From NCBI GenBank assembly GCA_020848545.1, contig JADLHZ010000023.1, positions 1-37,641 on the forward strand: a stretch of DNA of 37,641 nucleotides. The letters run 5' to 3'. The stretch is from Deltaproteobacteria bacterium. GTDB taxonomy: Bacteria; Myxococcota; JADLHZ01. Positions 1 through 37,641 of the stretch are shown here, piece by piece. The notes beneath the pieces are model-generated. The model ran no database searches and was not told the origin of the DNA. It was given only the letters and a program-made list of their open reading frames with translations. The number at the start of each line of letters is the position of its first letter. Position 1 is the stretch's first letter. The translations under genes were made by a program, and so were the position numbers.

Positions 1-79
1 CAGATCGATTCTCTCTTTGAAGCACATCTCCAATCCGTTTCACCCGACGGCGCAATTCGAGAGCCAGTCCGCGCGCGCG

Positions 80-1393
80 TCAGGAAGAAAATGGGATGCT
101 GCCGGTGGAACAGCGTGAGAGCCGACAAGCAGCCTTCAGGAACGTGCGCGCGAGCGCGAGAACGTCAGCTCTTCTTTCCCGAAGCGGCGGCACACGAAGC
201 TCCACGACTCGCAGTCGGTAATAGAGGTCCTGCCGAAACCGAGCCGCGTGGACTTCCGTGAGCAAATCACGGTTCGTTGCTGCGAGGACTCGCACATCGA
301 CCTTGCGGTTTTTGTTTTCTCCGACGCGCCGAACCTCTCGCTCCTGCAGGGTTCGTAGGAGCTTCACCTGCATCGGCGCCGACACTTCGCCAATTTCGTC
401 GAGGAGCAGCGTGCCACCGTTCGCCGCTTCGAACAGCCCAGGACGATCCTGTGTGGCGCCCGTGAATGCGCCTTTGGCGTGGCCGAAGAGCTCCGACTCG
501 AGCAAGGTCTCTGGCATCGCACCGCAATTGATCGCGACGAAGGGACCTCCAGTGCGCGTAGACTCGTCGTGGATGAGCCGGGCAAGCCGCTCCTTGCCGA
601 CGCCACTTTCTCCCGTCACGAGCACGGTCGAATCCACCTTGGCGACGCGCCGTGCAAGATCGATGACGCGTAGCATGGCGTCGCTGTGAGCGATCAAACC
701 GGAGGTGTTCGTGTCCGGCGCGTCAGCCCCGAGCGCCTTCTTACGGGCGCGCAGGCGTTGCTCGACTTGCTTGAGCTCCGTCGCCACGCGATCGAGCGCT
801 CCCTCCAAGCACGCTCGATCGTAGAAGGGCAGATGAGTTTCGATCTCGGCGCCCCATTCTTCACGCGTTCGTCCGACGACGGAGCAGACCGCATCTCCCT
901 TGGCGCGGCAGCGCTCTTCTACGCAGTAGACTTCGCCACCGTTGCAGAACGAAAGATAGCCGCTGGCAAAGCCCGTCAGCGTCCAGCACACGGGCTCCTC
1001 GGAGCGTCCAAGTTGCAGAAGATGCTGCTCGGCTTCATAGGAGTCCTGCCAGAGCGACTCAGCGAGCAGGTGCGTGCGCTGGTGAGCAGGCATCTCGACG
1101 ACAACTAGACCTTGCAGGGTGTGCAATCGGCCGCCCGCGCGCTTCCACTCGGACTCGTCGTCCCATGGGAAGGCGCTCTTGAGGGTTTCGGCCGTGCGCC
1201 ATCCATGCGCGTAACCGAAACGGGTCAATACGCCCCGTGCCCCCGCTTGTCCGAGGAGCTGAATGAGCTCTCGGCGCAAGAGTCCGAGTGCAACGGCGTC
1301 GAACAAGAGGGAGCGTTGGCCGGCGAAGCGCAGTACGCCGCCCTTCGGATCGAGCTCGAGCAGCTCGCGCAGATCCAGGTCCGAGGCCTTCAT
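80..1393 (-). CDS. XylR/DmpR-like sigma-54-dependent activator, truncated C-terminus
   Basis: An enhancer-binding protein of the XylR_N-V4R-AAA+ class, which senses a small ligand and remodels sigma-54 polymerase. ATG 1393 is preferred over an upstream TTG (1405) because GGAG lies 6 nt before it; this gives 437 aa. The N-terminal ~190 residues are the ligand domain, with V4R cysteines near 150, 157, 162 and 170. The AAA+ domain has Walker A GESGVGKE (261-268), the sigma-54 contact loop GAFTGA (308-313) and Walker B LLLDE (329-333). The reading frame ends about 25 residues after the arginine-rich PPLRERR motif, with no GNVREL segment and no Fis-type HTH. XylR/DmpR proteins are about 560 aa, so roughly 100 residues are missing. 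Beyond the stop, HTH-linker-like residues appear in other frames, which suggests a frameshift or nonsense mutation. It is divergent to the YceI operon, its probable target. Confidence 0.85.
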
Positions 1394-1404
1394 TTTAGGC
1401 TCCA

Positions 1405-1435
1405 ATCAAAACGAGAGAGTGGATCTCGTTTTGAT
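1405..1435. promoter_or_regulatory. 12-bp perfect inverted repeat, probable activator site (UAS)
   Basis: ATCAAAACGAGA (1405-1416) and its exact reverse complement TCTCGTTTTGAT (1424-1435) flank a 7-bp spacer. The repeat lies about 83-113 bp upstream of the inferred start site of the sigma-54 promoter at 1491-1507, a normal distance for an enhancer of this class. It also sits directly in front of the activator gene, so autoregulation is possible. A smaller dyad, CCATT-GA-AATGG, lies at 1465-1476 between it and the promoter. The role is inferred from position and symmetry. Confidence 0.65.
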
Positions 1436-1490
1436 AGCACCAGCGTCGGCTCAAAGCCAGTAACCCATTGAAATGGTTAGAGTTGGGGAT

Positions 1491-1507
1491 TTGGCCCGCG
1501 CATTGCT
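1491..1507 (+). promoter_or_regulatory. Sigma-54 (-24/-12) promoter of the YceI operon
   Basis: TTGGCCCGCGCATTGCT matches the YTGGCACG-N4-TTGCW consensus at nearly all conserved positions. The invariant GG (1493-1494) and GC (1505-1506) have the required 12-bp offset. The predicted start site is near 1518, leaving a leader of about 38 nt before the YceI ATG. Placement beside a sigma-54 activator gene supports the call strongly. Confidence 0.75.
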
Positions 1508-1555
1508 CTCTACTGGTGCAACACAGAGCGAACGCTCAATGACAGGGAGAGCAAC

Positions 1556-2104
1556 ATGGCAATCGAAACATGGAAGATCGACAGCAGCCACTCAGGAATT
1601 CACTTCTCGGTCCGGCACATGGTGATCGCGAAGGTCCGCGGACAGTTTGCGCGCTGGAGCGGCAGCGTCCTCGTCGAGGACGGTGACCTCGCCAAAGCGA
1701 AGGCCGACGTCATCATCGACGCGACCAGTATCGACACCGGGGTCGCCGATCGGGACGCACATTTGAAATCACCGGACTTCTTCGATGTGGCCAAGTTCCC
1801 GGAGATAACGTTCAGAAGCGAGAGTGTCGAGAAGCTCAGTGACGAAGCCCTGCGCGTCAGCGGCGAGCTGACGATTCGCGGCGTCACCCGCAGCGTGCTC
1901 CTCGACGTCGAGCACAACGGTCGCACGAAGGACCCATGGGGAAACGAGCGCGTGGGCTTCACCGCGAAGACCTCGGTCGACCGCAAAGACTTCGGCCTCA
2001 CGTGGAATCAGGTCCTCGAGGCGGGCGGCGTCATGGTGGGCGACCGCGTGACGATTGAGATTGAAGTAGAGGCAGTGAAACAGAGCGCGGCGAAGGCCGC
2101 TTAA
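1556..2104 (+). CDS. YceI family protein (lipocalin-like isoprenoid-binding)
   Basis: A 182-aa protein of the YceI family, an 8-stranded lipocalin-like barrel that binds polyisoprenoids or amphiphilic lipids and is often induced by base or redox stress. The family signature is visible: W-x-I-D-x-x-H-S at the N-terminus (residues 5-12), followed by F-x-V-R-H-M, the central S-P-D-F-F-D segment, the F-x-S-x-x-V segment, and a late D-R-K-D-F-G-L-x-W motif. The length is normal for the core domain. Unlike E. coli YceI there is no signal peptide, so this copy should be cytoplasmic. It is the first gene after the sigma-54 promoter and starts shortly after an AGGGAG Shine-Dalgarno. The next gene follows after 13 bp. 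Confidence 0.93.
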   Translation: MAIETWKIDSSHSGIHFSVRHMVIAKVRGQFARWSGSVLVEDGDLAKAKADVIIDATSIDTGVADRDAHLKSPDFFDVAKFPEITFRSESVEKLSDEALRVSGELTIRGVTRSVLLDVEHNGRTKDPWGNERVGFTAKTSVDRKDFGLTWNQVLEAGGVMVGDRVTIEIEVEAVKQSAAKAA

Positions 2105-2117
2105 CCAGGAGAGAGTC

Positions 2118-2702
2118 ATGGCAACAAAGATTGGAATCATTGGAGACGGCAACGTGGGCAGCGCTCTTGGTCGAGGCTTGACGCGCGCCGGACACGAAGT
2201 GCGCGCGGCAGGCAAGGACAAGGCCGCTGTTCTACAGACCGCGCAATGGGGCGAGATCGTTCTTCTCGCAGTGCCATTCGGTGCGATCGATGAGGTCGTC
2301 GCAGATGCAGGTGAAGCGCTCGCCGGCAAAACAGTCATCGACGTGACGAACGCTCTCGATGCCAGCATGAACCTCGCCATCGGGTTCACGACGAGCGGTG
2401 CGGAGGAGCTACAGAAGAAGCTGCCGAAGGCGCGCGTTGTGAAAGCGTTCAACACCGTGTTCGCACAGAACATGGACTCCGGTCGTCTCGGAGACAAGCC
2501 CCTGACGGCCTTCGTTGCGGCCGATGATGCGCTCGCGAAGAAAACGGTGATGGAGCTGGCACGGGGGATCGGGTTTGACCCGATCGATGCCGGCCCGCTC
2601 AAGAATGCCCGCTTGATCGAGCCACTGGCGTTTCTCAATATTCAGCTCGGCTACGCGCTCGGCATGGGCACGCAAATCGGATTCAAGCTGTTGCACGGTT
2701 GA
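2118..2702 (+). CDS. NADP-binding oxidoreductase, F420-dependent reductase-like fold
   Basis: A 194-aa single-domain Rossmann protein of the NPDR/F420_oxidored-like family. The N-terminus carries a classical dinucleotide motif G-D-G-N-V-G (9-14), followed by the short-chain pattern of that family: V-I-D-V-T-N-A-L near residue 75 and V-V-K-A-F-N-T-V near 108. Members transfer hydride between NADP(H) and F420 or an unknown partner; the substrate here cannot be read from sequence. Its start lies 13 bp after the YceI stop with an AGGAGAG ribosome site, so it is in the same operon. A paralogue with the same partner genes (an SDR and a LysR regulator) is found at 33660-34343. Confidence 0.85.
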   Translation: MATKIGIIGDGNVGSALGRGLTRAGHEVRAAGKDKAAVLQTAQWGEIVLLAVPFGAIDEVVADAGEALAGKTVIDVTNALDASMNLAIGFTTSGAEELQKKLPKARVVKAFNTVFAQNMDSGRLGDKPLTAFVAADDALAKKTVMELARGIGFDPIDAGPLKNARLIEPLAFLNIQLGYALGMGTQIGFKLLHG

Positions 2703-2778
2703 GAGTAATTCAAGCGCGGTCTAGGCTCGAAGGTCTTCTTTCGGCCACCGCACAACAACAAGGTTTAAGGGGAAAGTC

Positions 2779-3531
2779 ATGAAACTGAAGAATCAAGCAA
2801 TCATCGTTACCGGTGGCGCGAGTGGCATCGGATACCACGCAGGCCTCGCGCTCGCAGCCGAAGGCGCGAACATCATCGTCGCTGACTTCAACCTGGACGG
2901 AGCGACGAAGGTCGCTGCGGAGCTGACGCAGAAAGGAGTGAAAGCGTTCCCATTCAAAGTCGACGTTTCAAAAGCGAGCGACGTGGAGACGATGGTCAAT
3001 TTTGCCGTCGAGAAGCTCGGCACCTTGAACGGAATCTTCAACAACGCAGGCATCGGGCTCGTGAAGCCTTTCCTCGAGATGGATCCCGCAACTTATCTCA
3101 AGGTGATCGAGGTCGATCAGCACAGCGTCTACTACGGCATGTATTACGCCGCGAAGAAGATGGTCGCGCTCGGCGCGAAAGGCACGTTCGTCAACACCGC
3201 ATCGATCTACGGATCCATGGCTGCGCTCGGAAGCTTCAACTACAACGCGGCAAAGGCGGCGGTGATCAATATGACACGCGCGGCAGCGCTCGAGCTCGCG
3301 CCGCACGGAATCCGTGCCGTCGCCGTAGCGCCGGGCTTCGTCAACACGCCCATCCTCGGCAAGGACGCTGCCATGAAGGAAGCGCTCGCGAAGCAACACC
3401 TGCACGGCAAGCTCATCGAGCCCGAGCAGGTGGCGAGCGTGGTCGCGTTCCTTTTCACCGAAGCAGCCTCAGCCATCAACGGCTCGACGATCCCTGTGGA
3501 AGACGGCTTTCAGATCTTCAAGAACAGCTGA
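2779..3531 (+). CDS. Short-chain dehydrogenase/reductase (classical SDR)
   Basis: A 250-aa classical SDR that should reduce a carbonyl or oxidise an alcohol with NAD(P)(H). Cofactor motif T-G-G-A-S-G-I-G is at 11-18, and an acidic residue after beta-2 (V-A-D-F) favours NAD. N-N-A-G follows near residue 90. The full catalytic set is present: Ser142, Tyr155 and Lys159, with the usual spacing. The C-terminal P-G-F-V-N-T motif and the final dimer-interface segment are intact. It follows the NADP-binding gene by 76 bp and has a GGGGAAAG ribosome site. The specific substrate is unknown; the operon context (YceI, SnoaL-like) suggests a small lipophilic or aromatic compound. Confidence 0.93.
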   Translation: MKLKNQAIIVTGGASGIGYHAGLALAAEGANIIVADFNLDGATKVAAELTQKGVKAFPFKVDVSKASDVETMVNFAVEKLGTLNGIFNNAGIGLVKPFLEMDPATYLKVIEVDQHSVYYGMYYAAKKMVALGAKGTFVNTASIYGSMAALGSFNYNAAKAAVINMTRAAALELAPHGIRAVAVAPGFVNTPILGKDAAMKEALAKQHLHGKLIEPEQVASVVAFLFTEAASAINGSTIPVEDGFQIFKNS

Positions 3532-3558
3532 TTTGGGATCTGGGGCCGGGCGGCCACG

Positions 3559-3571
3559 CTGGCATTGCCAG
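3559..3571 (+). other. Small hairpin in operon spacer
   Basis: CTGGC-ATT-GCCAG forms a perfect 5-bp stem with a 3-nt loop in the 107-bp gap between the SDR and the secreted SnoaL-like gene. It has no T-run, so it is not a standard terminator. It could stabilise or attenuate the message. The role is uncertain. Confidence 0.3.
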
Positions 3572-3638
3572 AGAGGTCGAGGTAGCCGCAGCAACTTCAA
3601 CCTCATAGAAGCACAAACACAAACCGAGGGAAAATTTC

Positions 3639-4187
3639 ATGAGTACCAAGTCAGTCGCATTGTCGCTCGTCGTTGCTAGCGTCGTTGCCGTCAGCGCCTA
3701 TGCCTATGCGGCAGGCGCAAAGGGCAAGGACGCGAAGGACGCGAAGGAAGCGAAGGATGTCCACGCCACGCGCCTCGAGAAGTTCGATGAGCTCGACTTC
3801 GAGGCGTTCTCGAAGGCGAATTGGGACCTGTTTCACAAGACCCATTCGGACGACGTCGTCGTGGTCTGGCCTGACGGCCACGAGACCAAGGGCTTCGATA
3901 AGCACATCGAAGACATGAAATACATGTTCAGCTACGCCCCGGACACCAAGATCACCGGCCACCCGGTGAAAGTTGCCAGCGGAGAGTGGACCGCCGTGAT
4001 CGGTGAAATGACCGGCACCTTCAGCAAGCCGATGGTTCTGCCGGACGGAAAAACGATTCAGCCGACCGGCAAGAAGTTCAAGCTGCAGATGTCGACCTTT
4101 GCCCACTGGAATGGCGAGAAGTTCGACAAAGAAATTCTGTTTTGGGACAACCAAACGTTCATGAAACAGATCGGCTTGGCGCAGTAA
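3639..4187 (+). CDS. Exported SnoaL/NTF2-like protein
   Basis: A 182-aa protein with an N-terminal Sec signal: Lys4, a hydrophobic run of about 18 residues, and an A-Y-A-A-G cleavage region near residue 25. A short charged low-complexity linker follows, built from repeats of K-D-A-K and E-A-K. The rest (about 45-182) is an NTF2/SnoaL-type cone: an N-terminal helix, then H-S-D-D-V-V-V-V-W-P-D-G, a core strand with W-T-A-V-I-G-E-M-T-G-T-F, and a final W-N-G-E-K-F strand. Family members are isomerases, cyclases or binding proteins for small hydrophobic ligands; no catalytic assignment is possible. It is the last gene of the YceI operon and ends 9 bp from the convergent LysR gene. Confidence 0.8.
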   Translation: MSTKSVALSLVVASVVAVSAYAYAAGAKGKDAKDAKEAKDVHATRLEKFDELDFEAFSKANWDLFHKTHSDDVVVVWPDGHETKGFDKHIEDMKYMFSYAPDTKITGHPVKVASGEWTAVIGEMTGTFSKPMVLPDGKTIQPTGKKFKLQMSTFAHWNGEKFDKEILFWDNQTFMKQIGLAQ

Positions 4188-4196
4188 CTCCGCCTC

Positions 4197-5069
4197 TCAA
4201 ACCGCCTTACCCGCATTGAGCGCACCGAGAAGGACTTCGCGAAACGCTGTGACCTTGCGCGGGGCGGGGCCCGCTGGCTGCAGCATGATGAAGCTGGCGG
4301 TTGAAAGCCGCACGCGCGTGAGCACGGGAACCAAAGATCCGGCCGCGACCAGCGGATCCGCGACGAAGTTTGGCAGCAGTCCAATGCCGATACCCGCGCG
4401 TGTGGCCTCACGGACGAATAGCATGTCGTTGCTCGCAACCCTTGGCTCGAAGCCGGCCGGAACCCGTAGGCGCCTGCTCGCCGCAAAGAAGCCAATCCAG
4501 TCATGGTCGCTTGCCCATTGTTCACGCGGTGATCCTCGGCGAGCGAGGTAACTCGGCGAAGCGTAGAAGCGCAGGTCTATGAGCATGATCCGACGCCGGA
4601 CCAGCGAGGAGTCCTTTTCCTTTCCGGTGCTCGCGCGCAAGGCCAGATCGAACCCCTCCGCGACGAGATCCACCTTCCGATTTCCAAGATCGAGACGGAC
4701 GCGTACCTGCGGGTAGAGCGAGACAAAGCGCGCGATCACGTCAGGAAGCAGCGTCACGCCGAGGTCGGGCGGTGCTGTCAGGCACAAGGTACCGGCGGGC
4801 TCCTGCTGACGCTCGGGCAAATTCGTCAAAGCCGCTTCGATGCTGCGCACGTGCGAAGCGGACCGCTCGAACAGCGCCTGCCCCGCGGCGCTGAGTGAAA
4901 CGTGTCGCGTCGTGCGATGAACCAGCTGAGCTCCGGCGAGCGCTTCGAGGCGCGCGATGCTGCGACTCACGGTTCCTGTCGTCACGCCGAGGCGCTGAGC
5001 AGCAGCCGAAAAGCTTGCCGTTTCGCCCACTGCAACCAACACCGCCACCAGATCGATTGTTGTATTCAT
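4197..5069 (-). CDS. LysR-family transcriptional regulator
   Basis: A 290-aa LysR regulator. The open frame extends upstream, but the true start is ATG 5069: the protein then begins directly with the helix-turn-helix (residues 3-60; S-F-S-A-A-A-Q-R-L-G-V followed by T-V-S-R-S-I-A-R-L-E), as in the family. The C-terminal effector domain (about 90-285) is complete, with strands such as P-P-D-L-G-V and V-R-L-D-L-G. The N-S-x-A variant group often controls a divergent oxidoreductase gene, which is exactly the layout here: the Tat-targeted dioxygenase starts 75 bp away on the other strand. A dyad touching the LysR start codon (5070-5084) is the likely operator, which would give autoregulation. Confidence 0.92.
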   Translation of the reverse strand: MNTTIDLVAVLVAVGETASFSAAAQRLGVTTGTVSRSIARLEALAGAQLVHRTTRHVSLSAAGQALFERSASHVRSIEAALTNLPERQQEPAGTLCLTAPPDLGVTLLPDVIARFVSLYPQVRVRLDLGNRKVDLVAEGFDLALRASTGKEKDSSLVRRRIMLIDLRFYASPSYLARRGSPREQWASDHDWIGFFAASRRLRVPAGFEPRVASNDMLFVREATRAGIGIGLLPNFVADPLVAAGSLVPVLTRVRLSTASFIMLQPAGPAPRKVTAFREVLLGALNAGKAV

Positions 5070-5084
5070 GCAATAGACAATTGC
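5070..5084. promoter_or_regulatory. Dyad operator in LysR/dioxygenase divergent spacer
   Basis: GCAAT-AGACA-ATTGC is a perfect 15-bp dyad abutting the LysR start codon. Length and spacing fit a LysR-type binding site, although it does not match T-N11-A literally. Binding here would block LysR transcription and could activate the gene at 5145. The assignment is inferred. Confidence 0.45.
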
Positions 5085-5144
5085 CAAAGCACAGGTTGAT
5101 GAACTAATGCAAAGGTAGCATCTTCGAGCCAGAGGATCAGACCC

Positions 5145-6062
5145 ATGAAAAACACCGATCATCGAATCACTCGGCGAAGAGTGTTGGCCGCTGGCATCGC
5201 TGGTGCCGCGAGCCTCGTGACAGTCAGAGCGACTGCGAAAACAAAATCTAGAGGAGGTTCTATGTCTGCGAAAATGCCCGTCGCGTTCTTGCCCCATGGC
5301 GGCGGTCCCGTCACTCACGTCGAGCTCGGAATGCCGAAGGCCGAGGTCGAATCACTCGGCCGTTACTGGCGGTCGGTGCGTGATCTTCCGCCCACTACGC
5401 CGCGCGCGATCTTGGCCGTGTCGGCGCACTGGGAGGAAGGTGTACCAACGGTGATGTCGTCCGCCCGACCGCCCATGCTCTACGACTACGGCGGTTTCCC
5501 GGCCGAGGCGTACAAGATCACTTGGCCCGCGCCCGGCGATCCGGAGCTCGCATCGCAGGTGCGCGATCTCCTGGGGAGAGCGGGGTTCGCTACGGCGGAA
5601 AACAAGCAGCGAGGCTTCGACCACGGAACCTTCACGCCGCTGAAACAGACATATCCGAACGCCGATGTGCCGGTCCTCCAGCTCTCGCTCAAGCGCGGGC
5701 TCGACGCGGCAGAGCACCTAGCCCTCGGGCGTGCGCTCGCGCCACTTCGCGAGGAGGGCGTCTTCATCGTGGGCAGTGGCGACACATTCCACAACATGGC
5801 CGAGTTTTTCGGAGGGAATGCCTTCGACAAATCGATGAAGTTCGATGAATGGCTGAAGAACGCGGTCACAGGTAGCGTCGCGAAACGGGATGAGCTGCTC
5901 ACAACGTGGGAGAAGGCTCCGTTTGCTCGCTACTGCCACCCACGCGAGGAGCACCTGATTCCGCTGATGGTGATCGCTGGCGCAGCCGGCAATGATCCCG
6001 GAACGATTACTTGGAGCGGGCCGTTCATGGGCACACAGCAAACTGGCTTTCATTTCGGATGA
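5145..6062 (+). CDS. DODA-type class III extradiol dioxygenase with Tat signal
   Basis: A 305-aa protein of the 4,5-DOPA dioxygenase/LigB-like family, non-haem metal enzymes that open catechol rings. The N-terminus has a twin-arginine signal (R-R-R-V-L near 10-14, hydrophobic A-A-G-I-A-G-A-A). The catalytic domain starts near residue 44. Metal and active-site histidines are visible in L-P-H-G-G-G-P (His51), S-A-H-W-E-E (His95), G-S-G-D-T-F-H-N and the H-P-R-E-E-H segment. Most family members are cytoplasmic and lack a signal; here a strong internal ribosome site precedes Met40, so a second, cytoplasmic product is possible. It is divergent to a LysR gene and is followed by FMN reductase and pirin genes, as expected for a catechol/quinone stress module. 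Confidence 0.88.
   Translation: MKNTDHRITRRRVLAAGIAGAASLVTVRATAKTKSRGGSMSAKMPVAFLPHGGGPVTHVELGMPKAEVESLGRYWRSVRDLPPTTPRAILAVSAHWEEGVPTVMSSARPPMLYDYGGFPAEAYKITWPAPGDPELASQVRDLLGRAGFATAENKQRGFDHGTFTPLKQTYPNADVPVLQLSLKRGLDAAEHLALGRALAPLREEGVFIVGSGDTFHNMAEFFGGNAFDKSMKFDEWLKNAVTGSVAKRDELLTTWEKAPFARYCHPREEHLIPLMVIAGAAGNDPGTITWSGPFMGTQQTGFHFG
5252..5264 (+). promoter_or_regulatory. Strong internal ribosome site and second start codon
   Basis: AGGAGG (5252-5257) lies 4 nt before an in-frame ATG (5262-5264) that encodes Met40 of the dioxygenase. It is a better Shine-Dalgarno than the one before the annotated start at 5145 (GAGGA, about 9 nt away). Initiation here would yield a 266-aa enzyme without the Tat signal but with the whole catalytic domain. 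Confidence 0.6.
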
Positions 6063-6149
6063 CGGCTGTTGGTGCGCGAATGATCGAGGTAGTACAAAAA
6101 AACCGCGCCTCGCGCTCACCGCCAGGCTAGCTCGAAAGGTTAGAGGAAA

Positions 6150-6812
6150 ATGGTCACGCCAGCATCGCAACCGAAGCTCAAGGTCCTGGTCTTTGCGGCC
6201 TCGCTTCGCGCAGATTCATTGAACCGCAAGCTCGCGACCTTGGCTGCCAAAATTGCCGAGCAGCATGGGGTGATCGTCGATCACGCTTCGATGCGGGAGC
6301 TCGACGTTCCGTCCTACGACGGCGACGTGGAAAGCAGCGCAGGCATTCCGAAAGGAGCCCAAGAGCTCAAGCGTCGACTTACGGAAAGCGACGCCTTCAT
6401 CATCGCCTCGCCCGAGTACAACGGCTCGATGCCGGGCATGCTCAAAAACCTCATCGACTGGACCTCGCGCTTCAGGCCGCAGCCATTCGACACAAAGCAT
6501 GGCCTACTCTTGAGCGCGTCGCCCTCGATGGTTGGCGGCAACCGAGGTCTCTGGGCGCTGCGCATGCCGTTCGAGCATCTTGGCGCGCGCATCTACCCAG
6601 ACATGTTCTCGCTTGCTCAGGCGCACAAGGCGCTCGTCGAGGGTGACATCGCCGATGCCGCGTTGCGAGCGCGCTTCGAAAAGACGGTGCAAGCGTTCTT
6701 GTCGCTCGCCGAAGCGGCCAAGCACTATCCGTGCATGAAGCGCGCGTGGGTCGAATTTCTCGGCGAACCGCCTAGCGCTGGGGCTGATCGTGTGGACCCC
6801 GTGTCGCCATGA
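6150..6812 (+). CDS. NADPH-dependent FMN reductase family protein
   Basis: A 220-aa flavodoxin-like reductase of the NADPH-dependent FMN reductase family (SsuE/ChrR/ArsH relatives). The FMN phosphate loop is seen as A-S-L-R-A-D-S-L-N-R (residues 17-26). The second flavin-binding motif P-E-Y-N-G-S-M-P-G-M-L-K-N is near 88-100, followed by D-W. These enzymes use NAD(P)H to reduce flavin and often quinones or chromate, commonly by two electrons to avoid semiquinones. It starts after a good AGAGGAAA ribosome site. The stop overlaps the pirin start (ATGA), so the two are translationally coupled. A quinone-detoxifying role beside the catechol dioxygenase is inferred from context. Confidence 0.9.
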   Translation: MVTPASQPKLKVLVFAASLRADSLNRKLATLAAKIAEQHGVIVDHASMRELDVPSYDGDVESSAGIPKGAQELKRRLTESDAFIIASPEYNGSMPGMLKNLIDWTSRFRPQPFDTKHGLLLSASPSMVGGNRGLWALRMPFEHLGARIYPDMFSLAQAHKALVEGDIADAALRARFEKTVQAFLSLAEAAKHYPCMKRAWVEFLGEPPSAGADRVDPVSP

Positions 6813-7732
6813 GCCTACGGCCGGCCTTAGATCCGCAGTGCAGCGAATCGTCGCCGGAGCGTGTCGTCACGACGATCATCGACGCCCGGCCGCGCGACCT
6901 TGGCGGTCTTGAAGTTCGACGCGTCCTGCCTTCGATGGCGCGGCGAATGGTCGGCCCGTTCACGTTCTTCGACGAAATGGGCGCGGTCGAGCTCTCTCCC
7001 GGCCAAGGCGTCGACGTGCGACCTCATCCACACATCGGGCTAGCAACGGTGACCTATCTGTTCGAGGGGGAACTGCTTCACCGCGATAGCTTGGGCTCGC
7101 ATCAGCTCATTCGTCCGGGAGACATCAATTGGATGACCGCAGGACGTGGAATTGTTCACTCCGAGCGCACGCCCGGCGACCGAAAAGCTGCGGCCAGACT
7201 GCACGGCCTTCAGCTTTGGGTTGCGCTCCCTCAGGCCTACGAAGAGACAACGCCATCATTCCATCACCATCCTGGCGAGACGCTGCCAGTGAGAGACTCT
7301 GATGGAGTGCACCTGCGTGTGCTTGCCGGTACGGCATACGGCATGACGTCGCCCGTAGAGATCCTGTCTCCGCTCTTTTACGTCGAGGCCCTGATGCCCG
7401 CGGGACGCGAACTAGCGCTTCCTCCGGAATACGAAGAGCGCTGCATCTACGTGATCGAAGGAGCGATCCATACGGGTGCCGAAGGCGCTGAAGCCGGGCG
7501 CATGCTGGTTTTCGATCCGAAGACGCAGGTCGTTCTTCGAGCGGAACGCGCGAGTCGCATCGTGCTGCTCGGCGGGGCACCACTCGAGGGCAAACGCTAC
7601 ATCGATTGGAACTTCGTCTCGAGCTCGAAGGAGAAAATCGAGCAAGCAAAACGCGACTGGAAGGACGGGCGCTTTCCCAAAGTGCCCGGCGACGAAGTCG
7701 AATTCGTGCCACTTCCCGGTTCTTCGTCATGA
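6809..7732 (+). CDS. Pirin family bicupin protein
   Basis: A 307-aa pirin. The N-terminal cupin carries the metal-binding set His73, His75 (R-P-H-P-H), His117 and Glu119 (I-V-H-S-E), which is complete. The Pirin and Pirin_C cupins are both present and the length is typical (about 290-310 aa). Bacterial pirins such as YhaK or E. coli YhhW are Fe(II)-binding proteins; some have quercetinase activity and others act as redox-sensing regulators. The start overlaps the FMN reductase stop by 4 bp. Enzymatic versus regulatory role cannot be decided from sequence, but the neighbouring dioxygenase and flavin reductase favour aromatic/quinone stress. Confidence 0.93.
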   Translation: MSLRPALDPQCSESSPERVVTTIIDARPRDLGGLEVRRVLPSMARRMVGPFTFFDEMGAVELSPGQGVDVRPHPHIGLATVTYLFEGELLHRDSLGSHQLIRPGDINWMTAGRGIVHSERTPGDRKAAARLHGLQLWVALPQAYEETTPSFHHHPGETLPVRDSDGVHLRVLAGTAYGMTSPVEILSPLFYVEALMPAGRELALPPEYEERCIYVIEGAIHTGAEGAEAGRMLVFDPKTQVVLRAERASRIVLLGGAPLEGKRYIDWNFVSSSKEKIEQAKRDWKDGRFPKVPGDEVEFVPLPGSSS

Positions 7733-7796
7733 GCAACGTCGAGCAATATCTTCATTGCTTCCACTCGCACACAATCACATCAACGCGGAGGGTACG

Positions 7797-8216
7797 ATGA
7801 GCGACCATGATAACAGCGCCACGCAGACGGTCCGCCGCATGTTCGCAGCTTTCGCCGCCGCTGATCTCGATGCGCTCATCGAGACCGTTCATCCGCATTC
7901 TCGTTGGGTGTACTACGGCGCGAACCCGCGACCCACGAAGGCGGAGATCACGGGGCGCGCTGGGGTCCGAGCGTTCTTCGAGAAGATTTTGAAGCGGTTG
8001 GAGATGTCCGCTTTCAATACCCTCGAGTTCGTCGCGCAGGGCAACACGGTCATTGTGCTCGGCAACGAGTCGGGGAAAGTGCGCGCGACAGGACAGCCAT
8101 TCCATAACGAGTGGGCACAGAAGTACGTGGTCGAGGATGGCCTCATCGTCGAGATGGCCGAGTGGAACGTGCAGATTGACCAACCAGACCCGCGTGACCA
8201 AGCGAGTGCATCGTGA
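7797..8216 (+). CDS. SnoaL-like (NTF2 fold) protein
   Basis: A 139-aa single-domain SnoaL-like protein. The frame is open further upstream, but ATG 7797 follows GGAGGG and begins the fold properly. The signature order is clear: an N-terminal helix ending in F-A-A-A-D-L-D-A-L, then H-P-H-S-R-W-V-Y-Y-G, the G-R-A-G-V-R-A-F-F helix, and terminal strands ending in W-N-V-Q. This matches the stress-related group of NTF2-like proteins often linked to LysR/oxidoreductase clusters. It starts 64 bp after the pirin gene. The ligand or reaction is unknown. Confidence 0.85.
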   Translation: MSDHDNSATQTVRRMFAAFAAADLDALIETVHPHSRWVYYGANPRPTKAEITGRAGVRAFFEKILKRLEMSAFNTLEFVAQGNTVIVLGNESGKVRATGQPFHNEWAQKYVVEDGLIVEMAEWNVQIDQPDPRDQASAS

Positions 8217-8259
8217 AGCAGCGCGTCGCCCGTGCACAGCGAAGCACTGAGGTGCGATC

Positions 8260-9204
8260 ATGCATGTGACCACACTTGCGTCGCCCACGGTGTGGATGGG
8301 CTTTGCCGTGCTCGTCGTCGCAGTGCTCGCGATCGACCTCGGTGTCTTCAATCGCAAAGCGCACGTCGTAAAACCACGCGAAGCGCTCGTTTGGACCGGC
8401 GTCTGGGTCTCACTCGCGCTCGCATTCAGCGTGTTCGTTTGGCAGCGCTTCGGTGCGACTGCAGCGGAGGAGTACCTGACGGGTTACGCGATTGAGAAGG
8501 CGCTCTCCGTCGACAACCTCTTCGTCATGTACGCAGTCTTCACCGCCTTCTCGATTCCGGCCCTTCATCAACACCGCGTCCTGTTTTGGGGGATCCTCGG
8601 CGCCGTCATGATGCGCACCATCATGGTGTTCGCTGGCGCAGCGCTGCTCGCGAGCTTTCATTGGCTCATCTTTATCTTTGGCGGGTTCCTCATCATCACC
8701 GGCATCAAGATGCTGCTTCGCCGGGACGAGCGCCCGCATCCCGAGAACAGCCGCGTGCTTCGCGCCATCAAGAAAGTCCTGCCCGTTAGCAACGAGCTCC
8801 ATGACGGTAAGATGTTCGTCCGTCTTGGAGGTGTGCTGACGGCTACTCCGGTCTTCCTCGCGCTCGTCACAATCGAGGCGACGGACGCCGTGTTCGCGGT
8901 CGACTCCATCTTCGCTATTTTCGCCGTGACGACCGACCCGTTCATCGTGCTCACGTCGAACGTCTTTGCCATCCTTGGCTTGCGCTCGCTGTACTTCGTG
9001 CTGTCCGGCGCCGCGGAGCGTTTCAAGTACGTTCAACCTGGTCTCGCTCTGGTCCTCGTGTTCGTCGGCGTGAAAATGGCCATCTCGGACTGGGTGAAGA
9101 TCCCGGTGCTCGCATCACTCGCAGTGATCGTGCTCCTTGTCGGTGGCTCCGTCATCGCATCACTCATCGGGACGAAAGACCGCGCCCTGAACACCGGGTC
9201 CTAG
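8260..9204 (+). CDS. TerC/Alx family integral membrane protein
   Basis: A 314-aa TerC-family membrane protein with about eight or nine hydrophobic segments and the family's acidic intramembrane residues: E-K-A-L-S-V-D-N-L-F near residue 80 and A-T-D-A-V-F-A-V-D-S near 210. Alx and TerC relatives export or sense manganese and support tellurite or alkali resistance. The extended central loop (residues 150-185, rich in R, E and H) is as in Alx. The length equals the family's usual 310-320 aa. The upstream gap is only 43 bp, with a GAGGTG ribosome site, so the yybP-ykoY manganese riboswitch that controls many Alx genes has no room here. It is probably co-transcribed with the pirin module. Confidence 0.93.
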   Translation: MHVTTLASPTVWMGFAVLVVAVLAIDLGVFNRKAHVVKPREALVWTGVWVSLALAFSVFVWQRFGATAAEEYLTGYAIEKALSVDNLFVMYAVFTAFSIPALHQHRVLFWGILGAVMMRTIMVFAGAALLASFHWLIFIFGGFLIITGIKMLLRRDERPHPENSRVLRAIKKVLPVSNELHDGKMFVRLGGVLTATPVFLALVTIEATDAVFAVDSIFAIFAVTTDPFIVLTSNVFAILGLRSLYFVLSGAAERFKYVQPGLALVLVFVGVKMAISDWVKIPVLASLAVIVLLVGGSVIASLIGTKDRALNTGS

Positions 9205-9270
9205 TCCTAGCCAGGACGTCGCGTCGCTATCCCGAGCTGTTTGAACGTTTGAACAAAGGCGTCGATCGGA

Positions 9271-10101
9271 TCACTCCGCAAATACCTCGCCGACGTTGCG
9301 CAGCGCAGTCGCTAGGGACTCCTTGACGTCACGCACCTTTGTGCCGGCAGCACTCCCCACGGGCGCGAGGAGCCAGAGCGGGGGTCCGCCATCTAGCTCG
9401 TCGTCGAGCCGAAGCCTTTCGTCCTCGTGCGCCAGAGCGCTCGGCAGTGCCGCGCGACCGAGACCGAACCGGCAGGCGTCACGCATCGCAAGGAGCGAGC
9501 TGCAGACGATCGCACCGGGCGCGGTCTCGGGAACGTGACGCCACCAACGCATGGATGTTTTCGCGCGTAGCGCAGCGCCAGGAAGCACCCAGGTCGCAGG
9601 GGCCCCGGGTGCTCGGTAGATCCCGATCCGCAACCGGCCGAGCCGTCGTCCTCGCAGGCTCCCGCGCGGCGACTGGCTCGGGCGCAAAGCGAGATCGACT
9701 TGGCCAGGAAGCAGCTCGAGCTCGTCATCGGTTACGAGGATCTCGACCGCGTGGGCGAGGCGTGCGCGCGCTACCGCAGCACAGAGTAGCGGCGAGAGCA
9801 CATCGCTCGTCGTGATGACGACGGTGTGCTCCCGTCTCCTGCGTTCCGCCCCCACAAACATCTGGATCTGACCGGCCGCAGAGTGCATCGCCCCCGCGTC
9901 CTCCGCGATCCGCTGCGCCAGAGCGGTCGGCACAAGACGTGCGCCACGCGCAAACAAGGTCGCGCCGAGCCGTCCCTCGAGCGCTGCGATACGGCGCGAC
10001 ACCGTGGAGTGCCGCAGCGTGAGCTCCCGGCCTGCGGCCTCGACGCTCCCTGTGCGCACAAGCGCCTCGAGGGTCTGAAGGTCTTCCCATGATATGTGCA
10101 T
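9271..10101 (-). CDS. LysR-family transcriptional regulator
   Basis: A 276-aa LysR regulator. The helix-turn-helix occupies residues 1-60 (L-E-A-L-V-R-T-G-S-V-E-A-A-G, then S-T-V-S-R-R-I-A-A-L-E). The effector domain is present but divergent and rather short, with a W-x-x-P-G-A-A segment and an R-D-A-C-R-F-G-L-G-R-A-A-L-P loop that corresponds to the usual G-x-G-I-A-x-L-P motif. It is convergent to TerC and divergent to the SnoaL-like gene at 10197. A 19-bp dyad 2 bp upstream of its start codon suggests autoregulation and control of the SnoaL-pirin pair. Confidence 0.9.
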   Translation of the reverse strand: MHISWEDLQTLEALVRTGSVEAAGRELTLRHSTVSRRIAALEGRLGATLFARGARLVPTALAQRIAEDAGAMHSAAGQIQMFVGAERRRREHTVVITTSDVLSPLLCAAVARARLAHAVEILVTDDELELLPGQVDLALRPSQSPRGSLRGRRLGRLRIGIYRAPGAPATWVLPGAALRAKTSMRWWRHVPETAPGAIVCSSLLAMRDACRFGLGRAALPSALAHEDERLRLDDELDGGPPLWLLAPVGSAAGTKVRDVKESLATALRNVGEVFAE

Positions 10102-10103
10102 GC

Positions 10104-10122
10104 ACGCACAGCGTTTGTGCGT
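10104..10122. promoter_or_regulatory. Dyad operator between LysR and SnoaL-like genes
   Basis: ACGCACA (10104-10110) and TGTGCGT (10116-10122) are perfect inverted arms around a 5-bp spacer. The site lies 2 bp upstream of the LysR start codon in a 95-bp divergent spacer. This is a likely autoregulatory LysR binding site; the role is inferred. Confidence 0.5.
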
Positions 10123-10196
10123 TCACGCGTAGCTGTCAATCCTCCTCTGAACGGTTACCTATAGTGTGCGCAACGTCGCGCATTGAGGAGTCAATC

Positions 10197-10544
10197 ATGG
10201 TCTCGAGCCCCAAAGACATTCCCGCCGCTTTCGCGTCTGCCTTTAACCGCAAGGACGTCGAAGCACTGCTCGCACTGTACTCGGACGACGCCCTGCTCGT
10301 GGCAGACGGTACTGCGGAGGTCCCGAGAAGCGGCTTGCGGGCGGCGCTCGAGGGCTTCCTCGGCTTGCCAGGGCCCATTACCATGTCGCTCCGTCGTGCC
10401 GTCGTTCAGGGTGAGACCGCGGTCGTGATCGCAGAGTGGAGCCTTCCGAACGGAGTCACGGGAACCACATCGGACGTTGTGCGTCGCGAGCCTGACGGGG
10501 GCTGGCGCTATGTCATCGATGCCCCCTTCGGGATCCGATCCTGA
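10197..10544 (+). CDS. Small SnoaL/DUF4440-like protein
   Basis: A 115-aa NTF2-fold protein. ATG 10197 follows GAGGAG by 8 nt and is preferred to an upstream open extension. The core pattern is P-A-A-F-A-S-A-F-N-R-K-D-V-E-A-L-L-A-L-Y, then D-A-L-L-V, a central helix (A-A-L-E-G-F-L), and a final W-R-Y-V-I-D strand, which is characteristic of the ketosteroid-isomerase-like group. It is distinct in sequence from the two other SnoaL-like genes in this window (3639 and 7797). It is divergent to LysR and 71 bp before a pirin gene, so these form a second LysR-SnoaL-pirin module. Function unknown. Confidence 0.82.
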   Translation: MVSSPKDIPAAFASAFNRKDVEALLALYSDDALLVADGTAEVPRSGLRAALEGFLGLPGPITMSLRRAVVQGETAVVIAEWSLPNGVTGTTSDVVRREPDGGWRYVIDAPFGIRS

Positions 10545-10615
10545 GGCTCTCACGCCGGAGCCTCCTCGTCGCGACCGCGAGCATGCTCATCGGTTGTAGG
10601 TCTAGAGGACAACGT

Positions 10616-11329
10616 ATGCCGACACTGCTCCATCGACCCGTTTCGACCCTGCCTGAGACCGCGCTCCCTTGGCTCTCGTTGCGCGATCACTTCGTCGCCA
10701 CTGTCGGTCCTCACGCTGGGGAGGGGCAGCCGCTAGGCCCTCTGCTTGTTCTCGCCGACGCGACCTTCGCGCCACGGTCGCGGTTCCCTCTGCACCCGCA
10801 TAAGGAGATGGAGATCCTGAGTATCGTCGTCGACGGTACCATGTCGCATCACGGGGACCAGGAGCACGGTGCCGCACTTGGGCCACGGAGCGCGCAACTC
10901 ATCTCGGCCCGGAGCGGCATGGTGCACGCCGAGGGTAACGACACGGACACTCCGACGCGCATGCTGCAGGTGTGGTTCGAGCCTGACCGCCACGGGGGAG
11001 CGCCCGCGTACTTTTCTCGTCAGCTTGGCGGTGTTGGTCGTCAGCTCGTCGCGGGTGATGAGGGCATGCCGTTGCGCACGGACGCGAAAGTCTGGTGGCT
11101 CTCAGCTGGACCCCTTGGGCCAGGCCCTCTTGTCGTGCAGCCGGGACGGCGAGGCTACCTCCTCGCGCTGACAGGGCCTGTCCGTGTTGAGGCGACGAGC
11201 GGAAGTCCAGGCGTGCTCTTGCAGGCCGGCGATGGCGCCTACGTCGAGCAGGGTGAATATGTGCTCACGGCGGAAAGCGCGCGTGCCGTGCTTTGGATCG
11301 ATCTTCCGTCGGGTGTGTTGCGGCGGTAG
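10616..11329 (+). CDS. Pirin family protein (YhaK-like)
   Basis: A 237-aa pirin-like bicupin. ATG 10616 follows AGAGGA and is preferred to an ATG 33 bp upstream. The N-terminal cupin carries the usual histidines (F-P-L-H-P-H-K-E-M-E-I-L) and the late H-A-E motif (G-M-V-H-A-E). The length fits the shorter YhaK/YhhW branch, unlike the 307-aa pirin at 6809. The C-terminal cupin (about 150-235) is degenerate in metal ligands. These proteins are redox-sensitive or quercetinase-like; which applies here is not visible. It is the second gene of the LysR-controlled module. Confidence 0.9.
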   Translation: MPTLLHRPVSTLPETALPWLSLRDHFVATVGPHAGEGQPLGPLLVLADATFAPRSRFPLHPHKEMEILSIVVDGTMSHHGDQEHGAALGPRSAQLISARSGMVHAEGNDTDTPTRMLQVWFEPDRHGGAPAYFSRQLGGVGRQLVAGDEGMPLRTDAKVWWLSAGPLGPGPLVVQPGRRGYLLALTGPVRVEATSGSPGVLLQAGDGAYVEQGEYVLTAESARAVLWIDLPSGVLRR

Positions 11330-11332
11330 CGC

Positions 11333-11452
11333 GTGGCCGAGCGGCAAGAATGTGGAGCCGCGCTACCGTGCCCTCGCCACCGGAAGCGAGAGAAAGCGCG
11401 CAAGGCTATCGACGAGCTGCTCGCGCGACTCAAGGCAACTTCAGGTCAGTGA
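11333..11452 (+). CDS. Very short basic ORF, possibly a remnant
   Basis: A 39-codon frame from GTG 11333 to TGA 11452, rich in Arg and Lys, ending in an amphipathic helix (A-I-D-E-L-L-A-R-L). It has no Shine-Dalgarno and starts 3 bp after the pirin stop. It may be the tail of a lost gene at the junction with the accessory region rather than a functional gene. The rest of the 11330-11594 gap is repeat sequence. Confidence 0.2.
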   Translation: MAERQECGAALPCPRHRKREKARKAIDELLARLKATSGQ

Positions 11453-11465
11453 TCGGTGAAGTCAC

Positions 11466-11726
11466 TTGAGGGGAAAGCCTTCCCCTGGGCTGCGGTCGCG
11501 CGAGCGCGACACGACGCGTCTCCTCGCCCACCCCTTCGACGGGGGCATCCCCCGCTACGCCACCGTGTTGTTGTGACGATCTTCCTGCTCTGCGATGCTT
11601 GATGCGATGGACGGTGGACTCGCATGCGGCATCGACGTTGGCTTCTCCGAGTCGGCGGTCACGTCCGCGATCGCCGTCTTCGAAGTGTGTCAGCGCGCTG
11701 GCACGGACCTCATTCGTGTCGCCGAG
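11466..11726 (+). repeat. Three-hairpin direct repeat, copy 1 (left part)
   Basis: About 130 bp of non-coding sequence plus the first 44 codons of the DUF429 gene, repeated with over 85% identity at 24641-24908. Three hairpins are packed into the non-coding part: GGGGAA-AGCC-TTCCCC (11470-11485), GTCGCGC-GA-GCGCGAC (11495-11510) and GGGGG-CAT-CCCCC (11541-11553). A second shared block follows the gap of the other copy (12264-12350 here). Confidence 0.9.
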
Positions 11727-12521
11727 CCAACCCGTGTTTTGTCTTCCGCCGCGCTAGACAAGCTCATCGTCGACAACCGCGGGCCTCTATCAAACGAGCG
11801 CGTGCGGCTCGTGACGCTGGATGCACCGCTGACGCGCACGCGTCTTTTGAAAATCCCGATGGTGGGACGTGCGCCAGACCTGCGATTCTCACGCGGCCTA
11901 TTTGCGAACTCGAATCGGGGTCCGCAGCCGTCGTCGATACGTGTCCCGAAGCAGGGTTGGCCGCTCTACATGCGCGGCATGTCCATTCTCGCGCTGCTCG
12001 AGCGCGCGGGCTTTCCATACCTCGGCATGCGTGGCGCCGAAGCTCTGCAGGTGCCCCGCCGTGCGGTGATGGAAGTGCTCCCGAAGTTGACGCTAGCCCT
12101 GCTTTGCCCGCGAGCTTTGCTCGCTGTAACGAGGCCGCGGACGGGCTTTCTGAAGCAGATCGATAACTGGCTCTTTCCCCACGTCTTCGACGAGCCGCTG
12201 GACGGCATGCCACCGGTCCTCGCCGGTAGCGCGCTGCGGGAGGCTCTGCAATTGCTCGGTCCCATCCGCGTAGACGACTCCGTGTTCGTCGAAGCGCGGC
12301 GCATCCACGCGCTACGAAGCCAATCCGAAAGGCACGAGGCAAGCGGTGCCTTCATCGCGGCGTTTCAGGCAGCGCTCGCGCTTGCGGGTGGTGCCTGTTG
12401 CGTCGGCGACGACGAAGCGCACTTTCTCTTGCCGCGCCGATGGCACCCTGACTGGGAGCAAGCGTGGAAGGACACCGAGCGGGCAGCGAAACGGATTGAG
12501 CGGGTCGCCGTGCACGCGTAG
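11595..12521 (+). CDS. DUF429 protein, predicted RNase H-fold nuclease
   Basis: A 308-aa protein of the DUF429 group, predicted from the family to adopt an RNase H-like nuclease fold. Visible support is the N-terminal G-I-D-V-G-F-S strand (residues 12-18), the middle V-T-L-D-A-P-L segment near 75, a Y-M-R-G-M helix region, and a C-terminal H-E-A-S-G-A-F-I-A-A-F-Q-A-A-L helix typical of the family. Several ATGs occur in the first six codons; the first is used. It stands behind a three-hairpin repeat and 288 bp before DUF932. Its 5' end and one internal block are duplicated in a disabled copy at 24778-25000. No cellular role is established. Confidence 0.75.
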   Translation: MLDAMDGGLACGIDVGFSESAVTSAIAVFEVCQRAGTDLIRVAEPTRVLSSAALDKLIVDNRGPLSNERVRLVTLDAPLTRTRLLKIPMVGRAPDLRFSRGLFANSNRGPQPSSIRVPKQGWPLYMRGMSILALLERAGFPYLGMRGAEALQVPRRAVMEVLPKLTLALLCPRALLAVTRPRTGFLKQIDNWLFPHVFDEPLDGMPPVLAGSALREALQLLGPIRVDDSVFVEARRIHALRSQSERHEASGAFIAAFQAALALAGGACCVGDDEAHFLLPRRWHPDWEQAWKDTERAAKRIERVAVHA

Positions 12522-12668
12522 CCGGCCAAGTGGCTGTTGAGCGACGCGGCCAAGGTCCGCGTCCTTGTCTTGTCGTATGTCACTCGCCTGCAGCCGGGTG
12601 AGCGGCTTCGTTATTCGCTCTTGGCGATTGTCGCGGGGGCGACGCACCCGCGCGCAGCGCTTGCGCCA

Positions 12669-12720
12669 AAAAGTTTCTGTTCCCTCGCCAGCTCGGCGCG
12701 CGGTGCGCGCACAAACTTTT
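12669..12720 (+). other. Nested hairpin in DUF932 leader
   Basis: The 288-bp gap between DUF429 and DUF932 has an outer stem AAAAGTTT (12669-12676) with AAACTTTT (12713-12720). Nested inside is GCGCGC-GGT-GCGCGC (12696-12710). The A/T-rich arms stand out in GC-rich DNA. It could be a leader RNA structure, a protein site or an origin-like element of a former plasmid or phage. I see no gene in the gap. Confidence 0.45.
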
Positions 12721-12809
12721 CAGCGCAGTGCGCCGAGCCCCGGCCAACGCCAATCCCTTCGGGCGCGCGAAACAACGAACCCGCCTCGCGCGGCCACAAG
12801 GAGAGCAAG

Positions 12810-13646
12810 ATGCAATTCACGACGACAAAGCCTCAGGTCCTTACGTCCAACGAGCTCGAACACATGGCGCCCTCGGTCTTCGCGGCTGGTGCCGCCCCGA
12901 CCACATCCCGTCGCTACGCCTTCGTCAGCACTGCCGAGGTCATCTCAGTGCTCGGCCGTCAGGGGTTTCACCCCGTCGCCGCACAAGAGAAACGCGTACG
13001 TAAGGCCGAACGCAGTGGCTTTCAGGCTCACGTCATCCGCTTTCGCCGCACGAACGACACCCAGCCGCTGATGGTTGGCGATTCCATCTTCGAGATCGTC
13101 CTGCGTACCGCGCACGATGGCACCTCGGCATTCGACTTTTCAGCTGGGCTCTTTCGGCTCTTGTGCCTCAATGGGCTCGTTGCTCCCTCCGGGCAGTTCG
13201 GCGGCTTCTCGGTCAAACACGTCGGTTATGCGGCCCGCGATGTCGTACATGGGATCGAGTCGATGCTCGACGACCTACCGGCCCTCGCGGCTTCGGTTCA
13301 CGCGATGCAGGAAGTCTCACTGACGGAGCCAGAGCAGACACTCTTCGCGGAAAGCGCAGGGCGGCTTCGCTGGGGCGCCGAGGTTCCAGTCACTTCTGAG
13401 CAGCTCCTTCGGCCAAAGCGCCGTGAAGACATCGGCCAGAGCGTTTGGACGACCTTCAACGTGGTCCAGGAACACCTTCTTCGTGGCGGCGATCGTGGAC
13501 GGAGCGCAAACGGGCGACGCGCCTACACCCGGGCCGTACAAGGTGTCGACAGCGGCACGCGGCTCAATCGCGAACTTTGGGCACTCGCTGAGGCGATGAC
13601 CAAGCTCAAGCGCGGCGAGTCCATCGGCGTCGAGTCGCAAGGCTAA
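12810..13646 (+). CDS. DUF932 domain protein (phage/plasmid-like)
   Basis: A 278-aa protein of the DUF932 family, mostly found on plasmids, phages and genomic islands. The frame extends upstream, but ATG 12810 has an AAGGAGAG ribosome site and begins a typical N-terminus. Family features are the early R-Y-A-F-V-S-T-A-E-V segment, the R-R-T-N-D stretch, the G-D-S-I-F-E-I-V-L strand, and the hallmark F-R-L-L-C-L-N-G-L (here F-R-L-L-C-L-N-G-L-V near 120) followed by F-S-V-K-H-V-G. The C-terminal third carries an N-x-V-Q-E-x-L-L-R-G-G segment and a late helix (L-N-R-E-L-W-A-L-A). The biochemical function is unknown. It is followed by a 137-aa partner after 74 bp. Confidence 0.85.
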   Translation: MQFTTTKPQVLTSNELEHMAPSVFAAGAAPTTSRRYAFVSTAEVISVLGRQGFHPVAAQEKRVRKAERSGFQAHVIRFRRTNDTQPLMVGDSIFEIVLRTAHDGTSAFDFSAGLFRLLCLNGLVAPSGQFGGFSVKHVGYAARDVVHGIESMLDDLPALAASVHAMQEVSLTEPEQTLFAESAGRLRWGAEVPVTSEQLLRPKRREDIGQSVWTTFNVVQEHLLRGGDRGRSANGRRAYTRAVQGVDSGTRLNRELWALAEAMTKLKRGESIGVESQG

Positions 13647-13720
13647 CAACGAGTGAAGCGCCGTGGCGCGGTCCAAACCCGCGCTGCGGTCTTCAGCAAG
13701 AACACGAAAGTAGGTCCGAG

Positions 13721-14134
13721 ATGTCATCAGCGAACGCGCAGCTCGAGTTGTTCCCCAGCGGCGAGGTCGTCGTCGACAGCGAGTGGCAAACAGGCGCCCT
13801 ACCAGACAGGACAGGTGCGAGCGCCTACGTGGTGCTCATTCGTGCGCCCGACGATCCGCAGCGTGCACCGCGCGAGCGCGGCTCGGATAAAGCCCCGCAC
13901 CTGACGCTTCGCAAGCAGTCGCTCGCCACGTGGAGAGACCGCATCGCGGCGCTCCTCGATGACGGCAAGGAGCGCACGTTCAATGCGATCTGCGTCGAAC
14001 TCTGCGGGCTCACGGCGGATATCTGCTTCGACGAAAAGCCCGAGCATGCCCTTTGGTCGCTCGTAGGCGCGTCCCGCGTAGCGTATTCGGTGACGGCTCC
14101 GATCAAATTCCGCATCGCGAATGATCATGCCTAA
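13721..14134 (+). CDS. Small winged-helix-like protein next to DUF932
   Basis: A 137-aa protein with no family that I can name. The first 60 residues are polar and look flexible. From about 65 on, the order helix (L-A-T-W-R-D-R-I-A-A-L-L), helix (T-F-N-A-I-C-V-E-L), helix (E-H-A-L-W-S-L-V) and two final strands (V-A-Y-S-V, I-K-F-R) fits a winged-helix DNA-binding fold. It is in the same direction as DUF932 and 74 bp behind it, so they probably act together; a repressor or accessory DNA-binding role is a guess from fold and position. It is convergent to the ion exchanger. Confidence 0.6.
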   Translation: MSSANAQLELFPSGEVVVDSEWQTGALPDRTGASAYVVLIRAPDDPQRAPRERGSDKAPHLTLRKQSLATWRDRIAALLDDGKERTFNAICVELCGLTADICFDEKPEHALWSLVGASRVAYSVTAPIKFRIANDHA

Positions 14135-14196
14135 CAACACCCGCTGCCGTTCAGATCGAAGGCGCAAACTTTTGGGACTCGCTGCGTTCCGCCAAT

Positions 14197-15177
14197 TCAA
14201 GCCCGAACAATGATGAGCGTGCCGAGATAGAGCAAGTAGGCAACGACGAAGGCGATCCCTTCACGTCGCGATACCATTTGATCGCTACGAAACACCGGCA
14301 AGCACACGATCGCGACTCCCGCCGCCAACGGTAGATCGAGCCAGAGGATGTCATCGCTAACGTCGACCCCCGAGGGCGCAACGACGCAGGTAAGACCTAA
14401 GATCACGACGATGTTCGTGATGCTGCTGCCGATCAGGTTGCCAACTGCGACGTCGCGATCGTTTCTGATGGTCGAGACGATGGTCGTTGCCAGCTCGGGC
14501 GCCGAGGTACCGATGGCGACGATTGTGAGACCGATGACCGCGTCCGAGATGCCAAAGGATCGCGCGATGTCGACCGCGCCGGCCACGAGCAGCTCGGCGC
14601 CGAGAACCGTCAGCGCGATCCCAGCCGCGACGAGCAACGTGTTCCATGCCCTGCGCGCAGTAGGGCCGCGCAGCAGGGCCCGCTTGCCGTACTCCTCGGC
14701 GAATTCGTGTTGGAGCGCAGGGCTCTCCTTCCGGCTCAGGTGGACTAATGCCACGATGTAAGCCACCGCCGCGACGAGCAACAAGAAGCCGTCGAGCCGA
14801 CTGAGCACGCCATCGGCGGCCATCACGAGCAACACGAGCGCCGTGCCGATCATCACTGGAACGTCGAGGCGAATGCTCAGGAGCTGCAAGGGCAGCGGTC
14901 TGATCGCGGCACTGAGCCCGAGGATCAAAAGGATGTTGACGATGTTCGTGCCGGCGATGTTTCCGACCGCGAGCGCTCCCTTGCCTTCTGCGACTGCGGC
15001 GATTCCCACCGCCAGCTCGGGCGTGCTCGTACCGATGGCGACGACAGTGAGGCCGATGAGAATGGGTTTGACGCCGAGCATCGCCGCGATACGCGTCGAA
15101 CCGCGCAATATCATCTCGGCGCCGAGCGTAATCACGACGAGGCCGCCGAGAAAAATGAGGCTGGGCGGCAAGCTCAT
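14197..15177 (-). CDS. Calcium/sodium antiporter (CaCA family, YrbG-like)
   Basis: A 326-aa K+-independent Ca/Na exchanger with about ten transmembrane segments. The two inverted-topology alpha-repeats are plain: V-A-I-G-T-S-T-P-E-L near 50-60 and V-A-I-G-T-S-A-P-E-L near 220-230, each with its acidic residue that binds the ion, each followed by a G-N-x-x-G-x-N/S-I-x-N motif. The long frame starts earlier, but ATG 15177 gives the usual N-terminus (a first membrane helix at once). It is the last gene of the minus-strand ion/stress run, 49 bp after the beta-CASP gene. Confidence 0.93.
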   Translation of the reverse strand: MSLPPSLIFLGGLVVITLGAEMILRGSTRIAAMLGVKPILIGLTVVAIGTSTPELAVGIAAVAEGKGALAVGNIAGTNIVNILLILGLSAAIRPLPLQLLSIRLDVPVMIGTALVLLVMAADGVLSRLDGFLLLVAAVAYIVALVHLSRKESPALQHEFAEEYGKRALLRGPTARRAWNTLLVAAGIALTVLGAELLVAGAVDIARSFGISDAVIGLTIVAIGTSAPELATTIVSTIRNDRDVAVGNLIGSSITNIVVILGLTCVVAPSGVDVSDDILWLDLPLAAGVAIVCLPVFRSDQMVSRREGIAFVVAYLLYLGTLIIVRA

Positions 15178-15226
15178 CGGAGCTTCACCCCAGGAAGACC
15201 GCAGTGTGACGTCATGAGGTCCGGTT

Positions 15227-16585
15227 TCATCCGAGCTTGATCGTTTGGCCGTGCTCGGGAACGACCGTGTCCCACGAGAAAGCGTCATTCAGGCGGCGGC
15301 GCATGGCGTCGGTGGGCGCGGGCTCGCCATGGGTGACGAAGACTCGTTTGGGAGAAATTTTGCTGCGCCGAAGAAGCGCCAAGAGCTCTACGTAATCGGC
15401 GTGCGCTGACAACCCCTCGATATACGCAATCTTTGCCTTGACCGGCACGTACTGCCCGAGGAGCTTGAGCTCGTCGCAGCCGTCGAGCAGCGTTCGGCCG
15501 CGTGTTCCCGCTGTCTGATAACCCACGAGCAGCACGGTGTGCTGCGCCTCCGGAAGAAAGCGGCGCAGGTGATGAAGGACGCGCCCCCCGGTTGCCATCC
15601 CGCTCGCCGAGATGACGATCTTCGGTGTGGGATCGAGATCGATGGCCCTCGACTCGTCCGAGGTGGCAGTGTTGCGTGGCAGAGCGCACAGGCGCACGCA
15701 TTCCTCGGGCGTGAGCTTGTGATCTTCGACATGACGCGCGAACACGCTCGTGGCCTGTATGGCCATCGGGCTGTCGAGATACACGGTAATGTTTGGAATC
15801 GCCTCGGTTCGTTTCAACTCCGCGAGTAAATGCAGGATGTGCTGCGCGCGGCCGACCGCGAACGCCGGAACGACCAACGTCCCTCCTTTGCCGACGGTTT
15901 CGCGAACCAATGCCGCGAGTTTGGCATCCACATCTTCGGGCGGATGACGGCGGTCGCCGTAGGTCGACTCGAGGACCAAGTAGTCACACGCGGGCAGCGG
16001 GTCCGGCGCTTTCATGATTGGATCCACCTCGCGCCCGACATCGCCCGAAAAGCAGATCGATGAGCCATCGGCTTCGAGCGCGACGTAAGACGAGCCGACA
16101 ATGTGTCCTGCCCGAGAAAAACGCACATTCACCCCTTCTGCCGGCGAGAAAGGGGTGTAAAATTCCCGCGGCTCGAGGTGCTGCAGGCAACTCTCGGCTT
16201 CTTCGCGGGTGTAGAGAGGCAACGCGGGGTGGTGGCGCGCGTAACCGTGCTTGTTCGCAAACCGCGCTTCCTCTTCTTGGAGGTAGCCCGAATCAGGGAG
16301 CAGGATGCGCAAGAGGTCTGCCGTGCCTCTCGTGCACCAGATGCGCCCCGAGAAGCCGTTCTTCACCAGCCTCGGAAGATAGCCCGAGTGGTCGATATGG
16401 GCGTGCGTGAGCACGACTGCATCGAGCGCAGCCGGGTCAAACGGCGGACTCGACCAATTGCGCTCTCGCAAGCTCTTGATCCCCTGAAAGAGCCCGCAAT
16501 CGACGAGGATGTTGGCCCCCCGAGTGCGGACCAAGTAACGGGAGCCGGTGACGGTTCCCGCCGCGCCGGCAAAAGTGACGTGCAT
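15227..16585 (-). CDS. MBL-fold beta-CASP RNase-like protein
   Basis: A 452-aa metallo-beta-lactamase-fold protein with a beta-CASP domain and C-terminal RNA-specificity (RMMBL) segment, as in bacterial and archaeal CPSF-73-like ribonucleases. Zinc ligands appear in H-A-H-I-D-H (61-66), a later G-H-I-V-G-S histidine, F-S-G-D-V-G (Asp) and the final T-H-G-E-P histidine. The beta-CASP signatures E-S-T-Y-G-D-R and S-A-S-G-M-A-T-G-G are complete. It should cleave RNA. It sits between a CPA2 antiporter (41 bp upstream) and a Ca/Na exchanger, beside a tandem universal stress protein, which suggests RNA turnover under stress. Confidence 0.92.
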   Translation of the reverse strand: MHVTFAGAAGTVTGSRYLVRTRGANILVDCGLFQGIKSLRERNWSSPPFDPAALDAVVLTHAHIDHSGYLPRLVKNGFSGRIWCTRGTADLLRILLPDSGYLQEEEARFANKHGYARHHPALPLYTREEAESCLQHLEPREFYTPFSPAEGVNVRFSRAGHIVGSSYVALEADGSSICFSGDVGREVDPIMKAPDPLPACDYLVLESTYGDRRHPPEDVDAKLAALVRETVGKGGTLVVPAFAVGRAQHILHLLAELKRTEAIPNITVYLDSPMAIQATSVFARHVEDHKLTPEECVRLCALPRNTATSDESRAIDLDPTPKIVISASGMATGGRVLHHLRRFLPEAQHTVLLVGYQTAGTRGRTLLDGCDELKLLGQYVPVKAKIAYIEGLSAHADYVELLALLRRSKISPKRVFVTHGEPAPTDAMRRRLNDAFSWDTVVPEHGQTIKLG

Positions 16586-16625
16586 GGCCCGTTGCTATCA
16601 TGCTCGAACAGCCGCCCGCCATGCG

Positions 16626-18719
16626 TCACTCCTTGCTGACTGGTTCAGCATCGTCGATGCTCGCGGTCCCCTCGATGAGCTGTCGAGCGGCGTCTACCGC
16701 CTCGGTGGTACCAGCAAGGGCGAGCACGTCTCCCGCGAGTATCCGCTCCTGTGCGGTCGGGATGATGCCGCGTCCTGCGCGAGAGATGGCGAGGACGGTC
16801 GCACCCGTTCGACCCCGCAGGTTCAGCTCGGAGAGGGATTTACCGGTTGCCGGACTTCGTTCTGGCGCGATGACCGGAACAGGCGCGCCAAGTCCAGGAA
16901 GAAACTCGATGGCGCGGCTCAGTGCGTGGTGGCCATCGGCAACCTCGGCCTTCTTTCCTCCCTGTTTGCGTAGCACCTCGATGATGGTTTCCGCTCCTGC
17001 GCGAACATGTCCGTGCAGGTTCGCAGCGCCGCGCCAGAAAGCGACGGCCAAGATACCAAGGACGAGCGCGAGGACCACAGCGCCCATGGCACTGCCGACG
17101 AACGGCTGAGTGAGCGCGAGCAGAGGGACGCCAACGACCAACGCGACCGCGATTTGTAGCGCCAGTACCAGGGCACGCCGGGGCGCGGCGCCGAGGTCCA
17201 CTTTCCCCTCCGGAGAGAGCGGCAACGCCGCTTCTGCGAGCGTTACCCCAAGGCGCCGAGTGACGCGGATGATGCCAAAAAAGAAGGGCAGCCCTACTGC
17301 AATCGCCCCGGCAACAACGAGAATCTTCACGATCATGCCGTTGATCCCGAGCTTGCCCTCGACGTAGCCGACGATTGCGTCCATCGTCGTCGCGACGAAG
17401 ATCACGTGCCCGCTGACCAAAGCGACGTCGAAGAGGAGGCGGCGAATGAGCGAGCGAATCCCCGCGGCTCTGTCGCTCTTCGGATGCGAAGTGCGCATCG
17501 TCTCGAGCCAGGCACCGTACAGAGTCGCGAAGGTTTGCAGGCTCTTTGGAAGCTTGCGGTCGATGTAGCGCGCGAACGGATCCGAGGCGCGCACGAGCCA
17601 CGGTGTCGTCAACGTGGTGATTGCGGATGCCGCCGCGGCGACCGGATAAAGAAAATCGCCGGTCGCCTTGAGGGTCATGCCGAGAGAGGCGACGATGAAC
17701 GCGAACTCGCCGATTTGCGACAGGCTCATCGCCGCTCTCACCGACGTTCGAACGCCGCTGCCAGTGAGAAACGAGCCGATAGACACGCCCACGAACTTGC
17801 CGAACAAGACCACGAGCGTGATGACGATGATGGCGAGATAGTGTTCTTTGATCAGCGCTGGGTCGAGCATCAACCCGACTGAGACAAAGAAGACCGCGGC
17901 GAAGACGTCACGGACGGGTTGAACGAGCCGCTCGATCTCTTCTCCCTCGCCAGAGGCCTCGATGAGCGACCCTGCGACGAAGGCACCAAGCGCCACGGAA
18001 TAGCCGAACGCATGCGCGAGCAACGCGACGCCAAAGCAAAGCGCAATGCTCGCGATGACGGTCGTCTCCGCACGGCCAAGTCGTACGACTGATCTTATGA
18101 AGCGGGGCACCAGCAGGAGCCCGAGGCCCACCAAAGTGATCAGAAAGACGCCGAGCTTTCCGATGGTGATAGCGAGAGCTTGCCCACTCAATCCCGCTCC
18201 AGTCGCGATCGCCGTGAGCAGCGCCATGAGGGAGATCGCGATGAGATCTTCTACAATGAGGATGCCGACGACCAGATCACGCAGCGTCCCCGTGATCTTT
18301 TGCTCATCGAAGACCTTCGCGATGATCGTCGTGCTCGAGCTGGCGATCGCTGCGCCCGTGAAGAGGCCATCCATCGTACTCCAGCCGAGGAGCCGCGCGC
18401 TCAGGTACCCTAGGTAGAACAACAAGCTGCATTGCAGGAGTGACGTCAGGCCCGCTGTTGGAGCCAGTCGAATGAGCTTCGAGATACTGAACTCGAGCCC
18501 GAGGGCAAACATCAGCAGGATGACGCCGAGCTCCGAAAGCGTATGAACGATGTTCGGATCGGCGACGAGCGGAACGGGAAAATGCGGTCCGATGACGACA
18601 CCGGCGATGATGTACCCAAGCACGACCGGCTGGCGCAGGCGCTGAAAGACGATGGTCGTGACGGCTGCGACGCCGAGCACTACGGTGAGCGATTCGAGGA
18701 AATCGTATGCGCTGGGCAT
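16626..18719 (-). CDS. CPA2 cation:proton antiporter with RCK_C (TrkA-C) domain
   Basis: A 697-aa KefB/RosB-type antiporter. The N-terminal ~390 residues carry about twelve transmembrane helices with the Na_H_Exchanger pattern: L-R-Q-P-V-V-L-G-Y-I-I-A-G in the first pore helix, then L-G-V-I-L-L-M-F-A-L-G-L-E-F-S, and the I-A-S-S-S-T-T-I-I-A-K and I-V-E-D-L-I-A-I-S core motifs. Two further hydrophobic pairs (about 440-560) form an extra C-terminal membrane part. A final TrkA-C (RCK_C) domain follows (about 610-690). There is no TrkA-N Rossmann domain, so gating is not NAD/glutathione-type. It is 24 bp after the USP gene in the same run. Confidence 0.92.
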   Translation of the reverse strand: MPSAYDFLESLTVVLGVAAVTTIVFQRLRQPVVLGYIIAGVVIGPHFPVPLVADPNIVHTLSELGVILLMFALGLEFSISKLIRLAPTAGLTSLLQCSLLFYLGYLSARLLGWSTMDGLFTGAAIASSSTTIIAKVFDEQKITGTLRDLVVGILIVEDLIAISLMALLTAIATGAGLSGQALAITIGKLGVFLITLVGLGLLLVPRFIRSVVRLGRAETTVIASIALCFGVALLAHAFGYSVALGAFVAGSLIEASGEGEEIERLVQPVRDVFAAVFFVSVGLMLDPALIKEHYLAIIVITLVVLFGKFVGVSIGSFLTGSGVRTSVRAAMSLSQIGEFAFIVASLGMTLKATGDFLYPVAAAASAITTLTTPWLVRASDPFARYIDRKLPKSLQTFATLYGAWLETMRTSHPKSDRAAGIRSLIRRLLFDVALVSGHVIFVATTMDAIVGYVEGKLGINGMIVKILVVAGAIAVGLPFFFGIIRVTRRLGVTLAEAALPLSPEGKVDLGAAPRRALVLALQIAVALVVGVPLLALTQPFVGSAMGAVVLALVLGILAVAFWRGAANLHGHVRAGAETIIEVLRKQGGKKAEVADGHHALSRAIEFLPGLGAPVPVIAPERSPATGKSLSELNLRGRTGATVLAISRAGRGIIPTAQERILAGDVLALAGTTEAVDAARQLIEGTASIDDAEPVSKE

Positions 18720-18743
18720 CTGGCGGCTTGCCTCTTCCAGCTT

Positions 18744-19664
18744 CTACAGCGGCTTGACGCGCAGCCGAGACGGCCGGACGACGAGCACATCGCAAGGGGC
18801 TTCTCTCAAGACGTCCGCCGCGACGCTGCCCAAGAAGGCATAGCTGACACCCGAACGCGCGTGCGTACCAAGCGCGATGAGGTCGCTGTCTTTATGTTCG
18901 ATGGCCTTGATGAGCACCGTCCGAGGCGGCCCGAGCTTCAGCGTCAACGTGTGAGGGATCTTCGCGAGCTGGAGGCGGCGACGCACGGGGCCGAGTGCTT
19001 CGAGCGCCGCCAGCTTACAATCATGACGAAGCCGCGCCCGTTCTTCGTCGTTCAGCCCCATGATCGATGACTCGAGCAGCGGCTCGAAGGCGTGCACGAG
19101 ATGGCGAACAACGGTGGGGGATACCGCCCGGCCCATGAAGTCCATGGCCACCATAGACGTTTCGTCGGTATCGATTGCCACGATGGGACGGCGGTATTCA
19201 CTTCTCGGCGGTCGATTGACGAGCAGGACCGGGGTTGTGCAGTGGCGCGCGATCTTCTCGGCGGTTGAGCCTAGGAATAAATCTCGTAGTGGCCTTTTAC
19301 CATGACGCCCGATCACCAAGAGATCGGGCTTCGCCTCGGTCGCGAGAGCGGCGATGACCCTCGCAGGGTCTCCGCGCAGAAGTTTGGTCGCGACTTTTGC
19401 CTCTCGTCTTTGCTCTTTGGCGACGCCTGCCAGTGCATCGAGCTCGCTCTGCGCCGAGCGCACAGCGCGCGTGTCATATGCGCGGGGTAACTCCGGCAGC
19501 ACGTGAACGATATCGATCCGAGCGGTTTCAGCCAACGGCAACTTGGTCGCTCTCACGAGCGCCTGCTCCGCGCGCGCCGAGAAGTCAGTTGCCACCACGA
19601 TGTGGTGGAGCGGTTCCCGCTCGAGTGTCAACGAACTATTCGACCGGCTTGGTCGCTCGGACAT
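18744..19664 (-). CDS. Tandem universal stress protein
   Basis: A 306-aa protein with two UspA domains. The first (about 15-155) ends in G-R-H-G-K-R-P-L-R-D-L-F-L-G-S-T-A-E, which is the ATP-binding G-2x-G-9x-G-S/T pattern with Arg-Pro in place of the second glycine region. The second (about 160-300) has the closer match, G-T-H-A-R-S-G-V-S-Y-A-F-L-G-S-V-A. Tandem USPs bind ATP/ADP and adjust stress survival. It is the first gene of the minus-strand run USP-antiporter-RNase-exchanger, with a strong GGAGGA ribosome site, and is divergent from the second CPA2 antiporter. Confidence 0.92.
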   Translation of the reverse strand: MSERPSRSNSSLTLEREPLHHIVVATDFSARAEQALVRATKLPLAETARIDIVHVLPELPRAYDTRAVRSAQSELDALAGVAKEQRREAKVATKLLRGDPARVIAALATEAKPDLLVIGRHGKRPLRDLFLGSTAEKIARHCTTPVLLVNRPPRSEYRRPIVAIDTDETSMVAMDFMGRAVSPTVVRHLVHAFEPLLESSIMGLNDEERARLRHDCKLAALEALGPVRRRLQLAKIPHTLTLKLGPPRTVLIKAIEHKDSDLIALGTHARSGVSYAFLGSVAADVLREAPCDVLVVRPSRLRVKPL

Positions 19665-19756
19665 CGCTTCCTCCTCTGACGCGTCTTGATTGCATTCGAG
19701 ACGATCTAGAGGCTGTTGTTGAACTGCTCGTTGGCAATGTCAACCGATGCCCGAAA

Positions 19757-19786
19757 CGACCGCGGAACGTGACTCGGCTGCGGTCG
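19757..19786. promoter_or_regulatory. Inverted repeat in the USP/antiporter divergent spacer
   Basis: CGACCGC (19757-19763) and GCGGTCG (19780-19786) form 7-bp arms with a 16-nt spacer, 21 bp before the start codon at 19808. This may be a leader hairpin or a binding site. Weak evidence: symmetry and position only. Confidence 0.3.
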
Positions 19787-19807
19787 CTGCGGTAACAAAA
19801 CTGCCAC

Positions 19808-21616
19808 ATGTGTCGCTCATGGTCCTTCTTGCCTGTCGCCATCGGCGCGATGCTGCTACCTCGCGTCGCAGAAGCCGCGGACGGCTCCGACTCACACTCG
19901 GTCATAGCGAGCATCGCGCTCTGTATGGTTGCCGCCAGCGCGTTCGGTGTGCTCATGCGCGCACTGCGGCAACCGCTGATTCTTGGCTACCTCCTAGCCG
20001 GCATCGCGATCGGGCCGATTGGTCTGGGGCTCATTAACAACGACGCCGATATTAGGACAGTCGCTGAAATCGGCCTCATCCTGCTGCTCTTCATGATCGG
20101 TTTGGAGATCGACCTCCGCAAGATGCTCTCTGCGGGGCGGTTCGTGACAATCACCGGGATGTTACAGTTTCCGCTTTGCGCGGCGGCAGTCTTCGGCGTG
20201 CTGGTGTTACTCGAGCAGAGCGGCATGTCTGTTGGCTCGAGCTATACGAAGCTGTACTTCGCGATTGCGGCAAGCCTCAGCAGCACGATGATCGTCGTGA
20301 AGCTGCTCTACGACAAGTTCGAGCTCGATACGCTCCCGGGACGGATCACCGTCGGGGTGTTGGTCTTTCAGGACATCTGGGCGATCATTTTGCTCGCCGT
20401 CCAGCCAAACATGGCGAATCCCCAAGTGGGACCGCTGCTCGCGACCTTCGCCGCTGGCGGCCTTCTCGTCGCAGCGGCTCTGTTGGCTAGCCGCTACGTC
20501 TTGCCCCGTATCTTCCACTCTGTGGCGAAAGTCCCAGAGCTGATGCTCGTCCTTTCGCTCGGCTGGTGTTTCCTCGTTTGCCTCGTCGCTGCCCATCCGA
20601 AGGTGGGCTTGTCGATGGAGATGGGTGCGCTCATCGCTGGGATTTCGCTTGCGACCTTCCCCTACAACCTCGACGTCATCGGCAAGGTCGTCAGCATCCG
20701 CGACTTCTTCATCACGCTGTTCTTCGTTGGCCTCGCGATGCAGATTCCGGTTCCCGAGCTCTCTGTCGTCGTCTTGGCCGCGATTCTCGCCGTGGTCGCG
20801 GTGATCGCACGCTTCGCGGGGATCTTTACGATCCTCTACGCGCTGCGTGCCGGCCATCGCGCGTCCTTGCTCGCGACCCTGAATCTCTCCCAGGTGAGCG
20901 AGTTTTCGTTGGTGATCGCGGCATTGGGTGTGACTCTCGGGCACATCGACCCCGGCGCATTGACCACGCTGATTTGGGTATTCTCAGTGTTGGCGGTCGC
21001 CTCCACCTACCTCATTGGTTACAGCCACGGCCTGCAGTCCAAAATCAGCGGCCTGCTGCGGCGTGTGGGCCTCAAGGATCTCGGTGGCGCGCAAGAGTAC
21101 ACTGACAAGAAGCGAGAGCGTCCAATCGTTCTCCTTGGCTTCTTTCGCCTCGCAAGCGCGTTCATAGATGAAGCAAGCCGAAGGCACCAACACTTGCTCG
21201 AACAGATCACCGTGGTCGATTTCAATCCCATCGTGAAGCAGAAGCTCGATGCGCTCGGCGTGCACTGCGTCTATGGCGACATCAGCCACCCAGATACCCT
21301 TCATCACGCTGGCATCCACGACGCGCGCGTTGTGCTGTCGACCGTGCCGGATGCGTTCCTCAAGGGAACGAACAACGCGAAGGTGCTGAGTGTCATTCGC
21401 GCATTGTGCCCGCACGCGAAGATCGTTGTGACGGCCGAGCAGCCGAGCCGAGCCAAAGAGCTCTACGCTGCGGGCGCTGACTACGTACTTCAACCCTCGG
21501 CGGTCGCCGGCGCTGCCATGGTGCCGGTCGTCGAGCAAGCGTTGCACGAAGCGCTACAAAACATGCGAGAAGAGGCGCTGAGCGAGCTCGAACAACGACG
21601 CGAGGTCCTCGCCTAA
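19808..21616 (+). CDS. CPA2 cation:proton antiporter with TrkA-N-like domain
   Basis: A 602-aa Kef-type antiporter. About 25 N-terminal residues look like an export signal (hydrophobic run, then E-A-A-D). Twelve membrane helices follow with the CPA2 pattern: L-R-Q-P-L-I-L-G-Y-L-L-A-G, I-G-L-I-L-L-L-F-M-I-G-L-E, S-L-S-S-T-M-I-V-V-K and V-F-Q-D-I-W-A-I. From about 440 on there is a TrkA-N Rossmann domain with conserved strands V-V-D-F-N-P and V-Y-G-D-I-S-H-P-D-T-L. The nucleotide loop reads G-F-F-R-L-A-S instead of G-x-G-x-x-G, so NAD(H) binding may be altered or lost. A C-terminal coiled helix follows. It differs clearly from the paralogue at 16626, which has TrkA-C instead. Expected role: K+/H+ or Na+/H+ exchange. 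Confidence 0.92.
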   Translation: MCRSWSFLPVAIGAMLLPRVAEAADGSDSHSVIASIALCMVAASAFGVLMRALRQPLILGYLLAGIAIGPIGLGLINNDADIRTVAEIGLILLLFMIGLEIDLRKMLSAGRFVTITGMLQFPLCAAAVFGVLVLLEQSGMSVGSSYTKLYFAIAASLSSTMIVVKLLYDKFELDTLPGRITVGVLVFQDIWAIILLAVQPNMANPQVGPLLATFAAGGLLVAAALLASRYVLPRIFHSVAKVPELMLVLSLGWCFLVCLVAAHPKVGLSMEMGALIAGISLATFPYNLDVIGKVVSIRDFFITLFFVGLAMQIPVPELSVVVLAAILAVVAVIARFAGIFTILYALRAGHRASLLATLNLSQVSEFSLVIAALGVTLGHIDPGALTTLIWVFSVLAVASTYLIGYSHGLQSKISGLLRRVGLKDLGGAQEYTDKKRERPIVLLGFFRLASAFIDEASRRHQHLLEQITVVDFNPIVKQKLDALGVHCVYGDISHPDTLHHAGIHDARVVLSTVPDAFLKGTNNAKVLSVIRALCPHAKIVVTAEQPSRAKELYAAGADYVLQPSAVAGAAMVPVVEQALHEALQNMREEALSELEQRREVLA

Positions 21617-21638
21617 ACGCCCGCTCCCGTCGTCCGCT

Positions 21639-22670
21639 TCAATGTATGCTGGCGTTCGATTTGCCGCCGTCGATCACGATCCAGAACCGTGATGGTCGCA
21701 CCGCGCTTGGATCCTGCAACGATGTGTTGAGGTCTTTCCGGGTGCGACTGCGGAGAAGAATAATCAGAGCGAGAAGCCCCAGAGGCAGAAGCCCCGGGAG
21801 GCCGTAAAGACCACCCCGGGCACCCGCGTCCACGCCAGTCATTATGAAGGGCAACCCGGCGAGCAGTGTCAGGCAGCTGTTGACGATGGTCGGTGGCAGC
21901 ACACTCTTGTAACGCAGACGAAGCCAGCCGAGCAGGACGCCAAGGAACACGGCCGTGACGGTGAACGACGCAACACCAGTCCAACTTGGGGGCAGCGTAG
22001 ACTGTCCGGCAACCAGGACGAGAGGTGCGTACCAAAGCCCCCAGACAGCCCCGTGTACCAGGAGCCCCTTGATTGGTCCCAGGTCCTCTCGCAAGCGGAC
22101 GAGGAAGTAACTTCGCCAGCCCATCTCTTCGACGAGGGCCTGCAACCAAACCAAAGTGAACGTCGCAAAGAACGCGAACAAGAAAAACACGATCGTCCGT
22201 ATTTGCTCGTCAATCGCTTCGGGTCGCTCAATCCGGATTGGCGAGGCCGTCGACACATCGAGATATCCCACCGCGACAAGAAGCTGTGCAGTGAGTGTCG
22301 CCGCTGCGTACAAGCAGAGAGACAACAGCGAAACGACAAGCAGCGTGCGCCCTGACACCGGAGCGACGCGCTCAGGCTTGCCGATGGACGGGTCCACCCA
22401 GCGTCGAACGAGCAGCAGAGCAACGAGGGGTTGCCAACCCATGGTGCCGAAATAGAGCAAGCTCGCGACGAGAAGCTCTGCTCCGTGCTTCGTTGGCTTG
22501 TCCCAGAGCCGAAGCAAGGCAAAGCTCAGCCACGAGAAGCTAAACGACACCGCCACGAAGACAACCAGTCCTAGTAACGATCGTGTTTTCGTCGGCTGAG
22601 CCACCCTGCACGGGTGCCATGACAAAGCTCGATTGGCAACACCGCCGCGGCGCGAACGCCAGTTGGTCAT
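21639..22670 (-). CDS. CPBP family intramembrane metalloprotease
   Basis: A 343-aa multi-spanning protein of the CPBP (CAAX protease and bacteriocin-processing) family. The two hallmark motifs are intact: E-E-M-G-W-R (E-E-x-x-W-R), and, one helix later, H-G-A-V-W-G-L-W (the F/H-x-x-x-H-like motif), with an N-S late in the fold. About eight hydrophobic segments are visible. The frame is open upstream; ATG 22670 is chosen because it overlaps the stop of the P-type ATPase remnant (ATGA), a sign of former translational coupling. GTG 22604 is an alternative start closer to the first helix. These proteases cleave prenylated proteins or peptides, or give self-immunity to bacteriocins; the target is unknown. 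Confidence 0.82.
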   Translation of the reverse strand: MTNWRSRRGGVANRALSWHPCRVAQPTKTRSLLGLVVFVAVSFSFSWLSFALLRLWDKPTKHGAELLVASLLYFGTMGWQPLVALLLVRRWVDPSIGKPERVAPVSGRTLLVVSLLSLCLYAAATLTAQLLVAVGYLDVSTASPIRIERPEAIDEQIRTIVFFLFAFFATFTLVWLQALVEEMGWRSYFLVRLREDLGPIKGLLVHGAVWGLWYAPLVLVAGQSTLPPSWTGVASFTVTAVFLGVLLGWLRLRYKSVLPPTIVNSCLTLLAGLPFIMTGVDAGARGGLYGLPGLLPLGLLALIILLRSRTRKDLNTSLQDPSAVRPSRFWIVIDGGKSNASIH

Positions 22671-23090
22671 GCGCGCCGTGAGCGGGCGGCGAGCAGCGAG
22701 GACAAAATTTTCTTCAGCTCGGAGAGCACGAGTACTGCGCCGCCGAGGCACGTCATAACGCTCCACCACCACGCGTCGATGGGTGCCGTATGGAAGAATC
22801 GGTTCATCACCAGCAAGTAGGTGAACAGTAGCTGCGTCGACAGCATCGCGGCGGCGGCCCACACCCAGACGTTAGAGAACAAGCCGGTTCGCCAGAGCGG
22901 AAGCCGCAAGCTTCTGCACGCAAAGAGGTAACCCACCTCCATCACCATGTTGATCGCGATAGTCCGGCCCTGCTCGTGCGGCAGGCCTTGCCACTCTGCC
23001 CACTCGAACAATCCGAAACGCAGCCGCGCCGATCAGGGCCGACACGATCACGGTTCGAACGACGAGTGCCCGGTCGATAGGTGAATTGGG
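22667..23090 (-). pseudogene. C-terminal remnant of a P-type cation ATPase
   Basis: Two frames joined at about 23012 by one extra base read as the last ~140 residues of a P-type ATPase membrane domain. The first has D-R-A-L-V-V-R-T-V-I-V-S-A-L; the second has L-F-E-W, E-Q-G-R-T-I-A-I-N, L-F-A-C-R-S-L, L-F-S-N-V-W-V-W and Q-L-L-F-T-Y, the family's final helices. The A-T-Pase domains (phosphorylation DKTGT, ATP site) are absent upstream, so this is a truncated and frameshifted fragment. It ends by overlapping the CPBP start codon. Confidence 0.8.
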
Positions 23091-23141
23091 GCGGCGCGGC
23101 GACCTTCGCACACGTAAGTTAAACGTGGCTTTAGTTTTGTG

Positions 23142-23170
23142 TTGCACAATGATAAGACATCGCTTAATGT
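23142..23170 (+). promoter_or_regulatory. Candidate promoter for the AbiE pair
   Basis: TTGCAC (23142-23147), a 17-bp spacer and TAATGT (23165-23170) fit a sigma-70 promoter of moderate quality. The predicted start of transcription coincides with the AbiEi ATG (23177), so the message may be leaderless; no Shine-Dalgarno precedes that ATG. Confidence 0.4.
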
Positions 23171-23176
23171 TTGTGC

Positions 23177-23779
23177 ATGGAGGTCGCTCGCCCGGACTGG
23201 AATCGGCTCTACGAAACGGCATCCAGCCAGCAGGGCCTGTTCACGACCAAGCAAGCCGAAGAGGCGGGCTACTCACCGCAACTTCTCAACCATCACATTC
23301 ATACCGGCCGGGTGACGCGCCTTCGCCGAGGCGTCTATCGTATTGTTCATTTTCCGGCCGGTGAGCATGAGGACCTGGTCGCCGCGTGGCTTTGGTCAGA
23401 ACAGGCGGGCATCGTCTCGCACCAAACGGCCCTCGCCCTCCATGACCTATCAGACCTGCTCCCAGGGAAAATCCATCTCACCTTGCCAAGCTCGTGGCGT
23501 GCTCGCCGCTTTCGCGTTCCCGCGGGCGTCGTCCTCCACTATGCGGACGTACCAGCAGATGATCGCAAGTGGTTCGGCGCCACGCCTATTACGGGCGTGC
23601 AACGAACACTGAACGACTGCGCGAAGGAAGCACTGTCGGCGGATCTTCTAAGACAAGCGGCCCAGCAGGCACTGCGGCGTGGACTCGTGACGCGCCGCGA
23701 GCTTGGCGACGTCGAAGACGTGCTCAAACCTTTCGGAGGAATCGCACCGCATGACGGTTCGGACCTACAAGTCACCTGA
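23177..23779 (+). CDS. abiEi: Type IV toxin-antitoxin antitoxin, AbiEi family
   Basis: A 200-aa AbiEi-type antitoxin. The N-terminal winged helix is clear: Q-Q-G-L-F-T-T-K-Q-A-E-E-A-G-Y-S and L-R-R-G-V-Y-R-I. The central region has H-Q-T-A-L-A-L-H-D-L-S and I-H-L-T-L-P-S-S-W, as in the family. In characterised AbiE systems, AbiEi represses its own promoter through inverted repeats and counters AbiEii without direct binding. ATG 23177 is used; a TTG two codons upstream is less likely. It overlaps AbiEii by 29 bp. The length is at the short end for the family. Phage-defence activity is known for AbiE in Lactococcus but is not shown here. Confidence 0.9.
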   Translation: MEVARPDWNRLYETASSQQGLFTTKQAEEAGYSPQLLNHHIHTGRVTRLRRGVYRIVHFPAGEHEDLVAAWLWSEQAGIVSHQTALALHDLSDLLPGKIHLTLPSSWRARRFRVPAGVVLHYADVPADDRKWFGATPITGVQRTLNDCAKEALSADLLRQAAQQALRRGLVTRRELGDVEDVLKPFGGIAPHDGSDLQVT

Positions 23780-24644
23780 CGCGTTCAAGTCAGCGCTCGA
23801 ACAGCGCTTGCGCACATCGTCGTCAACAGGAATGGATTTCTCGCGAAAGCGTCAGCTCCTTGTGTTCGATCGCTTTCTCGCGCGAGTTGTCAGCGTCCTC
23901 GGAGACGCTGTCACGCTGAAAGGCGGTCTCGTGCTCGAGCTGCGCCTTGAGCGCGCGCGAACAACCAAAGACATCGATCTCCGCATGATGGGATCCGCAG
24001 CGGACGTCTTGGACAAGTTGCAGGGCGCTGGTCGGCTCGACCTAGGCGATTTCATGACGTTCGAGATCGCGCCGGACAATGAACACCCCGAGATCCAAAA
24101 CGACGGCATGAAATACATCGGCTTTCGTTTTCGAGCGACATGTTCGCTCGCGGGCAAACTTTACGGACGACACTTTGGCGTAGACGTGGCCTTTGGCGAC
24201 CCGATGCTCGGCGAGCCTGAGGTACGAACCGCCGAGGACGTGCTTGCCTTCGCCGGTATTCCACCGCCAAAGCTGCGCCTGTACCCGCTCGAAACGCACC
24301 TCGCCGAGAAACTTCATGCCTACACGATGCCGCGAGAGCGCCCCAACACGCGCGTGAAGGATCTGCCAGACCTCGCTCTTCTTGGGACTGCCCAAACCAT
24401 CGACGCGCGTCGCCTCCGTGAAGCATTCGAGCAGACGTTTACCTTTCGGAACATCCATCCCCTGCCCGCCGCCTTGCCGAACCCGACCGCAAGCTGGGCA
24501 AACTCGTACGCGGCGATGGCTCGCGAAGATGATCTACCGTGGCCGACGCTCGCCGAGGTGACGAACGCAGCTCAGGCGTTTGTTGATCCGATTCTCGCCG
24601 GAGACGGCGGTACGTGGGTTCCAGCTCAATGGCGGTGGATTTGA
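23751..24644 (+). CDS. abiEii: Type IV toxin, AbiEii nucleotidyltransferase
   Basis: A 297-aa nucleotidyltransferase toxin. The catalytic core has K-G-G-L-V-L-E-L (57 onward), the acidic pair D-I-D (74-76) and a later V-D-V-A-F-G-D segment. The AbiEii helix E-T-H-L-A-E-K-L-H-A-Y with V-K-D-L-P-D-L-A is intact. The family transfers nucleotides, typically to tRNA acceptor stems, stopping growth until the antitoxin restores balance. ATG 23751 has GGAGGA 10 nt upstream and overlaps the antitoxin gene. The stop codon lies inside the first bases of the 24641 repeat, so the repeat may have landed exactly at the gene end. All motifs seen are intact, so the toxin is probably active. Confidence 0.92.
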   Translation: MTVRTYKSPDAFKSALEQRLRTSSSTGMDFSRKRQLLVFDRFLARVVSVLGDAVTLKGGLVLELRLERARTTKDIDLRMMGSAADVLDKLQGAGRLDLGDFMTFEIAPDNEHPEIQNDGMKYIGFRFRATCSLAGKLYGRHFGVDVAFGDPMLGEPEVRTAEDVLAFAGIPPPKLRLYPLETHLAEKLHAYTMPRERPNTRVKDLPDLALLGTAQTIDARRLREAFEQTFTFRNIHPLPAALPNPTASWANSYAAMAREDDLPWPTLAEVTNAAQAFVDPILAGDGGTWVPAQWRWI

Positions 24645-25000
24645 GGGGGAAAGCCTTCCCCTGGGCTGCGGTCGCGCGAGCGCGACACACGCGAAGCGTC
24701 TCTTCTCCCACCCCCTTCGACGCGGGAGCATCCCCCGCTACGCCCCCGTGTTGTTGTGACGGTCTTCCTGCTCTGCGATGCTTGATGCGATGGATGGTGG
24801 ACTCGTATGCGGCATCGATGTTGGCTTCTCCGAGTCGGCGGTCACGTCCGCGATCGCCGCCTTCGACGTGTGTCAGCCGCTGGCACGGACCTCATTCGTG
24901 TCGCCGAGCGGTGATCCGCGTAGACCACTCCGTGTTCGTCGAAGCGCGGCGCATCCACGCGCTACGAAGCCAATCGGAAAGGCACGAGGCAGTCGGTGCC
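24641..25000 (+). repeat. Three-hairpin direct repeat, copy 2 (with internal gap)
   Basis: This is the second copy of the element at 11466. Bases 24641-24908 match 11466-11726, and 24914-25000 match 12264-12350, so 537 bp of the DUF429 gene are missing and 5 bp (CGGTG) replace them. The hairpins persist: GGGGAA/TTCCCC (24646-24661), GTCGCGC/GCGCGAC (24671-24686), and the third with different arms that still pair (GCGGG/CCCGC, 24722-24738). Sequence diverges again after 25000. Nothing else is seen in 25001-25077. Confidence 0.9.
24778..25000 (+). pseudogene. Disabled second copy of DUF429 gene
   Basis: It begins like the intact gene at 11595, with G-I-D-V-G-F-S preserved. A one-base loss after codon 33 (V-C-Q-R becomes V-C-Q-P-L) shifts the frame, a 537-bp stretch is deleted, and the C-terminal part is gone after the H-E-A segment. 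It cannot make a DUF429 protein. It sits between AbiEii and the first caspase gene. Confidence 0.88.
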
Positions 25001-25077
25001 AGAAGCGCGAGCATGCGTTCCTCTGTTTAACCCGGTTTCTATTGCGCCGAGCCGGCTGGTGGACGATTCATAGATGA

Positions 25078-28000
25078 ATGCTCAACTTGAGTCTGGCGCT
25101 GCTGCTCTCCGGCTTTGATCTCACCGTCCAAGGCGTCACCACGACCTCGCGCGACCCGGTTGCGCTTTCGGCCGACGAGCGACTCATGGCGAGCGGCGGC
25201 GGCGGGCGCGTGACGCTCTGGGACATGATGACCGGCCGCATCCTGCGTTTCATCAAAACGAAGAAGGGCATCTCCGGCATTGCCTTCGAGCCGAACGGCA
25301 AGGTCGTGGTGTCGGTCTCAGACAACGGCCACTTCCTTTGGCACGACGTACTCAGCGGCGCGCAAGTGCATGAGCTCGAGAGCCCGCCCTACACCACACT
25401 CAGCGCGGGATCGCTCGCGTTCACCCCGGACGGTGCAGTGATGCTCAGCGGCGCGCACGACAAGCTCGTCGTGTGGGACGCCAAAGCTCGCACGGTGAAA
25501 AACACAATCAAAGTCAGCGGGGCCGTGACGGAGCTCGTGGCCATCAGCGCGCAGCGCGCCTTGGGGATTGCCGGCACCAGCGCGCTCATCATCGTCGACT
25601 TTGCGAGTGGCACCATCGAACGCACGCTGCCGCTCGCAAGCGGCGTCGCATGCTTGAAAGTGTCGGCAGACGCCAAACGTGCCGTGGTCGCGCAGGGCGA
25701 CAAGCTGTGGGTCCTGGATCTGACGAAGATGCACAGCGCGGAGCTCGAGCCAGTGAAGGTCAGGTCACCCGAGTACGCCGAATCGATTCAGGGAGTCGGC
25801 ATCAACGGCAACCTCGTATACGTCGCTTACAACACCGGAAAGAGCATCGTGGCGATCGATCTGACGACGAAGAAGGTCGTGGCTTCGTTCGGCACCAGCA
25901 TGGGCCTGAACAGCGTCTACGGCTACACGCGGCACTTTCTGCAAGATCGCATCCTGGAGGTCGACGACGTCAATGGCGCGCTGGTCTTCTCGTCGCTGCA
26001 AGGCGGCGAAGAGCTTCGCCGCGTGCCCTTCATCATTCCGAAGGATCGCACCCCGCACTTTGCGCCCGGAAGCCACACCATTTGGTACACCCACGAAGAC
26101 GGCGCCCGCAGCTTCGACTTCGAACTTGGCACCGCTCTGCGTGCAACACGCGCGCGCGGCATGTTCGGCACCTTCAGCCACGATGGCAAACACCTGCTCG
26201 TCAACCGCGAAATCAGAGTCTCCGGGCATCGGCGGGATCTGCTGGAGCTATGGGACCTGCAGAGGGATCAGCTCGCGCGCACCTTCGACGTTCCGCCGGT
26301 CGAGAGAACATCGAACGGAAACATCATGTGGGTGAGCCCGCAGCTCAGCCGTGACGGCACGCGCGCCACCTCGCACATGGGCGGCGAAAACATCCTGTAC
26401 GTTTGGGACACACGCACGGGAAAGCTCGTGCGCGCCATCGACAAGCCATTCGCATCGGGACCATACGCCGAGGTGCTGAGTCCCGATGGCAAGCAGGTGA
26501 TCTCCGGCGGCCTCACCGGCATGAACAAGTATGCGATCGCCGTATTCGACGTGGGCACAGGCCAGCGGACCGAGGAGTGGAGCGTGCCGAGCTTTTACGG
26601 CTACCACTTCGAGCTGAGCAGCGACGGTCGCTTCTTGGTCTGGCAGGATCACACAGGCGGCGTATTCGTGCGCGACATGACCACCAAGCAGATCCGCAAC
26701 TACGCAGGCAAATCATTCTCGCTCACGCGCGACAGCAAGAGCTTGGTTCTCGAAGGCGCGAGCAGCGTCAGCGTGGTTGGCCTACCCGAACAACAGCTCA
26801 AGCGCACCATCGATGTCGCGGCGTACACGCCGGAGCTGAGCGACGATGGCAACTACTTGGTGGGCCGCGACCTCTCAGGCGGATTCTTCTTGATGAACCT
26901 CAGTAACAAGCAGCGCGTTTGGTTCCTCACGAGCAGCGACGAGTGGATCGCCTACACCGACGACGGCTACTTCGACGGCTCCAAAGGCGGCGCTCAGCTA
27001 CTCAACGTCGTGAGCGGTATGACGGTGTTTGCGCTCGACCAGTTCGCCATCGCGCGCAACCGGCCAGAGATTTTGCTCGATCGGCTCGGCTTCGGCAGCG
27101 CTGACCTGAACCAGCACTACAAGAACCAATATTTGAAGCGCCTGCGCAAAGCGGGGATCACGGAGGCGCAACTATCTGGCGAATTTCATGCGCCCAACGC
27201 ACGCATCAGCAAGGTCAGCGTGACCGGGAAAACTGCGACGATCGCTGCAAGCTGCAGCGATGACCGCTTTGAGCTCGAACGCTACCAAGTGTTCGTCAAT
27301 GACGTACCGCTCTATGGCGCGCGCGGAAAGGAAGCCAAGGGCAAGTCGGCCGCGCTCAGCGACAAGATCCAGCTCACGCAGGGGCACAACAAGATAGAGC
27401 TCTCGTGCACCAACCGCGCCGGCGCCGAATCGTATCGCGCGCTCGCAGCCGCGTCCTCGTCCGTCGAGAGCAAGAGCGCGCTCTATGTGCTCGCGTTCGG
27501 CGTCTCGAAGTACAAGTCCCCCGGCCTGGATCTCGGCTTTGCGCATAAAGACGCAGAGGACCTGGCCAAGCTGCTCGGTGGCTTTCAACCGGCACACGTC
27601 AAGACGTTCTTGAACGAAGCCGTGACCACGCGCGCGATCACGGAGGCCAAGGCGTTCGTGCAGAAGGCGACACCGGACGACGTGTTCGTCTTGTTCATCG
27701 CTGGCCACGGCGTGCACGACACTGATCCAGAAGCGACCTATTATTATCTCACGCACGACGCCGATCCCGCCGCGCTCTCGACCACCGCGGCCAACTTCGA
27801 CCAGATCGAAGACTTGCTGCAGGGCATCGCGCCGCGGCGCAAGCTATTTCTCATGGACACCTGCGAGTCAGGCGAGCGCGACGAGGACGCGCCGGCCATG
27901 ACGGCTGTCGACCTCAAGGCCGGGGTTCGCTCCCGCGGCATCGTCAAAAAGGGACAGCAAGCCGCAGCGCCTTCGCCGCGCATCTATCTACAGGCGCGCG

Positions 28001-28293
28001 ACCGCTTCATTTACAACGACCTATCACGCCGTTCGGGCGCCGTCGTGTTCTCGTCGAGCCGAGGAGGAGAGCTGTCTTACGAGGACAATGTGCTGCAAAA
28101 TGGATTCTTCACCAGCGCCATCTTGAAGGCCCTGTCCTCGGACGCGGCCGATGCAAACAAAGACAAGCGCGTTTCCCTCACCGAGCTGCGCCAGTATGTG
28201 GTGCGCGCGGTGGACGAACGCAGCAAGGGTTTGCAGCACCCGACGATCGATCGCGATAATCAATCATTGCGCCTCGAGCTGCCAATCAAGTGA
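25078..28293 (+). CDS. Large beta-propeller protein with C-terminal caspase domain
   Basis: A 1071-aa protein. The N-terminus is a short hydrophobic stretch (L-S-L-A-L-L-L-S-G), possibly a weak export signal. Residues 25-620 hold WD40-like blades: V-T-L-W-D, L-V-V-W-D, L-E-L-W-D, L-Y-V-W-D and I-A-V-F-D are clear examples. Then comes the Y-T-D-D-G-Y-F-D-G-S segment seen before the protease in bacterial caspase-WD40 proteins, a beta-sandwich with a likely disulfide (Cys726, Cys777), and a C14 caspase domain (about 800-1071). The catalytic dyad is intact: His877 in A-G-H-G and Cys929 in D-T-C-E-S-G. The S-S-R-G-G-E-L-S-Y strand follows. It should be an active cysteine protease; substrate unknown. 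It is convergent with a second protein of the same plan at 28434. Confidence 0.88.
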   Translation: MLNLSLALLLSGFDLTVQGVTTTSRDPVALSADERLMASGGGGRVTLWDMMTGRILRFIKTKKGISGIAFEPNGKVVVSVSDNGHFLWHDVLSGAQVHELESPPYTTLSAGSLAFTPDGAVMLSGAHDKLVVWDAKARTVKNTIKVSGAVTELVAISAQRALGIAGTSALIIVDFASGTIERTLPLASGVACLKVSADAKRAVVAQGDKLWVLDLTKMHSAELEPVKVRSPEYAESIQGVGINGNLVYVAYNTGKSIVAIDLTTKKVVASFGTSMGLNSVYGYTRHFLQDRILEVDDVNGALVFSSLQGGEELRRVPFIIPKDRTPHFAPGSHTIWYTHEDGARSFDFELGTALRATRARGMFGTFSHDGKHLLVNREIRVSGHRRDLLELWDLQRDQLARTFDVPPVERTSNGNIMWVSPQLSRDGTRATSHMGGENILYVWDTRTGKLVRAIDKPFASGPYAEVLSPDGKQVISGGLTGMNKYAIAVFDVGTGQRTEEWSVPSFYGYHFELSSDGRFLVWQDHTGGVFVRDMTTKQIRNYAGKSFSLTRDSKSLVLEGASSVSVVGLPEQQLKRTIDVAAYTPELSDDGNYLVGRDLSGGFFLMNLSNKQRVWFLTSSDEWIAYTDDGYFDGSKGGAQLLNVVSGMTVFALDQFAIARNRPEILLDRLGFGSADLNQHYKNQYLKRLRKAGITEAQLSGEFHAPNARISKVSVTGKTATIAASCSDDRFELERYQVFVNDVPLYGARGKEAKGKSAALSDKIQLTQGHNKIELSCTNRAGAESYRALAAASSSVESKSALYVLAFGVSKYKSPGLDLGFAHKDAEDLAKLLGGFQPAHVKTFLNEAVTTRAITEAKAFVQKATPDDVFVLFIAGHGVHDTDPEATYYYLTHDADPAALSTTAANFDQIEDLLQGIAPRRKLFLMDTCESGERDEDAPAMTAVDLKAGVRSRGIVKKGQQAAAPSPRIYLQARDRFIYNDLSRRSGAVVFSSSRGGELSYEDNVLQNGFFTSAILKALSSDAADANKDKRVSLTELRQYVVRAVDERSKGLQHPTIDRDNQSLRLELPIK

Positions 28294-28433
28294 CCGTTAC
28301 GGCCATGGCAGCCGTGCGATGCCAACCCAGAGTCTTGCGTGTGAAGTGCCCAGCTCGCGCATGTCGGCGGGCATGCAACGAGCAACGAGAGAATGAGGTA
28401 GCGAGCTTCTTCGGAGATCACCCGAAATCATCC

Positions 28434-31262
28434 TCAGCGAGCGAACTCGAGGCCGTCGCTCAGCGGGTAGTCATAGTAAGGGTGCGAGACCCGAAGCGTA
28501 GGATTCTGCTGGCCTTGGGAAAGCTCGGAGACGCGCTCTGTCACATAGCGCGCAACGTCGTGTACACCGATGATATCGCGGCTGTAGCCGTGGAACGAGT
28601 ACGGGGTACGGTTCAAGACTTCGAGCAGTGCGTGCGTGAACAAACCGCGTTTGAAGGCGCCCGACTCATACGACAGCTCGTTGGCTGACGACGAAGCCAA
28701 CACGACCAGGCCGCTCTGTGCGCGCAGGCTGTCCAAGCTCAGATTGCGCGCGGCGATGACCCGCTGCAATTCAGAGCTCGACTCAGTCGTCGTCTTCGCC
28801 TTGATTCCGCGCGTCGAAGTTTGGCTCAGCACAGCCACTTCCTCTTTACGATCGATCAGCGGCGGCGCAACCGTGACCGCGTGGACCTTGGGCGCCGACA
28901 GCTCTCCAGAGTGACACGTATCGAGCAAGAGCAGGCGCTGTCTCGCTGCGCTCGCGCTCAACGCCTGCTCGATGCGGGAAAACGGCACTCCCGTCTTTTC
29001 TGGCGCCGCGACCGAAACGTCTGACGAAGCGAAATAGTACTGGTCGTCGCTGCCAATGAAGCCGTGGCCCGCCATGAACACGATCACCATGTCGTTAGGC
29101 TTGGCTTTGCTCAGCGCGGCGAGTGACGCCTCAATGCGGGCCTTGGTACCGTCCCGCACCTCGGTCACCAAGACCTTGGCGAAGCGACGTCGATGTGCCT
29201 GAAGCGCTCGCGCCAAGGCGCTGGCGTCGGTGGCCGCGTAGTTCAAGGCGAGGGACGGATCTTGATAGCTCGACACCCCCACCGCGACCACGTGCAAGCT
29301 CGGCGCGTGCTTCTTCATCGCATCGTCGAACTTGCCGAGCGAGCCGACGGCATTGCGATACTCGACCACGGAGACTGGCCGATACGTCGTGCGCACGATC
29401 GCTGGCCACGAGCGCGTCTGCTTCGAGCGCACCTCGATGAAGTTGTCACCGAGCGCTAGCTGCAGCTGAAGCTCGTCGACGCTGTCGACCGAGCGGCGCG
29501 TGTACGCCTTGTCGGACAACACCACCCCATTCAAGCGCACGCTCCAACCCTCATTCGTCCCGCGAGGCATCAAGCGGACCTTGATGGTTGCGTCGTTGAC
29601 CACCGGAGGAGGCGCCTGCGTAATCACGGGCGCTGCTTCGAGCGCCTCCAAGCGAGAGATGATCTGCGGGCTTAGCTCGGTCAGACCGGCGGACTCCAAG
29701 CTCCCGCCGAGCAGCGTGGTCAGCGCCGCCGCCGAGCTGCCGTTGCTCAAAGTCAGCAGCGGCTCAGCCGATGGTGAATACACGATGCGCCCGTCGGCGA
29801 ATCGCCCGACCACGGCACCGTTTTCGTACCGCACGAACTGCGCGAGCTCGCTCTTCTTCTTCCAGTCCCAGATGCGCGTCGTGCCATCGAGCGCACGCGT
29901 GATGAGTTGGTTTGTCGCGGGATAGTATTTGACATCATAGACCTTACCCTTGTGGCCGGGGACGCGGTGCGTCTTGCCGGCCCCATCGACGAGACAAAAA
30001 TCGTTGGCGCGGGCGGGATCGAGCTTGGTTTCGCACGCGGCACCCCGCAAACCGCCAGCGAGCACCTGGTCATCCGGTAACTGATGAGGGCACCGCTGCA
30101 GGTCCTCGGCCAGCCAGTGTTCGGCCGCGTCGATGCACAGATCGGACGGATAGTCCGGGCCGCGTTTGAGCCTCTTCCACCCTTGATCGAAGACGGGGGT
30201 CAACGAGAACGTAGACAAGTCCAAGAGGTGCGGCGCCATCTTGTTTCCTGTCATCAGCGCTCGCTTGTGGTCAGCTAGCAGATCGAGCCGCTGGTCGGCG
30301 AAGCCCGTCTTGCGCTCGCTGAAGTTCGCCGAGCGCCACTTCACCTTCATCGACGCAAGGTCCCACAAGGCGACGGCGTGACCGTCAGCCTCGACATAGA
30401 GCCACTCGCCGGCATCGTTTTGTTGAATCAACGGCGACGACACGTAAGGACTCACGATCACCTGCTCGCGTTTGATCGCGGCGTCGTAATAGACGAGCTC
30501 GCTATTGAAGTTGCAGATCGCTGCGTGTCCGCGCACCTGCCAACAATCGCGATAGGTTTTGCTGGCGAGCTTCACTTCTTCGATCATCGCTTTGCCGGCC
30601 GCGCCGCACATCGTGCGCGCCGCGAGATCAGCCCCCTCTGCGCTCGACGCCAACGCCTTCAAGCACGCGGCCTCGGTCTCGTGCCTTGCGGCGACGGTCG
30701 CCGACGCGACGTCGAGCTCCACGATCTCGAACGTCTTCTTGTTCTTGTCTGTGTCGCGCGCCATGACCCAGAGCCGCTTCGAGGCGTCGTCGAACGCCAT
30801 GTGCTTGGCCATGCGAATGGGCAAGGTCACGGCGCGGTCGTCGAGAAAGAGGCGGACATCGAGCCCCTCGGCGTAGTGCACAGCGTCGTTGGCGATCGCC
30901 CAAATCGCCTCCGAGAACTGGCGTTTGATCTGCTTCGGCGGCGGCGGTGTGCCGTCGAGCCTGTGCAAGCTTCCGTCGACGAGAAGCAGCCGCTCGTCTG
31001 GGCTCAGTGCTGCGCTCCAGTGCTGGGTCGGAAAGTACCGCACTGGCGTGCCAGCGCGAAAATCCCACAGCTCGATGCCTTTTTGCGTCCGGCGCAGAAT
31101 CGGATTTTTGGCTGGCGATGGTCCTTCAGCGAACGACGACAACAAGAGCCAGCGCCCGCTCGCCGACACGATGGTGAGGTCATCGCGATGTCCGGTGTTT
31201 TTCGGAATAAAGCTGAGATCGATGGCGCAGACACTAAAGCCCAACAGTAACGCGACCGGCAT
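28434..31262 (-). CDS. Second propeller-caspase protein, convergent partner
   Basis: A 942-aa protein counted from ATG 31262 (a TTG 36 bp upstream would add 12 residues). The N-terminus M-P-V-A-L-L-L-G-F-S-V-C-A looks like a short signal sequence cut after Ala. Residues 20-540 form a divergent propeller with G-I-E-L-W-D, A-V-A-L-W-D and T-R-I-W-D blades, then a short beta domain with V-R-L-N-G-V. The caspase domain is about 655-942, with His733 in A-G-H-G and Cys783 in D-T-C-H-S-G, spaced 50 residues as in its neighbour (52). The S-S-A-N-E-L-S-Y strand is conserved between both. They share architecture but little sequence identity, so they are old paralogues rather than a recent copy. The 140-bp gap between the two stop codons shows no clear terminator. 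Confidence 0.87.
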   Translation of the reverse strand: MPVALLLGFSVCAIDLSFIPKNTGHRDDLTIVSASGRWLLLSSFAEGPSPAKNPILRRTQKGIELWDFRAGTPVRYFPTQHWSAALSPDERLLLVDGSLHRLDGTPPPPKQIKRQFSEAIWAIANDAVHYAEGLDVRLFLDDRAVTLPIRMAKHMAFDDASKRLWVMARDTDKNKKTFEIVELDVASATVAARHETEAACLKALASSAEGADLAARTMCGAAGKAMIEEVKLASKTYRDCWQVRGHAAICNFNSELVYYDAAIKREQVIVSPYVSSPLIQQNDAGEWLYVEADGHAVALWDLASMKVKWRSANFSERKTGFADQRLDLLADHKRALMTGNKMAPHLLDLSTFSLTPVFDQGWKRLKRGPDYPSDLCIDAAEHWLAEDLQRCPHQLPDDQVLAGGLRGAACETKLDPARANDFCLVDGAGKTHRVPGHKGKVYDVKYYPATNQLITRALDGTTRIWDWKKKSELAQFVRYENGAVVGRFADGRIVYSPSAEPLLTLSNGSSAAALTTLLGGSLESAGLTELSPQIISRLEALEAAPVITQAPPPVVNDATIKVRLMPRGTNEGWSVRLNGVVLSDKAYTRRSVDSVDELQLQLALGDNFIEVRSKQTRSWPAIVRTTYRPVSVVEYRNAVGSLGKFDDAMKKHAPSLHVVAVGVSSYQDPSLALNYAATDASALARALQAHRRRFAKVLVTEVRDGTKARIEASLAALSKAKPNDMVIVFMAGHGFIGSDDQYYFASSDVSVAAPEKTGVPFSRIEQALSASAARQRLLLLDTCHSGELSAPKVHAVTVAPPLIDRKEEVAVLSQTSTRGIKAKTTTESSSELQRVIAARNLSLDSLRAQSGLVVLASSSANELSYESGAFKRGLFTHALLEVLNRTPYSFHGYSRDIIGVHDVARYVTERVSELSQGQQNPTLRVSHPYYDYPLSDGLEFAR

Positions 31263-31292
31263 GATCACAACAGTAACGGCGTCGTGATCACA
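31262..31292. promoter_or_regulatory. Paired TGATCACA repeats at caspase gene 5' end
   Basis: TGATCACA occurs at 31262-31269 and 31285-31292, 23 bp apart (about two helical turns), and each contains the palindrome TGATCA. They overlap the start region of the 942-aa caspase gene, a plausible repressor site. If translation starts at TTG 31298, they would be coding. Apart from this I see nothing in 31293-31480. Confidence 0.35.
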
Positions 31293-31480
31293 TCGCAAAG
31301 ATTAGCCGCGTGGGCGCGGTCCGATCCGGTGGACAGATCCTTTGGGTTAAGGGGGCGAACGACATGTGCGGTCGGACGTCGCCGCCTTCAAACTGCATGC
31401 AGCACAGGGTTACCGAGTGCCGCTTCACATGAGTGTCGGCTCCACATTAATCCAATTGAAGAGCTGCGCGCATAACTGTA

Positions 31481-31836
31481 CTACGATTGAAGATCGTCCG
31501 GCCTTCGACACTCAAGAGGCCGACGACGACCGCTCGACACCATGACGATGCTTCCTCCATCTACGACGAGCGGGAGGAGCGCGTCCGTGACCGCTGCCGC
31601 GCCGAAAAAGTTTACCGCGAGCGTCCGCTCGGCGACGTTGCCGTCGAACCATGGCGATGCCAGAGTTGTTGATCAGCACGTCGAGCGAAACGGACTCAGC
31701 AACAGAATGTTTTCTCTCTTGCTCCTTTCGGCTCGTCAGGATGACTCGCTACCCGTGCTTGCGGCGTCGCTTGCAGTACCGCGAGACCGAGCCCTCGGTT
31801 GGCGCCGGTGACGAGCACTGTCTTTGCTTCGCACAT
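31481..31836 (-). pseudogene. Degenerate short-chain dehydrogenase
   Basis: From ATG 31836 the frame starts as an SDR (T-V-L-V-T-G-A-N-R-G-L-G) and stops after about 43 codons. In other frames the rest of the fold follows: D-V-L-I-N-N-S-G-I-A-M, then, after one more base shift, V-A-E-R-T-L-A-V-N-F-F-G and I-V-M-V-S-S-G. About 50 codons are missing between the first two pieces, and the C-terminal half with Tyr-Lys is gone. It is 7 bp behind the intact SDR gene in the same direction. Confidence 0.82.
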
Positions 31837-31843
31837 GATACGC

Positions 31844-32674
31844 TCAGGCCGCTGCCTTTGTCAGGTCGGAGCTCATCTTCCAGAGCCGCTCGGCGAGTCC
31901 CGGTTGCTTCGCTTGGCCGCCGATCGTGACCGGCTTGCAGTCCGCATAGAGCTTTCCGCTCACGCCTTCGACCGCGGGCGAGGTCGCGAGGTAAACCGCC
32001 GTGCTCGCACCCTTCTCGAGCGAGCGGGCCATCAGCTTGAACACGAAGGTGAAGAATTTGGGCACGTCGTTCAGGAGCTCTGTCTGCACGACGCCGGGGT
32101 GCATGGCGTTGACGGTCACGCCCGTGCCTTCGAGGCGCTTCGAGAGCTCCATCGTGAAGAGAATGAGCCCGAGCTTCGTACGCCCCATCGACGACATGAA
32201 CGAATAGCTCTTCTCGAGCATCAGATCGTCGAGATCGATCTTGAGGCCCATGGTCTTCGTCGCGACGTTGACGATCCGGGCCGGTACGCTCGCTTTCATG
32301 GTGTCGAGCAGAAGATGCGTCAGCAAGAAGTGCGAGAGATAGTTGGTCGCCAGCACTCGCTCGATGCCTTCTTTCGTGACCTCGCGCTTCTGCAAGAAGA
32401 TGCCAGCGTTGTTGACCAGCACGTGCAGCTTGTCATGCCGCGACTTGAGCTCGGCAGCAGCCCGGCGCACGTCCTCTTGCAGCGATAAGTCGCAGACGAT
32501 GAGCTCGACGTTGCTGTTGCCCGTCGCGTCGATGATCGCGCGTCGCGCTTGTTCTCCCTTGCCTTTGCTACGGCACAGCATGACGACAGTCGCGCCCTTC
32601 TGCGCGACCGCCCGCGCCGTCTCGAAGCCGATACCGCGGTTTGCTCCAGTAATGAGACAGACTTTCCCCTTCAT
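31844..32674 (-). CDS. SDR protein with non-canonical active site
   Basis: A 276-aa SDR of the retinol-dehydrogenase-like group. The cofactor motif T-G-A-N-R-G-I-G (9-16) and the Arg at C-R-S (after beta-2, pointing to NADP) are normal, as is N-N-A-G (88-91). The catalytic set is not: where Y-x-x-x-K is expected, Met163 and Lys167 are found (M-G-R-T-K), and the usual serine pair after V-N-V is Ala138-Thr139. Dehydrogenase activity is doubtful; it may bind NADP(H) without normal turnover, or use another residue such as Tyr157. The start overlaps the stop of the medium-chain reductase (ATGA), so the two are coupled. A degenerate SDR copy follows directly. Confidence 0.88.
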   Translation of the reverse strand: MKGKVCLITGANRGIGFETARAVAQKGATVVMLCRSKGKGEQARRAIIDATGNSNVELIVCDLSLQEDVRRAAAELKSRHDKLHVLVNNAGIFLQKREVTKEGIERVLATNYLSHFLLTHLLLDTMKASVPARIVNVATKTMGLKIDLDDLMLEKSYSFMSSMGRTKLGLILFTMELSKRLEGTGVTVNAMHPGVVQTELLNDVPKFFTFVFKLMARSLEKGASTAVYLATSPAVEGVSGKLYADCKPVTIGGQAKQPGLAERLWKMSSDLTKAAA

Positions 32675-33633
32675 GACTCGACCCCTTTGTTAGGTACGAT
32701 GGCGAGCTTGCCGACCACACGCCCGGTCTCGACGCGGCGATGCGCTTCTGCAAGCTCGCTCCAGGTGTAAATGCGCTCGACGACGGGGCGGACCTTTCCG
32801 CTCTCGATCATCGCGCCAAGACCGTCGAGCAGCGCGCCCGAGGTTTGTACGAAAAAGACGACGGTGCGGCGTGAGGACAAGAGATTGCGCGCTTTGGCTT
32901 CTGCTGATTCGAGCGGATTTCCCGTCACAGTGATGAGAGCGCCGCCCTTCTTGACGAGCTTTCGCATCGGCGCGAGCGAGGGACCGCGAACGCAGTTGAG
33001 CACGATGTCGTAGCTGTCGTGCCCGACGGAGAACGGATCTTCCTTCGTGTAGTCAACCACGTGAGCGGCACCGAGCTCACGCACGAGACCTGTCTTTTGC
33101 GTGCTGCACGTCGCTGTCACTTCCGCGCCGAGCGCGCTGGCGATCTGAATCGCATACGTGCCGACGCCGCCTGCACCACCGTTGATGAACACGCGCATGC
33201 CAGGTTTGACCGTCGAGTGAACGGTGAGCGCTTCGTAAGCGGTGGCGCCTACGCCTGGAACGGTACCCGCCTCGGCCCAGCTCAATGAGCTTGGCACGCG
33301 ACCAAGATAGTTCTCGGGAACGACGGCGAGCTCGCCGTAGCCACCGCCGCGCTCGAGCCCCATGTAGGCGAACACGCGGTCGCCCTTCTTGAAGCGCGTC
33401 ACTCCTGCGCCAACCTCGGCGACTTCACCTGCGAGATCGACGCCGAGCACCGCGGGCAGGCGCAAGCGAATGAAGGCCTTGAGCGCACCCGAGCGTAGCC
33501 CCGCGTCGACGGGATTGACGCTCGACCCACGCACGGTGACGAGCGCTTCGTGCGGTCCCGGCGCTTTCGTCTCGACCTCGCCCGCTTCGAATACTTCCGG
33601 GCCGCCATAACGGCGAATGAGCATCGCTTTCAT
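32671..33633 (-). CDS. Medium-chain reductase, quinone oxidoreductase-like
   Basis: A 320-aa zinc-free MDR enzyme. The frame is open upstream, but ATG 33633 gives the standard start, M-K-A-M-L-I-R-R-Y-G-G-P-E-V. The GroES-like part has the G-x-D-x-A-G-E-V motif near 63-70 and G-D-R-V-F-A. The Rossmann loop N-G-G-A-G-G-V-G-T-Y-A is near 150-160, followed by A-T-C-S. No Cys/His zinc cluster is present. Members reduce quinones or enones with NADPH. It lies 26 bp behind the NADP-binding gene and overlaps the SDR gene by 4 bp, so all three are in one operon. Confidence 0.93.
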   Translation of the reverse strand: MKAMLIRRYGGPEVFEAGEVETKAPGPHEALVTVRGSSVNPVDAGLRSGALKAFIRLRLPAVLGVDLAGEVAEVGAGVTRFKKGDRVFAYMGLERGGGYGELAVVPENYLGRVPSSLSWAEAGTVPGVGATAYEALTVHSTVKPGMRVFINGGAGGVGTYAIQIASALGAEVTATCSTQKTGLVRELGAAHVVDYTKEDPFSVGHDSYDIVLNCVRGPSLAPMRKLVKKGGALITVTGNPLESAEAKARNLLSSRRTVVFFVQTSGALLDGLGAMIESGKVRPVVERIYTWSELAEAHRRVETGRVVGKLAIVPNKGVES

Positions 33634-33659
33634 GTCTGTCCCTCCGCGAACACGCGGCC

Positions 33660-34343
33660 TCAGCGAACGATCTTCAGATTGAACATCGGCGTCTTGAGCG
33701 CGCCCCAGAGCCGCACCCAGAGCGGCAGCCACATCTCGGTGCCGCGGGACATCGCGATGCCGCCAAGGTCGATCACGTCCTTCCAACCAAACCAGTCTTT
33801 GAGGATGCGCGTGACCTCGGCCTTTGCCTCCGCATCGTCGCCCGCGACGAACATCGAGTGATCACCGCCTTTGAGCTGCGCGGGATCGACCATCAAGAAG
33901 GCGTTCACGGTATTGAGGGTCTTGACCACCTTCGTCTTTGGCAGTGCGCGCTGAATCTGCTCGCCAAGTGAGTCGGTGTTCGACACCGTGAGCGACGGCG
34001 GCATGCCCTTCGAGAAGTCGAGCGGATTCGTGATGTCGACAAGGATCTTGCCGGCGAGCGCTCCTTCTCCGGCGAGCGAAAGGCCGGCGAGCGCGAATTG
34101 CCCCGAGAGCGCGTTCACCACGATCTCGCCGTGTGCGGCGGCCTCGGCGAAGGTCCCGAGGGTCACCTTCGGATGGCTCTCGAGCCACGTCCGTACTGGC
34201 GGACCTCCCGCCTTGTCGTTTTCGCTGCGCGCAAGCGTCGCCTTCACGTCGCGCGTACCGAGCTTCACCGAGTGGCCGAGCGAGCTCAGCTTGCCCGCGA
34301 TCGTCTTTGCCACCATTTCCGTTCCAAGGATTCCGATGTTCAT
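33660..34343 (-). CDS. NADP-binding reductase (F420-dependent reductase-like)
   Basis: A 227-aa Rossmann protein of the NPDR/F420-reductase-like family, a paralogue of the gene at 2118. ATG 34343 has a GGGAG ribosome site 7 nt upstream. The N-terminal loop reads G-I-L-G-T-E-M-V-A-K instead of G-x-G-x-x-G, so the second and third glycines are lost. Later family strands remain: I-L-V-D-I-T-N-P-L and V-V-K-T-L-N-T-V-N, as well as R-D-V-K after beta-2 (an Arg favouring NADP). It is the first gene of the LysR-controlled operon. Cofactor binding may be weaker or different; function is not known. Confidence 0.85.
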   Translation of the reverse strand: MNIGILGTEMVAKTIAGKLSSLGHSVKLGTRDVKATLARSENDKAGGPPVRTWLESHPKVTLGTFAEAAAHGEIVVNALSGQFALAGLSLAGEGALAGKILVDITNPLDFSKGMPPSLTVSNTDSLGEQIQRALPKTKVVKTLNTVNAFLMVDPAQLKGGDHSMFVAGDDAEAKAEVTRILKDWFGWKDVIDLGGIAMSRGTEMWLPLWVRLWGALKTPMFNLKIVR

Positions 34344-34432
34344 GATGTCTCCCTTTCCTTTGGGAAACATACGACTCCGAGCAGAGGTTGACCAGACTGT
34401 CTCGGGCAATCTATCGTTAACTTTTGTTCAAC

Positions 34433-35329
34433 ATGACCCTACGTGCCGATCTCTTTGCTGGAATTCTTCCGTTCGTACGCACGGCCGAAGAGAAGAGCTT
34501 CAGCCGCGCCGCGACCGATCTTGGCGTCACGACCGCTGCGGTGAGCAAGGCGGTGAAGAAGCTCGAGGACGATCTCGGCGTGAAGCTCCTCGACCGGAGC
34601 TCACGGCTCGTCACGCTCACCAAAGCCGGAGCGGTCTTCCTCGAGCGGTGTCGTCAAGCGGTGCTGAACGTGCAGGGCGCGCGCGAGGCGATGCATGCCG
34701 CGACGAAGGAACCGCAGGGCGAGATCGCCGTGACGCTACCGTTCATTCTCGCGCCGTTCGTGGTGCCGAGCCTCGGTCGGCTGAGCGCGCAGTACTCGCG
34801 GCTGTCCTTCCGTTTCAACATGAGCGACCGGCTCGCGCGCCTCGCCGACGAGAGCTACGACGTCGCGATCCGCATGGGCGAGCTCGAAGATTCGAGCCTC
34901 GTCGCCCGCCTCTTGCGCAAGACGCGATGGGTCACCGTCGCCTCTCCGAGCTACGTCGCCAGGCACGCAGCACCGAAGAATCCCTCGGACGTCGCTGAGC
35001 ACAACTGCCTCCGCTTCGTTGGACCAAACGGCAAGCCACGAGACTGGGTGTTTCGCGAGGGCGCGCGCTCGGTGAACCTTCGCTGCAAGGGAAACCTGCT
35101 CATCGATCATGGCAACTATCTGCTCGGCGCCGCCGAAGCGGGAATGGGCCTGTGCCAGGTGCTCGACTTCATGGTCGAGGCGCCGCTGCGCGAAGGGAAG
35201 CTCGTCGAGCTGCTCGGCGGGTTCTCTGCGTCGGGTCCACAAATCCACGCGCTGACGACGACGGGACGCGCGAGCTCCGCCAACGTGCGCGCGTTCATGC
35301 GCTTCTTGGTCGAAGCGTTTCGCGGCTAG
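34433..35329 (+). CDS. LysR-family transcriptional regulator
   Basis: A 298-aa regulator with a complete LysR plan: helix-turn-helix at 8-65 (S-F-S-R-A-A-T-D-L-G-V, T-A-A-V-S-K-A-V-K-K-L-E), then the effector domain with Y-D-V-A-I-R-M-G-E-L and the late G-M-G-L-C-Q-V loop. It belongs to the large CrgA/DsdC-like group that often controls a divergent oxidoreductase operon. ATG 34433 is used; a TTG 9 bp upstream is possible. It is divergent to the NADP-binding gene at 34343 with an 89-bp spacer that contains GTTAAC near 34416. Its stop is 35 bp from the convergent gene at 35365. Confidence 0.93.
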   Translation: MTLRADLFAGILPFVRTAEEKSFSRAATDLGVTTAAVSKAVKKLEDDLGVKLLDRSSRLVTLTKAGAVFLERCRQAVLNVQGAREAMHAATKEPQGEIAVTLPFILAPFVVPSLGRLSAQYSRLSFRFNMSDRLARLADESYDVAIRMGELEDSSLVARLLRKTRWVTVASPSYVARHAAPKNPSDVAEHNCLRFVGPNGKPRDWVFREGARSVNLRCKGNLLIDHGNYLLGAAEAGMGLCQVLDFMVEAPLREGKLVELLGGFSASGPQIHALTTTGRASSANVRAFMRFLVEAFRG

Positions 35330-35364
35330 CAGCAAGGCGGTCGGCCGCGCGAATAGTCGTCGCT

Positions 35365-36936
35365 TCAGTCGAGCAAACGCGCCTGCTGTACGTCGTCGTC
35401 GTCGACCAGACGGCCTTCGTCGTTGACGAGGAAGGAACGATATCCCTGCGTCACGACACGACAACGGATCGCTCGTGACCAAGGACTCTCCCACCCAGGC
35501 GCCGAGCCGACGACGACCTCCAAGAACCGACCAAGCTCCGCGGCTCGCGTCTTCATCGCATAGAGCCCCGGCTCGTCGCGATGGGCCCAGGGCGCAGGGA
35601 TCGGGGTGTCCAGAAAACCCCATCGCAGTCGGAGGTGACCGTGGAGCCGCCCGTATTGGTAAAGCGCAAAGAGAGCCTTGGCGTCGGCCTCGAGCCGACG
35701 AACGAGGCGTCCGCGCTCGCCACGATCCAGGTAGCCGCGCAAGCGCTCGGCGTCGCCCAGGGGCTGGCTGATTCCGCACGAGCCTTGAATGAGCATGGCG
35801 GCGGTGATTTTTAGCGACCGGCCCCGCTGGTTGAGTGTCATCGACTTCTGCGGCGGTCCGAGCTCGGCGAGCCTCCGATCAGCGGAGGTGAAGTCGATCG
35901 TCTGCAGGAGCCAGCGCACGTCTAGCGCGGCGATGACGTCGTAGTCTTTGAGGCGGTTGCGCACTTGCTCGAGCTCGACGCGTGCGTAGGTGTCGATGCT
36001 CCGTGACTCGACATCGACGAGCACCACGACCTCTGGCGCGCTCGGCGGAAAGGCGTGGACGATCACGCGACGAAGACGGGAAAGCTCCGCGGCTCTCTGC
36101 TCACGTTGCCTGTCGGCTTCCTTTGTGGCCGCCTCGAACTCGGCGGGGCTCTGGCGGCGGTCCGCCCACTTTCTGTCCATCGCGATCCGCTCACGGACGG
36201 CGCGGCGGGCGGACCGTAGCTCGTTGCCTCGCTCGGCGATCTCCCAGCGGCCGTCCTCACGCACTCGGATAGCCGAGCCTCTTCTCCAATAGACGGCGGA
36301 CTCGGCGCTCAACCGATGGTGCGGGGTTCTGGTGTTCACGAACTCGATGACCGCTGCGGGTTCCATTGGGCCCGCGTGCGCATCGAGGACGGCGAGAGCA
36401 ATCCGCTGAGCAGACCAGTTGTGTGCGCCCGAAACGCGCCAAGCCTCGTCGAGCTCACGGGCGCTGAGCGCGACCTCGTCATCGTCGGGAATCGGACTCG
36501 GCGCGATCTTCAGCGTCGGCTTGGCGCGAACCCGTGGCGGCCTGAGTCCAAGCCGAAACACCCAGAGATCGAGATCGTCATCGTGTGGGTCGAGCGCATA
36601 GAGATCGCCCGTTCGATACACCGGAGGACGCGCCGGTCGGCATCGTTTCAAAGATGCGAGCGCGTCCTCCGCGGGCGCGATGTCAGCCCGTTCAAAGCGC
36701 CCTGCGATCGCTGCAAGCGTCATCGGCTCGCCTCGTTCGAGCAAGGCAACGAGCATGAGCGCGAAGACGTTCGCGTCGGGGTGCGCGCGCACCGCTTCGA
36801 CTGTTGGCACATCGATTCCAAGTTGCTCGCAGTACGCGTTGCCCTTGCTCACGGTCGAAGTATCTTGGCTCGCTGGGACCACTGTTGGCAACGTTTCCGC
36901 CTCGCCTCCTGTGCCTGATTCATCGCAGCGCACCAT
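35365..36936 (-). CDS. Unrecognised 523-aa protein with winged-helix-like N-terminus
   Basis: No family that I can name with confidence. The open frame runs to 37566, but the stretch above ATG 36936 is antisense to a zinc-finger gene and of odd composition, so ATG 36936 is used. Residues about 45-100 and 190-240 look like two winged-helix units (M-T-L-A-A-I-A-G-R-F; A-A-V-I-E-F-V-N-T-R). A charged helical linker follows (about 245-300). The C-terminal half starts with V-V-V-L-V-D-V-E-S-R-S-I-D and has G-P-P-Q-K-S-M-T-L-N-Q-R-G-R, G-S-C-G-I, Y-Q-Y-G-R and G-S-A-P-G-W-E motifs that appear conserved-like (Gly, Pro and Trp rich). It is divergent by 132 bp from a zinc-finger/ParB-like pair, so a DNA-related role in a mobile element is inferred only from position. 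Confidence 0.65.
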   Translation of the reverse strand: MVRCDESGTGGEAETLPTVVPASQDTSTVSKGNAYCEQLGIDVPTVEAVRAHPDANVFALMLVALLERGEPMTLAAIAGRFERADIAPAEDALASLKRCRPARPPVYRTGDLYALDPHDDDLDLWVFRLGLRPPRVRAKPTLKIAPSPIPDDDEVALSARELDEAWRVSGAHNWSAQRIALAVLDAHAGPMEPAAVIEFVNTRTPHHRLSAESAVYWRRGSAIRVREDGRWEIAERGNELRSARRAVRERIAMDRKWADRRQSPAEFEAATKEADRQREQRAAELSRLRRVIVHAFPPSAPEVVVLVDVESRSIDTYARVELEQVRNRLKDYDVIAALDVRWLLQTIDFTSADRRLAELGPPQKSMTLNQRGRSLKITAAMLIQGSCGISQPLGDAERLRGYLDRGERGRLVRRLEADAKALFALYQYGRLHGHLRLRWGFLDTPIPAPWAHRDEPGLYAMKTRAAELGRFLEVVVGSAPGWESPWSRAIRCRVVTQGYRSFLVNDEGRLVDDDDVQQARLLD

Positions 36937-37068
36937 GTTACGAGCAGCGGTTTCAATGCGACCCTTCGCCGCTCGCCAGAATTGAGCCTGTCGTGCTCGC
37001 CAAAAATGGACCGGTGAATCAGCGCGGCGGCGAGCGTCGTCGCGCTGAACAGTACCGAGCATCGAGGC

Positions 37069-37506
37069 ATGGCTCGCAAGCGACCGTGCCGGTTTTGTCG
37101 TCGATGGTTCCGTCCTGATCCACGCGTTGGCGATCGTCAGCGGGCGTGCAGCGAAGGCGAGTGCCAGGAGCGGCAGCGCGAGCTGACGCAGCGCAACTGG
37201 CGAGCGGCGCACCAAGACTACTTCACGGCGAGGCGGATCCAGGAGCGCGCTGCGCATGAGCCCGGGCGGCGGCCGGAGCCGTTGCGTTTGCCGGGTGCTC
37301 TCGGCCGACTTCCCTGGGACCTCGCGCAAGACCAGTTCGAGACCCAAGGTGCCGATTTCATTGCGATCTTCGGCCGAGTCCTCTGGCGGCACGCGCAAGA
37401 CCAGATGCGAGGCTATGTGCTCGATTCGGCGGCGGAATCTCGCCGACTTCAGGCAGAAGCCGCGAAAGACCAGATGGCGGTTGAGGCAAGAAGTCGCCCG
37501 CCATGA
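37069..37506 (+). CDS. CxxC zinc-finger protein of a ParB-linked module
   Basis: A 145-aa basic protein. The N-terminus has a treble-clef-like zinc site, Cys7-x2-Cys10 and Cys27-x4-Cys32, followed by an Arg/Gln-rich helix (Q-R-N-W-R-A-A-H-Q-D-Y-F). The C-terminal half is helical (Q-D-Q-F-E-T-Q-G). I recall similar short proteins directly before ParB-like genes and IS21-type transposases in GC-rich genomes; this cannot be checked here. Its stop overlaps the next start (ATGA), so the two are coupled. It probably binds DNA. The flank lies at the window edge, so the rest of the element is not seen. Confidence 0.7.
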   Translation: MARKRPCRFCRRWFRPDPRVGDRQRACSEGECQERQRELTQRNWRAAHQDYFTARRIQERAAHEPGRRPEPLRLPGALGRLPWDLAQDQFETQGADFIAIFGRVLWRHAQDQMRGYVLDSAAESRRLQAEAAKDQMAVEARSRPP

Positions 37507-37641
37507 TGGTCCTCGAATTCCACCAGCTCGATCTGCGCTACGCCGAGATCCGAAGCGGCGATGCAAAGAAGGAGAAGCGGCTGCTCGCCTCGCTCGCCGA
37601 GCACGGTCAGCAGGCGCCGGTGATCGTCGTGCGCGGCGAGC
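37503..37641 (+). CDS. ParB-like nuclease/partition protein, partial
   Basis: Only the first 46 codons fall inside the window. The start ATG 37503 (or ATG 37506) overlaps the zinc-finger stop. The visible pattern, L-R-Y-A-E-I-R, then R-L-L-A-S-L-A-E-H-G-Q-Q-A-P-V-I-V-V, is the ParB/Srx N-terminal fold, where the R-L-x-x-S-I/L-x-x-x-G-Q-x-x-P-V-x-V segment precedes the catalytic G-x-x-R motif beyond the edge. The function could be plasmid-type partition or element mobility. Confidence 0.75.
   Translation, partial: MMVLEFHQLDLRYAEIRSGDAKKEKRLLASLAEHGQQAPVIVVRGE

Follow-up and report, generated by a model that had tools for sequence, protein, structure and literature searches.

Two convergent propeller–caspase genes in a deltaproteobacterium: independent members of an expanded protease family with a predicted Arg–Gly autoprocessing site

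The two neighbouring genes described here, P1 and P2, encode proteases of the C14 (caspase) family in which a propeller (of WD40 type in P1, modelled at low confidence in P2) is followed by a small beta domain and, at the C-terminus, the caspase. Sequence comparison indicates that they are two independent members of a family that has expanded in this lineage. Both have intact catalytic dyads, the invariant acids of the S1 pocket, the caspase fold, the hydrophobic N-terminal segment common in the family, and an Arg–Gly pair in the linker between the two parts of the caspase domain (p20 and p10). The reading we prefer, and hold at slightly better than even, is that the family comprises sensor-proteases of the cell envelope, activated by cleavage of their own linkers.

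The window (37,641 nucleotides) takes up the whole of one contig, C23, in an assembly of 8.0 Mb. P1 lies on the forward strand (25078–28293) and encodes 1071 aa; P2 lies on the reverse strand (28434–31262) and encodes 942 aa from its ATG, or 954 aa from an alternative TTG start at 31298. Both are defined by their open reading frames, Pfam C14 matches and structural models (AlphaFold2 for P1), and P1 in addition by WD40-type matches. The genes stand tail to tail, their stop codons separated by 140 bp (28294–28433). The two genes, their common order of domains and their convergent arrangement are thus real, as the initial annotation had described them, with a qualification for P2 given below. 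Folded as RNA, the gap region shows no stability beyond that of shuffled sequence (z −0.01), and a structured RNA there was rejected. GC is flat across the region, and a genomic island was rejected on that ground. The two proteins had also been said to share little sequence. This is true of the propeller halves only, which are unrelated by BLASTP; the last ~330 aa of P1 and P2 are 32% identical (E 7e-33).

P1 opens with a short hydrophobic N-terminus, MLNLSLALLLSGF (25078–25116, forward strand), weakly signal-peptide-like in sequence and without a basic n-region. Residues 28–626 (25159–26955) form a beta-propeller region, probably of two propellers, recognized by profile matches, the model and fold comparison. 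PF00400 (WD40) matches at 35.3 bits (cut-off 27), and the first propeller of the model matches a bacterial WD40 domain with a Z score of 25.0; repeats above the cut-off together with a propeller fold at Z about 25 place P1 among the WD40 propeller proteins. In structure comparison the tandem arrangement resembles that of double propellers (e.g. Apaf-1). The AlphaFold2 model, with a mean pLDDT of 73.8, has helices at residues 638–699 that lead from the propeller to an Ig-like beta domain, residues 707–794 (27196–27459), assigned from its strand order. A helical NRPD motif (residues 655–670; 27040–27087) lies between these two domains; it is kept in 28 of 97 members and is absent in P2. Cys726 and Cys777 lie on strands two and five of the modelled Ig-like domain, a pair common to one paralogue only (that on contig C108), and at these Ig-type B–F positions they are candidates for a possible disulfide. 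The C14 caspase domain, residues 800–1071 (27475–28290), is assigned by Pfam, the model and profile alignment. Its linker, residues 931–983, is mostly disordered in the model.

P2 is organized similarly, and for P2 the domain order holds in part: its caspase is secure, as is a single WD40 repeat, and the remainder of the propeller is of low confidence. The model has a mean pLDDT of 59.4, with a confident caspase domain. The propeller-like region, residues 30–500 (29763–31175, reverse strand), contains eight cysteines and one clear WD40 repeat, and PF00400 scores 24.2 bits, under the cut-off of 27. Five of the eight cysteines align with those of the sister protein on contig C14, at about 25% identity between the propellers. 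A small beta domain, residues 546–627 (29382–29627), is seen in the model. The caspase domain, residues 653–938 (28449–29306), is supported by structure matches to Arabidopsis metacaspase 4 (Z 21.7 over 214 residues, 3.3 Å), MALT1 (Z 21.5) and Geobacter GSU0716 (Z 20.7).

Both caspase domains score well above the Pfam C14 cut-off of 21.4 bits (P1, 60.2; P2, 56.7) and belong to that family. The catalytic dyads are exactly where they had been placed: His877 (27706–27708) and Cys929 (27862–27864) in P1, and His733 (29064–29066) and Cys783 (28914–28916) in P2, the cysteine in each case preceded by two codons by an S1 acid (Asp927 and Asp781). Across the family Gly808, Asp825, Asp868, His877, Gly878, Asp927 and Cys929 (P1 numbering) are the same in all 103 aligned members. 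When 23 caspase domains were combined into a profile, the family's AGHG and DTC.SG motifs fell on the catalytic motifs of three enzymes of known structure (GSU0716, yeast metacaspase-1 and Arabidopsis metacaspase-4), which puts both dyads at the C14 active site; phmmer searches of the PDB with single caspase domains found no match, and the profile search did. The near-equal spacing within the dyads (52 and 50 residues) is real, but it is no mark of a pair, because the paralogues also have 50–56.

Since dyads, S1 acids and fold all align with those of solved metacaspases and MALT1, both proteases should be active, as had been proposed. By profile alignment, D825 and D927 are equivalent to D365 and D462 of MALT1, which gives P1 and P2 the character of C14B enzymes. 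In MALT1, D365, D462 and E500 set specificity for Arg (PMC4357240), and the C14 enzymes so far characterized, caspases excepted, all cleave after Arg or Lys (PMC5756287). Given the shared S1 acids and a basic P1 residue that is general among non-caspase C14 enzymes, P1 and P2 should be Arg/Lys proteases, a prediction made from sequence.

The linker between the catalytic cysteine and p10 is variable, yet one of its columns is Arg in 91 of 103 members, and this Arg is followed by Gly in 70 of 103. RG occurs in 71 of the 103 linkers, compared with 24.8±3.9 (maximum 37) when each linker is shuffled 500 times, and R[GA] in 88 compared with 45.6±4.4; the sequences come from many phyla but are related and non-independent, which inflates these counts. 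Among eight held-out members, RG is present in six (shuffled, 1.6±1.0; maximum 5). P1 has SR|GI at this place (Arg953–Gly954; 27934–27939, forward strand) and P2 has TR|GI (Arg818–Gly819; 28806–28811, reverse strand), so that the two linkers carry near-identical [ST]RGI motifs. For an Arg-specific protease the simplest reading is that the Arg–Gly pair is the autoprocessing site, and it is the best candidate for one, as predicted in P1 from conservation, enrichment and the held-out check, and in P2 from alignment and linker enrichment. In the P1 model a short strand (residues 950–952) stands immediately ahead of Arg953, which would suit a substrate-like pose of that residue. MaOC1, the one prokaryotic orthocaspase biochemically characterized according to a 2017 review, autoprocesses and requires autoprocessing for activity (PMC5756287). 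In MALT1, on the other hand, linker cleavage is dispensable, and in type I metacaspases a cut between p20 and p10 is reported never to occur (PMC4357240, PMC5756287); because these enzymes manage without it, the Arg–Gly pair may serve another purpose. [RK]G also occurs soon after the catalytic cysteine in those C14 proteins of the genome that have no propeller, and so the feature may extend beyond propeller–caspases. Of the leads from this analysis, the linker motif lends itself best to testing.

Export is suggested by hydrophobicity. A strongly hydrophobic segment lies within the first 60 residues of 81% of 97 long members, compared with 1.4% of internal segments, and relatives in the same phylum (e.g. 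those at loci L266 and L267) start with recognizable signal peptides. The N-terminus of P1 is itself a poor signal peptide, its hydrophobicity (1.95) being lower than the family median (2.55) and below the cut-off used. The suggestion in the initial annotation that both proteins are exported is therefore plausible as a family-wide trait and less so from P1 taken singly; because hydrophobic N-termini are general in the family, P1 and P2 are likely to be exported. We infer the following course of events for a protein of this kind. It would be exported, most likely as a zymogen; its propeller would bind a ligand or partner; clustering or dimerization would activate the caspase domain; and the activated caspase would cleave its own p20–p10 linker at Arg–Gly (R953–G954 in P1, R818–G819 in P2), and then its target proteins.

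Propeller–caspases might instead be maturation proteases of the periplasm or cell surface that follow the logic of gingipains and have no role in death or defence. We consider this rather unlikely, but worth serious attention. Gingipain-type, Arg-specific proteases of clan CD are secreted, and gingipain R is an Arg-specific, caspase-fold protease with an Ig-like domain, although it belongs to another peptidase family (C25) and is without a propeller. The hydrophobic N-termini found throughout the propeller–caspase family agree with such a role. So do the neighbours that recur in other lineages, which are of envelope type: the commonest is an exported DUF4384 protein, sometimes with LPP20, CsgG or EAD11 parts. 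Structures of gingipain-type clan CD proteases have been reviewed (PMC4357240). Against this reading, P1 and P2 have no DUF4384-type gene beside them, and the genome's two matches to that domain are on other contigs. One neighbour protein with the effector-associated domain EAD11, moreover, points for at least one lineage to a possible part in conflict systems. Two small EAD11 proteins, one of them also DUF4384, lie directly upstream of a propeller–caspase in a Saprospiraceae genome (7909–9819 of locus L143). At L266, from the same phylum as P1 and P2, the gene next in tandem after a propeller–caspase encodes a protein that has its caspase at the N-terminus and matches DUF4384 weakly (2949–8790).

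Many DUF4384 neighbours carry a TRG motif like that of the caspase linker. In the discovery set, the same data in which this motif was first noticed, TR[GA] followed by a hydrophobic residue occurs in 12 of 15 linked DUF4384 proteins, 2 of 20 other DUF4384 proteins and 4 of 399 other neighbours; with similar sequences merged, the first comparison becomes about 8/11 versus 2/20 (p 0.0007). A held-out test of adjacency in 37 genomes found the motif in 2 of 12 linked and 6 of 37 unlinked DUF4384 proteins (p 0.64). With the failure of this test, the DUF4384 neighbour was rejected as a TRG-bearing substrate, and the motif is kept as a sub-family trait only. A broader scheme, in which widespread envelope propeller–caspases are activated at [TS]R|G, neighbouring exported DUF4384 proteins are in some lineages the substrate through the same motif, and P1 and P2, with their matching linker motifs, can activate each other in an extracytoplasmic relay, is in our opinion a long shot.

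P1 and P2 belong to a large set within their own genome. Seventeen ORFs encode C14 caspases, and nine of these form one dispersed family with a propeller and a C-terminal caspase. Besides P1 and P2, its members are the copies on contigs C87, C108, C13, C1, C14, C97 and C104, of which the C87 copy is truncated where its contig begins. P1 and P2 fall in different major groups of a tree built from 104 caspase domains; P1 is sister to the C87 copy (100/93) and P2 to the C14 copy (100/99). They are not products of a recent tandem duplication, because each has its sister elsewhere in the genome. P1 and P2 are the only adjacent pair among the nine, and the chance that any two of nine dispersed genes would be adjacent is, by our own estimate for about 7,000 genes, roughly 1%.

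This adjacency is one argument for the idea, put forward in the initial annotation, of a dedicated two-protease unit for surveillance or cell death in which the caspases act on each other. Because both linkers carry [ST]RGI, cutting of each protein by the other is chemically plausible, and convergent pairs of divergent members occur elsewhere, with gaps of 167 bp at L094 and 1573 bp at L080. The rest of the comparative evidence points the other way, and we judge a dedicated unit quite improbable. When 195 genomes of the phylum were searched, three, this one included, matched P1 (E 1e-25) or P2 (E 1e-18), and no other had orthologues of both, even though C14 domains in general are frequent there (157 of 189 genomes). 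In 84,980 species genomes a scan found 79 loci, spread over many phyla; its patterns were P1-like, so that relatives of P2 are under-sampled and possibly missed. Two or more members occur together at 14 of the 74 loci that have long members. Close neighbours form 16 pairs, 13 of them tandem, two convergent (those at L094 and L080) and one divergent (L123), and the neighbouring members come from clades other than those of P1 and P2. Across the 74 other loci no P1-clade protein has a P2-clade neighbour, the P2 clade being thinly sampled, and a P1/P2 unit may exist in unsampled close relatives. Convergent genes, moreover, cannot share a single promoter. Homologues are thus rarely neighbours in convergent form, and by the rule the initial annotation had set for itself the two-component idea falls; a conserved tail-to-tail unit was rejected on the phylum search, the tree and the orientation of neighbours.

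The family habitually clusters, since 14 of 74 loci hold several members, mostly in tandem, and the 2012 survey of metacaspases likewise noted operons (PMC3501461). It is somewhat easier to believe than to doubt that the adjacency of P1 and P2 reflects this tendency and not a dedicated unit. One Acidobacteria genome has a run of five consecutive caspase genes, all on the same strand (1411–18129 of L138), and Akkermansia from ruminants have arrays of two or three long caspases of one large clade (L105, L109, L110 and L098).

Upstream of P1, at 23171–24644, is an AbiEi/AbiEii type IV toxin–antitoxin pair, identified by strong PADLOC matches and independent of the caspases. The initial annotation had remarked on its proximity; the pair is real, and ends 433 bp upstream, but none of the other members examined has AbiE genes nearby, and AbiE, occurring at the P1/P2 locus only, was rejected as a partner. 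That P1, P2 and AbiE together form part of a defence island is most improbable. The AbiE models match strongly and the generic PADLOC caspase model does match both proteins, but the latter matches are weak and partial (19.9 and 37.7 bits), GC is flat, and the other neighbours are ion exchanger, stress and dehydrogenase genes. A cluster of ion-transport and stress genes at 14197–21616 encodes a Na/Ca exchanger, two Na/H exchangers with TrkA domains, a beta-CASP metallo-hydrolase and a universal stress protein. An EACC1 system was likewise rejected. NF047832, the NCBIfam model for EACC1-associated caspases, scores 70.1 and 94.7 bits, below its cut-off of 140, and no EACC1 gene was found beside P1 among ORFs of at least 100 aa on that strand between AbiEii and P1; the single such ORF is low-complexity and without a Pfam match.

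Bacterial propeller–caspases are spread over many phyla and are expanded in some genomes. With the linker Arg–Gly, the S1 acids and the export-like N-terminus, their function is open to simple mutational and protease tests. If they are active outside the cytoplasm, caspase-type signalling would occur in the bacterial envelope and, if so, could bear on how damage is detected in predatory or multicellular bacteria.

Several known systems resemble P1 and P2 in part. EACC1–caspase two-gene systems also attach a bacterial caspase to variable domains and are enriched in multicellular bacteria, but there the caspase is N-terminal, whereas in P1 and P2 it is C-terminal (PMC7159879). MALT1, a paracaspase (C14B), is alike in fold (Z 21.5), S1 acids, presumed Arg specificity and the presence of an Ig-like domain beside the protease. 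P1 and P2 differ from it in that the Ig domain precedes the protease and no death domain was detected in them, and MALT1 has no need of linker cleavage. Arabidopsis metacaspase 4, of type II, is alike in fold (Z 21.7) and, on the predictions made here, in Arg/Lys specificity and linker processing, and is unlike P1 and P2 in being eukaryotic, calcium-activated and without a propeller. Closest are the WD40 orthocaspases. In a survey of prokaryotic metacaspases published in 2012, WD40 was the commonest partner domain (10.9% of 671 sequences), and the survey already recorded helices at the N-terminus, possibly signal peptides, as well as operons of two or three metacaspases and high copy numbers in some genomes, with 28 in Haliscomenobacter (PMC3501461). 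P1 and P2 are convergent, unlike the metacaspases that share one operon there, and neither the linker Arg–Gly nor the probably exported form with WD40, Ig-like and C-terminal caspase domains was singled out in the text of that survey. In C14 domain, intact dyad, WD40 partner (secure in P1) and high copy number they match these orthocaspases, and are ordinary members of a recorded kind: bacterial C14 proteases with WD40 propellers.
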